Below are positions 1 through 64,000 of a DNA stretch of 64,000 bases, piece by piece (within the stretch, counting starts at the first letter, position 1; every line of letters begins with the position of its first letter). The translations under genes and the position numbers were made by a program. This DNA comes from Alphaproteobacteria bacterium (GTDB lineage: Bacteria; Pseudomonadota; Alphaproteobacteria; Oceanibaculales; Oceanibaculaceae): assembly GCA_018823745.1 (NCBI GenBank), contig JAHJHR010000011.1, positions 293,802 to 357,801 of the forward strand, written 5' to 3'. The notes beneath the pieces are model-generated. The model made no database searches and was not told the origin of the DNA. It saw nothing but the letters and a program-made list of their open reading frames with translations.

Positions 1-1
1 C

Positions 2-961
2 AAGAACCCGTTCCGGATGCGCAAGAACGCCACGGCGCTGCAACAGCTGATCGCCGAGCACGGCATCGACATCGTCCATGCCCGCAGCCGCGCGCCGGCC
101 TGGAGCGCCTATTGGGCGACACGGCGCACCGGCACGCCCTTCGTCACCTCCTTCCACGCGCCCTACAAGATCACCGGGGCGGTGAAGCGCTGGTACAACA
201 CGATCATGACCCGCGGCGACCGAGTCATCGCGATCTCGGAATTCATCAGCCGGCATATTCTGGACAATTACCCGATCGACCCGCTGATCCTGCGTGTCAT
301 CCCGCGCGGCGTCGATGTCGCGCGTTTCGACCCGGATCTGGTCAGCGCCGAACGGATGATCCAGCTGAGCGAGGCCTGGCGGCTGGAGGATGGCGTGCCG
401 GTCATCATGTTGCCCGGCCGGCTGACCCGCTGGAAGGGCCAGTCGGTGCTGATCCAGGCGATGGCGCATCTGCGCGACGTGCCGGCGCTGGCGGTTCTCG
501 TCGGCTCCGACCAGGGCCGCGTGGCCTATCGCCAGGAACTGGAAACTCTGGTCGAGACACTGGATCTGAAACGCACGGTGCGCTTTGCCGGTGAATGCCG
601 GGACATGCCGGCAGCCTATATGCTGTCCGATGTCGTGGTCTCCGCCTCGACCGAGCCGGAGGGCTTCGGCCGCGTCTCTGTGGAAGCGCAGGCGCTGGGC
701 CGCCCGGTCGTCGGCTCGAACCATGGCGGTGTCGCGGAGACGGTATTGCCGGGCGAAACCGGCTGGCTGGTCCCCTCCGACGATCCCGTGGCACTGGCCG
801 GCGCGCTGCGCGAGGCGCTGGGCCTGGTCGGCGAGGAGCGTGCCCGCTGGGCCGCGCGCGCCATGGATCACGTGCGCCAGAATTACAGCAAGCAGCTGAT
901 GTGCGCGCGCACCATCGCGGTCTACCATGAACTGCTGGAAGACCGGGTGAGGATGGCGTAA
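2..961 (+). CDS. Glycosyltransferase family 4-type protein, 5' end cut by window edge
   Basis: This is a GT-B fold glycosyltransferase of the kind that transfers a sugar from a nucleotide donor during surface polysaccharide or LPS assembly in the cytoplasm. The frame is open to the left edge, so the first in-frame ATG at 17 is probably internal. The visible N-terminal half carries the acceptor-domain text HARSRAPAWSAYWA followed by TSFHAPY. The C-terminal half has the donor-domain signatures LPGRLTRWKGQ and EGFGRVSVEAQALGRPVV, with the conserved E-x7-E pattern of GT4 enzymes. The gene ends in TAA before a repeat-containing spacer. The sugar and acceptor cannot be told from sequence. Confidence 0.88.
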   Translation, partial: KNPFRMRKNATALQQLIAEHGIDIVHARSRAPAWSAYWATRRTGTPFVTSFHAPYKITGAVKRWYNTIMTRGDRVIAISEFISRHILDNYPIDPLILRVIPRGVDVARFDPDLVSAERMIQLSEAWRLEDGVPVIMLPGRLTRWKGQSVLIQAMAHLRDVPALAVLVGSDQGRVAYRQELETLVETLDLKRTVRFAGECRDMPAAYMLSDVVVSASTEPEGFGRVSVEAQALGRPVVGSNHGGVAETVLPGETGWLVPSDDPVALAGALREALGLVGEERARWAARAMDHVRQNYSKQLMCARTIAVYHELLEDRVRMA

Positions 962-972
962 GCCGCCCTATG

Positions 973-1083
973 CTTCGAGACAGCCGCTCACGCGGCCTCC
1001 TCAGCATGAGGTCACCAGGCGGCACTGCCGGTTTGTCCAAGAGCGCCCTCACCCTGAGGAGCCCCGCAAGGGGCGTCTCGAAG
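973..1083. repeat. Pair of inverted REP-like repeats
   Basis: One copy reads cttcgagac...ctcctcagcatgagg at 973-1011. A second, inverted copy reads ccctcaccctgagg...gtctcgaagg at 1046-1083. A related unit lies at 8199-8247. Each unit can fold on itself. Such units are widespread extragenic repeats in alphaproteobacterial genomes. The rest of the 962-1240 spacer holds only the thrS promoter candidate. Confidence 0.6.
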
Positions 1084-1146
1084 GGTCAGGCGGCGCGAAG
1101 AATGGCCCCATGCGCAACCGGGCCTGCTGCCCTGCGGCGGCGCCGC

Positions 1147-1174
1147 TTGACACGCCCTCGCGGGACATTAGAGT
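1147..1174 (+). promoter_or_regulatory. Candidate sigma-70-type promoter of thrS
   Basis: A perfect TTGACA lies at 1147-1152, and TAGAGT (4 of 6 to consensus) follows after 16 bases at 1169-1174. The element sits about 65 bases ahead of thrS. It was found by eye and has no experimental support. Confidence 0.45.
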
Positions 1175-1240
1175 TGCAGCCCTTTTCGCCCCTGGGCAAA
1201 TCCGCCCCGGCGAACGTAATTATAGCGGTGTAAGATAGAC

Positions 1241-3154
1241 ATGGTTGCCATCACGCTTCCCGACGGCAGCGTCAAAAACTTCGAGGGTCCGGTGACGGGC
1301 TCGGAAGTCGCTGCGTCGATTGGCGCCGGCCTGGCAAAGGCGGCGCTCGCCATCAAGGTCAACGGCGATGTGAAGGATCTGGCCAGCACTATCACCACCG
1401 ATTCCCGGATCGAGATCGTCACCACCAAGCATCCCGATGCGCTGGATCTGCTGCGCCACGACGCCGCCCATGTGCTGGCCGAGGCGGCGAAGGAGCTGTA
1501 TCCGGATGTGCAGGTGACCTTTGGCCCGGCCACCGAGACCGGCTTCTACTACGATTTCGCGCGCGCCGAGCCGTTCACGCCGGAAGACCTGGAAACCCTC
1601 GAAGCCAAGATGCGCGAGATCGTCGACCGCAACGAGGCGATCACCCGTGATGTCTGGACCCGCGACCAGGCGGTCGCCTTCTTCACCGGCATCGGCGAGA
1701 AGTACAAGGCTGAGCATATCGGCAACATCCCGGCGGATGAGGACATCTCGGTCTATACCCAGGGCAAGTTCACCGATCTGTGTACCGGCCCGCATCTGCC
1801 CGCCACCGGCAAGCTGGGCAAGGCCTTCAAGCTGCTGAAGGTGTCTGGCGCTTATTGGCGCGGCGATGCCAATAACGACCAGCTGCAGCGCATCTACGGC
1901 ACCGCCTTCGCGACGAAGGAGGAGCTGGAAGCCTATCTGGTCCAGGTCGAGGAAGCGGAGAAGCGCGATCATCGCCGCATCGGCCGCGAGATGAACCTGT
2001 TCCATATCCAGGAAGAGGCTGTCGGCAGCGTGTTCTGGCACCCGAAGGGCTGGACGCTGTATCGCACGGTCGAGGCCTATATGCGCCGCCGGCTGGACAA
2101 GGCGTCCTATGTCGAGGTGAAGACCCCGCAGCTGATCGACCGCGCCTTGTGGGAAGCCTCGGGCCATTGGGAGAAATTCCGCCAGAACATGTTCACGGTG
2201 GAGACCGAGGATGACCGCATCCTGGCGCTGAAGCCGATGAACTGCCCCGGCCATGTGCAGATTTTCCGCCAGGGCCTGACCAGCTATCGCCAGCTGCCGA
2301 TCCGCATGGCCGAATTCGGTGCCTGCCATCGCTACGAGCCATCGGGCGCGCTGCATGGCATCATGCGGGTGCGGTCCTTCACGCAGGATGATGCGCATAT
2401 CTTCTGCACCGAGGACCAGATCACCGCGGAGACCATCAAGTTCTGCGACCTGCTGCAGAGCGTCTACCGCGATTTCGGCTTCACCGAGGTGAAGGTGAAA
2501 TTCTCCGACCGACCGGAGATTCGCGCCGGTGATGATTCGATCTGGGACCAGGCCGAAGGCGCGCTGAAGGATGCCGTGGAGGCCGCCGGCCTGCCCTATA
2601 CGCTGAACCCCGGCGAAGGCGCCTTCTATGGCCCGAAGCTGGAGTTCGTGCTGCGCGACGCCATCGGCCGCGACTGGCAGTGTGGTACGTTGCAGGTCGA
2701 TTTCGTGCTGCCGCAGCGTCTCGATGCCTCCTATATCGGCGAGGACAGCCAGAAGCACCGGCCGGTCATGCTGCACCGGGCCATCCTGGGATCGTTCGAG
2801 CGCTTCCTGGGAATCCTGATCGAGCAGTATGCCGGGCGCTTCCCGCTCTGGCTGGCGCCGACACAGATTGTCGTGGCGACCATCACCAATGAGGCGGATG
2901 AATATGCCGTCGAGGTGGCGGAAACGCTGAAGGCCGCAGGGCTGAGGGTTGAAACCGACCTGCGCAATGAGAAGATCAACTACAAGGTCCGCGAACACAG
3001 TCTTGCGAAGGTGCCCGCCCTGCTGGTGGTCGGCAAGCGCGAGGCCGTGGAACGGAACGTGGCGATGCGGCGTCTGGGCGGCGACAAGCAAGAAGTGCTT
3101 GCGCTGGATGAGGCGCTTCATAAACTTATGGAAGAAGCGCAAGCTCCGGCTTAA
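1241..3154 (+). CDS. thrS: Threonyl-tRNA synthetase
   Basis: Class II aminoacyl-tRNA synthetase charging tRNA-Thr with threonine in the cytoplasm; 637 aa, usual for the family. Residues 1-61 form the TGS domain. The N2 editing domain shows H73 and H77 (HDAAH) and C181/H185 (CTGPH), the site that hydrolyses Ser-tRNA(Thr). The catalytic core has the zinc ligands C335 (MNCPGH), H386 (QDDAHIF) and H512 (MLHRAI), each one position later than in E. coli ThrRS, and class II motif 2 near [10 protein letters not shown]. The anticodon-binding domain fills about 535-637. The start ATG has only a weak ribosome site. It heads the translation-gene run infC-rpmI-rplT-pheST. A 640-aa antisense frame over it is a GC-codon shadow. 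Confidence 0.98.
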
Positions 3155-3231
3155 GGAGTCTCCGCTTTTTCAACGGACGTTGCCGTGCGGGGAGACGGCA
3201 GCGTATTATCACATTGTCTTCCCGATTTGAC

Positions 3232-3245
3232 GGAGGTGTTAAATA
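3232..3245 (+). promoter_or_regulatory. Strong Shine-Dalgarno plus AUA start of infC
   Basis: GGAGGT at 3232-3237, a 5-base spacer, then ATA at 3243-3245 immediately after an in-frame TAA. A near-ideal ribosome site in front of a poor start codon is the arrangement expected for IF-3 autoregulation. Confidence 0.8.
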
Positions 3246-3779
3246 GCCCGCTTTCAGCCCGATGCCGCGCCCTCGAAAGATGGACCGCGGGTAAACGATG
3301 ATATCTTCGCCGACACGCTGCGCGTGATTGGTGCGGAAGGTGAAAATCTGGGCGTACTCTCACGCCGCGATGCGCAACGCGCTGCCGATGAAGCCGGTCT
3401 CGACCTGGTCGAGATCTCGCCGAATGCGGAACCGCCGGTCTGCAAGATCCTCGACTATGGCAAGTTCAAGTACGAGGCGCAGAAGAAGCGCAACGAGGCG
3501 CGCAAGAACCAGAAGATCATCGACGTCAAGGAAATCAAGATGCGTCCGAATATCGACGATCATGATTACGACGTCAAAATGCGCAGCGTGCACAAATTCC
3601 TGACCGAGGGCGACAAGGTGAAGGTCACCATGCGCTTCCGCGGTCGCGAAATGGCGCACCAGGATATCGGCATGAATGTGCTGATGCGCGTGAAGGACGA
3701 TGTCGATGAGCTGGCCAAGGTCGAACAGCATCCCAAGCTGGAAGGCCGCCAGATGGTGATGGTGATCGCGCCGCGCTGA
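3243..3779 (+). CDS. infC: Translation initiation factor IF-3, apparent AUA start
   Basis: IF-3 binds the 30S subunit, blocks premature 50S joining and discriminates against non-canonical start codons. The conserved N-terminal text [16 protein letters not shown] lies upstream of the first GTG (3324), so that GTG cannot be the start. An in-frame TAA at 3240-3242 directly precedes ATA at 3243. No ATG, GTG or TTG occurs between 3243 and 3324, and GGAGGT (3232-3237) lies 5 bases before the ATA. The gene therefore appears to start at AUA, giving 178 aa, a normal IF-3 length. E. coli infC uses the equally unusual AUU, through which IF-3 represses its own synthesis; the same logic is inferred here. 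The central linker is Lys/Arg-rich (about residues 80-105) and the C-terminal domain ends VMVIAPR. Confidence 0.95.
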
Positions 3780-3839
3780 GCGGCGTCTGCACCGCGCTTT
3801 CTCGCCCGTTCCGGGACGAGGGTTTTCTGCCACACAGCC

Positions 3840-3868
3840 TTGCCTTTCGGGGAGGCTGTCTGTATAAC
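3840..3868 (+). promoter_or_regulatory. Candidate promoter in the infC-rpmI spacer
   Basis: TTGCCT (3840-3845), 17 bases, then TATAAC (3863-3868), about 100 bases before rpmI. It overlaps a small hairpin, acagcct...aggctgt (3834-3858). It would let the two ribosomal-protein genes be made independently of infC. Seen by eye only. Confidence 0.45.
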
Positions 3869-3970
3869 GCGCGCTCCGCCGGGTGAAAGCCTGGAGCGGA
3901 CGCAGTCGAGCCGTGGCCTGTAGGGCATGCCCGGCCGACTTTTGATGAACCGATAACCAGTGAGGTTGAA

Positions 3971-4171
3971 ATGCCCAAGATGAAGACCAGGAGCGGAGCG
4001 AAAAAGCGCTTCCGTCTCACGGGCAGCGGCAAGGTGAAGATGGCCGTTGCCTTCAAGCGTCACGGCATGCGCAAGCGGCCGACCAAGATGCTGCGCCAGC
4101 ACACCGGGACCAAGATCATGAGTCCGCAGGATGCTGCCCGCGTCAAAAAATACTTTCTTCCCAACGGGTAA
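3971..4171 (+). CDS. rpmI: 50S ribosomal protein L35
   Basis: Small basic protein of the large ribosomal subunit; 66 aa, the standard length. It opens with [20 protein letters not shown] and contains the conserved [15 protein letters not shown] stretch and a C-terminal VKKYFLPNG. The start ATG follows a GAGG ribosome site. It sits 12 bases before rplT in the classical infC-rpmI-rplT order. Confidence 0.98.
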
Positions 4172-4183
4172 GGAGAAGCACAG

Positions 4184-4549
4184 ATGGCACGCGTCAAGCG
4201 GGGCGTCACTTCCCACGCCCGTCATAAAAAAGTTCTGGACCTCGCCAAGGGCTACCGCGGCCGGGGCAATAGCAGCTTCCGTATCGCCCTGGAGAAGGTC
4301 GAGAAGGGTCTGCAATACGCCTACCGCGATCGCCGGACCAAGAAGCGCGATTTCCGCGCGCTCTGGATTCAGCGCATCAATGCGGCCGCGCGTCTGAATG
4401 GCCTGCCCTATTCGCAGTTCATGGACGGCATCAAGAAGGCCGGCATCGACATCGACCGCAAGGTTCTGTCGGATATCGCCATTCATGAGCCGGACGTCTT
4501 TAAGTCGCTGGTCGAGCAGGCCCAGGCCGCCCTCGCCAGCAACGGCTGA
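4184..4549 (+). CDS. rplT: 50S ribosomal protein L20
   Basis: Assembly-initiating protein of the 50S subunit; 121 aa. The long basic N-terminal tail ([20 protein letters not shown]) is followed by the globular domain containing [21 protein letters not shown]. In E. coli, L20 represses rpmI-rplT translation; no comparable leader structure was worked out here. GGAG lies 9 bases ahead of the ATG. A terminator-like hairpin follows. Confidence 0.98.
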
Positions 4550-4567
4550 ACAACCGTTGTGTCGCCC

Positions 4568-4588
4568 GCAGCCTCGTCATGAGGCTGC
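4568..4588 (+). terminator. Hairpin after rplT
   Basis: Perfect 8-bp stem GCAGCCTC/GAGGCTGC (4568-4575 and 4581-4588) with a 5-base loop, 18 bases after the rplT stop. It has no T-run, so it may protect the mRNA 3' end rather than terminate on its own. Confidence 0.4.
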
Positions 4589-4606
4589 ATCGGTGATCAA
4601 GTGATC

Positions 4607-4639
4607 AGAGGGGCGGTCCTTAGGGGCCGGCCCTCTTTT
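4607..4639 (+). terminator. Terminator or attenuator between rplT and pheS
   Basis: AGAGGGGCGG (4607-4616) pairs with CCGGCCCTCT (4627-4636) with one mismatch, and the hairpin is followed by TTT. It lies 50 bases before pheS. I found no short leader peptide rich in Phe codons, so E. coli-style pheST attenuation is not supported. Confidence 0.5.
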
Positions 4640-4691
4640 CGTATCGGGACAGCCGCCGGCCAGGCCGGGCGGTCTAGGGAAGACGGAGACG

Positions 4692-5768
4692 ATGCAAGAC
4701 CTCAACCAATTGCGCGACGAATTGCTGGCCGAGGTGCAGGGCGCCGGTGACCTGGAGGCGCTGGACCGCACCCGTGTGGCGGCGCTGGGCAAGAAGGGCC
4801 GCATTACCGAGCTGATGAAGCAGCTGGGCGCGCTGGATGGCGAGGCCCGCAAGGAAGCCGGCCAGGCGCTGAACCGCGTGAAGGATGCCGTTGCCGAGGC
4901 GCTGGACCAGCGCAAGGCCGGCCTTGCCGATGTAGCGTTGAACACCCGCCTGGCGGCCGAGCGCATCGACGTGTCGCTGCCGCCCCGGCCGGAGGGCCGC
5001 GGTGTCATCCACCCGATCAGCCAGGTGCTGGACGAGCTGGTGGCGATCTTCGGTGAAATGGGATTCTCCGTCGCCGAAGGCCCGGATATCGAGGACGACT
5101 TCCATAATTTCGGCGCGCTGAACATCCCGCCAGAGCACCCTGCCCGGCAGGAGCATGACACCTTCTATCTGCCGGATCGCGCTGACGGGGCGAAGATGGT
5201 GCTGCGCACCCACACCTCGCCGGTGCAGATCCGCACCATGCAGAAGACCACGCCGCCGATCCGCATCATCGCCCCCGGCCGCACCTATCGCAGCGACCAC
5301 GACGCCACCCACTCCCCGATGTTTCATCAGGTCGAGGGGCTGGTGATCGACGAGAAGACCCATATGGGCCATCTGAAGGGCTGCCTGATCGAATTCTGCC
5401 GCGCCTTCTTCGGCGTCGACGATCTGCCGGTGCGCTTCCGCCCGAGCTATTTCCCCTTCACCGAACCCTCGGCGGAGGTCGATATCGGCTGTACCCGCAA
5501 GGGCGGTGAGCTGACCATCGGCGCCGGCGACGACTGGCTGGAAATTCTCGGTTCCGGCATGGTGCATCCGCGCGTTCTGGAGAATTGCGGCATCGATTCC
5601 ACCAAGTATCAGGGCTTCGCCTTCGGCATGGGGATCGAGCGCATCGCCATGCTGAAATACGGCATTCCCGACCTGCGCACCTTCTATGACAGCGATCTGC
5701 GCTGGCTGAAACATTACGGCTTCGTGCCACTGGACGTACCGACGCTGACCGGGGGGCTGGCCCGATGA
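4692..5768 (+). CDS. pheS: Phenylalanyl-tRNA synthetase alpha subunit
   Basis: Catalytic subunit of the alpha2-beta2 enzyme that charges tRNA-Phe; 358 aa. The first ~85 residues are the coiled-coil tRNA-binding arm (alternating charged and leucine residues). The class II core shows [11 protein letters not shown], the motif 2 region [32 protein letters not shown], and motif 3 [18 protein letters not shown]. The ATG follows GGAGACG. Its last 4 bases overlap the pheT start (ATGA), so the two subunits are translationally coupled. Confidence 0.98.
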
Positions 5769-8179
5769 AATTCACCCTGTCCTGGCTGAAGGAGCATCTC
5801 GACACCTCCGCCTCGCTGGACGAGATCGTGCGGATGCTGTCGATGATCGGCCTTGAGGTCGAAGGCGTGGAGGATCGCTCCGCCGCCCTCGCCCCCTTCA
5901 CCATCGCCCATGTCGTCTCCGCCGAGCAGCACCCCGACGCCGACCGGCTGCGCGTCTGCAAGGTCGATACCGGCACCGAGATCGTGCAAGTGGTCTGCGG
6001 CGCGCCGAATGCGCGCACCGGCATGAAAGGCGTGTTCGCCCCCGTCGGCAGCCATGTCCCCGGCACCGGGATCGATCTGAAGAAGGGCACGATCCGCGGC
6101 CAGGAGTCCAATGGCATGCTGGTCTCCGAGCGCGAGCTGGGCCTGTCGGACGAGCATGACGGCATCATCGAGCTGCCGGCAGATGCCCCGCTGGGCCTCG
6201 CCTTCGCAAAATATGCCGGGCTGGATGATCCGCTGATCGACATCGCCATCACGCCGAACCGCGCCGATTGCCTCGGCGTGCGCGGCGTTGCGCGTGACCT
6301 GGCGGCGGCGGGCCTCGGCACGCTGCGCCCGCTGGACACCTCCAAGCGCAATGGCAGCTATGAAAGCCCGATTGTCTGGCGCCGTGACTTCCCGGCCGGA
6401 CAGGAGAGCGCCTGCCCGATCGTCGTCGGCCGGCATTTCCGAAATGTGAAGAACGGCCCCTCGCCGAAATGGATGCAGGCGCGGCTGAAGGCCGTCGGGC
6501 TGCGTCCGATCTCGGCGCTGGTCGACATCACCAATTACGTGATGATGGATCTCGGCCGGCCGCTGCATGTCTATGACGCCCATAAGATCGAGGGTGGCCA
6601 TATGACCATCCGCCTGGCCCGCGACGGCGAGACATTCCACGCCCTCAATGGCAAGGAATACGATCTCGACGCGGAAATGATCGTCCTTGGCGACGATCAC
6701 GGCGTCGATGATCTGGCCGGCGTGATGGGCGGCGAACGTACCGGCGTGTCCGAGGGCACGACCGAGGTGTTCCTGGAAACCGCCCTGTTCGACCCGATCC
6801 GCGTCGCCATCACTGGCCGCAAGCTGGGCCTGCTGTCCGATGCGCGCTATCGCTTCGAGCGCGGACTGGACCAGACATCGCCCTATTGGGGCACCGATAT
6901 CGCCACCCGCCTGATCCTGGAAATCTGCGGCGGGGCATGCAGCGATATCGTCGTCGAGGGCACGGAGCCGGAATGGCAGCGCAGCTACACGCTGCGCATC
7001 GCACGCATTGCCGAGCTGGGCGGTGTCGCGGTGAAGGAAGGCGAGTCGATCCGCATCCTGCAGACCCTGGGCTTCGAGGTCGCCACGACCGAGACCACCG
7101 GCACCTACAGCGTCACCCCGCCGCCCTGGCGTGGCGACATCATCGGCGAGGCCGATCTGGTGGAAGAGGTGCTGCGCATCCACGGCTACGACAATATCCC
7201 GGTCGTGCCGCTGCCGCGCGAAACCTCGATGCCGCAGCCGGCCATCACCCCGGCGCAGCGTCGTGTGCCGCTGGCCAAGCGCCTGCTGGCCGCGCGCGGG
7301 CTGGTGGAGGCCGTCACCTTCTCCTTCATGCCATCCGGCCAGGCCGCCCTGTTCGGCGGGCCGGTGCCGGCGGAAATGCGGCTGAGCAACCCGATCTCCA
7401 GCGATCTCGACGCCATGCGGCCGTCGATTCTGGGCAATCTGCTGGCCGCCGCGCAGCGCAACGCCAATCAGGGCTATCCCGATCTGGCGCTGTTCGAGGT
7501 CGGCCCGCAATTCGCCGATCCAACACCCAAGGGTCAGTCGGCCATGGCGACCGGCATCCGTGCCGGCCGCACCGCACCGCGCGACTGGAGCAAGCAGCAG
7601 CGGCCGGTGGATGCCTTCGACGCCAAGGGTGATCTCCTCGCCCTGTTGGAAGCCCTGGGGGCACCGACGGCCAATCTGCAGGTCTCGACCGATGCGCCGG
7701 ACTGGTACCATCCGGGCCGCTCCGGCTGCCTGCGGCTGGGGCCGAACGTGCTGGCCAGCTTTGGCGAGTTGCATCCGCGCGTGCTGGCCGCCTACGACCT
7801 GAAGGGTCCGGTGGTCGGCTTCGAGCTGTTCCTCGACCGCGTGCCGATGGCCAAGGCGAAGAAAGGCTCGACCAAGCCCTTCCTGAAACTCTCGCCCTTC
7901 CAGCCGGTCGAGCGTGACTTCGCCTTCGTCGTCGAGGACAGCGTCGCCGCCGAGCAGATCGTGCGGGCCGCCAAGGGCGCCGACAAGGTGCTGGTGAGCG
8001 AGGTCGGCGTGTTCGACATCTATGCCGGCGCCAATCTGGGCGAAGGCAAGAAGTCGGTGGCGATCAGCGTCACGCTGCAACCCACCGACCGCACGCTGAC
8101 CGAGGAAGATATCGAGGCAGTCAGCGGCAAGATCGTCGCCCAGGTGGAAAAGGCGACCGGCGGCAGCCTGCGGCGGTAG
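5765..8179 (+). CDS. pheT: Phenylalanyl-tRNA synthetase beta subunit
   Basis: Structural and editing subunit of PheRS, 804 aa. Domain order: N-terminal B1; an EMAP/OB-fold tRNA-binding domain at roughly 40-150 ([23 protein letters not shown]); the B3/B4 editing domain (about 210-385); B5; the inactive class II-like core; and the C-terminal anticodon-binding FDX-ACB domain with [16 protein letters not shown] and the terminal [10 protein letters not shown] region. It overlaps pheS by 4 nt and ends before a REP-like unit. Confidence 0.98.
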
Positions 8180-8198
8180 GCTGCCTTCGCCGTTTGCG

Positions 8199-8247
8199 CC
8201 CTCGCCCTGAGGCGCCCGCCAGGATACTTGGGGGGCGTCTCGAAGGG
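8199..8247. repeat. REP-like repeat unit between pheT and lepA
   Basis: ccctcgccctgagg (8199-8212) and gtctcgaaggg (8237-8247) match the two arms of the repeats at 973-1083. It lies alone in the pheT-lepA spacer (8180-8355). Confidence 0.5.
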
Positions 8248-8355
8248 CATGGCCGCTTGCACTGGCGTTTCCGCTCTCGCCAACATATCTTCCTAGCGGC
8301 TGGCTCCGGCTTTTAGGCAGTTGAGTTTCTGAATCAGGAAAGCGTTTCGGTACCC

Positions 8356-10164
8356 ATGTCGATCCCGCAGAAAAATATCCGGAATTTCGCCATCGTCGCG
8401 CATATCGACCATGGCAAATCCACGCTGGCCGACCGGTTGATCGAGCGCTGCAGCGCGATGCAGTCGCGCGAGATGAAGGAACAGCTGCTCGATTCCATGG
8501 ATATCGAGCGCGAACGCGGCATCACCATCAAGGCGCAGACCGTGCGCCTGCCCTATATCGCGCGGGACGGGCAGGAATATCTGCTGAACCTGATCGACAC
8601 GCCGGGCCATGTCGACTTCACCTATGAGGTCAGCCGCTCGCTGGCCGCGTGTGAAGGCTCGCTGCTGCTGGTCGATGCCAGCCAGGGCGTCGAGGCGCAG
8701 ACCCTGGCCAATGTCTATCTGGCGCTGGACGCCAATCACGAGATCGTGCCGGTGCTGAACAAGGTCGATCTGCCGGCCGCCGATGTGGACCGCGTGAAGC
8801 AGCAGATCGAGGATGTCATCGGCCTGGATGCCAGCGAGGCGATCCCGATTTCCGCCAAGACCGGTGTTGGTATCGACGAGGTGCTGGAAGCCATCGTCAC
8901 CCGCCTGCCCGCCCCGCCGGAGGCCGACCCTGCCGCCCCCTTGCGCGCCTTGCTGCTGGACAGCTGGTACGACGCCTATCTGGGCGTCATCATCCTGGTG
9001 CGCGTGGTCGATGGCACGCTGAAGCATGGTACCAAGATCCGCATGATGGCGACCGGTGCCGCCCATCCGGTGGACCGCGTCGGCGTGTTCAACCCGAAGC
9101 GCATCGAGATCGATTCCCTCGGGCCGGGCGAGCTGGGCTATATCACCGCCGGTATCAAGACCGTCGCCGATTGCCGCGTCGGCGACACGCTGACCGAAGA
9201 ACGCCGCCCCGCGACCAAGATGCTGCCCGGCTTCAAGCCGTCCATCCCGGTGGTGTTCTGCGGGTTGTTCCCGGTCGATGCCGCCGATTACGAGCATCTG
9301 CGCGACAGCCTGGGCAAGCTGGCGCTGAACGATTCCAGCTTCCATTACGAGGCCGAAAGCTCGGCAGCGCTGGGCTTCGGCTTCCGCTGCGGGTTCCTCG
9401 GGCTGCTGCATCTGGAAATCATCCAGGAGCGGCTGGAACGCGAATTCGATCTCGACCTGATCACCACCGCGCCCAGCGTGGTCTACAAGATCCACATGAC
9501 CGACGGCTCGATGATCGAGCTGCACAACCCGGCCGATTTCCCGGATGTGGTAAAGATCGACCATATCGAGGAGCCGTGGATCAAGGCGACCATCTTCGTG
9601 CCCGACGAGTATCTCGGCCCGATCCTGACGCTGTGCACCGAGCGGCGCGGCGAGCAGATCGAGCTGACTTATGTCGGCAACCGCGCCATGGTGGTCTATC
9701 GCCTGCCGCTGAACGAAGTGGTGTTCGATTTCTACGATCGCCTGAAATCGATCAGCCGGGGCTATGCTAGCTTCGATTATCAGCTCGATTCCTATATCGA
9801 GGGCGAGCTGGTGAAAGTCTCCATCCTGGTCAATCAGGAGCCGGTCGATGCGCTGTCCATGCTGGTCCATCGCAGCCAGGCGGAATATCGCGGCCGCTCG
9901 ATCTGCGAGCGGCTGAAGGATCTGATCCCGCGCCAGCTGTTCAAGATTGCCATCCAGGCGGCCATTGGCGGCCGGGTCATCGCCCGCGAGACCGTCGCCG
10001 CGATGCGCAAGGACGTGACCGCCAAATGCTATGGCGGTGACATCAGCCGCAAGCGCAAGCTGCTCGACAAGCAGAAGGAAGGCAAGAAACGGATGCGGCA
10101 GTTCGGCTCCGTCGAAATCCCGCAATCCGCCTTCATCGCCGCCCTGAAGATGGGCGATAACTAG
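8356..10164 (+). CDS. lepA: Elongation factor 4 (LepA), ribosome-associated GTPase
   Basis: Translational GTPase that remodels stalled or mistranslocated ribosomes; 602 aa, the family length. The G domain has G1 AHIDHGKST (14-22), the DTPGHVDF switch II region and NKVD. Domain II follows, then the EF-G-like domains III and V ([24 protein letters not shown]). The LepA-specific C-terminal domain contains [18 protein letters not shown] and the basic KEGKKRM tail. The ATG at 8356 begins directly at the conserved N-terminus. Convergent with the PhoH-like gene. Confidence 0.98.
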
Positions 10165-10191
10165 GGGCGCACAGGCCGGCCCCCCTCTCCA

Positions 10192-10224
10192 TCGTCACCC
10201 CCGGGCTTGACCCGAGGGTGACGA
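10192..10224. terminator. Bidirectional hairpin between convergent lepA and phoH-like gene
   Basis: TCGTCACCC (10192-10200) and GGGTGACGA (10216-10224) form a perfect 9-bp stem. The enclosed cgggcttgacccg can fold as well. This unit is also a typical alphaproteobacterial extragenic repeat. It is symmetrical and lies between the ends of two converging genes. Confidence 0.55.
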
Positions 10225-10241
10225 AGAGAAGACTAAGCCCC

Positions 10242-11000
10242 CTACAGCACCGTCAGCATGCTGGCGACCAGCGGGTGGCGCACGATGTCCTTTTCCTTCA
10301 GCGTGACGACCGCGATGTCGTCCAGCGCGGAGAGCCGATGCGCGATCTCGGCCAGGCCCGAGAGTTCCGGCAGAAGGTCGGTCTGGTCTGGATCGCCGGT
10401 CAGCACCATGGTGGAGTTCCAGCCGAGCCGCGTCAGCAGCATCTTGATCTGCCCATAGGTGCAGTTCTGCGCCTCGTCGATGACGATATAGGCATTGTTC
10501 AGCGTGCGGCCGCGCATATAGGCGACCGGCGCGATTTCGATGGAGCCGTCGGCCATCAGCGCCTTCAGCCGCTTGCCGCCCAGACGCTCGTTCAGCGCGT
10601 CGTAGAGCGGGCGCAGATAGGGCGCCAGCTTGTCTTCCAGGCTGCCCGGCAGATAGCCCAGATTCTCACCGGCCTCGACCGCCGGACGGGTGAGCATGAT
10701 GCGCGCCACCTTGCCGGCCTCGAAGGCCTCCACCGCCTTGGCGATGGCGAGATAGGTCTTGCCGGTGCCGGCCGGGCCGACGGCGACGACCATATGCTTG
10801 CTGTCCATCGCCTGCAGCAGCGCGGTCTGGTTCTCGCTCATCGGCCGGATGGATTTCACATAGCGCTGCTCGCGCGCCGATTCATCAAAACCCTCATCCA
10901 GCGGATGCCAGCCGGGAACCCCGGGAAACAGGGCCCTGATATTCGCCTCACGCGGCTTCGAATCGCGGGACTGTACCTGACGGGTCGAACGCTTGGCCAT
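10242..11000 (-). CDS. PhoH-family ATPase
   Basis: 252-aa cytoplasmic P-loop protein of the PhoH type, predicted RNA-linked ATPases. Walker A is GPAGTGKTYLA; Walker B is YIVIDEAQNC; the family text VAYMRGRTLNNA and MVLTGDPDQTDL is present. It lacks the KH domain of PhoH2/YbeZ relatives and is not next to ybeY, so I do not assign phoH or ybeZ. AGGAG precedes the ATG by 8 bases. The leader is unusually long and contains a terminator-like hairpin (see 11048-11242), so expression may depend on read-through. Confidence 0.9.
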   Translation of the reverse strand: MAKRSTRQVQSRDSKPREANIRALFPGVPGWHPLDEGFDESAREQRYVKSIRPMSENQTALLQAMDSKHMVVAVGPAGTGKTYLAIAKAVEAFEAGKVARIMLTRPAVEAGENLGYLPGSLEDKLAPYLRPLYDALNERLGGKRLKALMADGSIEIAPVAYMRGRTLNNAYIVIDEAQNCTYGQIKMLLTRLGWNSTMVLTGDPDQTDLLPELSGLAEIAHRLSALDDIAVVTLKEKDIVRHPLVASMLTVL

Positions 11001-11047
11001 GCTGCAAGCTCCTTACTCGAAAGACAAAGATGAACGGGGCGAGCCGG

Positions 11048-11242
11048 AAATGAAAATGCCTCCCAAAGGGAGGCACGCTGAAACAACGGACAGGGATGAT
11101 GCGGATAGAAGGACTGCCTGTGCGCCGGGCGGCGTCGCGGCGGACCCGAGGCCACGCTGGCAAGCGTGCTGGGGCGGCCTGAGTGCGAGTGACGCTGGCG
11201 AGGCGAACATGGCGGCGATCCATCCCCCTGCTCATTTCCGAC
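11048..11242 (-). ncRNA. Candidate structured small RNA or attenuated phoH leader
   Basis: On the minus strand a promoter candidate (11249-11277) is followed about 190 bases later by a strong intrinsic terminator: 8-bp stem TGCCTCCC/GGGAGGCA at 11057-11075, then TTTTCATTT. Between them CGGAAATGA near the 5' end is exactly complementary to TCATTTCCG at the 3' end (11232-11240 with 11045-11053). CAGGG can pair with CCCTG inside it, and CACGCT/AGCGTG forms an internal hairpin. A rod of this size recalls 6S RNA, but I cannot confirm 6S consensus elements. The alternative is a transcription attenuator of the PhoH-like gene. The 65-aa frame inside it does not look like protein. Confidence 0.4.
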
Positions 11243-11248
11243 CTTGAA

Positions 11249-11277
11249 ACTGTATCCCGCAATGCAGCGTATGTAAG
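11249..11277 (-). promoter_or_regulatory. Candidate promoter of the phoH-leader transcript
   Basis: Read on the minus strand: CTTACA (11277-11272), 17 bases, TACAGT (11254-11249). Both hexamers match consensus at 4 of 6. The predicted start is near 11242. Confidence 0.4.
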
Positions 11278-11323
11278 CAGTAATTTGCGTGCCCATAAAA
11301 AATTCACACAAGATGTAGCATTT

Positions 11324-11352
11324 CTGACGCGCCCGCCGGGCTAGGCTATACT
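11324..11352 (+). promoter_or_regulatory. Candidate promoter of tspO
   Basis: CTGACG (11324-11329), 17 bases, TATACT (11347-11352), 30 bases before the tspO ATG. It is back to back with the minus-strand promoter at 11249-11277; these account for most of the 11001-11381 spacer. Confidence 0.45.
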
Positions 11353-11381
11353 GCGGGGATAATTTCCCTGGGAGGATCGTC

Positions 11382-11885
11382 ATGGCCAATCGGACACGCC
11401 GGAAGTCGCTGCCGCGCCGGCGTACGATACCCGCCTTTCTCGGCTTCCTCCTGCTCTGCTTCCTGGTCTCGGCAATCGGCGGCTGGGTGACTGCCGGATC
11501 GGTGAAGACCTGGTATCCGCTGCTGGAAAAGCCACCGCATAACCCGCACGCCTGGGTCTTCGGGCCGGTCTGGACCGTGCTGTATATCCTGATGGCCGTC
11601 GCCGCCTGGCGGGTCTGGCGGGCGGCAGGCTGGGTGCAGGCCCGTCCCGCCCTGATTCTGTTCTTTGTGCAGCTTGGGCTGAACCTGCTGTGGTCGGTGC
11701 TGTTCTTTGGCCTGCGCAACCCGACGGCGGCGCTGGTAGAGATTGTGCTGCTGCTGGCCGCCATACTGGCCACCATGAAGGCTTTCCGGCCGATCGACCG
11801 GAAAGCCTTCTGGATGTTCGTCCCCTATGCGCTGTGGGTCGGCTATGCCGCCACGCTGAATGCCAGCATCGTCTATCTGAACTGA
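11382..11885 (+). CDS. tspO: TspO/MBR-family membrane protein
   Basis: 167-aa membrane protein of the tryptophan-rich sensory/peripheral benzodiazepine receptor family, which binds porphyrins and, in photosynthetic alphaproteobacteria, affects tetrapyrrole-linked gene control. Five transmembrane segments are visible, starting after a basic N-terminus (RTRRKSLPRRR). The signature WYPLLEKPPHNPHAWVFGP is present, as are the later W and N residues of the binding pocket (LGLNLLWSVLFFGLRNP). GGAGG lies 7 bases before the ATG. No partner gene is linked. Confidence 0.93.
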   Translation: MANRTRRKSLPRRRTIPAFLGFLLLCFLVSAIGGWVTAGSVKTWYPLLEKPPHNPHAWVFGPVWTVLYILMAVAAWRVWRAAGWVQARPALILFFVQLGLNLLWSVLFFGLRNPTAALVEIVLLLAAILATMKAFRPIDRKAFWMFVPYALWVGYAATLNASIVYLN

Positions 11886-11891
11886 CGCGGC

Positions 11892-12590
11892 TCAGATGAC
11901 GCGGGTCAGGCCGCCATCGACCCGGATGCTCTGGCCGGTGACATAGCTCGCCCCGTCCGACAGCAGGAAGGCGATGACATTGGCGATCTCCTCCGAGGAG
12001 GCATAGCGCTGCATCGGGATGCGCTCGCGCCGTGTGGATTTCTCCGGCAGGCTATCGACGAAGCCGGGCAGCACGCAGTTCATGCGGATGCCGGCGGCGG
12101 CATGCTCATCGGCATACAGCTTGCTCCAGGCGCCCAGCGCCGCGCGCAGCGTGGTCATCGGGAAATCCGCCTCCGGCTCCAGCGCCGCATAGGAGGACAG
12201 GTTCACGATGCTGCCCGATTTCTGTGCCTTCATCACCGGCGTGACCAGCCGGGTCAGGCGGATGACGTTCAGCAGCACCATGTCGAAACCGAGATGCCAG
12301 TCCTGGTCGGAGATCTCCAGGATCGGCCCCTTCGGCGCATGGCCGGTATTGTTGACCACGGCATCGATCCGGCCATAGCTGTCCAGCGCCAGATCAACCA
12401 GCCGCTGCAGATCGGCCGGCTCGGTCACGCTGCCGCGAATGGCCTTGCCACCCAGCTCCGCCGCCAGCCCCAGCACGGCTTCGCCCGGCGACAGCAACAC
12501 AAGACTGTATCCCTGCGCCGCCAATGTCCTGGCGGTCGCCGCCCCGATACCCCGTCCTGCCGCGGTTACCAAAGCCACTTTCTGCGTCAT
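11892..12590 (-). CDS. SDR-family oxidoreductase
   Basis: Short-chain dehydrogenase/reductase with a Rossmann fold; 232 aa from the chosen ATG. The nucleotide motif is TAAGRGIG near residues 9-16, followed by VVNNTGHA. The catalytic region contains a Ser of the NLSSYAA stretch, but the usual Tyr-x-x-x-Lys is replaced: after the Ser comes LGAWSKLYADEHA, with Trp-Ser-Lys where YxxxK is expected, so catalysis may be altered. The ATG at 12590 is preferred over an upstream GTG because AGGGCAGG sits just ahead and MTQKVALVTAAG is the natural N-terminus. The substrate is unknown. Confidence 0.85.
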   Translation of the reverse strand: MTQKVALVTAAGRGIGAATARTLAAQGYSLVLLSPGEAVLGLAAELGGKAIRGSVTEPADLQRLVDLALDSYGRIDAVVNNTGHAPKGPILEISDQDWHLGFDMVLLNVIRLTRLVTPVMKAQKSGSIVNLSSYAALEPEADFPMTTLRAALGAWSKLYADEHAAAGIRMNCVLPGFVDSLPEKSTRRERIPMQRYASSEEIANVIAFLLSDGASYVTGQSIRVDGGLTRVI

Positions 12591-12683
12591 GTCCTGCCCT
12601 TTCATGAAAAGCGATATGGGCGGCACCTTGCCCCGAAGCTGCGGACCTGCCTACCCTGAATGGCACCCGAGATAGGATTTCAG

Positions 12684-13511
12684 ATGAGCAATGACAAGAA
12701 TGGCCGGCTCGACCAGGCCAGCAAGCACTTCCAGGCCGACGGCCGCCCGAAACTGGCCGGGCTGAAGAATGACTACACACTGGATGATTCGGAGTATGAC
12801 GACCGTCTGAAATCCCTGCAGAAGCAGTTGGAGCTGATCCAGCAGGCCTATCTGGGATCGCGGGAGCGCGCGGTGATCGTGCTGGAAGGCTGGGATACCG
12901 CCGGCAAGGGCGGGCTGGTGAAACGGCTCGGCTGGACCCTCGATCCGCGCAGCTTCCATGTCCACCCCATCGGCGCCCCGACAGAAGAGGAACTGCGCCA
13001 GCATTACCTGCAACGTTTCTGGCGCAAGCTGCCCAGCCATAGCCGCATCGTACTGTTTGACCGGTCCTGGTATGGCCGCGTCATGGTCGAGCGGGTCGAG
13101 AAATTCACGCCCGAGAAGGACTGGAAGCGCGGCTACCGGGAGATCGTCGAATTTGAGCGCCAGCTGACCGATGACGGCGTGCGGCTGGTGAAGCTGTTCC
13201 TGCACATCAGCCCGGAAGAGCAGTTGAAGCGCTTCCGCGACCGGCTGGAAAATCCCCTGAAGCGCTGGAAGCTGACCTATGAGGATTTCCGCAACCGGGC
13301 GCGCTGGAAAGAGTATGAGGACGCCATCGAGGAGATGATCGAGAAAACCTCGACCGACTCCGCGCCCTGGCATCTGATCCCGGCGAATGACAAGCCCTTC
13401 GCGCGGATCGCCGGGTTCCAGATCATCGCCGACCGTCTGGGCAAGGGGCTCGACACATCGCCGAAGCCCCTGTCGCCCGAGGTTCTGGCCGCCGCGAAGG
13501 ACGTGCTCTAG
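12684..13511 (+). CDS. ppk2: Polyphosphate kinase 2 family protein
   Basis: Transfers phosphate between polyphosphate and nucleotides (PPK2 class); 275 aa, a single-domain form. Walker A is GWDTAGKGG; the lid/motif region is HPIGAPTEEELRQHYLQRFW; Walker B is LFDRSWYGR. The ATG at 12684 follows AGGA with a 7-base gap and is preferred to the ATG at 12660. The stop overlaps the stop of the convergent FAD enzyme gene at a CTAG. Whether ADP, GDP or AMP is used cannot be decided by eye. Confidence 0.92.
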   Translation: MSNDKNGRLDQASKHFQADGRPKLAGLKNDYTLDDSEYDDRLKSLQKQLELIQQAYLGSRERAVIVLEGWDTAGKGGLVKRLGWTLDPRSFHVHPIGAPTEEELRQHYLQRFWRKLPSHSRIVLFDRSWYGRVMVERVEKFTPEKDWKRGYREIVEFERQLTDDGVRLVKLFLHISPEEQLKRFRDRLENPLKRWKLTYEDFRNRARWKEYEDAIEEMIEKTSTDSAPWHLIPANDKPFARIAGFQIIADRLGKGLDTSPKPLSPEVLAAAKDVL

Positions 13512-14695
13512 GAGACCGCGCCCGCCCCATAGGTGCCCCGCAGTGGCTGACCCTCGGCAAAGCGGGTGAAGCGATAGGGCTCCAGGGGCTGGTCGGTGGG
13601 CAGGCCAAGCGCTGCCTGGGCCAGCAACCGGCCGATCATCGGTGACAGCTTGAAGCCATGGCCAGACAGACCGAAGGCGGTGGTCAGCCCCTCGATGCCG
13701 GGCAGCGGACCCAGCACCGGATTCCAGTCCGGCGTGGTGTCGTACAGGCCGGACCAGGAGGTCACGAACCGTGCCTCGGCGAATTTCGGCATCCGGTGAG
13801 CCAGTGCTTCGCCCTGCTCGACGATCCAGTCCAGCGAGATGTCGGCATCGACGGTTTCCGGCGAGTCGGTTTCCACGCCCTCATCACCGGTGCCGACCAG
13901 GATCTGGCTGCCGGAGGTGGAGCGGGTATAGAGCAGGCTCGGCGAGGCCAGATCCTTCAGGATCGGGAAGCGCGGCGTATAGGGCTCGTCCACCTCGAAG
14001 GCCAGCACGTCGTGCCGGGTGATGCTCATCGGCAGCTCGACGCCGGTCCAGCGGGCAAGGTCATGGCTCCAGACATTCATCGCGGATACCACCGCGCCGG
14101 CCTGCACATCGCCTTCCGAGGTCTTCAGCCCGGTGACACGGTTGCCGTCCATCAGCAACCCCTCGACGGTCACACCCTGGCGGATATCCGCCCCGGCGCG
14201 CTTGGCGGCGCGGGCGAACCAGCTGGCCGTCAGATAGGGATCGGCAAAGCCGGCGCCCGGCTCGTAGCCGATGGCGTCGATATCATCCAGATTCAGCCAG
14301 GGGTGCAGTTCCAGCGCCTCTTCCTTGTCGATCAGCCGTGCCTCGATGCCGATGCCGGCCTGATGCGTGATGGCGCCGCGCACCGCCTTCGACGAGTCGC
14401 CCTCCGGCGCCACGATCATATAGCCGCAGCGGATGAAGCCGGCAGAGGCCTCCTCATCGCCGATCAGCGCGTCGAAGCCCTCGAACATTTCCAGCGAGGC
14501 CTTGGCCAGCGCCATATTGGCCGGCACGGAATAATGCGCCCGCAGCAACCCGCTGGACTGCGCCGTGGTGCCGCCGGCGATCTGCTGGCGCTCGAACAGC
14601 GCAACGCGGCCCGCGCCGAGGCGGGTCAGGTGGAAGGCAACGGCAGTACCAATGGCGCCGCCGCCAATTACCGCGACATCGTAGCTCTGGGACAT
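13508..14695 (-). CDS. FAD-dependent oxidoreductase of the DAO/sarcosine oxidase type
   Basis: 395-aa flavoprotein with an N-terminal dinucleotide fold (VAVIGGGAIGTAVAFHL) and FAD contact text GGTTAQSSGLLRAHYS. The C-terminal SGLYDTTPDWNPVLGPLPG and AFGLSGHGFKLSPMIGRL match the DAO family (glycine, sarcosine and dimethylglycine oxidases). These enzymes oxidise secondary or primary amines of small amino acids. It lies 72 bases after the TRAP large permease gene in the same direction, so it probably acts on the imported compound or a derivative. Confidence 0.88.
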   Translation of the reverse strand: MSQSYDVAVIGGGAIGTAVAFHLTRLGAGRVALFERQQIAGGTTAQSSGLLRAHYSVPANMALAKASLEMFEGFDALIGDEEASAGFIRCGYMIVAPEGDSSKAVRGAITHQAGIGIEARLIDKEEALELHPWLNLDDIDAIGYEPGAGFADPYLTASWFARAAKRAGADIRQGVTVEGLLMDGNRVTGLKTSEGDVQAGAVVSAMNVWSHDLARWTGVELPMSITRHDVLAFEVDEPYTPRFPILKDLASPSLLYTRSTSGSQILVGTGDEGVETDSPETVDADISLDWIVEQGEALAHRMPKFAEARFVTSWSGLYDTTPDWNPVLGPLPGIEGLTTAFGLSGHGFKLSPMIGRLLAQAALGLPTDQPLEPYRFTRFAEGQPLRGTYGAGAVS

Positions 14696-14767
14696 AGTAA
14701 TCCTGATGAAAATCCTACCGGTTCGGATCGCCGGCGGGCGCGATCATAGTCGCGGCTGCGCCCGTCG

Positions 14768-16153
14768 TCACCGGAACAGTAGGCCGGGCAGCCATGTTGC
14801 CAGCTGCGGGAAAACCCACACTAGAACCAGCGCAACAATCTGAATGCCGACGAAGGGCAAAGCGCCCTTCCAGATTTCAATCGTCTCCACCGAAGGCGGT
14901 GCAAACCCGCGCAGATAGAACAGGGTGAAGCCGAAAGGCGGGGTCATGAAACTGGTCTGCAAATTCAGGGCGACCATGACGCCCAGCCAGATCGGATCGA
15001 CGCCCAGCACGATCAGCGGCCCGCCGCAGATCGGCAGCATGATCAGGATGATCTCGAAGGTGTCCAGGAAGAAGCCCAGCACGAACATGACCGCCATGAC
15101 GATCAGCACAGCGCCAACCACGCCGCCCGGCATGTTGCTCAGCGCCTCCTCCACCATATGCTCGCCGCCCAGCCCCCGGAAGGTGAGCGAGAACAGCGAG
15201 GCGGCCAGCACGATGGCGAAGATCATCGCCGTGGTTACCGCCGTGCCCTTGCCGGCCTCGCGCACCATCTCCCAGGACAGCCGGCCCTTTGCCCAGGTCA
15301 GCAGCAGCGCACCGAACACACCGATGGAGGCGGATTCGGTCGGCGTCGCAATGCCGCCCAGGATGGAGCCCAGCACGGCGATGATCAGCAGCAGCGGCGG
15401 CACCACCGCCTTCGCCACCGCCAGCGGCAGGCCCTTGCGCTCTGCCTCCGGGATATCGATGGGCGGGCAGGTATCCGGCTGGACTATCGACTTCACCGCC
15501 ATGAACAGCATGAACAGCGTCACCAGCAGCAGGCCGGGCACCAGCGCGCCGGCGAACAGATCGCCGGTCGACAGCGTCGTCGGCGCGAAATTGCCCAACC
15601 GCATCTGCGCCGCCTGGTTCACGCCCGACAATATGTCGGCGGTGAAGATCAGGATGGTCGAGGGCGGGATGATCTGCGCCAGCGTCGAGGAGGCCGCGAT
15701 GACACCGGTCGCCAGACGCGGCTGATAACCGACGCGCAGCATCGCCGGCAACGCGATCAGCGCCATGGTGGCCACGGTGGCCCCGACCACGCCGGTTGCC
15801 GCCGCCAGCAGCCCGCCGACCAGAATGACGGAAAAGCCCAACCCGCCGGACCGCATGCCGAACAGCTTGCCCATGGCGGTCAGCAGATCCTCGGCCACGC
15901 CGGAGCGTTGCAGCACATTGCCCATCAGCACGAAGAGCGGCACGGCGACCAGCACCTCGTTGCTCATCACACCGAAATAGCGCAAGGGCAGGTTGATCAG
16001 CGTGCTGTAGTCGAACACCCCCAGCATATGACCAAGAAAGGCGAAGACCAGCGACAGCCCGGCCAGCGAGAAGGCGACCGGCAGGCCGGTCAGCAGAATC
16101 AGTATCGTCGACAAGAAGAAGACGATGGAGACGATATCGCCGGTGGTCAGCAT
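14768..16153 (-). CDS. TRAP transporter large permease (DctM type)
   Basis: 461-aa inner-membrane protein of the ion-transporter superfamily with about 12 hydrophobic segments; the substrate translocator of a sodium-coupled TRAP importer. Family text includes LPLRYFGVMSNEVLVAVPLFVLMGN, GATVATMALIALPAMLR, ASSTLAQIIPPSTILIF and the C-terminal TSFMTPPFGFTLFYLRG (quoted in parts). It follows the small permease gene by 15 bases. The operon order is binding protein, small permease, large permease, FAD oxidoreductase. Confidence 0.95.
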   Translation of the reverse strand: MLTTGDIVSIVFFLSTILILLTGLPVAFSLAGLSLVFAFLGHMLGVFDYSTLINLPLRYFGVMSNEVLVAVPLFVLMGNVLQRSGVAEDLLTAMGKLFGMRSGGLGFSVILVGGLLAAATGVVGATVATMALIALPAMLRVGYQPRLATGVIAASSTLAQIIPPSTILIFTADILSGVNQAAQMRLGNFAPTTLSTGDLFAGALVPGLLLVTLFMLFMAVKSIVQPDTCPPIDIPEAERKGLPLAVAKAVVPPLLLIIAVLGSILGGIATPTESASIGVFGALLLTWAKGRLSWEMVREAGKGTAVTTAMIFAIVLAASLFSLTFRGLGGEHMVEEALSNMPGGVVGAVLIVMAVMFVLGFFLDTFEIILIMLPICGGPLIVLGVDPIWLGVMVALNLQTSFMTPPFGFTLFYLRGFAPPSVETIEIWKGALPFVGIQIVALVLVWVFPQLATWLPGLLFR

Positions 16154-16168
16154 CGGGCTCTTTCCGGC

Positions 16169-16723
16169 TCAGCTCTGCGGGGAATCGTCGAAGGGCGGCT
16201 CCTGTGCCGCTGCCCTATCGCCGGTCAGCACCAGAATGCCACGCGCCAGCACGGCCAGTCCCTGCAGCCCGACCAGCAGGCAGAACACCAGCAGCACGGT
16301 TTTCAGCAGGAACACGCCGGGCATGCCATTGGGCTGCCCCGAGCCTTCATAGATCGACCAGGACGAGACGATGAAGGGCCAGGTCAGCCAGGCCAGCACG
16401 CCCATCCAGGGCAAGGTGAAGACCAGCACGCCGATGCATTCCACCAGGGCACGGCGGCGGACCGGCCATTTCGCATAGAGGATATCGACCCGGACATGGG
16501 CGTTGCGGCGCATGGCATAGACCGTGCCCAGCAGGAAGACGATGGCGTGGCTCCAGACATAGAGGTCCTGCATCCACACGAAGGTTTCGTGCAGCGCATA
16601 GCGCAGAACCACCACCACGGCGCAGATCGCCGCCGTCGCCCAGACCAGCCAGGCAAGCGCCCGTCCAATCCGGTCGGACAGCCCGTCCATCCCGGCCGCG
16701 AATCGTCGCAGAGCCTGCATCAC
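16169..16723 (-). CDS. TRAP transporter small permease (DctQ type)
   Basis: 184-aa four-helix membrane protein that partners the large permease. Hydrophobic segments lie near residues 20-45, 60-75, 95-120 and 145-170. The conserved LYVWSHAIVFLLGTVYAMRR and NAHVRVDILY are present. It sits between the binding-protein and large-permease genes. Confidence 0.92.
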   Translation of the reverse strand: MMQALRRFAAGMDGLSDRIGRALAWLVWATAAICAVVVVLRYALHETFVWMQDLYVWSHAIVFLLGTVYAMRRNAHVRVDILYAKWPVRRRALVECIGVLVFTLPWMGVLAWLTWPFIVSSWSIYEGSGQPNGMPGVFLLKTVLLVFCLLVGLQGLAVLARGILVLTGDRAAAQEPPFDDSPQS

Positions 16724-16779
16724 GCCCCCAGAAAACCCAGAAAACGGCGACGGCCCCGAGGGACCGCCGCCTGTTCAGA

Positions 16780-17883
16780 TCAACCGCCGAACTTATACGG
16801 CAGGGTGCGCGCCTGCATCATACCCAGCTCGGTATACCGCGCATTTTCCAGCGCGCCTTCGCGGAAGGTGACATAGGCGTCGGCGATCTTGCGCACCAGA
16901 TCGTCCTTGTCCTGGCGCAGTTCGGACATGATCTCGCCAGCGGCATTGCCGGCGGCGACCAGCACATCCTGCGGCGCCTGGCGCACCTGCACCCCGTTCT
17001 TCTCCACCAGCGTCTTCAGGGCCGGCGGATTGCGCACGATGTATTCTGAAGTGGAATAGGCGTAGGTGGCCGCACAGGCGGTTTCGATGACCAGCTTCAG
17101 CTCATCGGACAGCCCGTCCCATTTCGCCTTGTTGATCACGCATTCCTCGGCCGAGGCCGGCTCCTGCACGCCGGGCCAGTAGTAGAATTTGGCGGCCTGG
17201 TGGAAGCCCAGCGCCAGATCGGTCCAGGGGCCGATGAACTCCGCCGCGTCGATGGTACCGGATTGCAGCGCCGGATAGATCTCGCCGCCCGGAAGCTGCA
17301 CGACGGACGCGCCCATCCGGCGGTACATCTCGCCGCCGAGACCCGGGGAGCGGAAGCGCAGCCCCTTGAAATCCTCGACCGACTTGATCTCCTTCTTGAA
17401 CCAGCCCATCCACTGATTGCCGGTATTGCCGCACAGGAAGCCCTTCAGGCCGAAGCGGCCATACATCTCGTCATACAGCGCCTGCCCGCCGCCATGCAGC
17501 ATCCAGGCATGCTGCTCGCTGGCCGTCAGGCCGAAGGGCATGTTGCCGAACAGCACGATGCCGGCCGACTTGCCGCGCCAATAGGTCGGCACGGAATGAT
17601 ACATCTCGGCCGCCCCCTGCGAGACGGCGTCGAACACACCGGCGGCAGGCGCCAGCTGGCCGGCGCCGAACACTTTCACCGTCAGCTTGCCTTCGCTCAT
17701 CTTGGTGATCCGGTCGGCCAGCCAGGCGGCGCTGGTGCCCGGTCCGGGCAGGTTCACCGGCCAGGATGTGACCATGCGCCATTCCATCTTGCCCTGCGCA
17801 ATGGCGGGGGCAGACAGCCCGGAGGCCGCAACAGCGGCGGTGCCGCCGACAACGGCCCCCTTCAGGAATTTACGTCTCTCCAT
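16780..17883 (-). CDS. TRAP transporter substrate-binding protein, TakP-like
   Basis: 367-aa periplasmic DctP-family receptor. The N-terminus is a Tat-type signal (MERRKFLKGAV, hydrophobic stretch, AIAQG). The mature protein shows LRFRSPGLGGEMYRR with the family's ligand-binding Arg, GGEIYPALQSGTIDAAEF, and GPWTDLALGFHQAAKFYYWPG. This arrangement resembles TakP and TtHA0766-type receptors for 2-oxo acids or lactate rather than DctP of dicarboxylates. AGGAGGG precedes the ATG. The ligand assignment is an inference from resemblance. Confidence 0.92.
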   Translation of the reverse strand: MERRKFLKGAVVGGTAAVAASGLSAPAIAQGKMEWRMVTSWPVNLPGPGTSAAWLADRITKMSEGKLTVKVFGAGQLAPAAGVFDAVSQGAAEMYHSVPTYWRGKSAGIVLFGNMPFGLTASEQHAWMLHGGGQALYDEMYGRFGLKGFLCGNTGNQWMGWFKKEIKSVEDFKGLRFRSPGLGGEMYRRMGASVVQLPGGEIYPALQSGTIDAAEFIGPWTDLALGFHQAAKFYYWPGVQEPASAEECVINKAKWDGLSDELKLVIETACAATYAYSTSEYIVRNPPALKTLVEKNGVQVRQAPQDVLVAAGNAAGEIMSELRQDKDDLVRKIADAYVTFREGALENARYTELGMMQARTLPYKFGG

Positions 17884-17945
17884 TTTACCCTCCTGTTCAG
17901 ATTGTTATGAACGCCCTTGATTCCCCCGATGCGCCGCTAAATCTC

Positions 17946-17962
17946 GCGCCGTTAGCCGGCGC
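17946..17962 (-). terminator. Hairpin after the hut operon
   Basis: GCGCCG/CGGCGC (17946-17951, 17957-17962) with a 5-base loop, followed on the minus strand by GAGATTTAG. It lies 28 bases past the hutU stop, between hutU and the TRAP operon. The T-run is weak. Confidence 0.35.
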
Positions 17963-17989
17963 TCTGCAAGCGGCGTTTTACCCGCACCC

Positions 17990-19650
<1,661 letters not shown>

Positions 19651-19654
<4 letters not shown>

Positions 19655-20481
19655 GATGCTCCCTCCTGTTCGGCGAAGCGCAGGCAATCCTGCAGGATAC
19701 CGGTCAGCACGGCGCGGATCGGCGCGGCATAGGCGGGGTCGTAGGGTGTGGGCCAATTGGCCTCCGACACCGGCCCCAGCGGCTCTTCCATATAACCGCG
19801 GCAGCCCAACTCCATCTGCACGGCATGCACGCCTTCGGCCGGCTTGCCGTATTGCCGGGTGATGTAGCCGCCCTTGAAGCGGCCGTTCAGGATCGAGGGG
19901 AACTCGCTTTCGGCGCAGCGGCGCTCGACCTCTGCCGCCAGTTCCGGCGCACAGGCTGCGCCCGAATTCGTGCCGATATTGAACACCGGCAGCATATCCT
20001 CGAACAGACGCGGGATGGCCGAGCGGATGGAGTGGCAATCATACAGCACGACCGTCCGATGGCTTTGCCGCAGCCGCGCGATCTCCGCCGCCAGCGCGTC
20101 GTGGTAGGGGCGGAAATAGGTCTCGCGGCGGGAGGATATCTCCGCCTCGTCCGGCTCCTGCCCGCCCTTATACAGCGGCTCGCCATCGAAGCTGGTGAGC
20201 GGGCACAGGCCGGTGGTCGCCTGGCCGGGATAGAGCGATACGCCGGAGGGGTCCCGATTCACATCAATGATGGTGCGCGAGATACCCGTGCGCACCATGG
20301 TGGCGTCCAGTTCCACGCCGAAATCATACAGCTTCTCGATCCACCAATCGGCATCCTTGCGGGCCAGCCAGGGCGACACCAGTCGAGGCTCGAATTCCGC
20401 CGGAATATCCGTTCCGGTATGCGGAAAGCTCAGCACCAGCGGGGCCTTGCCCCGGCGAATGGTCAGCCAGTCGGTCATCAT
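19651..20481 (-). CDS. hutG: N-formylglutamate deformylase
   Basis: Hydrolyses N-formylglutamate to glutamate and formate, the last step of the five-enzyme Hut pathway; 276 aa. The N-terminal [38 protein letters not shown], and [14 protein letters not shown] (metal-binding His/Asp) are typical of the FGase family. Its presence together with hutF shows the HutF/HutG branch rather than direct formiminoglutamase. It overlaps hutH and hutU by 4 bases each. Confidence 0.97.
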
Positions 20482-22016
20482 AGATCCTCGGTTACAGAAG
20501 GCAGGTCGCCAGCCGCCCGGCCCAGCGCGCCAGAGGTGACCAGATCGGTCGCCGCGGCGATGTCCGGTGCCATATAGCGGTCATCCGCCAGTGTGGGAAC
20601 GCTTTTGCGCAAGGCGGCGCGCGCCCGCTCCAGCGCCGGGCTGGAGATAAGCGGCGCGCGGAAGTCGCAGCCCTGGGCGGCGGCCAGCAGCTCGATTCCA
20701 ACCACGCCGGCAGCATTACGGGCCATCGCCAGCAGTCGGCGCGCGCCATGCGCCGCCATCGAGACATGATCCTCCTGATTGGCCGAGGTCGGGATTGAAT
20801 CAACGCTGGCCGGATAGGCGTTCTGCTTGTTCTCGGAGACCAGCGCCGCCGCCGTTACCTGCGGGATCATGAAGCCGGAATTCAGCCCCGGCTTCGGCGT
20901 CAGGAAGGCTGGGAGTGCGGACAACACCGGATCGACCAGCATGGCAATGCGGCGCTCGGCCAGCGAGCCAATTTCGCAAATTGCCAGCGCGATCGTGTCG
21001 GCGGCGAAGGCCACCGGCTCGGCATGGAAATTCCCGCCGGAGATCACCTCGCCCTGCTCGGCGAAGACCAGCGGATTGTCGGTGACGCCATTGGCCTCTA
21101 TCGCCAGCGTGGCCGCCGCCTGGCGCAAGATATCGAGGCAGGCACCCATGACCTGCGGCTGGCAGCGCAGGCAATAGGGGTCCTGCACCCGGTCATCACC
21201 GATCAGATGCGAGGCGCGGATGGCACTGCCCTGCATCAGACTGCGTAGCGCCGCCGCCACCTCGATCTGGCCGCGATGCCGGCGCAGATCATGGATGCGC
21301 GCATCGAACGGCCCGTCGGAGCCGCGCGCCGCATCGGTGCTGAGCGCGCCGGTGACCAGCGCCGCCTGGAACACCCGCTCCGCCTCGAACAGCCCGGCTA
21401 GGGCCAGCGCGGTCGAAGCCTGGGTGCCGTTCAGGAACGCCAGCCCCTCCTTTGGCCCCAGCACCAGCGGTTCCAGCCCGGCCTCGGCGAGCGCCTGCAG
21501 GGCCGGCACGCGCGCGCCGTCCACGAAAAACTCCCCCACGCCCATCTGTGCCGCCGTCATATGGGCCAGTGGTGCCAGATCCCCTGACGCGCCGACCGAG
21601 CCCTGCCCTGGCACGACAGGAATCAGCCCTTTCTCCAGGCAGGCGGCCAGATGCATCAGGCTGGACCAGCTTATGCCCGACGCACCCTGTGCCAGGCTGG
21701 CCAGCTTCAGCGCCATCATCAGCCGCACCACCGGCACCGGCAGCGGATCGCCCACCCCGGCAGCGTGCGACAGCACGATGTTGCGCTGCAGGGTCTCGAT
21801 ATCCTCCGCGCCGATGCGGATGCTGGCCAGCTTGCCGAAGCCGGTATTGATGCCATAGACCGGCTCACCGGCTTTCAGGATGTCCTGAACTGTCCGGGCC
21901 GCCGCATCCACCTGCGGCCGGCAATCCGCATCAAGCCGGGCATCCGTGCCAAAATAGATCGCGCGCCAGTCCGACAGCGGCACCGAGCCTGCCCGCATCG
22001 TCACGAGGTCGCTCAT
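20478..22016 (-). CDS. hutH: Histidine ammonia-lyase (histidase)
   Basis: Deaminates L-histidine to trans-urocanate, step 1; 512 aa from the ATG at 22016. The self-cyclising MIO triad is A143-S144-G145 within [15 protein letters not shown]. Active-site text [13 protein letters not shown] and the C-terminal [14 protein letters not shown] are present. The start overlaps the hutI stop as ATGA. The longer upstream frame is a shadow of hutI. Confidence 0.98.
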
Positions 22017-23221
22017 TGCCCCCTCCAGATGCGCGCCCATAGCGGGTTGAAGCCGATGCGGTAGACCAGTTCCGCCGGATGCTCGATATCCCAGATTGCC
22101 AGGTCGCAGGATTTTCCGGCCTCCAGCGTGCCGATACTGTCCTGCCGGCCCAGCGCCCGCGCCGCCTCCAGCGTCACCCCGGCCAGGCATTCCCCGACCG
22201 TCAGGCGGAACAGCGTCGCGCCCATATTCATGGTCAGCAGCAGCGAGGTCAGCGGCGAGGAACCGGGGTTGCAATCCGTCGACAGCGCGATGGCGACACC
22301 GTGCTTGCGCAGCAGATCGACCGGCGGTTGCTTTGTCTCCCGCAGGAAATAGAACGCGCCGGGCAACAGCACCGCCACCGTGCCAGCCTTCGCCATGGCG
22401 GCGATGCCGGCCTCGTCGGCATATTCGATATGGTCGGCGGACAACGCCCCCTGCTCCGCCGCCAGCTGCGCGCCATGCAGATTGGACAGCTGGTCGGCAT
22501 GCAGCTTCACCGGCAAGCCATGCGCCTTGGCGGCGGCAAACACCCGCGCGGTCTGCTCCGGCGAGAAGGCGATGGTCTCGCAGAAGGCATCTACAGCGTC
22601 GGCCAGCCCCTCGGCGGCCAAGGCAGGGATCATCTCCCGGCAGACAAGATCGATATAGGAATCCTTGTCGTCCCCCGCCTCCGGCGGCATTGCATGCGCG
22701 CCCAGGAAGGTGGTGACGATGTCGATGGGCCGCTTCTTGCCCAGCGCCCGCGCGGCGCGCAGGGTCTTGCGCTCATCGGCGAGGGAAAGGCCATAGCCGG
22801 ATTTCGCCTCCAGCGTCGTCACCCCCTCGGCGATCAGCGCGTCGAGGCGCGGCAGGGCGGTGGCGACCAAATCATCCTCGCTGGCCGCCCGCGTGGCCTT
22901 CACGGTGGAAACGATGCCGCCACCGGCCTTTGCAATTTCGGCATAGGAGGCACCGGCCAGGCGCTGCTCGAATTCCCGCGCGCGGTCGCCGCCATGGACG
23001 ATGTGGGTGTGACAGTCGATCAGGCCGGGCGTGATCCACCGGCCCGCGCAATCGATGCGCTCGGCGGCCTCCCAGCCGGCAGGCAGGTCGCGCATCGGTC
23101 CGGCGAAGGCGATCCTGCCGCCCACCGCTGCGACCGCGCCATCCATCACCACCCCGATGCCGTCCCTGTCGGGCGCAAGGGTTGCGAGGCGCGCGTTCAG
23201 CCATATTCTATCGAAGCGCAT
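22013..23221 (-). CDS. hutI: Imidazolonepropionase
   Basis: Amidohydrolase-superfamily enzyme opening the imidazolone ring to N-formimidoyl-L-glutamate, step 3; 402 aa. Metal ligands are in [13 protein letters not shown]; the family text [20 protein letters not shown] and [13 protein letters not shown] is clear, with [12 protein letters not shown] near the C-terminal metal Asp. It is the promoter-proximal gene of hutIHGU, with two operator palindromes just upstream. Confidence 0.98.
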
Positions 23222-23241
23222 CGAGGGGCTCCGTCGTCATT

Positions 23242-23253
23242 TGTCTATACATA
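23242..23253. promoter_or_regulatory. HutC operator candidate 1
   Basis: TGTCTATACATA between divergent hutI and hutF, a near-palindrome with TGTnTA/TAnACA arms typical of GntR/HutC-family sites. It lies about 20 bases before hutI, overlapping its likely -10 region (GATTAT on the minus strand). Confidence 0.65.
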
Positions 23254-23271
23254 ATCCGATGGGGGAATAAT

Positions 23272-23283
23272 ATGTCTAGACAT
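23272..23283. promoter_or_regulatory. HutC operator candidate 2
   Basis: ATGTCTAGACAT is a perfect 12-bp palindrome. The centres of the two boxes are 31 bases apart, about three helical turns, so two HutC dimers could sit on one DNA face and shut both directions. Confidence 0.7.
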
Positions 23284-23331
23284 AATTTTCGGGCCTGATG
23301 AATGATGCCCCAAAATGATGGAGTTCGCACG

Positions 23332-24687
23332 ATGCGTCGGCTGATTTTCGACCATGCCTTGCTGCCCGATGGCTGGGCCGACCGGGTCGCCCTGACCATT
23401 TCCGATGGCTGGATCGAGACGGTCGAGCCGAATGCGGATGGCCCTGGCGAGCGCATTGCCGGCATTGCCCTGCCCGGCATGCCGGACCTGCACAGCCATG
23501 CCTTCCAGCGTGGCATGGCAGGTCTGGCGGAAACCCGCGGCCCGGCTTCCGACTCGTTCTGGACCTGGCGGCAGGTCATGTATCGTTTCCTGGAGCGGCT
23601 GACACCCGAGACGGTGGAAGCGGTCAGCGCCTTTGCCATGATGGAGATGGTCGAGGGTGGCTTCACCGCTTTGGCGGAATTCCACTATCTGCACCATGAT
23701 TCCGCCGGCCAGCCCTATGCCGACCGCGCCGAGCTGTCGGCCCGCATCGCGGCGGCGGCGGCGGCCAGTGGCATCGGCCTGACCCTGCTGCCGGTATTCT
23801 ATGCCCATAGCGGTTTCGGCGGATTGCCGCCAACCGATGGGCAGCGCCGCTTCGTCAACGACATCGATGGTTTCGCGCGCCTGCTGGAAGGTGCTGCCAA
23901 GGCCATCGCCCCCCTGCCCGATTCCCGGCTGGGCGTCGCCCCGCACAGCCTGCGGGCGGTAACGACGGAGGAGATTACGGCGCTGGTTGGAATGGTCCCG
24001 GACGGGCCGATCCATATCCACATCGCCGAGCAGATGCAGGAGGTCGAGGACTGTCTCGCCTGGTCGGGCCGCCGGCCGGTGGAATGGCTGATGGACAGCC
24101 AAAAGGTGGACGAACGCTGGTGCCTGGTCCACGCCACGCATCTGCTGCCGGCGGAGACAACAGCCATGGCCGTGTCGGGCGCTGTCGCCGGTCTGTGCCC
24201 GCTGACCGAGGCCAATCTGGGCGACGGCATCTTCGATGGCGTGAATTATCTGGCGCAGGGCGGGCACTATGGCATCGGCAGCGATTCCAATATCGAGCTG
24301 GATGCCGCCGGTGAGCTGAAGATGCTGGAATACAGCCAGCGCCTGCGCGACCGTGGCCGCAATCTGCTGGCCCCCGCCGAAGGAGCCTCCACCGGCCGCG
24401 CGCTCTACACGGCGGCGCTGGCGGGTGGTAGCCAGGCTCTGGGCCGCAAGATCGGCGCGCTGGAGGCCGGATATCGCGCCGATATCGTGGTGCTGGACGG
24501 CGAGCATCCCGACCTTGCTACAGCCAAGGGCGACCGCTGGCTGGATGCCTATATCTTCGTGGCCGGCAAAGCCGCCATCGACACAGTCATCATCGGCGGT
24601 GAGGTGCTGGTTGAGGGCGGACGGCACCGCGCCCGTGACACCCTCGCCGCCCGCTACCGCGCGGCGCTGGCCAGCGTAAAGGCCTGA
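23332..24687 (+). CDS. hutF: Formimidoylglutamate deiminase
   Basis: Amidohydrolase converting N-formimidoyl-L-glutamate to N-formyl-L-glutamate and ammonia; 451 aa. Metal-site text ALPGMPDLHSHAFQRGMAGLAE and GIGSDSNIEL are visible, with IHIHIAEQMQEVEDC in the barrel core and VLDGEHPDL near the end. The ATG at 23332 follows GGAG with an 8-base gap and begins at the natural N-terminus MRRLIFDHALLPDGW; the ATG at 23302 is less likely. hutC follows after 8 bases. Confidence 0.96.
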   Translation: MRRLIFDHALLPDGWADRVALTISDGWIETVEPNADGPGERIAGIALPGMPDLHSHAFQRGMAGLAETRGPASDSFWTWRQVMYRFLERLTPETVEAVSAFAMMEMVEGGFTALAEFHYLHHDSAGQPYADRAELSARIAAAAAASGIGLTLLPVFYAHSGFGGLPPTDGQRRFVNDIDGFARLLEGAAKAIAPLPDSRLGVAPHSLRAVTTEEITALVGMVPDGPIHIHIAEQMQEVEDCLAWSGRRPVEWLMDSQKVDERWCLVHATHLLPAETTAMAVSGAVAGLCPLTEANLGDGIFDGVNYLAQGGHYGIGSDSNIELDAAGELKMLEYSQRLRDRGRNLLAPAEGASTGRALYTAALAGGSQALGRKIGALEAGYRADIVVLDGEHPDLATAKGDRWLDAYIFVAGKAAIDTVIIGGEVLVEGGRHRARDTLAARYRAALASVKA

Positions 24688-24695
24688 CCCCCGCC

Positions 24696-25406
24696 ATGGC
24701 CGCCGCGCCCAATCTGCACCAGCGCATCCGCGAGGAGATCGAGGCGCGCATCCTGTCCGGCGAATGGCCGCCGGGTACGCGCATCCCGGTCGAGCACGAG
24801 TTGATGGCCCGGTATGGCTGCGCCCGCATGACGGTCAGCAAGGCGCTGTCGGCCCTTGCCACCAGCGGCTTGATCCAGCGCCGGCGGCGCACCGGATCGG
24901 TGGTTGCCGCCCCGACCCAGCCGCGCGCAATCCTGCAGATTCCCGATTTCGCGCAGGATGCGGCGACTGCCGGCGTCAGCTACCGCTTCGACATCCTGCA
25001 TCGTAAGGTGGAGCGTCTCGGCCCGGCGGCAGCCCAGCGGATCGGGCTACCCGCCGACCAGGAGATGCTGTCCATCGAGACGGTCCATATCTATGACGGG
25101 GAGCCGGTCGCCGATGAGCGCCGGCTGATCAACCTGGCGGCCGTGCCGGCAGCGCGGGACGAGGCCTTCGAGCGTATCCCGCCCGGCTCCTGGCTGCTGG
25201 AGCGCGTGCCCTGGAGCGACGCCGAGCATGCCATCCGCGCGATCAACGCCAATGCCGAGCAGGCCCGCCGCCTTGCAATGGCGGCGGGCGCTGCCTGCCT
25301 GCTGGTCGAACGCCGGACCTGGCAGGCCGGCAGCTTCATCACCGAGGCCCGCACGCTCTATCCGGGTGACCGGCACTCCCTGATCGGCCGGTTTTCGCCC
25401 CGCTAG
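24696..25406 (+). CDS. hutC: Histidine utilization repressor, GntR/HutC family
   Basis: 236-aa DNA-binding repressor. An N-terminal winged helix (about 6-75) contains GTRIPVEHELMARYGCARMTV and SKALSALATSGLIQRRRRTG (quoted in parts); the C-terminal UTRA effector domain (about 90-236) is expected to bind urocanate, the usual hut inducer. It is co-transcribed with hutF and should act on the two palindromes at 23242-23283. The stop TAG overlaps the convergent hydrolase stop at a CTAG. Confidence 0.93.
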   Translation: MAAAPNLHQRIREEIEARILSGEWPPGTRIPVEHELMARYGCARMTVSKALSALATSGLIQRRRRTGSVVAAPTQPRAILQIPDFAQDAATAGVSYRFDILHRKVERLGPAAAQRIGLPADQEMLSIETVHIYDGEPVADERRLINLAAVPAARDEAFERIPPGSWLLERVPWSDAEHAIRAINANAEQARRLAMAAGAACLLVERRTWQAGSFITEARTLYPGDRHSLIGRFSPR

Positions 25407-26944
25407 AGCCGCAGCATCAGCCCTTCCGGCGTGGCCGCATAGCCGGTCAGCGTGCGTTCGGCATGATGCAGACGCCAGTTCAGCATGCGCTGGGCATAGT
25501 CACGCACCGTCACGGCATGGGCGGGGTCCTCGGCCAGATTATGGAACTGGCCGGGGTCCTTGCTCAGGTCGAACAGCAGCGGCGGCAGGGCTGCGAAATG
25601 CACGTATTTCCAGCTCTCATCCTGTACCACGGCCAGCGAGCACTGATCCATGGTCAGGCCCAGCGGTTCCTCCGGCTTGGAATAGAAGACGTTGCGGAAA
25701 TCGAACTCGTAATGCACCTCACGCCGCCAGGTATCCGGCGCCCCCCCATCGCGCAGGAAGGGCAGCAGTGAATGGCCGTCGCAGGCGCGCGGGCAGTCCT
25801 GGCCAATCCATTCCAGCACGGTCGGCATCAGATCGACCGATTCGGTGAACTGCCGGACGATCTGGCCACGCGTGCCATTGGCGCTGGCATCCGGGTCGCG
25901 CACGATCATCGGGATGTGGAAGCTCTCGTCGAAATAGCCCAGCTTGCCCAGCAGATGATGGTCGCCCAGCTGCTCGCCATGGTCGCAGGTCAGGATGATC
26001 AGCGTGTCATCCCACTGGCCGCTGTCCTTCAGATGCTGGAAGACCCGGCCAAGATGGGCGTCGATTTCCTCCATCAGCCCGTAATAGCTGGCGCGCATCT
26101 GACGCACCTCGGCCTCGTCCATATCGGCGCCCAGCCCCTCGCCATTCTCGAAGAAGCTCTTGCGCTTCACCGAGTCCAGATAGAAGCGCAGCATCGGGTG
26201 CTGCTTCGCTTCTTCCTCAACACTGGCGGCCCGCAGCGGCGGCGGGCAGTCGGCGGCATCGAACATGTCGTGATAGGGTGCGGGGGCCGCGAAGGGCGGA
26301 TGCGGTCGCCAATAGCCCAGATGCAGGAACCAGGGCTTCTTGTTGGCACCCCGGATATGGTCGAGCCCGCGGTCGGTGAACCAGGCCGTGTCTGACAGCT
26401 CCGCCGGGATGCGGCTGGGCTTGCGGGTCGCCCCGATCTCGCCCGGTGCCAGATCCTGCGGCAACCAGATATCCCAGGGATTCTCCGGCAGCGCCAGGCC
26501 ATTCGCCACCAGCCAGCCGAAATACGCCTCCATCTTCATGCCCCAGGAGCCGACCGGCCGCCAGCCATCCATTAGATCGCCCAGCACCTTGAAGCGCGGG
26601 TCTTCCGCCGCCACCTCGCGGGGATCCGGCGTGGTGGTGGTATAGCCGACAATGGCCGGGTCATAGCCCTTCTTGCGGGCTTCCTTGGCGACATTGGTGT
26701 GGCGCGCATCCAGGGGAATGGTGTTCTGCACCGCCCGGTGGTTCATCATGTACAGGCCGGTCAGCAGGCTGGCCCGCGCCGGGCCGCAAGGTACGGCCTG
26801 GGTATAGTGCCGGGCGAAGGTGACGCCCTCCGCCGCCAGGGAGGCGATGTTCGGGGTCTTCACCACCGGATGGCCCAGCATCGGCAGGGTATCGCCGCGC
26901 CACTGGTCGACGACGATCAACAGCACATTCTTGCGCTTGGTCAT
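25403..26944 (-). CDS. Phosphonate monoester hydrolase / sulfatase-fold phosphodiesterase
   Basis: 513-aa alkaline-phosphatase-superfamily enzyme closely resembling the PMH enzymes of Rhizobium leguminosarum and Burkholderia caryophylli (PehA), which hydrolyse phosphonate monoesters and phosphodiesters and show promiscuous sulfatase activity. The formylglycine site is C53-G-P-A-R57 in AVPCGPARASLLTGLYMMNH; D13 (VVDQWRGD) and CDHGEQLGDHHLLGK provide metal ligands. No signal peptide, so it acts in the cytoplasm. GAGGA lies 5 bases ahead of the ATG at 26944; the upstream ORF start at 26977 is rejected. It closes a peptide-type ABC importer operon, 13 bases after the last permease gene. Formylglycine maturation needs an enzyme not encoded in this window. 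Confidence 0.92.
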   Translation of the reverse strand: MTKRKNVLLIVVDQWRGDTLPMLGHPVVKTPNIASLAAEGVTFARHYTQAVPCGPARASLLTGLYMMNHRAVQNTIPLDARHTNVAKEARKKGYDPAIVGYTTTTPDPREVAAEDPRFKVLGDLMDGWRPVGSWGMKMEAYFGWLVANGLALPENPWDIWLPQDLAPGEIGATRKPSRIPAELSDTAWFTDRGLDHIRGANKKPWFLHLGYWRPHPPFAAPAPYHDMFDAADCPPPLRAASVEEEAKQHPMLRFYLDSVKRKSFFENGEGLGADMDEAEVRQMRASYYGLMEEIDAHLGRVFQHLKDSGQWDDTLIILTCDHGEQLGDHHLLGKLGYFDESFHIPMIVRDPDASANGTRGQIVRQFTESVDLMPTVLEWIGQDCPRACDGHSLLPFLRDGGAPDTWRREVHYEFDFRNVFYSKPEEPLGLTMDQCSLAVVQDESWKYVHFAALPPLLFDLSKDPGQFHNLAEDPAHAVTVRDYAQRMLNWRLHHAERTLTGYAATPEGLMLRL

Positions 26945-26957
26945 TTTTTCCTCAGGT

Positions 26958-27854
26958 CTAACGCAGGGTGGGATCAAGTCGGTCGCGCAGCCAGTCGCCG
27001 ACCATGCTGATGGAGAAGGTCGTCAGCACGATGACAGCACTGGGGGCGAGTAGAATCCAGGGGGCGGATTGCAGATATTCCCGGCCATAGCCGACCATGT
27101 TGCCCAGGCTGGTCAGCGGTGGCTGCACGCCGAGGCCCAGAAAGGACAGGCCGGATTCCAACAGGATCACCTCCGGGAAGGTCAGCGTGACACTCACGAT
27201 CAGAGTGCTGGCGATGTTCGGCAGCACATGCAGCCCATAGACGCGCAGCGGCGACGCACCGATGTCGCGTACCGAGGCGGCATAGCCCTGCTCATTGGCA
27301 GCAATGGTCAGGCCACGCGCGATGCGGGCCGCGCGCTCCCAGCCATAGAAGCCCATCAGGCATATGAACAGGGTCAGCGTGTTGCCGAAGAAGGCCAGCA
27401 CCGCCAGCGCGATGATCATGAAAGGCATGGACGCCTGGAAGTCGATCAGCGTCAGCACCACCTGCTCGACCAAACCCCTGAAATGCGCCGCAAGGAAACC
27501 CAGCAGCACGCCGATGGTGGCAGACAGGATCGTGCTGGCAAAGGCGATCAGCAGGCTGATGCGGATCGATATAACCAGCCGTGACAGCACGTCCCGGCCC
27601 AGCTCGTCCGTGCCCAGCGGATGCGCCCAGGTGCCGCCCATGAACACCGGCGGGGCCAGCCGCGCCTTCAGGTCGAGCGCGCTGTAGATATAGGGCGCCA
27701 GCAGATCGGCAAAGATCGCGACGATCAGCGTCGCGGCAATCCAGGTGATTCCGAAGATCACCAGCGGCGGATAGGCCTCCAAAAAGCGCGACAGTTTCCC
27801 GCGCTCAGCCTTTTCAGCCTCGGCGGCGAGAGGGGTGGTTTCGATGCTCGCCAT
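26958..27854 (-). CDS. ABC transporter permease, DppC/OppC type
   Basis: 298-aa inner-membrane subunit with an N-terminal cytoplasmic tail, one early transmembrane helix (around 35-55) and the five-helix BPD domain. The OppC-type HPLGTDELGRDVLSRL and the coupling loop ENEQGYAASVRDIGASPLRV-like region (ANEQGYAASVRDIGAS) are present. It follows the DppB-type gene after one base. Confidence 0.94.
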   Translation of the reverse strand: MASIETTPLAAEAEKAERGKLSRFLEAYPPLVIFGITWIAATLIVAIFADLLAPYIYSALDLKARLAPPVFMGGTWAHPLGTDELGRDVLSRLVISIRISLLIAFASTILSATIGVLLGFLAAHFRGLVEQVVLTLIDFQASMPFMIIALAVLAFFGNTLTLFICLMGFYGWERAARIARGLTIAANEQGYAASVRDIGASPLRVYGLHVLPNIASTLIVSVTLTFPEVILLESGLSFLGLGVQPPLTSLGNMVGYGREYLQSAPWILLAPSAVIVLTTFSISMVGDWLRDRLDPTLR

Positions 27855-27855
27855 A

Positions 27856-28794
27856 TCAGCCTCCTGCCTTCACGGTGCGGCCGCTGCGCAGGCGTGGATC
27901 GATCCAGCCATACAGCGCATCGACGACCAGGTTGGAGGTCACCATGCAGGCCGCGACCAGCAGCAGAATGGCCTGAACCACGGCCAGATCGCGATTGGCC
28001 ACGGCGGAGACCAGCAGCCGCCCGACGCCGGGCCAGGAGAACACGCTCTCCACCACCACCGCGCCGGCGATCAGGCTGCCGACCATGAAGCCGATGATGG
28101 TGACAGTCGGGATCGCCGCATTCGGCAGCGCGTGGCTGGTCACAACCCGCCGCCAGATCAGCCCTTTGGCCGAGGCGGTGCGGATATAGGGCTGACCCAG
28201 CACTTCCAGCATGGCCGAACGGGTGAAGCGGGCCAGGATCGCCGCACCGCCCAGCCCCAGCGTGACAATCGGCAGGACCGCATGCCAGGGACTGGTATAG
28301 CCACCGCTGGGCAGCCAGCCGAGATTGACCGCGAAGACCAGAACCAGCACCAGGCCCAGAACGAAGCTGGGGATGGTGTAGCCGGCCACCGACAGGCTCA
28401 TCACCAGCCGGTCGATCAGCGAATTGCGATGCAGGGCAGCGAAGATACCGGCCGGAACGCCGATCAGCAGTTTCAGCGCGAAGGCCGGCAGGGTGATTGC
28501 CAGCGTCGCCGGGATACGTTCGAGCACCAGATCAATGGCCGGGCGGCCATCGCGCATCGACTGGCCGAAATTGCCTTCCGCGATGTTCAGGAAATAGCCG
28601 AGATACTGCCGCCACAGCGGCGCATCCAGCCCCCAGCCCTTGCGGAACGCCTCAAGCGCTTCGGGCGGGGCATCCGGCGACAGGATCAGCAGGGCCGGGT
28701 CACCGGACAGGCGCAGGATGACAAAGGCAAAGCTGAGCACCAGAAAGATGGTGATCAGCGCCCGCAACCCGCGCGACGCGATATAGCGCAGCAT
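27856..28794 (-). CDS. ABC transporter permease, DppB/OppB type
   Basis: 312-aa inner-membrane subunit. The typical N-terminus MLRYIASRGLRALITIF is followed by FAFVILRLSGDPA; the EAA-like coupling loop is YIRTASAKGLIWRRVVTSHA; VVVESVFSWPGVGRLLVSAV lies near the C-terminus. It follows the ATPase gene by 9 bases and pairs with the downstream DppC-type permease. Confidence 0.94.
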   Translation of the reverse strand: MLRYIASRGLRALITIFLVLSFAFVILRLSGDPALLILSPDAPPEALEAFRKGWGLDAPLWRQYLGYFLNIAEGNFGQSMRDGRPAIDLVLERIPATLAITLPAFALKLLIGVPAGIFAALHRNSLIDRLVMSLSVAGYTIPSFVLGLVLVLVFAVNLGWLPSGGYTSPWHAVLPIVTLGLGGAAILARFTRSAMLEVLGQPYIRTASAKGLIWRRVVTSHALPNAAIPTVTIIGFMVGSLIAGAVVVESVFSWPGVGRLLVSAVANRDLAVVQAILLLVAACMVTSNLVVDALYGWIDPRLRSGRTVKAGG

Positions 28795-28803
28795 GGTGCC
28801 TCC

Positions 28804-29787
28804 TCAGGCCGACGCAATCGGGGAAAGCAGATGGCAGGCCGCCTTGCGGCCATCGCCGATATCGGCCAGCACGGGCCTCACCTCCCGGCAGGCGGCGGTG
28901 GCATAGGCACAGCGCGGATGAAAGGCGCAGCCGGACGGCACCTGTACCGGGTTGGGCGGATCGCCCTGCAGGACGATGCGCTCATACCCCTCCTGCCGCC
29001 AGGGCGACGGAATGGCCGAGACCAGCGCCTTGGTGTAGGGATGCGCCGGCTCGTGAAACAGTTTCTCCGGCTCGCCCTGCTCGACGATGCGACCGAGATA
29101 CATGACGGCCACCTCGTGGCTGACCTGGCGCACCACCTTCAGATCATGGCTGATGAACAGGAAGGCGACGCCGAACCGGTCCTGCAGATCGAGCAGCAGA
29201 TTGATCACCTGCGCCTGGATCGAGACATCCAGCGCCGAGATCGGCTCGTCGCAGACCAGCAGGCTGGGCTCCAGGATCAGCGCCCGCGCCAGCACGACGC
29301 GCTGGCGCTGGCCGCCGGACAGTTCATGCGGGAAACGCTCAAACAGATGCGGCGTCAGGCCGACGGCGGCCATCAGGTCGCGCGCCTTCTCACGGCGCTC
29401 CGCCGGGGTGCCGATTTTGAAAACCGTCAGCGGCTCCATCACCTGCGCCACCACAGGCAGGCGGCGATCCAGCGCGCCCAGAGGGTCCTGATAGACCATC
29501 TGCATGCGCTGGCGCAGGGCGCGCCACTCCGCGTTTCGACGGGCCGGCACATGCCCGCCCTCGAAACGCACGGCACCGGCAGTCGGTGGCAGCAGCCCCA
29601 GAACCAGCTTCGCCGTGGTCGACTTGCCGCAGCCCGATTCGCCGACCAGCCCCAGCGTCTTGCCGGGAGAGACCGCGAAGGAAACCCCGTCCACCGCCCG
29701 CAGGGTCGCCGGCTGGCCGAACAACCCGCCGGGGATACGGACCGGATAGTGCCGGACCAGCGAGTCCACCTCCAGCAGCGCACTCAC
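28804..29787 (-). CDS. ABC transporter ATP-binding protein, DppF/OppF type, GTG start
   Basis: 327-aa ATPase. Walker A is [13 protein letters not shown], the signature LSGGQRQRVVLARAL, Walker B LLVCDEPISALD, and the C-terminal oligopeptide/dipeptide domain has the Cys set CAFHPRCAYATAAC. The start GTG at 29787 overlaps the stop of the preceding ATPase gene (GTGA) and gives the natural N-terminus [16 protein letters not shown]; the longer frame upstream is a shadow. Confidence 0.94.
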   Translation of the reverse strand: MSALLEVDSLVRHYPVRIPGGLFGQPATLRAVDGVSFAVSPGKTLGLVGESGCGKSTTAKLVLGLLPPTAGAVRFEGGHVPARRNAEWRALRQRMQMVYQDPLGALDRRLPVVAQVMEPLTVFKIGTPAERREKARDLMAAVGLTPHLFERFPHELSGGQRQRVVLARALILEPSLLVCDEPISALDVSIQAQVINLLLDLQDRFGVAFLFISHDLKVVRQVSHEVAVMYLGRIVEQGEPEKLFHEPAHPYTKALVSAIPSPWRQEGYERIVLQGDPPNPVQVPSGCAFHPRCAYATAACREVRPVLADIGDGRKAACHLLSPIASA

Positions 29788-30845
29788 AGGCTGTCTGCCT
29801 TCAGACAGGCCACCTGATGCGCCTTGTCGATATGCCCCAGCCCCGGCACCTCGGCGGCGCAATCGGCATCGGCATGCGGACAGCGCAGCCGGAAGGAGCA
29901 CCCGCCGGGCAGCTTGCCCGGTTCCGGCACTGTACCGGCAATTGCTTCCAGCCGGCGATGCGGCGCATCCAGATCGGGCAGTGCGGCCAGCAGGCCCTGG
30001 GTGTAGGGATGGCCCGGCGTGGCGAACAAAGCGCGGCTGTCGGCCGCCTCGACGACACGGCCGGCATACATCACCATGACCCGGTCGCAGATATCGGCAA
30101 TGACGCCCAGATCATGCGAGATCAGCGCCAGCGCCATGCCGCTGTCCTGGCGGATTTCCCGCAGCAGGTCGAGAATCTGCGCCTGGATGGTGGCGTCCAG
30201 CGCCGTGGTCGGCTCGTCGGCGACCAGCAAATCCGGTTCGCCGGCCAGTGCCATGGCGATCATGACGCGCTGGTTCATGCCGCCAGACAATTCATGCGGG
30301 TAGGCGCTGAGCCGCTGGCCGGGATTGGGAATATGCACGCGGTCGAGCAGGCGCAGCGCTTCCGCCCGGGCCGCCTGCCCGGTCAGCCCGCGATGCAGGG
30401 AGATCGATTCGGCCAGTTGTCGGCCGATGCGGTGCACCGGGTTCAGCGAGGAGGCCGGGTCCTGAAAGATCATGGCGATCTGCTTGCCGCGGATGCGCGC
30501 CATGGCGGCATCGGAGAAATCGTGCATCGGCTGGCCGTCCAGCGACACCGTGCCGCCAATCCGCGCCCGCTTGCCTAGCAGGCGCAAAGCGGCCAGCCAG
30601 GTTACCGATTTGCCGCAGCCGGATTCACCGACAATGCCGATGGTCTCGCCGCGCCTGATCTCCAGATCGATGCCATGCAGCACCGGCACATGGCGCTTGC
30701 CATCGTCGAAAGCGACGGTCAGCCCGGCGATGCGCACCAGCGCGTCGCCGCTGCCCTGGGCCGCAATCGGCTTGGCGACGGCCGGGGCAAAGCCCCGAAC
30801 CGTCGCCGCACCCGGTTGCAGCCCGACAAAGTCGAGCGTGCTCAT
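29784..30845 (-). CDS. ABC transporter ATP-binding protein, DppD/OppD type
   Basis: 353-aa ATPase. Walker [30 protein letters not shown]-loop, signature [15 protein letters not shown], Walker [14 protein letters not shown]-terminal Cys-rich oligopeptide domain ([14 protein letters not shown]). About 35 extra residues precede the ATPase fold, longer than usual. The ATG begins directly after the TAA of the binding-protein gene. Confidence 0.94.
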
Positions 30846-32528
30846 TTACTGACCGAAGCGGATGTTATCGGCGCTGAAATCCATGGCGAAGGTCGGCGAC
30901 CATTTCCACGTGATGTCCTTGCGCTTGCCATAGAGCACGATGTTGCGGTGCAGAACCGTATAGGCCGGGTCCTCGCGCTCGGCGATTTCCAGCATGCGGC
31001 CGAAGATCACCCGGCGTTCCGGACGGTCGGTCGAGGTTTCCAGCTTGTCCGACAGCTTGTTGAACTCGGCATTGGTCCATTCGCCGACCTGCTGCTGCTG
31101 GCCATTCGGGCCATGCTGATTGACCAGCGAGCTGACCGGATCGCTGAACGGGGCGGAGTTCGACCAGTCACGGATGCCGCGCGGCTCGTTGCGGTCGAAG
31201 ATCTGCTGCCAGTTTTCCTTCATCTGGATATCGATGTTGAAGCCGACGGCACGCCACATCTCGGTCAGCACCTGGGCGGTCTGGACCTGGTTGGTGTAGT
31301 AATTGTTGGTCACGCGGAAGGGGATCGGCTCGCCCTTGTAGCCGGATTCCTTCAGCAGCTTACGGGCCAAATCCGGATTGTACTGCGGCACCGTCCAGTC
31401 CTTGTGGAACATGTCGGCGTAATATTCCCACTGCAGACCCGCCGGCACGCTGGTGCGGCCGTCCCACAGCGCATCGACGATCACCTGGCGGTCAATGGCA
31501 TGAGTCAGCGCCTGACGCACGCGCGGATCAGCCAGCTGCGGGTGATTCTTGTCGAACACGATCAGGCGGTGATTCAGCACCGGGCCGCCGACAACCTCGA
31601 ATTTCGGATTGGCCTCGATGGTTTTCACCTGATCGGGCGGCACGTCGGTCACGAAATCGAATTCGCCCGACAGCAGACCGTTCACCCGGCCGGGGACTTC
31701 CGGCACCACGACATAGCGGATTTCCTTCACCGTCGGCTTGCCACCGTAATAGGTGTCATGCGCTTCCAGGACCAGCACGTTGTCCGGGCGGAACTCCTTC
31801 ACCTTGAACGGGCCGGCGCTGACCGGGTTGCGCGCCCAGCTCATCCAGTCCTTCGCCTCAAGAAAGGCGCGCTTGGAAATGATCTGGGAGCCGACGCGGG
31901 CAAGACGCCCTTCCATGGTCACGTCCGGCAGCGCATTGACGAAGCGCACCGTGTATTTGTCGACGACCTCGACGCGCTCCAGCGAGGGCCACAGGCGGCG
32001 GCCGACGGCCGGGACTTCCGGCGGCAAATCCGGGCCACCCTGCACGGTGGCGGCGCTGAACAGCGGCTTGGTCTCGTCGGCCTGGATCGTGGCCTGAGCC
32101 TCCTTGCCACGGAACGGCTTGCGATCACCGAACATGCGCTCCGGCCCGAAGCTGAAGGCCACATCCTCGGCCGTCACCTCGTCGCCATTGTGGAAGGTGG
32201 CACCCTTGCGCAGGACCAGCTCAAGCGTCCGGTCATCGATGCGCTTCCAGGATTCGGCAAGGCCGGGCACCGGCGACAAATCGCCCTGCCGGTCGAGATC
32301 GATCAGCGAGGCGAAGATCATCGGGAAGATGCGCGCGCCAACATTCGACTGCTCGCGCAGCGGGGTCAGCGCCCCGGAATTCACCACCTGCTGAACGGCG
32401 ACACGGACCACCGGGCGGTCATCCGCCCGTGCAGCCTGGGTTCCGGTCATCGCGAAGAAAGAAAGGGATGTTGTCAGCGACAGGCTGAGTGCAAGCACCG
32501 CCCGTCGGCTGAGAGAGTGAATCGGCAT
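30846..32528 (-). CDS. ABC transporter substrate-binding protein, SBP family 5
   Basis: 560-aa periplasmic receptor of the DppA/OppA/nickel-binding class with a Sec signal peptide (basic SLSRRAV, hydrophobic run, cleavage near ARA). Family text: NPVSAGPFKVKEFRPDN, DPRVRQALTHAIDRQVIVD and LARKLLKESGYKGEP. The ATG at 32528 follows GGAGG by 5 bases; the ORF start at 32546 is rejected. It is the first gene of an operon ending in the phosphonate monoester hydrolase, so the ligand may be a phosphonate or phosphate ester rather than a peptide; this is inference from context. Confidence 0.93.
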   Translation of the reverse strand: MPIHSLSRRAVLALSLSLTTSLSFFAMTGTQAARADDRPVVRVAVQQVVNSGALTPLREQSNVGARIFPMIFASLIDLDRQGDLSPVPGLAESWKRIDDRTLELVLRKGATFHNGDEVTAEDVAFSFGPERMFGDRKPFRGKEAQATIQADETKPLFSAATVQGGPDLPPEVPAVGRRLWPSLERVEVVDKYTVRFVNALPDVTMEGRLARVGSQIISKRAFLEAKDWMSWARNPVSAGPFKVKEFRPDNVLVLEAHDTYYGGKPTVKEIRYVVVPEVPGRVNGLLSGEFDFVTDVPPDQVKTIEANPKFEVVGGPVLNHRLIVFDKNHPQLADPRVRQALTHAIDRQVIVDALWDGRTSVPAGLQWEYYADMFHKDWTVPQYNPDLARKLLKESGYKGEPIPFRVTNNYYTNQVQTAQVLTEMWRAVGFNIDIQMKENWQQIFDRNEPRGIRDWSNSAPFSDPVSSLVNQHGPNGQQQQVGEWTNAEFNKLSDKLETSTDRPERRVIFGRMLEIAEREDPAYTVLHRNIVLYGKRKDITWKWSPTFAMDFSADNIRFGQ

Positions 32529-32828
32529 GATGCCCTCCAGCCACAAAAAGGAAAACCCGCGCCATGAAGATCGGCGAGAGGCAAACCATGGGCCGGAAGC
32601 ATTGCAGTGCAGTGACGCTTGAGTGTGTGTTTCTTGAATATCGCTTCATCAATCGGCGATAGGTCCATCATCCCGGATGAATACCCGGAGTCATTTGTTT
32701 GAATTCAATCTTTTTTACGGAAAGCACTAGATGATTGACCATAGACATCCGTTCCGGGCTGTCTTCATACCCCAGACATGACAATGGCCCTGGCTGGAAC
32801 CAGGGCCATCATCAGGAACCAGCCGCGA
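32529..32828. other. Spacer between importer operon and MBL hydrolase gene
   Basis: About 300 bases, AT-richer than the surroundings, upstream of the minus-strand importer operon. It contains a small palindrome TCATCCCGGATGA at 32668-32680 (possible operator) and the hairpin at 32784-32809. No gene was found; the promoter was not pinned down. Confidence 0.4.
32784..32809 (-). terminator. Hairpin after the MBL hydrolase gene
   Basis: Perfect 10-bp stem ATGGCCCTGG/CCAGGGCCAT with a 6-base loop, about 20 bases past the stop of the minus-strand MBL gene. No U-run follows on that strand, so it may be a 3'-end stabiliser. Confidence 0.5.
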
Positions 32829-33797
32829 TCAGCAGCCCGAGACGCAGGCCCCGCCGCCATCGAATACCAGGGTACGGCCGGAGAGCGGCAGATGCACCGG
32901 CACCGTGACCGCCTTGGCAAAGACATCCGCCCGGCTGCCGGCGATCACCTTGCCGCCCTCGGTCGAGGGCTGGTTGGCATGCGAGGGGATCACCGAGGCC
33001 GGCTTGATCAGCTCGTTGATGACATAGGCCGCCTCGGTCGGGCCGGTGGTGAAGGTATCGCCGATATTCATGACCACCAGCTTTGCCTTGTACTGGTCGC
33101 CGACCACGATCTCCTGCTCCGCCGTCACGCCGGTATCGCCGGACAGATAGGCGACCAGGCCATTGCTGAAGGTCAGCACATAACCGGTCGGCGGGCCGGC
33201 ATAGGCGGTCAGCCCGGCCTTCTCCAGCATCTCGGCGAAGGGGCCGCCGATCATGCCGGGGGCGATGCCGTTGGAATGCGCCGCCGGCACGGTGGTGATG
33301 GTGATGCCCCCCACCTTGCGCGAGGCGCCGAAGCGCACCAGCTCGGATTTCTGGGGATCAGCCCCGACAGCCTTCAGCTTCGCGGCAAAGAAGGACGGCA
33401 TCTCGCTGCCGGTAACGATTTTCGCACCCTTGGCCGCCGCGACCTTCACCGACAGCGTGTCGGGCAGCGCCACACTGGCGATATCCGGCCGGCCGCAGGC
33501 CCCGGCACCAACCGCCGGGATATGGCGGTCGCCGACATGGTCGCCATGCATGTGGCTGACCAGCACCGCATCGATCTTGCCGAGCCGCGCATCCTCCGCC
33601 CCGGCCACGGTCCGCCCGGCGTCATAGAGCAGCCGCGTGCCATCCGGGTCCTCGAAGATCATCGCCCGGTCGAAGGCACAGAATTCGCCGTCATGGCTGC
33701 CCAGCGGCGTGACCTTCACGGTCGAAGCCTGCGCGGCGGCAGAGACAGCCAGCACACCAGACAGCATCAGCGCAGAGACGATAATCCTGGAATTCAT
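32829..33797 (-). CDS. Exported MBL-fold metal-dependent hydrolase
   Basis: 322-aa metallo-beta-lactamase-fold protein with a Sec signal peptide (residues 1-24, ending AQA). Zinc motif HMHGDH gives H82, H84, D86 and H87; later metal ligands are in VPAAHSNG and LSGDTG, followed by PSHANQPSTEGG. The fold resembles UlaG-like hydrolases. The C-terminus GGGACVSGC has two closely spaced Cys residues, unusual and possibly a disulfide in the periplasm. Monocistronic; substrate unknown. Confidence 0.85.
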   Translation of the reverse strand: MNSRIIVSALMLSGVLAVSAAAQASTVKVTPLGSHDGEFCAFDRAMIFEDPDGTRLLYDAGRTVAGAEDARLGKIDAVLVSHMHGDHVGDRHIPAVGAGACGRPDIASVALPDTLSVKVAAAKGAKIVTGSEMPSFFAAKLKAVGADPQKSELVRFGASRKVGGITITTVPAAHSNGIAPGMIGGPFAEMLEKAGLTAYAGPPTGYVLTFSNGLVAYLSGDTGVTAEQEIVVGDQYKAKLVVMNIGDTFTTGPTEAAYVINELIKPASVIPSHANQPSTEGGKVIAGSRADVFAKAVTVPVHLPLSGRTLVFDGGGACVSGC

Positions 33798-33946
33798 CGC
33801 GATCCCTCCCTGTCGGGCGCGCCGTGAGCCAGCGCTCAGGACCGCCCCTGTTAACCGTATTCATCTAATCAGATGACCCGCCGAATAACTAGCCCGCCCG
33901 CAACCGGCGGCAAGAGAAGGCGGGTCGCAAAAAAATCCGCCGGCCA

Positions 33947-33973
33947 TGTCACATTCCCCGCCGCCATCTCGTC
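33947..33973 (+). promoter_or_regulatory. ECF41-type promoter upstream of the CMD-sigma pair
   Basis: TGTCACA (33947-33953), exactly 16 bases, CGTC (33970-33973). This matches the published autoregulated ECF41 promoter pattern (TGTCACA about 16 bases from CGTC), and the operon it precedes encodes an ECF41-type sigma factor. It also shows that the ATG at 33946, which lies inside the -35 box, is not the translation start. Confidence 0.8.
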
Positions 33974-34017
33974 AAACAGGCATCGACCCTGTTTACCCTG
34001 ACAAGATGGAGAGACTG

Positions 34018-34473
34018 ATGACCCCCCGCCTGAAAAATCCGCACGGCCTCGGCACTGGCCCGATCAAGGCCATGGTGGCGCTGGAAGGTGCTTTGCTAAA
34101 ATGCGGCCTCGACCACCGCCTGCTGGAGCTGGTGAAGCTGCGCGCCTCGCAGATCAATGGCTGCGCCTTCTGCATCCACATGCATTCGACCTGGCTGCGC
34201 GCGGCGGGCGAGACCGAGATGCGGCTTTACATGCTGAGCGCCTGGCGCGACTCCTCGTTTTACACGCCGCGGGAGCGGGCAGCACTGGCCTGGACCGAGG
34301 CGCTGACGTTGCTTGCCGAAACCGGCGCGCCGGACGAGGATTACGCCCTGCTGAAAGCCGAATTCAGTGAGGAGGAACAGGTGGATCTGACCATCGCCAT
34401 CGGTGCGATCAATGTCTGGAACCGGCTGCAGGTCGGTTTCCGCGCCGCCCATCCGGTGGATGAGGCCGCGTGA
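34018..34473 (+). CDS. Carboxymuconolactone decarboxylase/AhpD-family protein
   Basis: 151-aa all-helical protein with the peroxidase-type active site C49-x-x-C52-x3-H56 (GCAFCIHMH). Members act as thiol-based antioxidants or small-molecule decarboxylases. The ATG at 34018 is chosen because GGAGAG lies just upstream (34008-34013) and because the earlier ATG at 33946 overlaps the promoter -35 element. It overlaps the sigma-factor gene by 4 bases. CMD proteins are among the usual genomic partners of ECF41 sigma factors and are thought to be their functional output. Confidence 0.92.
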   Translation: MTPRLKNPHGLGTGPIKAMVALEGALLKCGLDHRLLELVKLRASQINGCAFCIHMHSTWLRAAGETEMRLYMLSAWRDSSFYTPRERAALAWTEALTLLAETGAPDEDYALLKAEFSEEEQVDLTIAIGAINVWNRLQVGFRAAHPVDEAA

Positions 34474-35348
34474 CGCGGCCCCTATCCCTGCCCGACCCGT
34501 TCGAGGCGCAGCGGCCCCTTCTGCTGCGCCTCGCCTACCGCATGCTGGGCTCCCGCGCGGAATCCGAGGATATCGTGCAGGAGGCCTGGCTGCGCTGGCA
34601 GGCCGCCGACCGCGGCAGCATCTCCGAGCCGGCCGCCTATCTCAGCCGCATCGTCACGCGGCTTTGCCTGGACGCGCTGAAATCCGCCCGTGCCCGGCGC
34701 GAGACCTATATCGGCTTCTGGCTGCCGGAACCGGTCGCCGAGCCGCCGGAGGAGGAGATGCGCGCAGATGAGCTGACCCTGACCCTGATGCTGGCGCTGG
34801 AGCGGCTGTCACCGCTGGAACGCGCCGCCTTTCTGCTGCATGACGTGTTCGAGGTGCCGCTGGACGAAATCGCCACCACGCTGGAGCGCGCGCCGGCGAC
34901 CGTGCGCCAGCTGGCCGCTCGCGCCCGCCGGCATGTCCGCGAGGCCCGGCCGCGCTATCCCGTCGGGCGGGAGGAAGGCGACCGGCTCGCCCGCGCCTTC
35001 TTCGACGCTGCCACGAAGGGCGATCTGCAGGGGTTGAGCGCCCTGCTGGCCGAGAATGCCGTGCTGCATTCCGATGGCGGCGGCAAGGTCATCGCCTTCC
35101 ACAACCCCATCGCCGGCCTGCCACGCTTGCTGCGCCTCTATGCCGGCCTGGAGCGGAAGCGCATCGCCGCCGACTCCGTCCTGCTCCGCCCGCTCCGGAT
35201 CGACGGATTACCGGGCTATCTCAGCCGCGAACGCGGCGGCATTCTGCAGACCACCGCCTTTGACATACGAGATGGCCGCATCGCCGCCATCTACGTCACC
35301 CGCAACCCGGACAAGCTTGAGCGGCTGGTGGCGGAGATGGGGCTTTAA
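34470..35348 (+). CDS. ECF41-type RNA polymerase sigma factor with SnoaL-like C-terminal domain
   Basis: 292 aa. Region 2 (about 10-75: AYRMLGSRAESEDIVQEAWLRW) and region 4 (about 108-160) are followed by a C-terminal SnoaL/NTF2-like extension (about 165-292), the regulatory domain that replaces an anti-sigma factor in this group. The ECF41 hallmarks are present: WLPEP at 84-88 in the region 2-4 linker, DGGGK at 202-206, and NPDKL at 279-283. It starts at a GTG that overlaps the CMD gene stop (GTGA). It probably drives its own operon from the promoter at 33947-33973. The signal is unknown. Confidence 0.93.
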   Translation: MTRPLSLPDPFEAQRPLLLRLAYRMLGSRAESEDIVQEAWLRWQAADRGSISEPAAYLSRIVTRLCLDALKSARARRETYIGFWLPEPVAEPPEEEMRADELTLTLMLALERLSPLERAAFLLHDVFEVPLDEIATTLERAPATVRQLAARARRHVREARPRYPVGREEGDRLARAFFDAATKGDLQGLSALLAENAVLHSDGGGKVIAFHNPIAGLPRLLRLYAGLERKRIAADSVLLRPLRIDGLPGYLSRERGGILQTTAFDIRDGRIAAIYVTRNPDKLERLVAEMGL

Positions 35349-35503
35349 TCCGCCTTTCGGCGCAAATCGCCCTTGCAGCGTTCGGAGCAGGTTTTGACAT
35401 TCTCCCAGTCCCGCGCCCATTTCTTGCGCCAGGCGAAGGGGCGGCCGCAGGCGGCGCAGATCTTCTGCGGCAAAGTGGATTTGCTGTAGCGTTTGTCCTT
35501 CAT
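35345..35503 (-). CDS. DUF2256 zinc-finger-like small protein
   Basis: 52-aa protein. It carries C16-x-x-C19 and C39-x3-C43 with CGRPFAWRKKWARDW between, the DUF2256 pattern, and probably binds one zinc. The start overlaps the photolyase stop by 4 bases (ATGA) and the stop overlaps the convergent sigma gene by 4. DUF2256 genes are repeatedly found next to photolyase/cryptochrome genes; the function is unknown. Confidence 0.88.
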   Translation of the reverse strand: MKDKRYSKSTLPQKICAACGRPFAWRKKWARDWENVKTCSERCKGDLRRKAD

Positions 35504-37029
35504 AGCGTTGCCAGGAAGGACGCTGCACTGTCCGTGATCCGCTGCTGTTCCTCGGCCCCGAATTTCTCATAGGTGCGCACCATCTGGGCCATGCGCGGGT
35601 TGGTGGCGATCCTGTCCCGGTTGCGGGCGATGAAATCCCAGTAGAGGGCGTTGAACGGGCAGGCTTCCGGCCCGGTGCGCTGCTTCACGTCATAGCGGCA
35701 GGTGCCGCAGTAATTCGACATGCGGTTGATATAGGCACCGCTGGCGGCATAGGGCTTGGAGGCCAGCAGGCCGCCATCGGCGAACTGGCTCATCCCGACG
35801 GTGTTCGGCAGCTCAACCCACTCATAGGCATCGGCATAGACGCTCAGATACCAGAGATGCAGTTCATGCGGATCGATCCCGGCGAGAAGCGCGAAATTGC
35901 CGGTGACCATCAGCCGCTGGATGTGATGGGCATAGGCCTGCTGCCGGGTCTGGGTGACCGCCTCCCGCACACAGGCCATGCCGGTTTCGGCGGTCCAGTA
36001 GAAATCCGGCAGCGGCCTTGTATGGCAGAAGAAATTGCTGGTCTCGTAGCCCGGCATCTTCAGCCAGTAGATGCCCCGAACATATTCGCGCCAGCCGATG
36101 ATCTGCCGGATAAACCCCTCCGCCGCATTCAGCGGGACCGCCCCGGCCCGCCACGCGGCCTCGACCTCCCGGCAGACCCGCAGGGGATCAAGCAGCCCGC
36201 AATTCAGGTATTGCGCGATGACGGCATGGTACAGGAAGGGCTCGCCGGACAGCATCGCGTCCTGGTAATCGCCAAAGCGGGGCAAGGCCTGCGTGACGAA
36301 CGCCGTGAAGGCGGCCTCGGCATCGGCACGCGTCACGGCAAACCAGAACGGCGACAGATCCCCGAAATGGGTGTCGAAACGCGCGGCGACCAGGGCCAGC
36401 ACCTCCTGCGTGATGGCATCGGGCTGATGCTGCACCGGGCGCGGCATGAACAGATCGAGAGCGGCCGGCTTGCGGTTTTCCGCATCGAAATTCCATTTTC
36501 CCCCGGCCGGCTGATCGCCCTCCATCAGCAGCCCGGTGCGGCGCCGCATGTCGCGGTAGAAATATTCCATGCGAAGCTGCTTGCGCCCCGCCGCCCAGTC
36601 CCGGAACGCCTCGGGGGCGCACAGGAAGCGTGTGTCGGGCAGGATGTCGACCGGCAAAGCAAAGTGCCCCTGCCAGCCCTCCTGCATCCGGGCGACGCGC
36701 CATTCGCCCGCCTCGGTGACGATGATCCGCTCGGGCTGGTGTCTTGCGACGGCCTCGGCAAGCTGGCCGGTGAAGCTGCCCTGATTGCCGGGCGCATCGA
36801 GCGCCCCATACGCGACACGCCAGCCCAGCCCCCGCAATTCCCCGGCAAAATGCCGCATCGCCGAGAACAGGAAGGCAATCTTCTTCTTGTGATGCCGCAC
36901 ATAGGAGGCCTCGTCCTGCAGCTCGGCCATCAGCACGAGATCGCGCGCCGGATCACCCGCCGCCAGGCTGGACAGCCCCGGCGTCAACTGGTCACCCAGC
37001 ACCAGAATGAGGTTCCGAACCCCCGCCAT
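35500..37029 (-). CDS. phrB: Fe-S bacterial cryptochrome/(6-4) photolyase, PhrB-like
   Basis: 509-aa flavoprotein that repairs UV (6-4) photoproducts with FAD, a lumazine antenna and a [4Fe-4S] cluster. Text typical of the family: NLILVLGDQLTPGLSSL at the N-terminus, AYAHHIQRLMVTGNFALL, YADAYEWVELPNTVGMS and PYAASGAYINRMSNYC. The four cluster cysteines are C353, C441, C444 and C457, each exactly three positions later than the known ligands (350, 438, 441, 454) of Agrobacterium PhrB. The gene is coupled to the DUF2256 gene. Confidence 0.95.
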   Translation of the reverse strand: MAGVRNLILVLGDQLTPGLSSLAAGDPARDLVLMAELQDEASYVRHHKKKIAFLFSAMRHFAGELRGLGWRVAYGALDAPGNQGSFTGQLAEAVARHQPERIIVTEAGEWRVARMQEGWQGHFALPVDILPDTRFLCAPEAFRDWAAGRKQLRMEYFYRDMRRRTGLLMEGDQPAGGKWNFDAENRKPAALDLFMPRPVQHQPDAITQEVLALVAARFDTHFGDLSPFWFAVTRADAEAAFTAFVTQALPRFGDYQDAMLSGEPFLYHAVIAQYLNCGLLDPLRVCREVEAAWRAGAVPLNAAEGFIRQIIGWREYVRGIYWLKMPGYETSNFFCHTRPLPDFYWTAETGMACVREAVTQTRQQAYAHHIQRLMVTGNFALLAGIDPHELHLWYLSVYADAYEWVELPNTVGMSQFADGGLLASKPYAASGAYINRMSNYCGTCRYDVKQRTGPEACPFNALYWDFIARNRDRIATNPRMAQMVRTYEKFGAEEQQRITDSAASFLATL

Positions 37030-37103
37030 CAGCGCGACAGCGCCGCAAGGCGACGCTCAAGGGGGGACTGTAGCGGTGCCAAACGGTGAGGACCTGTTTT
37101 GCG

Positions 37104-37133
37104 GTTATGCCATCCGATGATGGGATGGATAAC
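37104..37133. terminator. Hairpin at the left edge of the first restriction cassette
   Basis: GTTAT(g)CCATCC at 37104-37115 pairs with GGATGGATAAC at 37123-37133: 11 bp with one bulge. It lies between the GHKL-nuclease gene end (37190) and the photolyase start (37029). Confidence 0.45.
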
Positions 37134-37189
37134 TAGGTCGTGCGCAAGGGCTGGGAAGGGCTGTTACGTGCCTCTCTCAGCGTTTTGTT

Positions 37190-39190
37190 TCAAGACGTTG
37201 GGGGAGGCGTGAAGTCATCAATCGCCTCGAAAACGCCCCAAAGCTTGTCCACCTTTATGTGTTCTTCGAGATAGTCGGCGTATGCGCTCTGCGCGTTAGC
37301 CAACAACTCGTCGTAGAGGACGATCCGGGCATCAACGTTCTTTAGCCCGGCTATGACGCCCTCTCGGCCGGTGCCCACAGCGTCGAACCATTCCGGCGGA
37401 TGTTTGCCTAAAAGGCAGATAATTTCGATAGGCCAGCCTTTCTGACCTGTCCCGTCGATTATCTTCTTCACCCCGTCTCGATAGGTCCGAACCTGCTTTA
37501 TTAGATCATCGAGATGAACCGAGACCGAGGCTCTCTTGAGCTCAATGATGATGTGCTTGCCGACTGCCGTCCGATAAGCCAGATCGACCCTGGCCTTCTT
37601 CTCCTTGGCGTTCAGCTTCTCGGTATTCTCCGCTAGGAAATTGTTGACAGTGGTCTCCGAATGCTCGGACCCCTTGGCCCGTTCCCATGATGGATCAAGT
37701 AGCCACAAATGCTTCTTGATAAAGTCGCGAATGACAAGCTCCTTGTCATTCTCTGCGACTTTTTCTTGGAGGGCTTTGATTACGCCTAGGCGCAGCTTTA
37801 CGATCTGCCCGTAATAGCTGAGCTCAAGGTCATTTATGTCGTTGAAGATGTCGAGGATGTGCGCGACGCTTTCGTCCTGCAGGGTGTCTAGCTTGTCCAG
37901 ATCATCTTTTCTACGATAACTCTCGAACGCTAGGATCGAGGCTTTCAGTAGCTCTCGCTTGTCGCCATCATCGTTAGCCCGGATGGTATTCAGGCGGCCG
38001 ATCCAACGCTCCGCCTTCTTCTTGGTGTCTCCGGTCAGATTCTTGAGCCACTCGGACACGGCGGGGACGGAGGCTGCGGCCTTCGCCCCATCCACACGTC
38101 GCCACTCGCTCCATCGTCCGGCGACGTTGCGCAGTTCCAACCGAACGATCGCGCGGAGGGCCTCGAAGCGTGGGTCGTCCTGCTTCAAAGCTTGACGGCT
38201 GCTCGTGGCGATGTCGCTCTCATCGTCCAGATCGAGTTGCTCGCAGTGCAGTTCGCCGATGACGTAGTCGGCGTAGATTTCCTTCTGACCGAACTCGTCG
38301 AGTATGTCCTCCTGTGCCATCTTGCCGCGCATGAACACGGCTAGGCGGTTGAGGTTTTCGCCGTCTTCGCCCTTCAACTGATCGGGTTTGGTTACCGTGC
38401 CGATCCACCCTGTGAGTGAGAGTCCGGCCGCTGCCAGTGCGCTCTTTATTGCAGCTGTTCTATCGTCGGCGGGGCGCTCCAAATTCCGGCAGAGCTTCAC
38501 GAACTCGCTCTGGTCGCCGAATGTCCAAAGGTATTGCAGAGCATTGTGGTAGGCGCGATCCTCGGGGCCAATGACGTTGCCATTCACCATGACGTTGAAG
38601 TTGTTCTTCGGGCCGATCACGGCGAATCTTCGGGAGACACGCCGCTTCAAACCTTCGACCGTCATGCCCGAAAGAGACTTGGAGATTTGAGACAGGACGA
38701 TGCATGTCCCCACCTTGACGCCAGAGGGCCAGTCAGTCAGCTCTTCGGGCTTGTAGCTGTTCTGCCCGGTGCCGGAAATCGCCTCTCGGATCACTTCCCG
38801 GTCCATCTTAAACGCCGTCTTCTGGCCGTTAACGATTGTATAGACTTTCGCAATTTGGGCGATTGAGAAGATCGACAACTTGCCGATTCCCTTGCGGCCC
38901 ATTGGGCTGCGACCCTTCGCGGTCTTGCCGCCAAGCACTACTCGGCGCTTGAAGCCCACCGTAAGGAACCGGTCTATTACGGCGTCACGGTCCATCCCGG
39001 TGCCGTCGTCCTCAATGGTGATCGTCTCCGTAGCCTTGTCGATGGTGACCGTGACGTTCTCGGCGTCGGCATCCCAAGCGTTGGCGACGATCTCCGACAG
39101 CACGGCCGGGATATTGCTGTATAGGTTTATCCCCAGATGCTCCAAGGCATTGAGGTTGATCGTCATGACGAGCTCGCGCGGGGCGGTCAT
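37190..39190 (-). CDS. GHKL ATPase with C-terminal PD-(D/E)xK-like nuclease signature (paraMORC-like)
   Basis: 666 aa. The ATPase half has the Bergerat-fold motifs: E33-x3-N37 (LSEIVANAWDADA), DDGTGM at 61-66 and GRKGIGK at 98-104, as in MutL/HSP90/MORC proteins. The C-terminus contains D536-x13-E550-L-K552 (VDLAYR...IIIELKR), the core of a PD-(D/E)xK nuclease; HLDDLIKQVRTYRDGV follows, as in many restriction enzymes. The gene overlaps the methyltransferase gene by 4 bases (ATGA). GHKL-nuclease proteins beside DNA methylases were described computationally as MutL/MORC-like restriction components; this fits. It may be the restriction subunit, since no other nuclease is present. Base composition is visibly AT-richer than the flanks. 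Confidence 0.85.
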   Translation of the reverse strand: MTAPRELVMTINLNALEHLGINLYSNIPAVLSEIVANAWDADAENVTVTIDKATETITIEDDGTGMDRDAVIDRFLTVGFKRRVVLGGKTAKGRSPMGRKGIGKLSIFSIAQIAKVYTIVNGQKTAFKMDREVIREAISGTGQNSYKPEELTDWPSGVKVGTCIVLSQISKSLSGMTVEGLKRRVSRRFAVIGPKNNFNVMVNGNVIGPEDRAYHNALQYLWTFGDQSEFVKLCRNLERPADDRTAAIKSALAAAGLSLTGWIGTVTKPDQLKGEDGENLNRLAVFMRGKMAQEDILDEFGQKEIYADYVIGELHCEQLDLDDESDIATSSRQALKQDDPRFEALRAIVRLELRNVAGRWSEWRRVDGAKAAASVPAVSEWLKNLTGDTKKKAERWIGRLNTIRANDDGDKRELLKASILAFESYRRKDDLDKLDTLQDESVAHILDIFNDINDLELSYYGQIVKLRLGVIKALQEKVAENDKELVIRDFIKKHLWLLDPSWERAKGSEHSETTVNNFLAENTEKLNAKEKKARVDLAYRTAVGKHIIIELKRASVSVHLDDLIKQVRTYRDGVKKIIDGTGQKGWPIEIICLLGKHPPEWFDAVGTGREGVIAGLKNVDARIVLYDELLANAQSAYADYLEEHIKVDKLWGVFEAIDDFTPPPTS

Positions 39191-40245
39191 TGCACACTCT
39201 CCAGGTGGAGCTTGACGGCACGGGCGATAGCACTTGCGAGCGTCACCGGCACCGCGTTCCCGATCATGCGCCCCACGCGCTTGAAGTGCACCTGCTCACC
39301 CGGCGCTACGAACTGATAATCTCGCGGGAAGCCCTGCAACAGTGCACCCTCTCGAAGGGTCAGCGCACGGTCCTGCTCGGGGTGGCCGAAACGGCCGTTG
39401 CCGAAGCCGTAAAACTGGGTGGTGATCGTGGGGGACGGGGCCGTCCAGCTCATTCGCCCGTACACTGACGAATACCCCTTTCCTGTCGAGACCTTGTGGC
39501 AGTCGGCGACTAGGTCCTGATCCCAATCGCGCCAAGTGCCGCCAGGCTTTGCGGAGGCTATGCGACGAGCGTTCGTTTCCGAAAGGCGGCTGGCTCTATG
39601 GAGCGGATCGCGCTCATCAATTTCGCCGTGCGCCAAGGAAGGAAGCGCCCCGATTTCGTCTCGTACAGTGCGATAGCTGGCCGCAGCATGGGTCGGCTTG
39701 GGCATTGCGATCGGCCCCAGTCGTGAGGCAAGCAGCACCAACCTGGAACGCGTCTGGGCCAAGCCGAAGTCTGGACCGTATAGTATATCCCATGCAACCG
39801 TATATTCGGTTGCTTCGAGCTTCGCTATAAAGTCGTTGAACACCGCGCCGCCTCGGAAGGCAAGCAAACGTGGCACGTTCTCCATGGACACCACATCCGG
39901 CTCTGTTTTCTCTATTATGTCGCCGAAAGCGTGGAGCAGCTTCCAATTCGGGTCTTCATTTTTCTGGTTATAGGTCGAAAACGGCTGACACGGCGCACAA
40001 CCCACAAGGACTCGCTTGGTGCGAGGGATGAACAGATCGTCAACCTCTTTGGCAGTTAACTTTTCGACGTCTTTCCGTAGGAACGGCGCATCGTTGTTCG
40101 CCTCGTAGGGAAACCGACAAGCTTCATCAATGTCTATGCCTGCTGCAACTTTGAACGCTTCCTGCTTGAAGCCATGCGATAGGCCGCCCGCTCCGCAGAA
40201 CAGATCTACTACGGACGCGGCTATAGAATTTTCGGCGACACTCAT
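39187..40245 (-). CDS. DNA (cytosine-5) methyltransferase
   Basis: 352 aa with all the main m5C motifs: I VVDLFCGAGGLSHGF, IV GCAPCQPFS with catalytic C86, VI MENVP with E122, VIII QTRSRLVLLA, and X RMIGNAVPVTLA. The target recognition region is about 195-285, so the site specificity is unknown. It overlaps the small upstream gene by one base and the GHKL-nuclease gene by four, forming a three-gene unit. Expected role: self-marking in a restriction cassette. Confidence 0.95.
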   Translation of the reverse strand: MSVAENSIAASVVDLFCGAGGLSHGFKQEAFKVAAGIDIDEACRFPYEANNDAPFLRKDVEKLTAKEVDDLFIPRTKRVLVGCAPCQPFSTYNQKNEDPNWKLLHAFGDIIEKTEPDVVSMENVPRLLAFRGGAVFNDFIAKLEATEYTVAWDILYGPDFGLAQTRSRLVLLASRLGPIAMPKPTHAAASYRTVRDEIGALPSLAHGEIDERDPLHRASRLSETNARRIASAKPGGTWRDWDQDLVADCHKVSTGKGYSSVYGRMSWTAPSPTITTQFYGFGNGRFGHPEQDRALTLREGALLQGFPRDYQFVAPGEQVHFKRVGRMIGNAVPVTLASAIARAVKLHLESVQ

Positions 40246-40430
40246 CAGCCTGCCGCCTTTCGCCTGTCCATGAAATTGCCATCTTCGATAGCAATTTCCC
40301 GCTGTTTCAATGCTTTCAATATAAACGTTCGAACGGTCTCATCCTGCTCCAGCATCGAGCGATGGTTAGCCCTTTTATGCTCCGCCGACACCTTGGTCTG
40401 AACCGTGTTATTGTCCGGCGCTGTCGCCAT
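40245..40430 (-). CDS. Small basic protein heading the methyltransferase operon
   Basis: 61 aa from the ATG at 40430, which has a G-run ribosome site. The sequence (TVQTKVSAEHKRANHRS ... TVRTFILKALKQREIAIEDG) has the size and charge of a ribbon-helix-helix-like DNA-binding protein, but I do not recognise the family. The stop overlaps the methyltransferase ATG by one base. By position it could be a controller protein. An ORF start at 40514 is possible. Confidence 0.5.
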   Translation of the reverse strand: MATAPDNNTVQTKVSAEHKRANHRSMLEQDETVRTFILKALKQREIAIEDGNFMDRRKAAG

Positions 40431-40587
40431 ACGCCGCCCCCCGCGTCTGCGAATTACATCATTGCGTCCACCTGGCAGCAAGTCAATCGAATCAATACTT
40501 TGGATCGCCATCACTCTCTATACCCCGAAAGTGAAAATCTTCTCTGTCTGTATATCGCAGTTGATTCGCTAACTTATTTCTACACCC

Positions 40588-42135
40588 TCACTCCCACTCA
40601 ATCGTCCCCGGCGGCTTCGAGGTGACGTCGTAGGTCACGCGGTTCACGCCCTTCACCTCGTTGATGATGCGGGTGGCGACGCGGGACAGGAATTCCATGT
40701 CGAAATGGTAGAAATCGGCGGTCATGCCGTCGACCGAGGTGACGGCGCGGAGTGCGCAGACGAATTCATAGGTGCGGCCGTCGCCCATCACGCCGACGGT
40801 CTGCACCGGCAGCAGCACGGCGAAGGCCTGCCAGATCGTGTCGTACAGCCCGGCATTGCGGATCTCGTCGAGATAGACGGCATCGGCCTGGCGCAGAATG
40901 TCCAGCTTCTCGCGGGTGATGCCGCCGGGGCAGCGGATGGCGAGGCCCGGCCCCGGGAAGGGGTGGCGGCCGACGAAGCGGTCGGGCAGGCCCAGTTCCC
41001 GGCCCAGCGCGCGCACCTCGTCCTTGAACAGCTCGCGCAGCGGCTCGACCAGCTTCATGTTCATGCGCGCGGGCAGGCCGCCGACATTGTGGTGCGACTT
41101 GATGGTGACGCTGGGCCCGCCGGTGAAGGAGACGCTTTCGATCACATCCGGGTAGAGCGTGCCCTGGGCCAGGAAATCGGCGCCGCCGACCTTCTTCGCC
41201 TCGGCCTCGAAGACATCGATGAACAGCTTGCCGATGGTCTTGCGCTTCACCTCCGGGTCGGACACGCCTTCCAGGGCGCCGATGAAGGTGTCGCTGGCAT
41301 CCACATGCACCAGCGGGATGTTGTAATGGTCGCGGAACATGGTCACGACCTCTTCCGCCTCGTTCAGGCGCATCAGGCCGTGATCGACGAACACGCAGGT
41401 CAGCTGGTCGCCGATGGCCTCATGGATCAGCAGGGCCGCGACCGAGGAATCAACGCCGCCGGACAGGCCGCAGATCACCCGGCCGGAGCCAACCTGCTTG
41501 CGGATCTGCTCGACCGCCTGCTGGCGGAAGGCGGCCATGGTCCAGTCGCCCTTGCAGCCGGCGACCTTGTTCACGAAATTGGCGATCAGCTTGGCGCCAT
41601 CCGGGGTGTGGACCACCTCCGGGTGGAACATAAGGCCGAAATAGCGCCGCGCCTCATCCTCGATGATGGCGAAGGGGGCGTTGGGCGACACGCCCTTGAC
41701 CTGGAAGCCCGGCGGCAGCTGCGTGATGCGGTCGCCATGGCTCATCCAGACAGTATGCTTCTCGGTCGGGCTCCAGACGCCATCGAACAGCGCCGATTCC
41801 TGCTTCACATCAACCAGCGCCCGGCCGAATTCGCGGTGATGGCCGCTTTCCACCGTGCCGCCCAGCTGAGCCGCCATGGTCATCTGGCCATAGCAGATGC
41901 CGAGCAGCGGCACGCCCATGTCGAAGACCAGCTGCGGCGCGCGCGGGCTGTCGGCCTCCGCCGGGGAGGCCGGGCCGCCGGACAGGATGATCGCCTTGGG
42001 CGCGAAGTCGGCGATGCGGGCGGGATCGACATTGAACGGGAAGATTTCGCAATACACCCCGGATTCGCGGACCCTTCGCGCGATCAGCTGGGTCACCTGG
42101 CTGCCGAAATCGAGGATCAGGATACGATCAGTCAT
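40588..42135 (-). CDS. guaA: GMP synthase (glutamine-hydrolysing)
   Basis: Converts XMP to GMP using ATP and glutamine, the last step of de novo GMP synthesis; 515 aa. The class I glutaminase domain has C81 ([11 protein letters not shown]) with the His/Glu pair in MFHPEVVHT. The ATP pyrophosphatase domain has the PP-loop [12 protein letters not shown]. The dimerisation domain ends [16 protein letters not shown], the standard C-terminus. It follows the GNAT gene by 14 bases in the guaB-GNAT-guaA order. Confidence 0.99.
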
Positions 42136-42149
42136 GGGAAGGCTCGCTG

Positions 42150-44422
<2,273 letters not shown>

Positions 44423-44427
44423 TCAGC

Positions 44428-45237
44428 TTATTCCGGCGCTGGGCCAGCCCCCCGGAAGCCGGAGGCGACGACATAGAGTTCCGCCGAATCGGCCCGGCTG
44501 GCCGGCGGCTTGGCGTGCTTCACGCTGGTGAAATGATGCTTCATGCGGTTCAGCAATTCGCCTTCCGTGCCGCCCTGGAACACCTTGCATACGAAGGTCC
44601 CGCCGGGGGCCAGCACCTCCTCGGCGAAATGCAGCGCCATCTCGCACATGGCGATGATGCGCAGATGGTCGGTCTTGGTGTGGCCGGTGGTCGGCGGCGC
44701 CATGTCGGACAGGACCAGATCGGCCGGCCCGCCCAGGGCGGCCTTCAGCCGCTCCGGCGCCTCATCGGCCAGGAAATCCTGCAGCAGCACCTCGACGCCG
44801 GAAATCTCGTCCATGGGCAGGATGTCGAGGGCAACGATCTTCGCCCCCGGCACGCGATCCGCCGCCACCTGGCTCCAGCCGCCCGGTGCGGCGCCCAGAT
44901 CGACGATGCGCTTGGCATCCCGGAAGAAATCGAATTTCTCGTCCAGCTGGATAATCTTGAAGGCGGCGCGCGAGCGATAGCCCTGGCGCCGCGCCTCGGT
45001 CACATAGGGGTCGTTCAGCTGGCGCTGCAGCCACAGCGTCGAGGAATGCGTGCGCTTGCGCGCCGTCTTCACCCGCACGGCGACCTGGCGCGCGCCCTTG
45101 GAGGCGCCGCCCGGCGTGCTGCCCGTGGGCGAACTGCCCCCGGCGCGGCTGCCGGCGGCACGGTTGCCCACCGGCCGGCTGCTGACAGGGCGATTGCCGC
45201 CCCCGCCCCGCCCTGACGATCCTCGTCCGCGGCTCAT
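44428..45237 (-). CDS. rlmE: 23S rRNA (uridine-2'-O-) methyltransferase RlmE (FtsJ/RrmJ)
   Basis: SAM-dependent enzyme making Um2552 in the 23S A-loop; 269 aa. The Rossmann core has VDLGAAPGGWSQVAADRV (SAM site), LVLSDMAPPTTGH and FVCKVFQGG (catalytic Asp and Lys), with the first catalytic Lys in RSRAAFKIIQLDEKF. The N-terminal ~48 residues are a Gly/Arg/Ser/Pro-rich low-complexity tail, common in alphaproteobacterial RlmE but absent in E. coli. The ATG at 45237 follows GGGAG. It lies 22 bases after the Ppx/GppA gene. Confidence 0.95.
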   Translation of the reverse strand: MSRGRGSSGRGGGGNRPVSSRPVGNRAAGSRAGGSSPTGSTPGGASKGARQVAVRVKTARKRTHSSTLWLQRQLNDPYVTEARRQGYRSRAAFKIIQLDEKFDFFRDAKRIVDLGAAPGGWSQVAADRVPGAKIVALDILPMDEISGVEVLLQDFLADEAPERLKAALGGPADLVLSDMAPPTTGHTKTDHLRIIAMCEMALHFAEEVLAPGGTFVCKVFQGGTEGELLNRMKHHFTSVKHAKPPASRADSAELYVVASGFRGAGPAPE

Positions 45238-45259
45238 ACTGTTCTCCCGTAAACCACTA

Positions 45260-46366
45260 TTATTGCAGGGCGATGCGGTGATAGCCATGCGCCGGACGGC
45301 GGCGCGTCGCCTCATGCTGGGCCAGAAGCCCGAACAGGATGCCCTCGCGCACCCCACGGTCGCCGACACGCAGCCGGCCCACCGGCCAGCGCCGGCAGAT
45401 CGCATCCAGAATAGCGCAACCGGCCAGCACCAGATCGGCACGATCCTGGCCGATACAAGGCTGCGCCGCCCGGCCGGCATAATCCAGATCGACCAGACGG
45501 CGGGTCATGGCGTTCACCTGGTCGAAGCCCAGGAAGGTGCCATCGACCTTGGAACGGTCATAGCGCGGCAGCCCCAGATGCATCCCGGCCAGCGTTGTCA
45601 CTGTGCCGGACGTGCCAAGCATCTGCACCTCGCCGGCCTGGATGCGCTTGCCGATCGAGCAGATCGCCTCGAATTTCTCCAGATGCGGCGAGACCTCGGC
45701 CACCATCGCCTCATAGATCGCCGGCCCGACATGCTTGCCGCCGAACTGCTCGGCCAGGGTGACGACGCCGAGCGGGATCGAGATGATCTTGCGCAGATCG
45801 TAATCGCGCTCGCCTTCCAGCCGGAAGAAGGACACCTCGGTCGAGCCGCCGCCAATATCGAAGACCAGCCCATAGGGCGTGCGCCGGTCGAGCAGCGGCA
45901 CGCAGCCGGCCACCGCCAGCGAGGCCTCCTCCTCGGTCGAGATGATCTCGATGTCGAGATCAGTCTGTTCCTTCACCCGCTCCAGAAAGGGCGCGCAATT
46001 ACTCGCCCGGCGGCAGGCCTCCGTCGCCACGATGCGCGCCAGGGTGACATCGCGCCGGCGCATCTTGTCGGCGCAGATGCGCAGCGCCTCGACCGTGCGG
46101 CTCATCGCGGCATCGGAAAGCTGGCCGGTATGGCAGATGCCCTCGCCCAGACGGACAATGCGCGAGAAGGCGTCGATTACCCGGAAGCCCTCGCAGCCCT
46201 GGCCGCGCCGGGCCGGCTTGGCGATCAGCAGGCGGCAATTATTGGTGCCCAGATCAAGCGCCGCCAGAACCGGTGCCGCACCGCGCAGGACCGGCGCCGA
46301 CGCAGAGAGGCCCTCGGCCCCCGCCTCCGTCGTCCGTACATCCCCTTGCGGCTTGGTGATGGTCAT
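45260..46366 (-). CDS. Ppx/GppA-family phosphatase
   Basis: 368-aa ASKHA-fold enzyme degrading polyphosphate or pppGpp. Phosphate loops: LDLGTNNCRLLI (PHOSPHATE-1) and FDIGGGSTEVSFF (PHOSPHATE-2), with TEACRRASN and STEEEASLAV between. It lacks the C-terminal HD domain of the longer E. coli proteins, so it is the short form. Exopolyphosphatase versus GppA activity cannot be separated by eye. With ppk2 at 12684 it is the second polyphosphate-related gene here. Confidence 0.93.
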   Translation of the reverse strand: MTITKPQGDVRTTEAGAEGLSASAPVLRGAAPVLAALDLGTNNCRLLIAKPARRGQGCEGFRVIDAFSRIVRLGEGICHTGQLSDAAMSRTVEALRICADKMRRRDVTLARIVATEACRRASNCAPFLERVKEQTDLDIEIISTEEEASLAVAGCVPLLDRRTPYGLVFDIGGGSTEVSFFRLEGERDYDLRKIISIPLGVVTLAEQFGGKHVGPAIYEAMVAEVSPHLEKFEAICSIGKRIQAGEVQMLGTSGTVTTLAGMHLGLPRYDRSKVDGTFLGFDQVNAMTRRLVDLDYAGRAAQPCIGQDRADLVLAGCAILDAICRRWPVGRLRVGDRGVREGILFGLLAQHEATRRRPAHGYHRIALQ

Positions 46367-46708
46367 GACACTCCCGAATCCGTGACTCCCGTATCGGCCA
46401 CAACAGCGCAGGCCAATATTAGGGATTTTAAACTAAATTAAAAATATCCGCTGTATTTTCCAACAGGCGGGAATTTACACGCCCCATCGTACACAGTGCC
46501 CCCCGCCAGCGTCCAGACCCGTGGGCAGGCAAGCGGCAATACGGGACCATAGGCCGCAGACACGGCACCCATCGGCTCTCACATACAGGCGCAAAACCGG
46601 AATTGAAGGGCTTAACAAGCCCGAATTCTTGTGATAGACAACCGCCCTCTTGTCGGGCAGGGGTCTGCCGCAGCATCCTTACGGGGTGTTGGCCACCTGC
46701 CCCCCGGT
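46367..46708. other. Spacer between the Ppx gene and tRNA-Gln
   Basis: About 340 bases. The first part near the Ppx start is AT-rich (tttaaactaaattaaaa). A possible tRNA promoter is TTAACA, 17 bases, TAGACA near 46612-46640, but the -10 match is poor. No gene is supported. Confidence 0.4.
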
Positions 46709-46782
46709 TGGGGGATCGTCTAGCGGTAGGACTACGGACTCTGACTCCGTCAACCCTGGTTCGAATCCAGGTCCCCCAGCCA
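46709..46782 (+). tRNA. tRNA-Gln (anticodon CUG)
   Basis: Full cloverleaf by eye: acceptor TGGGGGA (46709-46715) with TCCCCCA (46772-46778), discriminator G79, encoded CCA (46780-46782). D arm tctagcggtagga; anticodon stem CGGA/TCCG around loop CTCTGAC with anticodon CTG; T arm CCTGG/CCAGG with TTCGAAT. The gene is intact. It lies 82 bases before an integrase gene reading the same way, so its 3' end is the likely attachment site of the island that follows. Confidence 0.97.
46760..46782 (+). other. Predicted left attachment site (attL) of the genomic island
   Basis: The T-arm and acceptor end of tRNA-Gln are the usual crossover core for tyrosine integrases encoded just downstream. No second copy occurs in the window, so the other end must lie beyond 64000. 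The exact core cannot be set without that copy. Confidence 0.55.
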
Positions 46783-46864
46783 TTTTCCTCTAATCATCTG
46801 AAAATGTTACGATTTTCAGTCCGATACGGGCCTTGATGCTGCTGTAGCACAAAGGTGTATCACA

Positions 46865-48772
46865 ATGAGGAAAATCCAGCATCTGCACCGGCGTGGCGCA
46901 GCCTATTGGTGGCGTCGCCGGATGCCCGCCGATCCGGCGCGGCGTTTTCCTGATTTCATTGTACAATTAAGCCTGCGCACCAAGGATCGTCGGCAAGCCG
47001 TCCCCAGGGCGCGCTGGCTGACTTATATTACGGATGCGATGCTGATGGGCGTGGGAACAACATACCTGAAACCGAACGAGCTTCAGGCTCTGCTGCGCGA
47101 TTATCTGACCGCACGGCTCGTCTGGCTGGAAAACGAACTGACCGCCGATCCCACCGCAGAGGCAGTCCATGTCGAGCAACTGATCAGGGACATGAAGGAT
47201 GGTGTGCGCGATGCCCATCGCGCCTACCTGGCCGCTAGGGAGAACGAGTGGTCGGCCGAACAGGCAACTGAACTTCTGGGGCTGAGCGGCTACAAGCCGC
47301 CATACAGTGCCTATGTCATGAAGCAGGTCCAGAAACTGATTCATCAGGGCGAACGGGAAGCCTTCAGGACCATGGTGGCACGGCTGGAGGGCGCGCCCGG
47401 GGCAGAACCGGAACTGTCTGAGACGATCCTGCCGACCCAGGCGTTGCTCGAGCAGGGTCTTGTGGATTTCGGCGCAAGGCCGGCAGGCCCGCGCCGCTCG
47501 AATCGAGAGGCTGAGCAGCCCCATATCTCTCCGATTTCACAGTCTGGAGCCGCACGCGCCGCTGGCGTGACGTCGGTGACAAGTCAGCGAAAACGTCCGG
47601 CGACCGCAAAGCGGCAGGCCGCTAGTGCCAGCCGGAGCGTGATGGATATCTTCGAGGAATACGAAACCGAGCGCTCACGCTTCGGAAACTGGAGCGAGAA
47701 GACACGAATCCAGACTCGGCAGAGCCTGTCGCTGATGGCGGATTTCCTGGGCGACCTCCCCCCGCTGGACTACAGCCGGGCCGTGATGGTCGGGTTCAAG
47801 GCGAAGCTTCTGAAATTGCCGGCGGGCTACGGACAGGCGAAGGCCTATAAGGGACTGCGCGGTGATGCCCTTATCCAGAAGGGTCAGCAGCTAGGCGACA
47901 TTCCGGTCAGCGGAAAGACTCTGAACAGGCACCTTTCCGCTCTCTCGGCATTCTGGGACTGGCTCGTATCACACGATTATGCGGCGGAGAATCCGTTGAA
48001 GGGTCTTGGCGGAAAGAAACCGCCGGCACGGCGCGCCCGACTGAAGGCGAGGCGGGCAATCAGTGAAGGTGAAATCCGCACCCTTCTCACCTCGCCCGTC
48101 TATGCAGGCTGCCGGTCGGCTGGCCGGCGCACGCAGCCCGGCAGCGTGATCATCAAGGACGAACTTTTCTGGCTGCCACTGTTTGAGTTGTTAAATGGTC
48201 TGCGATTGAGCGAGATCGCCCAGGCCAGGACAGAAGACCTCATTTTCCTCGCCGATCACAATCACTGGTTCCTGCGAATCGAGGAAGGCGAAGGCCGGTC
48301 CGTCAAGACCGAGACCTCGCGCCGGCCTGTACCAGTTCACCCGGAAATCCTGCGGCGCGGATTCATCGATTTCGTTGAAGAGAAGCGCAAAGCCAGCACG
48401 GATGGACGGCTTTTCCCGAGGGGCTGGGGAAACAATGCGGCCTCACCGTCCGCCCCGGTCGGCAAGCTGATCAGCCGATACTTCGATGCCATCGGCATCG
48501 GCGCTTCGGGGGCAAAAAATCATGCGCTGCGACATAGTTTTGCAACGAAGCTCAAGGCACATGGCATCGATCCCCGTGTCCGATCACTACTCATGGGGCA
48601 TGAAGCAGTGGATGACTGGAACTGGGCGAATCGTGGCTCCGCAATGACGAAAACTTATGAGGAAGACACAGAAGAAGCCGTCTCGGGTGATTTGCGGTTG
48701 ATGATCGAGGCGATCAGGATGGTGGACTTTGAGAAGTTACTCAGCCAACCGGAAAAAAGTTCAGCTGCCTGA
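46865..48772 (+). CDS. Tyrosine site-specific integrase of the tRNA-Gln island
   Basis: 635 aa. The N-terminus (IQHLHRRGAAYWWRRRMP ... LSLRTKDRRQA) is the DUF6538-type arm-binding domain common in alphaproteobacterial island integrases. A SAM-like core-binding domain spans roughly 255-385 and the catalytic domain about 395-620. Catalytic residues: Arg in LLNGLRLSEIAQ, H-x-x-R in HALRHSFATKL, His in LLMGHEA, and the nucleophile Tyr in TKTYEED. A variable Arg/Ser/Ala linker lies at about 205-255. Directly downstream of its presumed target. Confidence 0.93.
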   Translation: MRKIQHLHRRGAAYWWRRRMPADPARRFPDFIVQLSLRTKDRRQAVPRARWLTYITDAMLMGVGTTYLKPNELQALLRDYLTARLVWLENELTADPTAEAVHVEQLIRDMKDGVRDAHRAYLAARENEWSAEQATELLGLSGYKPPYSAYVMKQVQKLIHQGEREAFRTMVARLEGAPGAEPELSETILPTQALLEQGLVDFGARPAGPRRSNREAEQPHISPISQSGAARAAGVTSVTSQRKRPATAKRQAASASRSVMDIFEEYETERSRFGNWSEKTRIQTRQSLSLMADFLGDLPPLDYSRAVMVGFKAKLLKLPAGYGQAKAYKGLRGDALIQKGQQLGDIPVSGKTLNRHLSALSAFWDWLVSHDYAAENPLKGLGGKKPPARRARLKARRAISEGEIRTLLTSPVYAGCRSAGRRTQPGSVIIKDELFWLPLFELLNGLRLSEIAQARTEDLIFLADHNHWFLRIEEGEGRSVKTETSRRPVPVHPEILRRGFIDFVEEKRKASTDGRLFPRGWGNNAASPSAPVGKLISRYFDAIGIGASGAKNHALRHSFATKLKAHGIDPRVRSLLMGHEAVDDWNWANRGSAMTKTYEEDTEEAVSGDLRLMIEAIRMVDFEKLLSQPEKSSAA

Positions 48773-48923
48773 GCATGCGTAATTTTTGAGGCATGAAGAC
48801 CATGACACGCTCAGTTTCCTGGCTGGACCTCCTCTCGGGTAGGGACAAGGTCCGCCTTTTGATGTGCTGGAAATAACTATCGAGCGCAGTAGAGTTTCGT
48901 AGAGCGGTCGCAAATGAGAAAAG

Positions 48924-50528
48924 CTATCTCTCCGGCCCGTCGCGACCCAGACTATGTTCACGCTGCGGCCTTTGGTGAGCGACGAGTTCATCTTGAGTTG
49001 CATACTGCAACGTCGCCCCACGATCTGACTGTCTTCGCATTTGATCCGCTAGCTCAGGTAATCCTGAAGCCTGGTCCCGTCCGACAAACACCTCCGTCTG
49101 GCCCCGTGCACGGGTCATGGCCACGTAGCTGGCGGCATCCCGCCAATGGTGGGTATGTAAAAGGTATGTCTGATCAAGGGTCTTGCCTTGTCCGCGATAG
49201 ATCGTGCCCGCGTAGCCAAGGTCGATATTCGTGAATTCTCGGGTGTCAAAGGTGATCATACGCCCCCTATCGGACCGAACCGTAACCCGATCGCCATCGA
49301 TGACCTCTACAGTTGCCAACGATCCAGCGTAAATGCCCTTCTGTTTCCACGTCCCCCGAAACGCAACCCGGTCGCCAGCGCCTACAGAAAGCGTTCCGCG
49401 CTCGGTTTCCAGAGTGATGCAATCCCGCACCCGACCGCGCGCGATTTCGATGGCCTGCATAGCGTCGTTGAGTTGCCGAACTTCGTCGTTCGTGTAGGCG
49501 AAGACAAAGCGCGTCCCTCGACCCGCCTCAGTATCGGCCTCCCAGCGCTCTAGGAGCGCCACACGAGCCGCTTCAAGATCATCGCGCCAATGGATCAGGC
49601 CGTGGGCGTCATAAGCCTCCAACCCCTCGCTGAATTGCCCTTCGGAAAAACCCCGGGACGCCTGCCGCGCCCACTCCTGATGTTGACGGCGAACAGAGGT
49701 TAAGGCGGCGCTGCCAACCCGCTCCCGAACTACGGAGAAGATGCCGCCGCGCTCGATGGAGGCCAGTTGGCGGTCATCACCGACAAGAACGAGTTTGGCG
49801 CCAGTATCAACGGCGAGTTGGGTGAGCGCATCGAGTCTCTGCGTGTCGAGCATTGCAGCCTCATCCACAACGATCAGTGATTTGGAAGCGACCTTTGCAT
49901 TCGCATGCTCCGGTGCATGATCGCGATACCAGAGAAGAGAATGCACGGTTGTTGCTCGCCCGAAACCGCTGTCGCGCAAATCTTGGGCCACGGCGTTTGT
50001 TGGCGCCAGTCCAATGACTTCATACCCATCCTTCTCAGCCACCTGTCGAATCGCAGATAGGGTATGGCTCTTGCCGGTCCCAGCACGGCCCTCCAGAATC
50101 TTCAAACACCCTGCATCCAATACATGGCGCATAGCATCAGTCTGTTCTTCATCGAGCGTCATGTTACGGGCAACGACACGGATAAACCGGATGCCGATTT
50201 CATGTTTACGAGAGGATTCCAAAGCGTCTGCACGCGCCACGATGGCTTTCTCCTGCGCGCGGATGGAACAAAGGGTCCAACCCACTTCCTCCTGCGTCAC
50301 AGAGTCATAGAGCCGAAGGGTATCGTCATGCGAAGCGATCGCTTCGACCAACGAGGCGGGAGTCGCAACGCCCTTGCTCAGAAAAGCCCGGTGAATTTCG
50401 CCTTCGGTCACGAACGACTGGGTGAGCAACAGGTCAGAAAACACCTCAATCGGGTCCAGCTCTGCGACCTTTTCAAGGATCAAATCCTGTGACGGATTGG
50501 CCTCTGCTCGAATAAGCTTCGCCTTCAT
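48924..50528 (-). pseudogene. TraA-type conjugative relaxase, helicase part only (N-terminus missing)
   Basis: About 534 aa resembling the C-terminal two thirds of Ti-type TraA relaxase-helicases. RecD-like motifs: Walker A GRAGTGKSHTLSAIR, VVDEAAMLD, VGDDRQLASIE, YRGQGKTLDQ and YVAMTRARG. The nicking MobA/MobL domain that should come first is absent. Homology stops at AKLIRA (near 50522), where an oppositely oriented coupling-protein fragment begins, so the gene was truncated by a rearrangement. The ORF start at 50609 uses antisense sequence of that neighbour. A helicase-like product could still be made from ATG 50528. Confidence 0.75.
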
Positions 50529-51726
50529 CGGCGGGCAGGGAAGCGGGAAGACCACAGCCCTGAAATTCATGCTGCGCCAGTTGATCGGCCGAAAGAAAAC
50601 GAAGATCATCCTGTTGGATCAAAAAGGCGACCTCACTGCGACATGGCCGGCGTCAGACGTTATCCTTTTCGCTCCCCATGACCGCCGCTCGCGCGCATGG
50701 GACATTGGAGCCGATGTGGCCGGCGAGATTGCAGCACAGGAATTTGCCGCAACGCTTATCCCAGCAGAAGGGGCGGAAACGGTCTGGCCACAAGGGGCTC
50801 GCCAGATCATTGAGGCCGTTGTAATCGCACTACAGCGCCAGCACGGCACGAACTGGGGATTTGCAGAGCTGCTGAATGCACTCCAGTCTCGCCCGGACCG
50901 TCTGCGGTCAATCGTTGCAAAGGTGCGCCCCGATGTACTTGCCTTTCTGAGTGTCGACGAAAAGGGGCAGTTTACACGCACTGCAATCGGCTACATCACC
51001 AACCTGCAAGCCGCCGCGATCCCGCTCCTGCGCCCGCTGGCACTCTCTTGGGGTACCGTCCCGAAATCGGCGCGCGTCTCACTGCGGTCTTGGCTCCATG
51101 GCAAGGGTCCAGCCGCCCAAACACTGATTCTGCAGAACAACACCGACTTTCCAACCATCAGCGCGGCCTGGATGCGGCAGGTTATCCAACGCCTCGTTCG
51201 GATCAGTGGCAGCTCGTCTTTCCCTGATGACCCGAACCGACGCATCTGGTTCATCCTAGACGAATTTCCGCAACTCGGTCACATGCCAGACCTTCTGCGC
51301 GTGCCGGAAACCCATAGATCGAAAGGGGCAACGCTGGTTCTGACCGCACAATCAATCAGCCAAGTCTACTCAATCTACGGGCGCGAGGATGGCGATACAC
51401 TCATCAATCTAATGCAGACCAAGATCATTCTGAAGCCCGGCCAGGGAAGCGATCTCGTCTCTCGCCTCAATGAATGGCTCGGGACGTTCCGCTGGCGCGA
51501 TCCCATGGAAAACGGTGTGACAGAAACCGGCCTTCGGGTGCCAATCAAAGAGCACGAGAGTAATCTACTCGAGCCTGTCTACCTGAACACTCTCGGTTCA
51601 AAGCCGGATGGTGTAAGCGGCTTGCTTCTAGGATTGGGGCCTGACGTCTTTCGAATTGAGTGGCCATATCAAGATTGGCCGGCTCAGAGGCCCGGCGTTT
51701 GCCTCGCTCCTTGGGCGAAAACATAG
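50524..51726 (+). pseudogene. Type IV coupling protein (TraD/TrwB-like), N-terminus missing
   Basis: About 400 aa of the ATPase of a conjugative coupling protein. Homology begins abruptly at its Walker A motif (FIGGQGSGKTTALKF) and includes ILLDQKGD, NTDFPTISAAW, Walker B IWFILDEFPQLGHM and VLTAQSISQVYSIYG. The N-terminal membrane helices that anchor such proteins are absent. The frame is open upstream to 50422, but those residues are antisense to the relaxase remnant. Together with that remnant it marks a decayed conjugative element. Confidence 0.75.
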
Positions 51727-52200
51727 GAAAAACAAAGGGTCCAGAGCCTTTCCTAACGCCCAGATTTTTGCTTTCGCCTTCGGCTGGGGGAATGCTAAGG
51801 CGACCGCGAAAAGCGAGTATTTGAGGTTGGGTTTCTGCGCTAGAGCAGATTCGGCTTATTCGGAGTCATATCCTGCGGCCTGGTTATCGTCGCAGCCCGC
51901 CGAAACGCTTAAGCCACCCCGCTCTTGCCTTCCTAGCTGACCAAGCGGAGCGACCGGTGTCAGGAAATCTCCGAAGCGATTGGGACGGCAGACATGGAGC
52001 GCGTTGCCCACAGCGTCTGGCCGTCTGCGGTCAGGTAGCTTCTAGCCCCGTGTAGCGAACGCGGACTTTTCCGGGGTTGCGCGCAATTGGCTGGAGAATA
52101 GTCCGTCTTTGGGCGGTCCGGTCTTAGAGAGCGTTCGGGGAAAGCAGTCGTCGTGAACTCGACCCCGCTCTTTCATAGAGTAGTGAAGGCATCGCAATGC
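51727..52200. other. Spacer without recognisable genes
   Basis: About 470 bases between the coupling-protein remnant and the EcoRII-type endonuclease gene. Short frames occur but none resembles a protein, and I saw no repeat or insertion-sequence end. It is probably rearrangement debris plus the 3' flank of the restriction operon. Confidence 0.4.
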
Positions 52201-53601
52201 TTATATTCGACGCCATCCCACCATGTGAGGGTGGACAATCTCATTACAAAATTGCCCGAAGCTCACAACGTTGGCGCGCCCTTCATATTCAGCTTCCTTC
52301 GACTTCGTCAGGCTTTCGGGGATGACGAGGTGCACGCCAAAGGAGGCCATGTCGTCGATGGCATTGCCTGCGATGTTCTCATCGACAGTTGTGAGGAACA
52401 GTCGGCGCGAGCCTTTCTCGCGCTCGACCTGTTTCCAGCGTTCGCGCAAGGTTGTCTTGGCGCTGAGAATCAGGCCCGTAGCGGCCGTCTCCTTGCCGCT
52501 GTCGATGAAGGCGAGTGATGGGAGAATGAAGTCGGGGCGTTTCTTTGCCTCGATGATGACCTGCTTTTCGAACGGGATGCCCCCGCCTGCGAGCATCGCC
52601 TCGATATGGTGTTCATAGGAGTAGCCCGCGCGCGATTTTCGCTGCTGGCTGGCTGAGAGCAAAAGCGCATCAATAGTCTGGTACTCATCGATCAGGCGGC
52701 GGATGACTTCCGATGCCGTGATGGTGCGCGCGGAGTTGCCGAGCACGATGCGCACGAGTTCGACCGAGCGTTCGCGCCTCTGGAATTCCCGGAAGAGGTC
52801 CCATTCGATCGAGCGGCTGATCTCACGCAGCGCGTCGCCGGGGGCTTCAAGGGTGAAGGGGTTGATGGATTCAAGGCCGCGCTTCTTGAGGAAGGCCGAC
52901 TGCGCCATGCGGGCAAGCTCGGCCGTCACTGGCATGGTGGCATTACAGGACGCGAATTGCCCAATCGTGCCGGCGAGCCAGGCCGCTATGACCTGCTCTG
53001 CGAAATCCAGCACCTTGTCGCGCTCGAGAGCCTTTCGCTCGGCGGGTTCAAAGATGCCGATTAGGAAGTCTGCGCCGAGATCGAAAAGCTCGGCGAGCAG
53101 TCCGGCATCGTCGCTGACCGAGTCGATGGTCATGCACTCAAAGGTGTGCTCGCCATTTCGGGTGACGCGGCCCATCACGAGGTAAGAGGCTGGCGAGAGA
53201 TCGATAAACGCTTCGCGCGGGATGCCGGTTACGTGCGTTTCCTGACTCTTGCTTCGGTAGTTCACAAGCCGTGACTTGCGTGTCTCCGAGACCTGAGGCC
53301 AGATCGTCTCAAAGAACCTCTCCCATATCTCGTCGGTCTTACCGTCGGTACGATCCTTCAGCTCAAGGGGCAGGAAGAAGCCGCCGTCGCGCGGCTCATG
53401 CGGAATGTAGACGCCCGCCTGATTGTTCATGCGCTTTCCCGGTACGGGCCGACCTTCACTGTCCTCCTTTTGCCGTGCCCAAAGGCGATCGTTGTTCGAG
53501 AGTTTCTTGATCAGGACCTGATCGGCCTTGACGAAAAGACGCGTAAGGAGATCGGCGTCAGCGCCTGATTGTTCGAAGGCGAATTCTGGCTGGCCGCTCA
53601 T
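52201..53601 (-). CDS. Type II restriction endonuclease, EcoRII-like
   Basis: 466 aa from the ATG at 53601. The C-terminal part matches the EcoRII catalytic domain: RAGYSYEHHIEAMLAGGG, KKRPDFILPS with the catalytic Asp, and LSAKTTLRERWKQV with the catalytic Lys. The N-terminal ~250 residues correspond to the effector-DNA binding region. EcoRII-type enzymes cut before CCWGG; the Dcm-like partner and vsr support that specificity, though it is inferred. It overlaps vsr by 4 bases. The ORF start at 53646 is rejected. Confidence 0.9.
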   Translation of the reverse strand: MSGQPEFAFEQSGADADLLTRLFVKADQVLIKKLSNNDRLWARQKEDSEGRPVPGKRMNNQAGVYIPHEPRDGGFFLPLELKDRTDGKTDEIWERFFETIWPQVSETRKSRLVNYRSKSQETHVTGIPREAFIDLSPASYLVMGRVTRNGEHTFECMTIDSVSDDAGLLAELFDLGADFLIGIFEPAERKALERDKVLDFAEQVIAAWLAGTIGQFASCNATMPVTAELARMAQSAFLKKRGLESINPFTLEAPGDALREISRSIEWDLFREFQRRERSVELVRIVLGNSARTITASEVIRRLIDEYQTIDALLLSASQQRKSRAGYSYEHHIEAMLAGGGIPFEKQVIIEAKKRPDFILPSLAFIDSGKETAATGLILSAKTTLRERWKQVEREKGSRRLFLTTVDENIAGNAIDDMASFGVHLVIPESLTKSKEAEYEGRANVVSFGQFCNEIVHPHMVGWRRI

Positions 53602-54053
53602 CGCGCGCCTTCGATTTCCAGGAAGGGTTCGGCGCTGCAAAGCCACTGTGCGATCCGGCCAATGACGTCATCGAGGGCCAAGCGTGTCCTGCCCTTAAGT
53701 GCGCACTCCCAGACGACAAGGAAGCGCCAGCTTTGCCTTGTGAGCTGTTCGCGCACGATCGCGTCGCGCTCGACATTGCGCGCTATCTTTTGTGACCAGA
53801 ACTCCGTGCGCGTCGATGGTATCTTGAAGAGGTGGCAATCGTGATGATGCCAGAAGCACCCGTTCACAAAGATCGCCGCGCGAAAGCGCGGGAGCACAAG
53901 ATCAGGTTTGCCGGGGACGTTGCCCACGTGCAGGCGAAAGCGAAATCCTCTAGCATGCAGCCCGCGCCGGATTGCCAGCTCAGGCTTCGTGTCCTTGCCC
54001 CTGATACCGGCCATCATCCGGCTGCGGGTCTGCTGGTCGACGACATCAGGCAA
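53598..54053 (-). CDS. vsr: Very short patch repair endonuclease, probable TTG start
   Basis: Nicks next to T:G mismatches produced when 5-methylcytosine deaminates at the methylase site; 151 aa from the TTG at 54053. That start gives [21 protein letters not shown], the family N-terminus; the ATG at 54101 lacks a ribosome site and adds 16 unmatched residues inside dcm. Catalytic residues: D51 (GKPDLVL), H69 region in [13 protein letters not shown], zinc-type Cys/His in the same stretch. Overlaps the methylase gene end by 8 bases and the endonuclease start by 4. Confidence 0.92.
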
Positions 54054-55293
54054 CCGCTTTGGCCTTTCTACGTACGGCAGGGCTTTCCTGCATCTCTTCA
54101 TTTATGAAAGGGGCCATGTGTTTAGCAACCGCCTCGACGACGGGCACGACCACCGCGTTGCCAAACTGGCGATAGGCCTGCGTATCCGAGACCGGGATTC
54201 TAAATTCCTGCTGCCCGGGTTTTTCAAAGCCCATGAGGCGCGCGCATTCGCGCGGAGTGAGGCGGCGCGGGTTCTTTTGCTTCTGGTTGATCAGAATCTC
54301 CGAGCCATCCTTGTGGTAACGGGCCGAGAGTGTGCGGGCAACATCCTTTGGTCCGAAGAGGCCGAAGCCGAAGCCGTTGCCTGCGAGGCGGTGCTTTTCG
54401 GCGTAGGCCTGAAGGTAGCCCCAGAGATGATCGGAAAGCGTGTAGCGATCCAGTACCTTGCCCGTCGTGCCGCCGATGAAGCGCTCATCAGGCTCTTCAC
54501 TACCGTCTTCAGGATGCAGGATGCTCGCAAGTGTGGGGGCGCCGAGCGCGTCCGGCAGAGCGAGAGTGCTCAGGTCAAAGTCGTTATCCTCGCGGAAGCC
54601 GACGATGAAGATGCGCTCGCGATGCTGGGGAACGAAGGCGCTCGCGTCGATAACGCGCGTCTGGACGTTGTAGCCCAGATCCTCTTTCAGCGTCGTCATG
54701 ATGATATCGAAGGTCCGGCCCTTGTCATGGCTCCTGAGATTCTTGACGTTCTCCAGAAGGAAGGCTTTGGGCCGGTGATGGCGGATGATGCGCGCCACAT
54801 CGAAGAACAGTGTTCCCTGCACATCGCACTGGAAGCCGTGAGGCCGTCCCAGTGAATTCTTCTTCGAGACGCCCGCGAGAGAGAAGGGTTGGCAAGGAAA
54901 GCCTGCGAGCAGCACGTCGTGCGCCGGTATAGCTTCCTCGGGAATTTTCGTGATGTCACCGGCGAGCTCGTGACCCATCGGGTAGTTCGCCCGGTAGGTT
55001 TCCTGGCTGAAGCGGTCCCACTCTGATGTGAAGACGCACTTGCCGCCGACGCTTTCGAAGCCCCGGCGCATGCCGCCGATACCGGCGAAGAGGTCGATAA
55101 AGATGAAGGGTGCACTCTGGCTACTGGAGACGCGCTCGGATGCCAGAAACTGCATGAGTTCAATGACGGGTTTGCGCGGGGCGGTCTCGCCGCGCTCCCA
55201 GCGGTAGACCGTCCGTTCATTAAAGCCCACGCGCTGCGCGGTTTCTTGCACTGTCAGCCCTGCCTTTTGTCTGAGCTGTGAGAATGTTTGCAT
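54046..55293 (-). CDS. dcm: DNA (cytosine-5) methyltransferase with N-terminal HTH, Dcm/M.EcoRII-M.SsoII type
   Basis: 415 aa. Residues 1-52 form an XRE-like HTH ([30 protein letters not shown]); then m5C motifs [31 protein letters not shown] with C134, [25 protein letters not shown] and [12 protein letters not shown]. The target domain text ([26 protein letters not shown] in parts) is of the CCWGG-methylating kind. In M.SsoII/M.EcoRII relatives the HTH represses the enzyme's own gene; a 15-bp palindrome 34 bases upstream of this start suggests the same. GGAG precedes the ATG at 55293. Confidence 0.95.
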
Positions 55294-55326
55294 GGATGGC
55301 TCCAAGATGAATCTCCGGGAATATTT

Positions 55327-55341
55327 ATGACATAATGTCAT
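55327..55341. promoter_or_regulatory. 15-bp palindromic operator upstream of the HTH-methyltransferase gene
   Basis: ATGACAT-A-ATGTCAT, a perfect inverted repeat. It keeps the GACA-N3-TGTC core that I recall for the regulatory site bound by M.SsoII/M.Ecl18kI. It lies in the leader of the methyltransferase gene, where binding would repress it. Confidence 0.7.
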
Positions 55342-55541
55342 GGGAACTTTTAAAGAACAACACAAAAGAACACAGAAGAATCACCAATAGAATCAATGCT
55401 CTATTCGTGCCGGCGGCGACGTTTCGGGCTCCCGCCAGAAAAGGCGGCTTTGCGAGGGTGCGTTGAGGGCGACAAGCCCCTTGTAAAGCCTCACAGTGGC
55501 GTACGTTATCCGATACATTTTTCATACATTTTGAAAATGTG

Positions 55542-55571
55542 TTGACATAATCGGCATAAAACCCGCATATA
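55542..55571 (+). promoter_or_regulatory. Candidate promoter of the GHKL operon
   Basis: Perfect TTGACA at 55542-55547 and an AT-rich -10 region (catatatt, about 55566-55573) with 17-19 bases between. It lies just before the small first gene. Confidence 0.5.
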
Positions 55572-55592
55572 TTAACAATGGAGAAGAAACAT

Positions 55593-55814
55593 ATGCGCAA
55601 CAAACGCCAGAAATTTGTAGAGCTTGCAGAGGCCCGTGTGAACAAGGCCATCAAGGACATGCAGCTGGTCGGGAACCTTTCGAACCGCAGTGCCTACGAG
55701 TTCACCGAAGGCGACGTGAAGAAGGTCTTCAGCGCATTGCAGAAGGCACTGGATTCCGCAAAGGGCAGGTTTAACAAGGATGGCGACAGTGGTGGGGGAG
55801 ATTTTCGTTTATGA
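55593..55814 (+). CDS. Small conserved-looking protein, first gene of the GHKL operon
   Basis: 73 aa from the ATG at 55593, which is preferred because GGAG sits at 55580-55583. Sequence: basic helical N-terminus (KFVELAEARVNKAIKDMQ), then GNLSNRSAYEFTEGDVKKVF and a charged helix. I recall similar short proteins beside ATP-binding genes in restriction or defence loci, but cannot name a family. The stop overlaps the GHKL gene start (ATGA), so it is a coupled component, perhaps a regulator or adaptor. Confidence 0.75.
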   Translation: MRNKRQKFVELAEARVNKAIKDMQLVGNLSNRSAYEFTEGDVKKVFSALQKALDSAKGRFNKDGDSGGGDFRL

Positions 55815-57721
55815 GTAATAGTGATTCGATTGGACTTGAGTTTTTGCTAAATGATGGTGGTGATGCTGAAGGGCTCGGTGACGCCGGCATCGAGACATTC
55901 CGTGACAAGCCATTTGCAGCAGTAGCGCGCGAGGCGAGCCAGAATAGTCGTGATGCGCGGCTCGACGACCAAGCGCCGGTTCTGATGACGTTTGATCAGA
56001 TCAGCGTGCCCTCGGATGAGTTTCCTTCCATCAAGAGCTTCAGAGATGCTGTTGCACGCTGCCTAGTCGAGGCCGAAAAGCTTGGCAATGAGAAGGATAT
56101 TGGCTTCTTCCGGCAGGCCTCAAAAGTTCTTGACGCGCCAGAAATTCGCATCATGCGGGTTGCGGACTTCAACACCAAAGGTGTTCCGGGCCCCTGCGTT
56201 AAGGGCCAACCGTTTCATACGCTCGCGAAGGCCGATGGCGTCAGCATCAAGCCTGACATCAACTCGGGTGGGTCATTTGGCATTGGAAAGAGCGCCGCCT
56301 CCGCCCTCTCGGACATCCAGACGGCGTTCTACTCGACGCTTTATTCCGACGATGAAGGAAGCCATGTTCTGTGCATGGGAAAGGCCCTGCTGATCTCACA
56401 TACGGGGGCTGACGGTCAGGAGCGCCGCCGCAAGGGTTATTGGGGCAAGAAGCAGGGTTTTCAGCCTCTCGACAATCCGAAGGACATTCCTGGGTGGCTG
56501 CTTCGAGAGAAGCAGGGAACGTCGATCTTCTCCGTCTGCGTACGGGAAAACCGCATCGACTGGCGCTACGAAATGGCCGCGGCGCTGCTCATCAATTTCT
56601 TCGCCGCGATCCAGCGGCAGGAAATGGAGTTCCAAATTGATAGTGGCGCAATCAAGATCAACAGAAATACGATTGAAGCACTATTCAATGACCTTGCCGT
56701 GAACGAAGCAGTCGACCAACTCAAGGCGCGGGATGCTTTCGATGTAGCGAGCCGGCTGTATGCGTGTCTCGTGGATCAGCAGGCGATTCTCAAAACCATC
56801 GAAGTTACCGGGCTTGGCGCCGTCAATCTGCGCATGGTCCTGCGCGAGAAGCTTGGTTACACGATCGGCATTATCCGCAATGGCATGTACATCACCGGCA
56901 ACTTCAAGAACTTCGGTGAGCCTTTCAAGCGCTTCCCGCTGCATCGCGATTTTGCTCTCGTCATTGAACCGGCGGGCACAAGTGAAGGCGAGTGGTTCAA
57001 GCGGCTTGAAAACCCGAGCCATGATGATCTCTCCGCCGAGCGGATTACTGATCCTGTCCTTCGCGAGCAGGGGCAGAGGCTCTTTGAAAAGCTTGCCGAC
57101 CGAATTCGCCGGTATATCCGTGAGATGGCAAAGTCCGAGCCGGGTGCATCGATGGAGCTTGAGGAGCTAAATGACTATTTTGCGTCAGAGGAGACGCAGA
57201 CCGAGGATGACCTTGGCACCGAGACCAATCCCAAGTCCCTTCGCCCGACGCCGTTAAACGTCGCGCCGCGAAAGCCGAAGCGGAGAGTGACAACGCCGCA
57301 CGGCGAGGACGATGACGTGCCCGTAATTGAGCCCCTTACAGATATCGAGCCTGATCCGAATCCTGATCTGGTCCGGCCGCCCGGGCCGCTGATCCGTAAA
57401 CGCAGGTCCTCAGAGCCCATCGACCTGCAAAATGAACGCAACCTCCTGCCCGAGCCCGCGAACCTCAAGCTGCGCAGGCTGATTTTTACATCGCCGGTCG
57501 AAGGCGACGTCAGCGTGAGCGTAGAAGCCTCAGGCTTGAGCGTACCTGATCGACTGGTTATCAGCAGTTCACAAACCGGTGTGCTCAATGCCGGCGACCT
57601 AGTCGTGGCATGCGGGAAGGGTGAGCGCATTTCCGTTGATGTCGAGTTTGACATCCCTTACGGCGGGCCCATTGATCTCAGCGCCGTATACCTGCATGAA
57701 GAGGAGGTCGAATCAGCATGA
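55811..57721 (+). CDS. GHKL-family ATPase of an uncharacterised four-gene operon
   Basis: 636 aa. N-box E41-x3-N45 (VAREASQNSRDAR), a degenerate G1-type motif around D119 (VADFNTKGVPG) and a G2-type GGSFGIGKSAAS at 153-162 indicate a Bergerat ATP site like MutL/MORC proteins. Residues about 460-550 are low-complexity, acidic and Pro-rich (a linker); the last ~90 residues look like a beta-sandwich. No PD-(D/E)xK core was seen, unlike the GHKL protein at 37190. Coupled to both neighbours by overlaps. Function unknown; the setting beside an EcoRII-type system suggests defence. Confidence 0.8.
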   Translation: MSNSDSIGLEFLLNDGGDAEGLGDAGIETFRDKPFAAVAREASQNSRDARLDDQAPVLMTFDQISVPSDEFPSIKSFRDAVARCLVEAEKLGNEKDIGFFRQASKVLDAPEIRIMRVADFNTKGVPGPCVKGQPFHTLAKADGVSIKPDINSGGSFGIGKSAASALSDIQTAFYSTLYSDDEGSHVLCMGKALLISHTGADGQERRRKGYWGKKQGFQPLDNPKDIPGWLLREKQGTSIFSVCVRENRIDWRYEMAAALLINFFAAIQRQEMEFQIDSGAIKINRNTIEALFNDLAVNEAVDQLKARDAFDVASRLYACLVDQQAILKTIEVTGLGAVNLRMVLREKLGYTIGIIRNGMYITGNFKNFGEPFKRFPLHRDFALVIEPAGTSEGEWFKRLENPSHDDLSAERITDPVLREQGQRLFEKLADRIRRYIREMAKSEPGASMELEELNDYFASEETQTEDDLGTETNPKSLRPTPLNVAPRKPKRRVTTPHGEDDDVPVIEPLTDIEPDPNPDLVRPPGPLIRKRRSSEPIDLQNERNLLPEPANLKLRRLIFTSPVEGDVSVSVEASGLSVPDRLVISSSQTGVLNAGDLVVACGKGERISVDVEFDIPYGGPIDLSAVYLHEEEVESA

Positions 57722-58548
57722 AGCTCGATGATTACATGCGCTATCCGCACCCGGTTCTCAGCGAGCTTTCAGGTGATTACACGACCGGAGAGTTTGTCTG
57801 TGGCTTTGAACAAAATCTGACGCCTGAAGGTGAACTGCGCCTCGTTGCTGATCTGCGTATCGACAGCGATGAGCTTGTGGACCTGATCCAGACCCAGGCA
57901 GCAGCGCCAGGCTATTTCGTCGTTTGCAGGCGAACCTACTTCAATCATTTGCAGGCAGCCTCACTGGGCCGCAGCGAGAAGTTTTTTGATGCAAGCAAGC
58001 TGTTCGGTGCGGTCACCATCCGGCCTGTCGTCTACACTCTGAGTAAGGTTGAAGGATACACAAGCCCTCTGATCAACGTTGAGTTCGGAGCCGCATCCAC
58101 AATCGGCAAGGGGGCGATCATCGCGCTGGGGCCGGAGTTCCGGTTCTCAATGGATCAGAAGAAGTACAAGCCCTTCGACAGCATCTTTGAGCTCGCGAGA
58201 AATGAGGAAGTACCCCTCAACACCTTCCGGGTGGACCATGATCAGGACAGGATTACCATTCTTGCCCGCGAGGAGACGTACAACTCCATCTCCTCTATCC
58301 GCGATATGAACCAGGGCAAGGACGTGGTTATGAACACCGTCTATCTGCCCGCTGTGGTCGAGGTAATATCGAGGCTGCAAACCGGGGGCATGAGCGTCGA
58401 GGGTCGGAAGTGGTATCGGATATTCAAGGCGAAGTGCGACGATCTGGGCGCGAACCCTGTTGATCCCGATGTGTCGCCCCTTGATCTTGCCCAGCAATTG
58501 CTGCGTAGACCGTTCGTAAAGACGATCGCGCTCATGGAGAGCTTCTGA
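57718..58548 (+). CDS. Unrecognised protein, third gene of the GHKL operon
   Basis: 276 aa, soluble, without signal peptide or membrane helix. It opens MKLDDYMRYPHPVLSELSGD. The composition is mixed alpha/beta; SMDQKKYKPFDSIFELARNEEV and the C-terminal LLRRPFVKTIALMESF are notable. No catalytic motif was identified. It overlaps the GHKL gene by 4 bases (ATGA) and the next gene by one base (TGATG), so its product is probably made in step with both. Confidence 0.75.
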   Translation: MKLDDYMRYPHPVLSELSGDYTTGEFVCGFEQNLTPEGELRLVADLRIDSDELVDLIQTQAAAPGYFVVCRRTYFNHLQAASLGRSEKFFDASKLFGAVTIRPVVYTLSKVEGYTSPLINVEFGAASTIGKGAIIALGPEFRFSMDQKKYKPFDSIFELARNEEVPLNTFRVDHDQDRITILAREETYNSISSIRDMNQGKDVVMNTVYLPAVVEVISRLQTGGMSVEGRKWYRIFKAKCDDLGANPVDPDVSPLDLAQQLLRRPFVKTIALMESF

Positions 58549-59291
58549 TGACACAGCCATTGCTCTATCTGTCGGACCGTGTGCTGGGTGAGCTTCGAAA
58601 GAACGTGGGTGTCAACCTCGATCGCTATCGCACCACCGGCTTTGCCGACCTCGCGGAGGAGCCCGGATGGGATATTCCGCTTGGCATAGAGTTCGATGGC
58701 ACAAGGCTCGCCACGCTCGACCAGTCAACGCCACAGAACATCGTCAGTGTCGATCTTCCCAACTCGATTATCGTCGGTGAGGCGATTTCGGGCCTTTCGC
58801 CCGCCATGGCGAACGAGGAGAGAGTCTGGACTAGGCTCTCGCATGTCGAGGCAATAGACTATTGTCGCGCGCGCTGGATTACAGGGCGTGAAGAGGCAAG
58901 GCACGAGAACCTGATCATCGATCACTTCTTTGCACCCACGCAGACTGGCATTCGTGACGATCATGCCCTTTCGCGTCTGTGGTGGAATTATCAGATAGCC
59001 AGAACCTGCATGCCGGAGGACGTTTCCGGCGCCTTAGCCATCATCATGAAGACGGCCGACATCAGGAGCAACTTCGTCGAGCGCATATGGATGACCAGCC
59101 GCAAGAATATTGCGGGTGCGGTTCTGCGTGCCATGAAATCGGATCTGTGGATTACTGCGAACGAAGCCAATTTTAGGATGTTCATGAAATCCTTGAACCG
59201 GCTGGGTGGTGGCGTGGTGTTCGAGGTTCTGGACACTGGCGAGACCGACGAGTTTGTCAGGCATTGCGCTGCTTATGCCAAAGCCGCGTAG
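58548..59291 (+). CDS. Possible DUF6339-like protein, last gene of the GHKL operon
   Basis: 247 aa starting LLYLSDRVLGELRKNVGVN, a helical soluble protein with LSRLWWNYQIARTCMP and a C-terminal half rich in helices (NFVERIWMTSRKNIAGAVLRA in parts). The beginning resembles what I remember as DUF6339, unverified. No nuclease or ATPase motif seen. One-base overlap with the preceding gene. Its role within the operon is unknown. Confidence 0.7.
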   Translation: MTQPLLYLSDRVLGELRKNVGVNLDRYRTTGFADLAEEPGWDIPLGIEFDGTRLATLDQSTPQNIVSVDLPNSIIVGEAISGLSPAMANEERVWTRLSHVEAIDYCRARWITGREEARHENLIIDHFFAPTQTGIRDDHALSRLWWNYQIARTCMPEDVSGALAIIMKTADIRSNFVERIWMTSRKNIAGAVLRAMKSDLWITANEANFRMFMKSLNRLGGGVVFEVLDTGETDEFVRHCAAYAKAA

Positions 59292-59506
59292 GCGGCGTGA
59301 CGTACGAGAGCTTACGGGAGACGGGAGCTAGGCATTTTCCGGGAGTGGCCACGCTGAGATGCTGCCCTCGCCCGCTCTTTGGCGCGATTATTTTACAAAA
59401 CCGGGAAAGTTCTGCTGGCCTGCCATCATCGATGGCGTGGTGGGGCTAAAGGCAGCGCAGTTGCAGGCGCGCCTCAAGACAGCAGCTTTCAGGAAACTGA
59501 CAGGAC

Positions 59507-61108
59507 TCAATAAATGCCCGGAGTGAGGGCTCTAGGCTGACCTTGGTTGGCTCTCACCACAACGTCTGGTTTGAGGCAAGGCAAACTCTGTTTAAATTGT
59601 CGATATGAGGCCGCATTGCCGTCAGCACCGGGCCGGAAGCTGTCTGTCCGGTTCTGGCGATCCGCGAGCGGTAAGCCGCCGTTCTGACTCCGTCTTCGTT
59701 TCAGTCGTTCCCACCTAAGTTCAAAATCCCAGGAGTTGCCTTCCCTTTGCCGCGCCATCCGCTGCGCGACGCGACCCGATCCGCATGATCCGAGCGCCAT
59801 CCCCTCATCTGGCGACCAGACAACCACATCACGCGGCCGCCCTCGGAAGGGCTCACCCAGAAGGGCCAAGCCGTCGCGGAAAAGCGCATACTGGTAAGGC
59901 TCATCTACGTCGGCCCGAGCAATGCTATCTTCCGCGGAAAGTGAAAAGCCTGTTGGTTCGAAGGTTGGAAGCCTCATCGTTGCCGGCAGCCCCGCCGCTC
60001 GGCTGCGGATCGTATTGCTCAGCACGTTCAAGAATTCGCTTCCAGCTTTCTCCTCGATCGCGAACCAGCCGAAGTCAAAGCCAGGGTGGCGCGATGGCGA
60101 CAAACGTGCGCGCCCTGCAAGTCGCCACCACTCTGGATGATCGAAGGAATCGTCGATCCACCATGGAGGGCCGCCCGGCCGCAAAAGCCACGGAGGCACC
60201 GCCAAATAAGTTCTCCCTGCATAGCCGAATCGAAGAAACGGGACGTCATGTCGCTCAGGAGCTCGGGAGTCTGGCAAGCGGATCCAGTCGATCCAATTCG
60301 TTACCCCCGGCGCACCCATCAACAGAAAGTTCGAGCGGTGGGTCGCGAGCGCCATCGGCGCAGGCGTGCTTTCTGGAACTGCGCCTCTCTGCATGGTGCC
60401 TGGCGGCGGAGCTCGCTTTCGTGGCTTCGAGATCCGCGTCTCCGATACGGCCAAGAAGCTTCCGGCTACCGTTGGCTTCGCGCCGAATGCAATCGAATAG
60501 CCGTGGACCTCTCCGAATGGCGATGGTTTCGCGACGAAGGGCTTTACCTGCTTGACGTACTTTCTCTTCGCCGCGTTCGCTATCTTGGCAGCGCTCGCAT
60601 CTTTAGCGAGCGAACCGTGCGCCTCTGCGAGCACGACACCGTGGCCGGACGCGTTGCCACCTTCGTAGATGAAATCTGCATGGGGATCGAGCGACGACGA
60701 GAGGCACGCCGCGTTGGCCCGCCATGCGTAGCCGAGAGCGTCCATGTACAGGTGGGCAATCCCGGCACCGACTTTGGCCGCAAACTGCGATCCAGCAGTA
60801 TCCGCGAGGAATTTGAAATGAGATTCGAGCGCAAAGGCCGATCCATCCTGGAGCAAAGTTTCCAGTTCGATCAGAGCGCTTTTCTGCAATCCGTCGAGTA
60901 GGACGACGGGCGCATCATCCCAAGTTGTCGACGTCCTCGCGATGGCGGCGGCCAAGGCAATCGAATTGAAAGACAGGACCGGCTGCGCCGGCGGCGCCAC
61001 GAAATGCGGCGAGACCGGGCTTGGCACGTGGCCGTGCTTCGTATGCTTGGTCAAACCAATCAGCTTGGTCGACGTCCCCAGTCCGGCAGTCGTTACGCGC
61101 CCGCTCAT
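59507..61108 (-). CDS. Unknown protein coupled to a Gabija-like pair, degenerate nuclease-like signature
   Basis: 533 aa. The central text DFIYEGG (D145) ... GVVLAEAHGSLAKDAS (E162-A-H164) followed by AAKRKYVKQVKPF resembles a PD-(D/E)xK core in which the Lys is replaced by His. A Trp-rich block (PPWLLRPGGPPWWIDDSFDHPEWWRLAG) occurs near 310-340. The start overlaps the UvrD gene stop by 4 bases (ATGA), so the two are coupled. The last ~80 residues are Arg-rich and less protein-like. No family recognised; a third component of an OLD-UvrD defence system is the best guess. Confidence 0.7.
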   Translation of the reverse strand: MSGRVTTAGLGTSTKLIGLTKHTKHGHVPSPVSPHFVAPPAQPVLSFNSIALAAAIARTSTTWDDAPVVLLDGLQKSALIELETLLQDGSAFALESHFKFLADTAGSQFAAKVGAGIAHLYMDALGYAWRANAACLSSSLDPHADFIYEGGNASGHGVVLAEAHGSLAKDASAAKIANAAKRKYVKQVKPFVAKPSPFGEVHGYSIAFGAKPTVAGSFLAVSETRISKPRKRAPPPGTMQRGAVPESTPAPMALATHRSNFLLMGAPGVTNWIDWIRLPDSRAPERHDVPFLRFGYAGRTYLAVPPWLLRPGGPPWWIDDSFDHPEWWRLAGRARLSPSRHPGFDFGWFAIEEKAGSEFLNVLSNTIRSRAAGLPATMRLPTFEPTGFSLSAEDSIARADVDEPYQYALFRDGLALLGEPFRGRPRDVVVWSPDEGMALGSCGSGRVAQRMARQREGNSWDFELRWERLKRRRSQNGGLPLADRQNRTDSFRPGADGNAASYRQFKQSLPCLKPDVVVRANQGQPRALTPGIY

Positions 61109-63084
61109 TCCTTCGGCTCCGCGGCCTGCGCGACCAGGTCCACAAGTTTCCAGCCTTGGTCCGTGGCGGGGCCTATCAGGATCATCGCTTCGGATTTGCG
61201 CAACGCGAGCCCCAACAGCTCGCGCGGCCTGGTCACGCCGACGAAGACGTTAGTCGCGGCGGTGAGCCTTACCCCCGTAAAGAGCTCGTCGGTAACGCCG
61301 AACGCGCGTGGAAGCACCGCAGCCAGATCGATGCACTGCTCGTCCGCGCTATTGCCTTTCCAAATCTCGCTCTCAAGGACGAGAATGCCATCAACGCTCT
61401 TACCCTTGACCGAGTGGATCGACCCCAGCCGCAACGTGAGATCGTCGAATTGAACCTGCTTCGTGGAGCGGCGCTCGGGGTCGGCAAGATCGGCCTTCTG
61501 TTCGGCGACAAAGCTGCAAAAGTCCGCGATCTCGCCCTCGGAGCCCTGAGGAGCCGGACTGAACAGTGGTAGCAACGCTTCCATAAATGCCAACCATGCC
61601 GCCTCTTCCCACACTGCAGCGCCGGCAAGCACATGGTCCCGCAACAATCGACGTACAGTGCGTGGCAACCCGAGGTCGCGATGCGCCAGCGCCGCCCAGA
61701 CATTGTGCGCGGTGATCGGACGATCATTCGCCGCTTTCCAACCATGGGCCTGCGCCAGTCCCGACACCCCCGCGGCGAGCATCTCACTGACCTCTGCGGG
61801 CGGTCGCGCCGCGGCATAGTGCACGGCAGCCTTCTGAAGCTGCGGGCAAAAGAGATTCGCTTTTGATCGAGACCCGCCCTCACTGCGATATGCGGGATGA
61901 TAATCGACGAGACTTTTAGGCCGCCATGCCCCTTTCTTGCCGGCCAGATTGTGGCGCGACGCGACCGCCCAAACGTCGCGCGTGCTGCAATCGCCACCCC
62001 ACAGCGCGCGTGCTTCTTCGGCGAAGGCTCCGAGAACCATACCGATCGAAGCTTCATCGAACAGGAACATCACCCGCGACGCCGGCCGTGGGCCCAGCCC
62101 GACAATGGTCTGAGCCTGGCGCGCGGTTAGCCGGCTTGCAAAACTAGCGATCTCCCCGCCGAACCGGCGGCTAGTATCGAGAGGGATGCAGTCGGCGCCC
62201 GGCGTCCAATATGTCGGTGCAGCTCCATCGTCCTCGTATAGAGTCTGATTGCTGTCCCCAAGACGCTGGAACGCCGCCCCACCTTGCTTAAACACGTGTT
62301 CCAGCAGCCGGAGCTGGTCGCCATGCGTGTCCTGCGCCTCATCAAGAATGACGAGCGGAAACCGATCGCGAAGCCGTTCGGCCAGGCCCGGGTTTTCGCG
62401 GAGCGCACGCCACGCGAGCGCAGTCATGTCGGCATAGCGATATATCCCGCTCCTGACCATCGCGGCCTTGAGCTTTGATAGCGCCTTGCCGCAATCTGTA
62501 TCAGCACCGTGCTGACCCTTTCGCCGCTGCACTATCAGGCTTTCGGGTTCTTGCCATACGTCATCGAAGGCTGGATCGAGCGTGAGATTACCAACCCATT
62601 TGGCGACAGTTGCGCTGGCCCTCTCGGCTTGCTTTCTCAGTGCCCAGAACGACGGATAGCGCCGCAACGCCTCGGCCGCAAAAGCATCGTCGTCAATCTG
62701 GCGCACGTGCCAGCCCAAGCCTCGAAGATAGGGCAAGGCGAGATACTGGTTGATGAATGCCGTGACCGTGCCGGTGAAATGAGGATAGGCCATCAGCCGC
62801 GCCGCAGTCGGATGGCTGGCGATCAAATCTTCGACCTCGGTCCGCGCCGCGTTGGTGTGCGAGATGACGCATACGCCGCGCCTGCGGGTCGTCCAATTGC
62901 GCGACAGCAGCGCGAGCTTCGCCGCCAACAGTGTCGTCTTGCCGTTGCCGGGCGCGGCCTGCACGTCACAGGGAGCGGCCTTGGCCAAGAAGTCGATCTG
63001 GCTAGGATCGGTGAAATCGCAGCCGCCCAGCTCGTCACCAAGTTCAGCAAGCAGTTCAGGCGTGAGCGGCAGGATCTCGAACAT
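61105..63084 (-). CDS. UvrD/Rep-family helicase, GajB-like
   Basis: 659 aa, SF1A helicase. Walker A is AAPGNGKTTLLAAKL (43-50 core), motif Ia VCVISHTNAARTEVED, Walker B LVILDEAQDTHGDQL, motif III RLGDSNQTLY, motif IV LDTSRRFGG, motif V IHSVKGKSVDGILVLE and motif VI NVFVGVTRPRELL. The ATG at 63084 begins MFEILPLTPELL; the ORF start at 63186 overlaps the upstream gene and is rejected. It starts 4 bases after an OLD/TOPRIM nuclease gene, the order of Gabija GajA-GajB, although the protein is longer than classical GajB. Confidence 0.88.
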   Translation of the reverse strand: MFEILPLTPELLAELGDELGGCDFTDPSQIDFLAKAAPCDVQAAPGNGKTTLLAAKLALLSRNWTTRRRGVCVISHTNAARTEVEDLIASHPTAARLMAYPHFTGTVTAFINQYLALPYLRGLGWHVRQIDDDAFAAEALRRYPSFWALRKQAERASATVAKWVGNLTLDPAFDDVWQEPESLIVQRRKGQHGADTDCGKALSKLKAAMVRSGIYRYADMTALAWRALRENPGLAERLRDRFPLVILDEAQDTHGDQLRLLEHVFKQGGAAFQRLGDSNQTLYEDDGAAPTYWTPGADCIPLDTSRRFGGEIASFASRLTARQAQTIVGLGPRPASRVMFLFDEASIGMVLGAFAEEARALWGGDCSTRDVWAVASRHNLAGKKGAWRPKSLVDYHPAYRSEGGSRSKANLFCPQLQKAAVHYAAARPPAEVSEMLAAGVSGLAQAHGWKAANDRPITAHNVWAALAHRDLGLPRTVRRLLRDHVLAGAAVWEEAAWLAFMEALLPLFSPAPQGSEGEIADFCSFVAEQKADLADPERRSTKQVQFDDLTLRLGSIHSVKGKSVDGILVLESEIWKGNSADEQCIDLAAVLPRAFGVTDELFTGVRLTAATNVFVGVTRPRELLGLALRKSEAMILIGPATDQGWKLVDLVAQAAEPKE

Positions 63085-63088
63085 TGCG

Positions 63089-64000
63089 CTAAGCCCCCGC
63101 CGCCGCGGCGCCGTCCATTCCAGCGACGCCAGCCTCTTCGTCTTCCGGATCGGCAGCGATCGCCGGTGCCCCGGGGACATAGCCACCGGTCACGTAGTCG
63201 ATCGCGCGCACCAGATAGGGCGGGAGTCGATCACGCATCTGCTCCGGCGTATCGCTGCGCTTGCGCAGTATTGCGGCGAGTTGCTCGGCGACTTCGGCTT
63301 TGGAGGCCTCCTTGTCATGGACGGGCTGGTAGATCTTGACGGCAATCTCGGTCGCAGAGAGTCTCGCCTCTTTCCAATCCGCGTAGGTCTCGCTGGCCTT
63401 CTCCACAATCTTCGCAAGCCGCTCGGGCTTACGACTGCTGGTCTTTGCGAGTTGGACTGCCTGGTGAACGCTCTCGGCAAGCTCGGGCCGGAGCGCGAGA
63501 TCGAACTCAAGAGTCCAGCTATCAGCGATGAAAGCGTCGACAGGGTCTCCGGCGTCGCGCCGCAGCGTCTTCAGCCGCGCTGCGATGTCGTCCTGGGTCA
63601 ACTCGTTCTCGGTCTTGCGGTCGCCGACAAGGTCTTTCGCTTCGGGCGGCGGGATGTCCCTGTCGGGGATCAGCGCCACGGGCACCGGGATAGCGTTCCC
63701 GGCCTTACGCTGCAGAATCCGGCTGTAACGAAACAGACCACGGTGGCCGACATTGACGATCGACACGCCGTGACGGCTGAGCGGACGGTTGAGCTTCTCG
63801 GCGATTGCCGGCAGCAACAGATGCTCACCGTCGCCCTCGACGACAATCAGCGCGCGGGCGAAGAACAGGTTGGCCTTCGTCGCGTCGAGGAACCGACGAA
63901 GGAACTCATAATCGTCCACTTCGAGCCGGGTATGGGTCGCGCCCAGCGGAAAGGCGCGGTGGCCGACGATCATTGTCATGGTCTCAAGCTCGGCGCCGGC
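63089..64000 (-). CDS. OLD-family ATP-dependent nuclease, TOPRIM part (GajA-like), 5' end beyond window
   Basis: The frame is open to the right edge; 303 C-terminal residues are visible. They contain the TOPRIM motifs: IVVEGDGEHLLLPAIAEKLN with the catalytic Glu, VNVGHRGLFRYSRIL, and the metal-binding LIPDRDIPP (DxD). The preceding FLRRFLDATKANLFFARA is the usual link from the ABC-type ATPase half, which lies outside. The tail is Ala/Asp/Glu-rich low complexity. Followed after 4 bases by the UvrD-type gene; the pair resembles Gabija or class 2 OLD systems. Confidence 0.88.
   Translation of the reverse strand, partial: AGAELETMTMIVGHRAFPLGATHTRLEVDDYEFLRRFLDATKANLFFARALIVVEGDGEHLLLPAIAEKLNRPLSRHGVSIVNVGHRGLFRYSRILQRKAGNAIPVPVALIPDRDIPPPEAKDLVGDRKTENELTQDDIAARLKTLRRDAGDPVDAFIADSWTLEFDLALRPELAESVHQAVQLAKTSSRKPERLAKIVEKASETYADWKEARLSATEIAVKIYQPVHDKEASKAEVAEQLAAILRKRSDTPEQMRDRLPPYLVRAIDYVTGGYVPGAPAIAADPEDEEAGVAGMDGAAAAGA

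What the first reader, a model, noticed from the sequence alone, without database searches (positions are those of the whole stretch)
55542..59291. Four-gene operon around a second GHKL ATPase: candidate undescribed defence system
A 73-aa protein, a GHKL ATPase (E41-x3-N45, GGSFGIGK), a 276-aa and a 247-aa unknown protein are coupled by ATGA, ATGA and TGATG overlaps, so they form one machine. It is divergent from an EcoRII-type system inside a defence island. No nuclease was recognised in any of the four, so the effector is hidden. It differs from the GHKL-nuclease cassette at 37 kb.
Basis: inference. Interest (0 to 1): 0.78.

Follow-up and report, generated by a model that had tools for sequence, protein, structure and literature searches.

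The report
Methylase-linked GHKL ATPase gene module
The four genes are one conserved, mobile module built around a MutL/MORC-like ATPase; it is already listed as an untested phage-defence candidate (PDC-M33) and usually travels with a DNA cytosine methylase, so it most likely acts as the ATP-driven arm of a methylation-based restriction system rather than as a new independent machine.

Summary
A 73-aa gene (S), a GHKL-type ATPase (A, 636 aa), B (276 aa) and C (247 aa) overlap by ATGA, ATGA and TGATG and form one operon. It is not undescribed: A, B and C match PADLOC's candidate PDC-M33 (1.5e-88, 1e-38, 3.6e-26), and C is DUF6339. I found no published test of it. A carries the ExxxH motif that Iyer et al. 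2008 give as the paraMORC2 mark, in 98 of 98 aligned sequences, so it fits that restriction-linked ATPase family.

Across 89 loci A-B-C stay adjacent (86) and change together (distance correlation 0.84-0.88). A C5-cytosine methylase lies within 6 kb in 68, sometimes as a methylase-A-B-C operon, but is swapped freely (correlation 0.32). Restriction enzymes vary or are not recognised; about 20 loci lack a nearby methylase. B is modelled as beta-rich with helices, C as all-helical without a PDB match; neither shows a nuclease motif.

Most likely A-B-C is an ATP-driven DNA-clamp arm that uses cytosine methylation to spare self DNA, with EcoRII and Vsr as local nucleases here.

The parts
55593..55814 (+). 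S: 73-aa small protein, first gene; found upstream of A in about 40% of loci, optional
   Evidence: ORF and start comparison with relatives
55811..57721 (+). A: 636-aa GHKL-type ATPase, paraMORC2-like, PADLOC PDC-M33A
   Evidence: PADLOC 1.5e-88; ATP-binding motifs and ExxxH conserved in relatives
55931..55945 (+). GHKL motif I, E41-x3-N45
   Evidence: 98% conserved in 98 sequences
56267..56290 (+). GHKL motif III, GGSFGIGK (residues 153-160)
   Evidence: three glycines 100% conserved
57008..57022 (+). ExxxH (E400-H404), the motif Iyer et al. 2008 give as the mark of paraMORC2
   Evidence: 98 of 98 sequences; definition read in PMC2292703
57718..58548 (+). B: 276 aa, PDC-M33B, modelled as beta-rich body plus helical tail, no known enzyme motif
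   Evidence: PADLOC 1e-38; AlphaFold pLDDT 94.7, pTM 0.72; only generic Ig-like matches
58548..59291 (+). C: 247 aa, PDC-M33C, DUF6339, modelled as mostly helical with no PDB or viral structure match
   Evidence: Pfam 5.4e-40, PADLOC 3.6e-26, pLDDT 96.2, fold searches
54046..55293 (-). C5 cytosine methylase (Dcm/M.EcoRII-like) with N-terminal HTH; likely partner that marks self DNA (ORF 54046-55365; the ATG at 55293 is the probable start)
   Evidence: PF00145 5.9e-82 and HTH_31
53598..54101 (-). Vsr mismatch endonuclease
   Evidence: PF03852 4.5e-30, TIGR00632
52201..53601 (-). EcoRII-like restriction endonuclease (ORF 52201-53646; the ATG at 53601 is a probable start)
   Evidence: PF09019 5.2e-26

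Best explanation
A-B-C is the ATP-driven DNA-handling arm of a cytosine-methylation-based restriction system. The partner C5 methylase marks self DNA. A, a paraMORC2-type GHKL protein, dimerises on ATP and, with B and C as its dedicated DNA- or partner-binding subunits, closes as a clamp on unmarked DNA. The damage is done either by a nuclease encoded nearby (here EcoRII and Vsr) or, where no nuclease is encoded, by blocking or compacting the DNA or calling in host nucleases. Shown: the conserved A-B-C unit, its motifs, its preference for C5 methylases, the free exchange of the methylase, and loci without a recognised restriction enzyme. Inferred: clamp action, sensing of m5C, anti-phage effect, and how the harm is done.
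For: A-B-C adjacent and co-directional in 86 of 89 loci and co-evolving (Spearman 0.84-0.88). C5 methylase within 6 kb in 66 of 86 non-redundant loci and in 40 of 58 clusters at 60% identity, while only 47 of 115 class genomes have any C5 methylase at all. Present in 3 of 3 loci fetched independently through the B model (one of them resembles L062). Methylase gene overlapping or within 60 bp upstream of A in 14 loci. Methylase exchanged while A-B-C is kept (L062/L066: A 91%, methylase 27%). Loci with methylase and A-B-C but no recognised restriction enzyme in the flanking genes scanned: L027, L103, L121 and, with Vsr, L022, L111, L114, L053. EcoRII gene coupled or close to A or C in L089, L069, L074, L064, L068. 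Sister systems with a related A and a C-like protein (hhalign 3.4e-6) sit with HNH, Z1 helicase and C5 methylase genes. GHKL proteins do this kind of work elsewhere: MutL with ATP stimulates Vsr in vitro (PMC6116569); MORC2 compacts DNA and needs ATP binding for it (PMC12216690).
Against: About 20 of 86 loci have no C5 methylase within 6 kb, and some (L100, L102, L116) sit beside metabolic genes; 9 of 10 such genomes carry one elsewhere, but such methylases are common. No direct evidence of DNA binding, m5C sensing or phage protection. 'No restriction enzyme' means none recognised by Pfam in the flanking genes scanned. B and C are unlike any protein of known mechanism. The main locus set was chosen by similarity to the window's A, which favours resemblance to this neighbourhood.
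Confidence: 0.45

Rival explanations
1. A-B-C is only a helper of the local nuclease: like MutL for MutH or Vsr, A uses ATP to load or stimulate EcoRII or Vsr, and does nothing without it.
For: EcoRII-like gene in 17 and Vsr in 34 of 86 loci; EcoRII gene coupled or close to A or C in several loci; other restriction enzymes elsewhere (AlwI, MvaI/BcnI, NgoFVII, Mrr, GmrSD). MutL stimulates Vsr with ATP.
Against: Some methylase-A-B-C loci show neither a recognised restriction enzyme nor Vsr (L027, L103, L121). The nucleases next to it are of unrelated families, which is hard for a specific helper.
Confidence: 0.22
2. A-B-C is a self-contained defence (for example abortive infection, or a guard that fires when restriction is inhibited) that merely travels with restriction systems.
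For: Loci without a recognised methylase or nuclease next to them (L100, L102, L116); methylase exchanged freely; Gabija nearby in the window. PADLOC lists the three genes as a candidate of their own.
Against: The association is with C5 methylases in particular and is operonic in a number of loci, which simple island sharing does not give. No toxic domain recognised.
Confidence: 0.16
3. A-B-C is not defence but a MutL-like accessory that helps repair T:G mismatches arising from deaminated 5-methylcytosine.
For: Would explain the preference for C5 over N6/N4 methylases; Vsr in about half of the methylase loci, and HhH-GPD-family base-excision proteins beside some others.
Against: Also found with N6/N4 or sulfur-type modification genes (L039, L040, L106, L028), where no m5C is expected from the neighbour; Vsr accompanies a good share of C5 methylases in the class anyway, so the excess is modest. 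Patchy, mobile distribution.
Confidence: 0.12

Closest known systems
PADLOC PDC-M33 (phage defence candidate, multi-gene 33; models A, B, C)
   Same: All three large proteins match their models in the right order.
   Different: No S or methylase model matched; the present work ties it to C5 methylases and to the paraMORC2 family. No functional test of PDC-M33 found in the paper library.
paraMORC2 GHKL ATPases of restriction-modification operons (Iyer, Abhiman and Aravind 2008, PMC2292703)
   Same: N-terminal GHKL motifs, ExxxH in all relatives, company of cytosine methylases and Vsr.
   Different: The original account stresses superfamily II helicases and RE-fold nucleases in such operons; these were not seen in most A-B-C loci. 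I read no mention of B or C in the parts of that text I saw.
Dcm/Vsr/EcoRII type II restriction-modification
   Same: The divergent partner genes in the window are of this type.
   Different: Classical EcoRII (own knowledge) has no GHKL, B or C genes.
VcSduA, GHKL-Shedu (PMC12137116)
   Same: GHKL ATPase in anti-phage defence.
   Different: VcSduA carries its own PD-(D/E)xK nuclease domain (DUF4263); none was detected in A.

Membership tests
PADLOC PDC-M33 | A, B and C proteins together, in order | tested here: met
   1.5e-88, 1e-38, 3.6e-26 to PDC-M33A/B/C
PADLOC PDC-M33 | protects against phage | not testable with these tools
   no paper found; needs a bench test
paraMORC2 | GHKL ATP-binding motifs | tested here: met
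   E41, N45, D119, G124, G154, G157, G159 conserved in 98-100% of 98 sequences; canonical DNGxGL in the divergent members L028, L029, L032. Motif evidence only: Pfam HATPase models did not reach E 1
paraMORC2 | ExxxH in the C-terminal part of the S5 domain | tested here: met
   E400/H404 in 98 of 98; definition in PMC2292703
paraMORC2 | S5-fold domain after the GHKL domain | not tested
   A was not folded; the two prediction jobs went to B and C
paraMORC2 | close sequence relation to the original paraMORC2 proteins | not tested
   original sequences not compared directly
paraMORC2 | linked to restriction-modification genes | tested here: met
   C5 methylase within 6 kb in 66 of 86 loci
GHKL-Shedu (VcSduA) | C-terminal PD-(D/E)xK nuclease (DUF4263) | tested here: not met
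   no such Pfam match in A
Type II restriction-modification (EcoRII/Dcm type), the partner genes | C5 methylase plus EcoRII-fold endonuclease | tested here: met
   PF00145 5.9e-82, PF09019 5.2e-26, Vsr 4.5e-30

The most novel reading that the evidence does not exclude
C5 methylase plus A-B-C is a complete restriction-modification-like system without its own nuclease: a paraMORC-type ATPase clamp with two new protein families silences or blocks DNA that lacks the methyl mark, a bacterial counterpart of MORC silencing guided by cytosine methylation.
Probability: 0.25. Interest if true: 0.85.

Novelty: new member of a known kind. Interest (0 to 1): 0.5.

Why it matters
PDC-M33 is, as far as the papers held here show, a name without a mechanism. 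The link to exchangeable C5 methylases and to the paraMORC2 ATPases turns it into a testable idea: bacteria may pair cytosine methylation with a MORC-like ATPase to police foreign DNA. The minimal loci (methylase-A-B-C with no recognised nuclease) are compact test objects, and C appears to be a fold not yet in the PDB.

Tried and rejected
Nuclease in B or C: no Pfam, NCBIfam or PHROGs match to a nuclease; PDB profile searches gave only chance-level hits; fold searches found nothing for C and only generic Ig-like domains, TM below 0.3 by query length, for B. No acidic or metal-binding cluster stands out as invariant in either, though R109, R143 and H99 of C are 86-94% conserved, so hidden catalysis is not excluded. 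B' of the Z1-type systems is not detectably B, nor are the two proteins after A in L030 detectably B and C. The A profile finds no solved structure and no hhalign link to a HATPase_c_3 protein, so the GHKL label rests on motifs. No phage record or viral contig gave B. No convincing shared regulatory palindrome between the methylase and S. A collection search with the wider A alignment failed for lack of conserved stretches.

Full report
Observation. The four ORFs are in the sequence as described, with overlaps of 4, 4 and 1 nt. The S start at 55593 is supported by relatives, several of which begin MRDKRxKF or similar, and by GGAG just upstream. The ATPase motifs are present and almost invariant.

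Known names. In PADLOC-DB the three large proteins match PDC-M33A, PDC-M33B and PDC-M33C. PDC names are phage-defence candidates; a later paper attributes them to the guilt-by-embedding preprint of Payne et al. 2024 and says that most await testing (PMC12988326). No paper in the library names PDC-M33 or DUF6339. C is Pfam DUF6339. For A, the ExxxH motif that Iyer et al. 2008 give for paraMORC2 is at E400-H404 in all 98 sequences aligned. I take A to be paraMORC2-like; the S5 fold was not tested and the original members were not compared directly.

Relatives. A search of 385 genomes of the class found A-type proteins in 18, and B in 7 of 398 genomes of the phylum, three of those weak. One pattern scan of the species-level genome collection kept 80 loci, from Proteobacteria, Bacillota, Cyanobacteria, Verrucomicrobia and others. 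Of four genomes of the window's genus only this one has B, so it is an accessory set. Plasmids of Lactococcus, Ligilactobacillus, Priestia and Planococcus carry it near AlwI, N6-methylase and MutH/Sau3AI-type genes.

The unit. In 89 loci with A and B, B follows A directly in 86, and C follows B in 86 of the 87 with C. Pairwise distances of A, B and C correlate at 0.84 to 0.88, far above permutations (maximum 0.21). S was found in 34 of 86 non-redundant loci and also before divergent GHKL proteins that have no recognisable B or C (L030, L033).

The methylase. A cluster of 84 proteins, 79 of which show both a PC[Q/P/G] and an EN[V/S/P] motif as expected of C5 methylases (PF00145 itself was run on the window's, L031's and L033's), lies within 6 kb in 66 of 86 loci and within 1.5 kb in 52. 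Only 47 of 115 sampled class genomes have any PF00145 protein, so by my estimate random placement would give well under 1%. Counting clusters at 60% identity of A, 40 of 58 have it. Three loci fetched through the B model all had it, though one of them is close to L062. In 14 loci the methylase gene lies less than 60 bp upstream of A or overlaps it. Yet methylase distances correlate only at 0.32 with A: the partner is exchanged, the kind of mark is mostly kept. Vsr is within 6 kb in 34 of 86 loci.

Nucleases. EcoRII-like enzymes occur in 17 of 86 loci, and the gene is coupled to A (L089, -4 nt) or close to A or C in others. Elsewhere MvaI/BcnI, AlwI, NgoFVII, Mrr and GmrSD types appear. Several loci show the methylase and A-B-C, with Vsr or without it, beside unrelated chromosomal genes such as dnaK/dnaJ and a glucosaminidase (L027), a pyrimidine-phosphorylase-type gene (L103) or a sugar transferase (L053). 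The scans covered the nearest flanking genes, not every ORF, so absence is provisional. Among loci without a nearby C5 methylase some have other modification genes (L039, L040, L106, L028), and some showed none in the adjacent gene scanned (L100, L102, L116). Nine of ten genomes checked from the loci without a nearby C5 methylase hold one elsewhere, which is suggestive only.

Structures. B is predicted with pLDDT 94.7 as a beta-rich body with a helical tail and resembles only generic Ig-like domains. C is predicted with pLDDT 96.2 as a mostly helical protein, without a match in the PDB or among viral models. Related systems in L035-L037 pair a related A with a C-like protein, an HNH protein (L035) and a Z1 helicase (Pfam on L036, clustering for L035 and L037). 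That places A-B-C in a wider group of GHKL systems found with different nucleases.

Mechanism. From MutL, which stimulates Vsr with ATP (PMC6116569), and MORC2, which compacts DNA and needs ATP binding to do so (PMC12216690), I infer that A closes as a clamp on DNA. B and C, which almost never leave A, would supply recognition or partner contact. The C5 methylase is the natural self mark. In this window the EcoRII-like enzyme and Vsr are the obvious cutters. Each step beyond the gene arrangement is inference.

Verdict. What is added here is the paraMORC2 assignment, the exchangeable-methylase pattern, the minimal loci and the apparently new fold of C. I did not find these in the papers read, but the founding preprint of the PDC names was not available here.

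Noticed in passing
window 59507-63979 and beyond (L123:13309-18843): A Gabija system (GajA 650 aa, reaching past the window end; GajB 693 aa) with a 533-aa protein without Pfam, PADLOC or NCBIfam match whose start overlaps GajB by 4 nt: a possible third Gabija-linked gene.
   Followed up: partly
window 46709-50609: tRNA-Gln followed by a 635-aa ORF whose start looks integrase-like (not verified), then a helicase-like ORF: perhaps the end of a mobile island that carries the defence genes. A search with the tRNA region found no second identical copy in the genome.
   Followed up: partly
L035, L036, L037: Sister systems: related GHKL, an unrelated-looking protein in the B position, a C-like protein (hhalign 3.4e-6), with HNH_2, Z1 helicase and C5 methylase genes nearby.
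   Followed up: partly
L030:9006-11197, L033:9378-11443: The small S protein precedes divergent GHKL proteins that lack recognisable B and C, so S belongs to the wider GHKL group.
   Followed up: partly
L028, L029, L032: Divergent A-B-C sets beside a protein with an SGGxxSG motif and, in some, a class-V aminotransferase and a GmrSD_N protein: perhaps linked to DNA sulfur modification instead of methylation.
   Followed up: partly
L096, L099, L104, L107: A family of about 230 aa that looks like an HhH-GPD base-excision protein lies near the methylases in loci without Vsr.
   Followed up: no
L075:7242-9512: A CHAT-domain (caspase-like) protein directly upstream of S-A-B-C in a Rhizobium locus without an adjacent methylase.
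   Followed up: no
window 37190-40245: A second, unrelated GHKL-type protein next to another C5 methylase (PF00145 hit at contig position 333012-334016, window about 39211-40215).
   Followed up: partly

Follow-up and report, generated by a model that had tools for sequence, protein, structure and literature searches.

The origin and role of a third gene behind a Gabija pair

The window analyzed here, 64,000 nucleotides of an Oceanibaculaceae contig (JAHJHR010000011.1), ends within a TOPRIM nuclease gene that is followed by a UvrD helicase gene and then by a third gene, here called X. The locus raises the question of whether X is a dedicated third component of a Gabija variant, as a preliminary description proposed, or a gene that is shared with other systems. 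The features of the region are the following (the last is read from L002, the same contig read on past the window end).

59507..59785, minus strand: X read-through tail, residues 442–533; the family's usual stop codon is lost
59786..61108, minus strand: third gene X, homologous core (441 aa); homologues in genome contigs and plasmids, and a structure model
61105..61108, minus strand: ATGA stop/start overlap of gajB and X, from reading of the sequence
61105..63084, minus strand: gajB, SF1 UvrD-type helicase, 659 aa when started at the likely ATG; PADLOC and Pfam matches
63089..64000, minus strand: gajA 3′ part, OLD-type ATPase/TOPRIM nuclease; PADLOC GajA match
Equivalent of 65066–65965, minus strand: abiEii, upstream of gajA in L002; PF08843

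The window gajA and gajB genes are, judged by their profile matches, a Gabija system, and the gene order and the ATGA overlap between the helicase stop and the X start are as the preliminary description had them, with gajB directly after gajA. The part of GajA inside the window matches PADLOC GajA PDLC00096 (9.2e-77) and PF20469 (9.6e-14, TOPRIM half), and its ATPase half has weak SMC-type and related profile matches only; GajB matches PADLOC GajB PDLC00147 over nearly its full length (4.5e-119) and Pfam UvrD-helicase (1.4e-18). The same description called the helicase longer than usual, but this rests on a GTG start at 63186 (693 aa, with a 98-nt overlap with gajA). The likely ATG at 63084 lies after a 4-nt gap from the gajA stop and gives 659 aa, which is within the PADLOC GajB profile lengths listed (382–738), and relatives have ORFs of 663 aa (L016) and 659 aa (L028); a long helicase is therefore rejected. 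Beyond position 64000 the missing 5′ half of gajA completes a 650-aa protein (full ORF in L002, start at the equivalent of 65041), and an abiEii gene that the earlier reader had not seen (3.5e-40 to PF08843; 5′ end cut by the contig end) ends 24 nt before it, so that the minus-strand order is abiEii-gajA-gajB-X.

Gene X and its predicted core

The third ORF reads as 533 aa (59507–61108, minus strand), as first described, but this is not the length of the family: intact homologues stop at about 430–454 aa and the close ones at 441–443 aa, residues 442–533 have no homologue, and at the DNA level the similarity to other X loci stops about 17–25 nt past the usual stop codon. The 533-aa length is thus an artefact of stop loss that joins a read-through tail to a 441-aa core. 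X is under purifying selection, with dN/dS of 0.12–0.26 in 17/17 pairs computed, and appears less constrained than gajA (0.06–0.11 in 4/4 pairs); pairs with L022, where X stands alone, give 0.20–0.23, a value that includes the partners' branches too.

The N-terminal region of X carries D103, D145, E162, H164, K183, and Q187, and a conserved C-terminal part spans residues ∼246–441. The D145, E162, and H164 that were originally pointed out lie where claimed, and a Trp-rich block is indeed present at about residues 317–335, with partial conservation. In an alignment of 30 homologues (L015, L004–L009, and L050 left out, as were L028, L040, L045, and L047, which are broken or short), D145, E162, K183, and Q187 are invariant (30/30), and D145 and E162 are kept also in four aligned distant relatives. 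Position 164, the site of the lysine in an E-x-K motif, is His in 26 and Arg in four of the 30 and never Lys; the lysine is kept in the distant relatives L010, L011, L012, L055, L068, and L069. The whole-protein model (pTM 0.83, mean pLDDT 75) has an alpha-beta-beta-beta-alpha-beta order in which strands 145–150 and 159–166 carry D145 and E162. It is poor at the catalytic hairpin of the N-domain, and folding the N-domain alone makes the hairpin worse.

The proposed nuclease-like core has the strand and helix order in the model, but structural matches are weak, with best Z scores of 4.9 for the whole protein and 3.8 for the N-domain and a best Foldseek E of 0.31. In the N-domain comparison 25 of 26 rows, every one with Z below 4, are what we take to be restriction-endonuclease-fold proteins; a kinship with families that do not appear among the structures compared is still possible. 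X has no match among Pfam (to E 0.1), PADLOC, NCBIfam, or PHROGs models, and two sequence matches to solved proteins (E 0.094 and 0.47) were taken as noise. A match at 2.4e-4 was recorded for G071. A viral origin is not indicated, in that none of 166 pattern stretches in viral contigs was confirmed with the 30-row alignment and four proteins gave nothing in PHROGs.

Together, the alignment and the model show in part that the N-terminal ∼230 residues carry a PD-(D/E)xK-type pattern that lacks the usual lysine and has an invariant K183 in the next helix. A literature search on lysine migration returned unrelated papers, and it is our guess that K183 is this lysine, shifted out of the E-x-K strand into the helix after it. 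The exchange of K164 and K183 may be one single event. Loss of the E-x-K lysine may also mean that X is without catalysis.

Gabija with and without X

The order gajA-gajB-X recurs in six other loci (L016, L017, L018, L019, L026, and L028), all within one lineage, in which gajB and X are stop-start coupled as in the window and the X and GajB proteins are 83–94% identical to those of the window. The operons share their upstream end as well: abiEi-abiEii precedes gajA in L016, L018, L019, and L026, is interrupted in L017, and abiEii is reduced to a scrap in L028. No GajB gene of the window's subfamily lies before X in 35 of the 42 X-clade loci (23 of these 35 have another upstream partner).

The reciprocal comparison gives a similar picture. 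X is missing, in the DNA examined, from all six GajB-bearing loci that were found through GajB and not through X. The closest of these, Ensifer L059, has a GajA 93% identical to that of the window and a gajB split over frames, and gajB is likewise split in L061; these two may be decayed loci, and this control is weakened by them. L060 (GajB 62%) and L062 (49%) have full matches to both gajA and gajB but no X, and two further loci have 31–32% GajB and only about 1.5 kb of flank. None of 40 GajB plasmid records listed (of 45) is among the 11 plasmid records with X.

It remains very doubtful, then, that X is a true third subunit of a Gabija variant whose occurrence elsewhere reflects co-option or paralogy. 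The conserved order and overlap in seven loci and the possible decay of the closest locus without X speak for such a subunit; the complete gajAB pairs of L060 and L062, the nearest X relatives without Gabija (below), and L028, where a frameshift interrupts X while the reading frames of gajA and gajB are open (the frameshift may be a sequencing error in this MAG), speak against it. X is not conserved with the pair, which leaves the dedicated-subunit version weak, and we do not accept it as a general reading. X as a facultative add-on of Gabija is possible.

Genes that precede X

The survey, seeded by X patterns, found homologues in 34 genome-contig loci and in plasmids, and 42 X-clade loci were counted (a 77-residue match, L013, is outside them). 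A same-strand partner gene lies no more than 250 nt upstream of X in 30 of the 42, distributed as follows.

Gabija of the window's subfamily: 7 loci
Other Gabija type: 1 locus
Methyltransferase/LmuB-like/HNH operon: 4 loci
AbiEii: 3 loci (L006, L031, and L047)
HEPN-like 168-aa gene: 8 loci
DISARM DrmB: 2 loci
KAP: 1 locus
DUF4917: 1 locus
GmrSD_C-like: 1 locus
236-aa RxxxxH gene: 1 locus
554-aa gene: 1 locus

The defence share among these partners is a plain count and not an enrichment against random island genes; 11 of the 30 assignments (the eight HEPN-like genes, L039, L032, and L046) rest on a motif, a sub-threshold match or no profile match, and for the methyltransferase operons the proteins of L014 alone were put to the profile libraries. 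Ten of the 42 loci have no clear upstream partner and two have non-defence genes upstream. No partner was recognized in L004, L034, L035 (where the upstream reading is limited to ∼350 nt), or L037, and no defence neighbour is among the annotated genes of Pantoea L067. A distant relative with the E-x-K lysine (L055) lies between a helicase gene, with a 4-nt overlap, and a methyltransferase-like gene.

X thus stands behind unrelated anti-phage genes and is stop-start coupled to them in many loci. The spacing is 20–26 nt in the HEPN-like group and 55–249 nt in the DISARM, DUF4917, second Gabija, GmrSD_C-like, and methyltransferase loci. The X start reads NTGA in 34 of 37 starts examined; because X nearly always begins in this way, a stop is built into the gene and the ATGA overlap with gajB is partly intrinsic.

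The 3′-terminal position of X, its overlap with the partner's stop in many loci, and the presence of a known toxin family (AbiEii, PF08843) among its partners are also what would be expected of a catalytically dead, nuclease-like regulator that binds DNA or its partner, checks toxic effectors, or represses the operon, and the replacement of the E-x-K lysine in 30/30 homologues is in keeping with this. We regard such a role as unlikely, and the same holds for its specific form, in which AbiEii, the HEPN-like protein, KAP, and Gabija would be the effectors held in check. The retained D145, E162, and Q187 and the new invariant K183 would have no obvious purpose in a pure scaffold, AbiE already has AbiEi, X occurs alone behind guaA in L022 and with no recognized partner in the four loci named above, and gajA and gajB stay open beside the frameshifted X of L028, with the reservation about that MAG already given.

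Exchange of partners and the guaA elements

The nearest relatives of the window X (L014, L015, and L020; 84–90% identical) have no Gabija, and they and L021 retain only scraps of gajB before X. DNA homology to the window starts 22 nt before X in L014 and L020, 38 nt in L021, and 156 nt in L015, start points that fall inside the 3′ end of gajB, so 22–156 nt of gajB are still joined to X behind other cargo. In the X tree (43 rows; L013, L045, and L047 left out, truncated L028, L040, and L012 used) the methyltransferase group needs three changes, all forced by starred branches; for example, the window X groups with L014 (support 97/94). DNA comparison and tree together show that new upstream partners have replaced old ones around an X that kept its 3′ flank.

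Eight loci (L014 and L016–L022) carry a guaA 3′-end copy 243–276 nt downstream of X, and in L022 X is alone between two such copies, its start overlapping the guaA stop. These elements carry different cargo and have close X genes in common, which would fit an X that is a mobile-element gene, acting in maintenance, exclusion of rivals or recombination at the end, with the upstream operons as its promoters and defence as incidental cargo. This explanation seems quite improbable. In the DNA examined no guaA-end copy was found at the HEPN-like, AbiE-only, DISARM, and KAP loci, where X still follows defence or defence-like genes, and the window X lies away from guaA, which is intact there (40588–42135), although close relatives of the window's AbiE-Gabija cassette sit in elements at guaA.

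X as a portable accessory gene

X looks like a portable add-on and not a third part of Gabija because elsewhere it follows many unrelated anti-virus systems, and from these comparisons of loci we put the probability that it is a portable accessory gene, and not a fixed Gabija subunit, at slightly above one half (about 0.53). As such X, a protein with a putative restriction-endonuclease-like domain, would be co-expressed from whichever operon precedes it, and would add a second, largely partner-independent activity directed at DNA, either cleavage or the binding of ends or structures, that lets the carrying element stop more kinds of phage or plasmid; the window copy would ride on the AbiE-Gabija cassette. 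A bolder form, which we offer only tentatively and think rather unlikely, makes X a system-independent immune add-on that plugs, either physically or in function, into many unrelated anti-phage machines, with a moved nuclease lysine and a built-in NTGA stop-start that would let almost any operon be joined to it.

If unrelated systems do gain protection from X, the gene would be a booster of bacterial immunity that can pass from one system to another, and defence operons would be assembled from interchangeable single genes whose swaps can still be read in the DNA. The gain of accessory subunits by defence systems becomes testable with X behind Gabija, AbiE, or DISARM, or alone, and the case advises caution before a single locus is taken to define a "three-gene variant" of a known system.

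Comparison with known systems

No paper on gene X was found in the literature searched, a scope that most subscription papers lie outside. The window pair resembles Gabija in both genes, their order and their domain make-up, and differs in being flanked by abiEii upstream and X downstream. A third Gabija gene is absent from the Gabija titles and abstract openings searched, and is not described in the available portions of two accounts (PMC10952713, PMC12407980). With the PD-(D/E)xK superfamily X shares the placement of D145 and E162 on neighbouring strands, the order of strands and helices, Q187, and weak structural matches that are mostly to this fold, but it has His or Arg for the Lys after E-x, and K183 is invariant instead. 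The Shield protein ShdA, which has an RmuC domain, is, according to the part of the report available, found as a bare core, together with helper genes, and within DISARM-like loci (PMC10270631); like X, it appears from that part to be a DNA-acting kind of protein that occurs both alone and embedded in another defence operon, whereas X has no RmuC match (Pfam, to E 0.1), its partners are more varied, and the DNA itself records their exchange. NucC, which the available text of PMC10952713 gives as common to CBASS and type III CRISPR-Cas, offers a further parallel, since there one nuclease serves unrelated defence systems; NucC, as presented there, is switched on by a cyclic second messenger, while the operons ahead of X each bring an effector of their own.

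Gabija operon and the gene behind it

The window (G000:C11:293802-357801) ends within a minus-strand operon in which abiEii is followed after 24 nt by gajA, gajA after 4 nt by gajB, and gajB, through an ATGA overlap, by a third gene called X here:

abiEii, minus strand, 5′ end lost at the contig end (PF08843, 3.5e-40)
gajA, minus strand, 650 aa (PDLC00096, 9.2e-77 for the in-window part)
gajB, minus strand, 659 aa from the ATG at 63084 (PDLC00147, 4.5e-119, residues 52-684 of a longer reading)
X, 59507-61108, minus strand

The contig extends 1966 bases past the window end, and the gajA 5′ half, missing from the preliminary description, was read there together with abiEii further upstream. Both proteins of its OLD-UvrD pair match Gabija profiles, and the pair is therefore Gabija by profile; the overlap it reported between helicase stop and third-gene start is also present. 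For X, searches of Pfam, PADLOC, NCBIfam and PHROGs found no match at the thresholds applied. At this locus an unusual portable gene, X, thus adjoins an otherwise ordinary Gabija.

The idea that the third gene is a component of Gabija gained no support when loci were found through GajB. This search (E ≤ 1e-30 in 385 genomes of the class, with plasmids in parallel) matched three genomes, including the window's own, and 45 plasmid records; among the 40 plasmid matches listed, none coincides with the 11 plasmid records found with X. X is absent from the available sequence of all six GajB-found loci, namely the four best plasmid loci (GajB identity: L059, 83%; L060, 62%; L061, 59%; L062, 49%) and two genome loci (31-32%, about 1.5 kb of flank only), a comparison weakened by the splitting of gajB over frames in L059 and L061. 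In G380, another genome (locus L050), the contig that carries X also has a distant GajB, about 11 kb away.

The 533 aa first assigned to X are not the length of its family. Intact homologues are about 430-454 residues long, and the nearest ones 441-443; in the window the usual stop is lost and the reading frame carries on some 91 codons further, through a stretch that has no homologue. DNA homology to L014, L015, L016 and L020 (X loci elsewhere) ends about 17-25 nt beyond the usual stop, and the edge of the window copy may be damaged. The core of 441 residues remains open, with dN/dS of 0.12-0.17 against L014, L015 and L016.

Distribution and partners of X

Scanning genome_contigs with sequence patterns yielded 70 candidate stretches and 34 loci, and tblastn against 72,556 plasmids returned 11 records (five of the close clade, five distant, one short fragment). 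An HMM search of the 385 class genomes matched four, of which three belong to the X-clade (the window's own genome and one of the same genus among them), and the same kind of search of 398 phylum genomes matched three, with the window's own the only X-clade member. The X-clade totals 42 loci (window, L004, L005-L009, L014-L047 and L050). Wherever the organism is named the host is alphaproteobacterial, except for a Burkholderia multivorans contig (L040) in which X is frameshifted; the L021 and L045 hosts are classed no deeper than Proteobacteria, and L004 and L050 are Alphaproteobacteria genomes.

With GajB of the window's subfamily, the preliminary description's OLD-UvrD-X triplet accounts for only seven of these loci, and X has other partners in 23 more. 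A same-strand partner lies directly upstream of X in 30 of the 42, a raw count rather than a measure of enrichment over random island genes.

Same-strand partners directly upstream of X
GajB of the window's subfamily: window, L016, L017, L018, L019, L026, L028
Second Gabija subfamily (PDLC00100, PDLC00149): L024
DrmMI/Eco57I-like methyltransferase (1464-1615 aa), LmuB-like and HNH operon: L014 (L014:1572-8879), L015, L020, L044
AbiEi-AbiEii: L006, L031, L047 (a fragment at the contig end)
168-aa gene with conserved RNAVVH motif: L005, L007, L008, L029, L030, L033, L036, L038
DISARM DrmA-DrmB: L042 (by profile), L043 (by matching gene lengths)
KAP NTPase (PDC-S49): L025
DUF4917 (PDC-S21): L041
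Gene with sub-threshold GmrSD_C match: L046
236-aa gene with RCNLFH, no profile match: L039
554-aa gene, membrane-anchored by eye, no profile match: L032

In the GajB group, abiEi-abiEii precede gajA in L016-L019 and L026, an abiEii scrap does so in L028, and in the window abiEii is cut at its 5′ end. The L044 methyltransferase, LmuB-like and HNH proteins are 52, 33 and 52% identical to those of L014, and an extra 240-aa gene precedes X; in L020 the methyltransferase is only about 50% identical to that of L014, and LmuB-like and HNH are 95-96% identical. The 168-aa protein has no profile match, and we take it to be HEPN-like. A TrlF/Ppl-like ATPase gene lies 3′ of X in L005, L008 and L033, with a 54-residue scrap of it in L036 and L038. 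L005:8472-13359 and its relatives form a Rhizobiaceae plasmid cassette of small HEPN-like gene, X and TrlF/Ppl-like ATPase. A SIR2-type gene lies 3′ of X in L042 and a PD-Lambda-5 gene in L023. Non-defence genes lie upstream in L021 (a GntR gene fused to a gajB scrap) and L022 (guaA), and no clear upstream partner was found in L004, L009, L023, L027, L034, L035, L037, L040, L045 and L050 (10 of 42).

Partner and X overlap in the GajB, AbiEii, KAP, L032 and L039 loci; elsewhere they are separated by 20-26 nt (HEPN-like group), 55 nt (DISARM), 83 nt (L041) or 119-249 nt (L014, L015, L020, L024, L044 and L046). The overlap by itself is no proof of selected coupling, because a stop for the upstream frame is built into X: most copies begin Met-Ser, Met-Thr or Met-Asn, so that the start reads NTGA (34 of 37 starts examined; of the three exceptions, L027 and L046 do not have a start codon at the position concerned). 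This is why genes of very different kinds are able to terminate exactly at X. Upstream frames of more than 140 codons terminate at the X start in 16 loci (window, L006, L016-L019, L021, L022, L025, L026, L028, L031, L032, L037, L039 and L047), and that in L037 is no recognized gene.

Partner exchange and mobile elements

DNA homology to the window begins within the 3′ end of gajB, 22 nt before the X start in L014 and L020 and 156 nt before it in L015, and it begins 38 nt before X in L021; in L015 an open frame retains 52 residues 90% identical to the GajB end. X with a scrap of gajB thus now stands behind other cargo, either side having moved. A maximum likelihood tree of 43 X rows, silent on gain versus loss, interleaves GajB and methyltransferase partner types, and the methyltransferase group requires three changes, all forced by starred branches. 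It pairs the window with L014 (97/94) and L019 with L020 (96/87). Since L014 and L020 share a junction and differ in tree position, recombination inside X may account for some of these exchanges.

In eight loci (L014 and L016-L022) the X stop is followed, after 243-276 nt, by a copy of the guaA 3′ end (ATCGAGTGGGA and similar variants), and inter-locus homology ends there; L015, L026 and L028 have imperfect forms at the same place. Both ends are present in L017, 10.4 kb apart (L017:148-10602), enclosing a short tyrosine integrase frame, a TIR gene, abiEi, abiEii, gajA, gajB and X. In L017 abiEii, gajA and gajB are interrupted and X is open, and L028 (9001-10270) is the reverse, with X frameshifted and gajA and gajB open. 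In L022:8963-10542 X alone lies between two guaA 3′-end copies, with a GTG start that overlaps the stop of guaA; it is a minimal unit that may be expressed together with guaA.

The window island is not at guaA, which is intact, and lies beyond ppx (by eye). Features in this part of the window, outside and inside the island, are:

37190-40245, minus strand, directly after guaA: Dcm-like methyltransferase (by eye) and 666-aa HATPase protein
40588-42135: guaA
46865-48772: tyrosine recombinase, adjoining the island
52201-55365, minus strand: EcoRII-C type restriction enzyme, Vsr and C5-methyltransferase with N-terminal HTH
55811-59291, plus strand: three successive genes matching PADLOC candidate PDC-M33 A, B and C, the last also DUF6339

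The segment 46865-51726, with the recombinase beside ppx and then conjugation-gene remnants (TraA-helicase-like and VirD4-like, by eye), seems to mark where the defence island ends on the left. The set at 52201-55365 looks like a complete restriction-modification system. The HATPase protein has a weak, sub-threshold Shedu SduA_C match, and together with the methyltransferase it may form a defence pair at the 3′ end of guaA.

Predicted fold and relatives

An AlphaFold2 model of X (441 residues, 30 sequences; pTM 0.83, mean pLDDT 75, low near 141-143 and 152-156) contains helix 103-125, strands 127-132, 145-150 and 159-166, helix 173-192 and strands 202-209 and 218-224, the order expected for a restriction-endonuclease core; D145 and E162 lie on adjacent strands. 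Structure comparison was weak (best Z 4.9 for whole X and 3.8 for the N-domain); 25 of the 26 N-domain rows are presumably restriction-endonuclease-fold proteins. All 30 aligned homologues share D145, E162, K183, Y184 and Q187, and the histidine noted earlier in place of lysine at 164 is the family's usual residue (26 of 30, with Arg in four). As the lysine expected at this position is missing, we do not count X among the PD-(D/E)xK proteins. Six distant relatives (L010, L011, L012, L055, L068 and L069; the last two aligned by eye) have E-x-K, and the lysine at 183 is absent from them (judged by eye in L055, L068 and L069), a sequence pattern that fits a moved lysine and may reflect a single event. 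The C-terminal part (about 246-441) is also conserved. The most probable role of X is a nuclease-like action on DNA.

Some distant relatives also adjoin defence-like or effector-like genes: L055 lies between an SNF2/NOV_C helicase and a DUF1156-type methyltransferase-like gene (the latter by eye), L010 and L012 beside patatin-like genes (by eye and by annotation, respectively), L011 near a DUF2235 gene (annotation), L068 by a gene with a sub-threshold trypsin-like match and L069 by a DUF2235-like gene (by eye). No such neighbour was found for L067 (Pantoea).

Precedents exist for one nuclease-type protein serving several defence systems (NucC; PMC10952713) and for one DNA-acting protein doing so (ShdA; PMC10270631). 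What is new in X is the breadth of its partners and the fact that the swaps are visible in the DNA.
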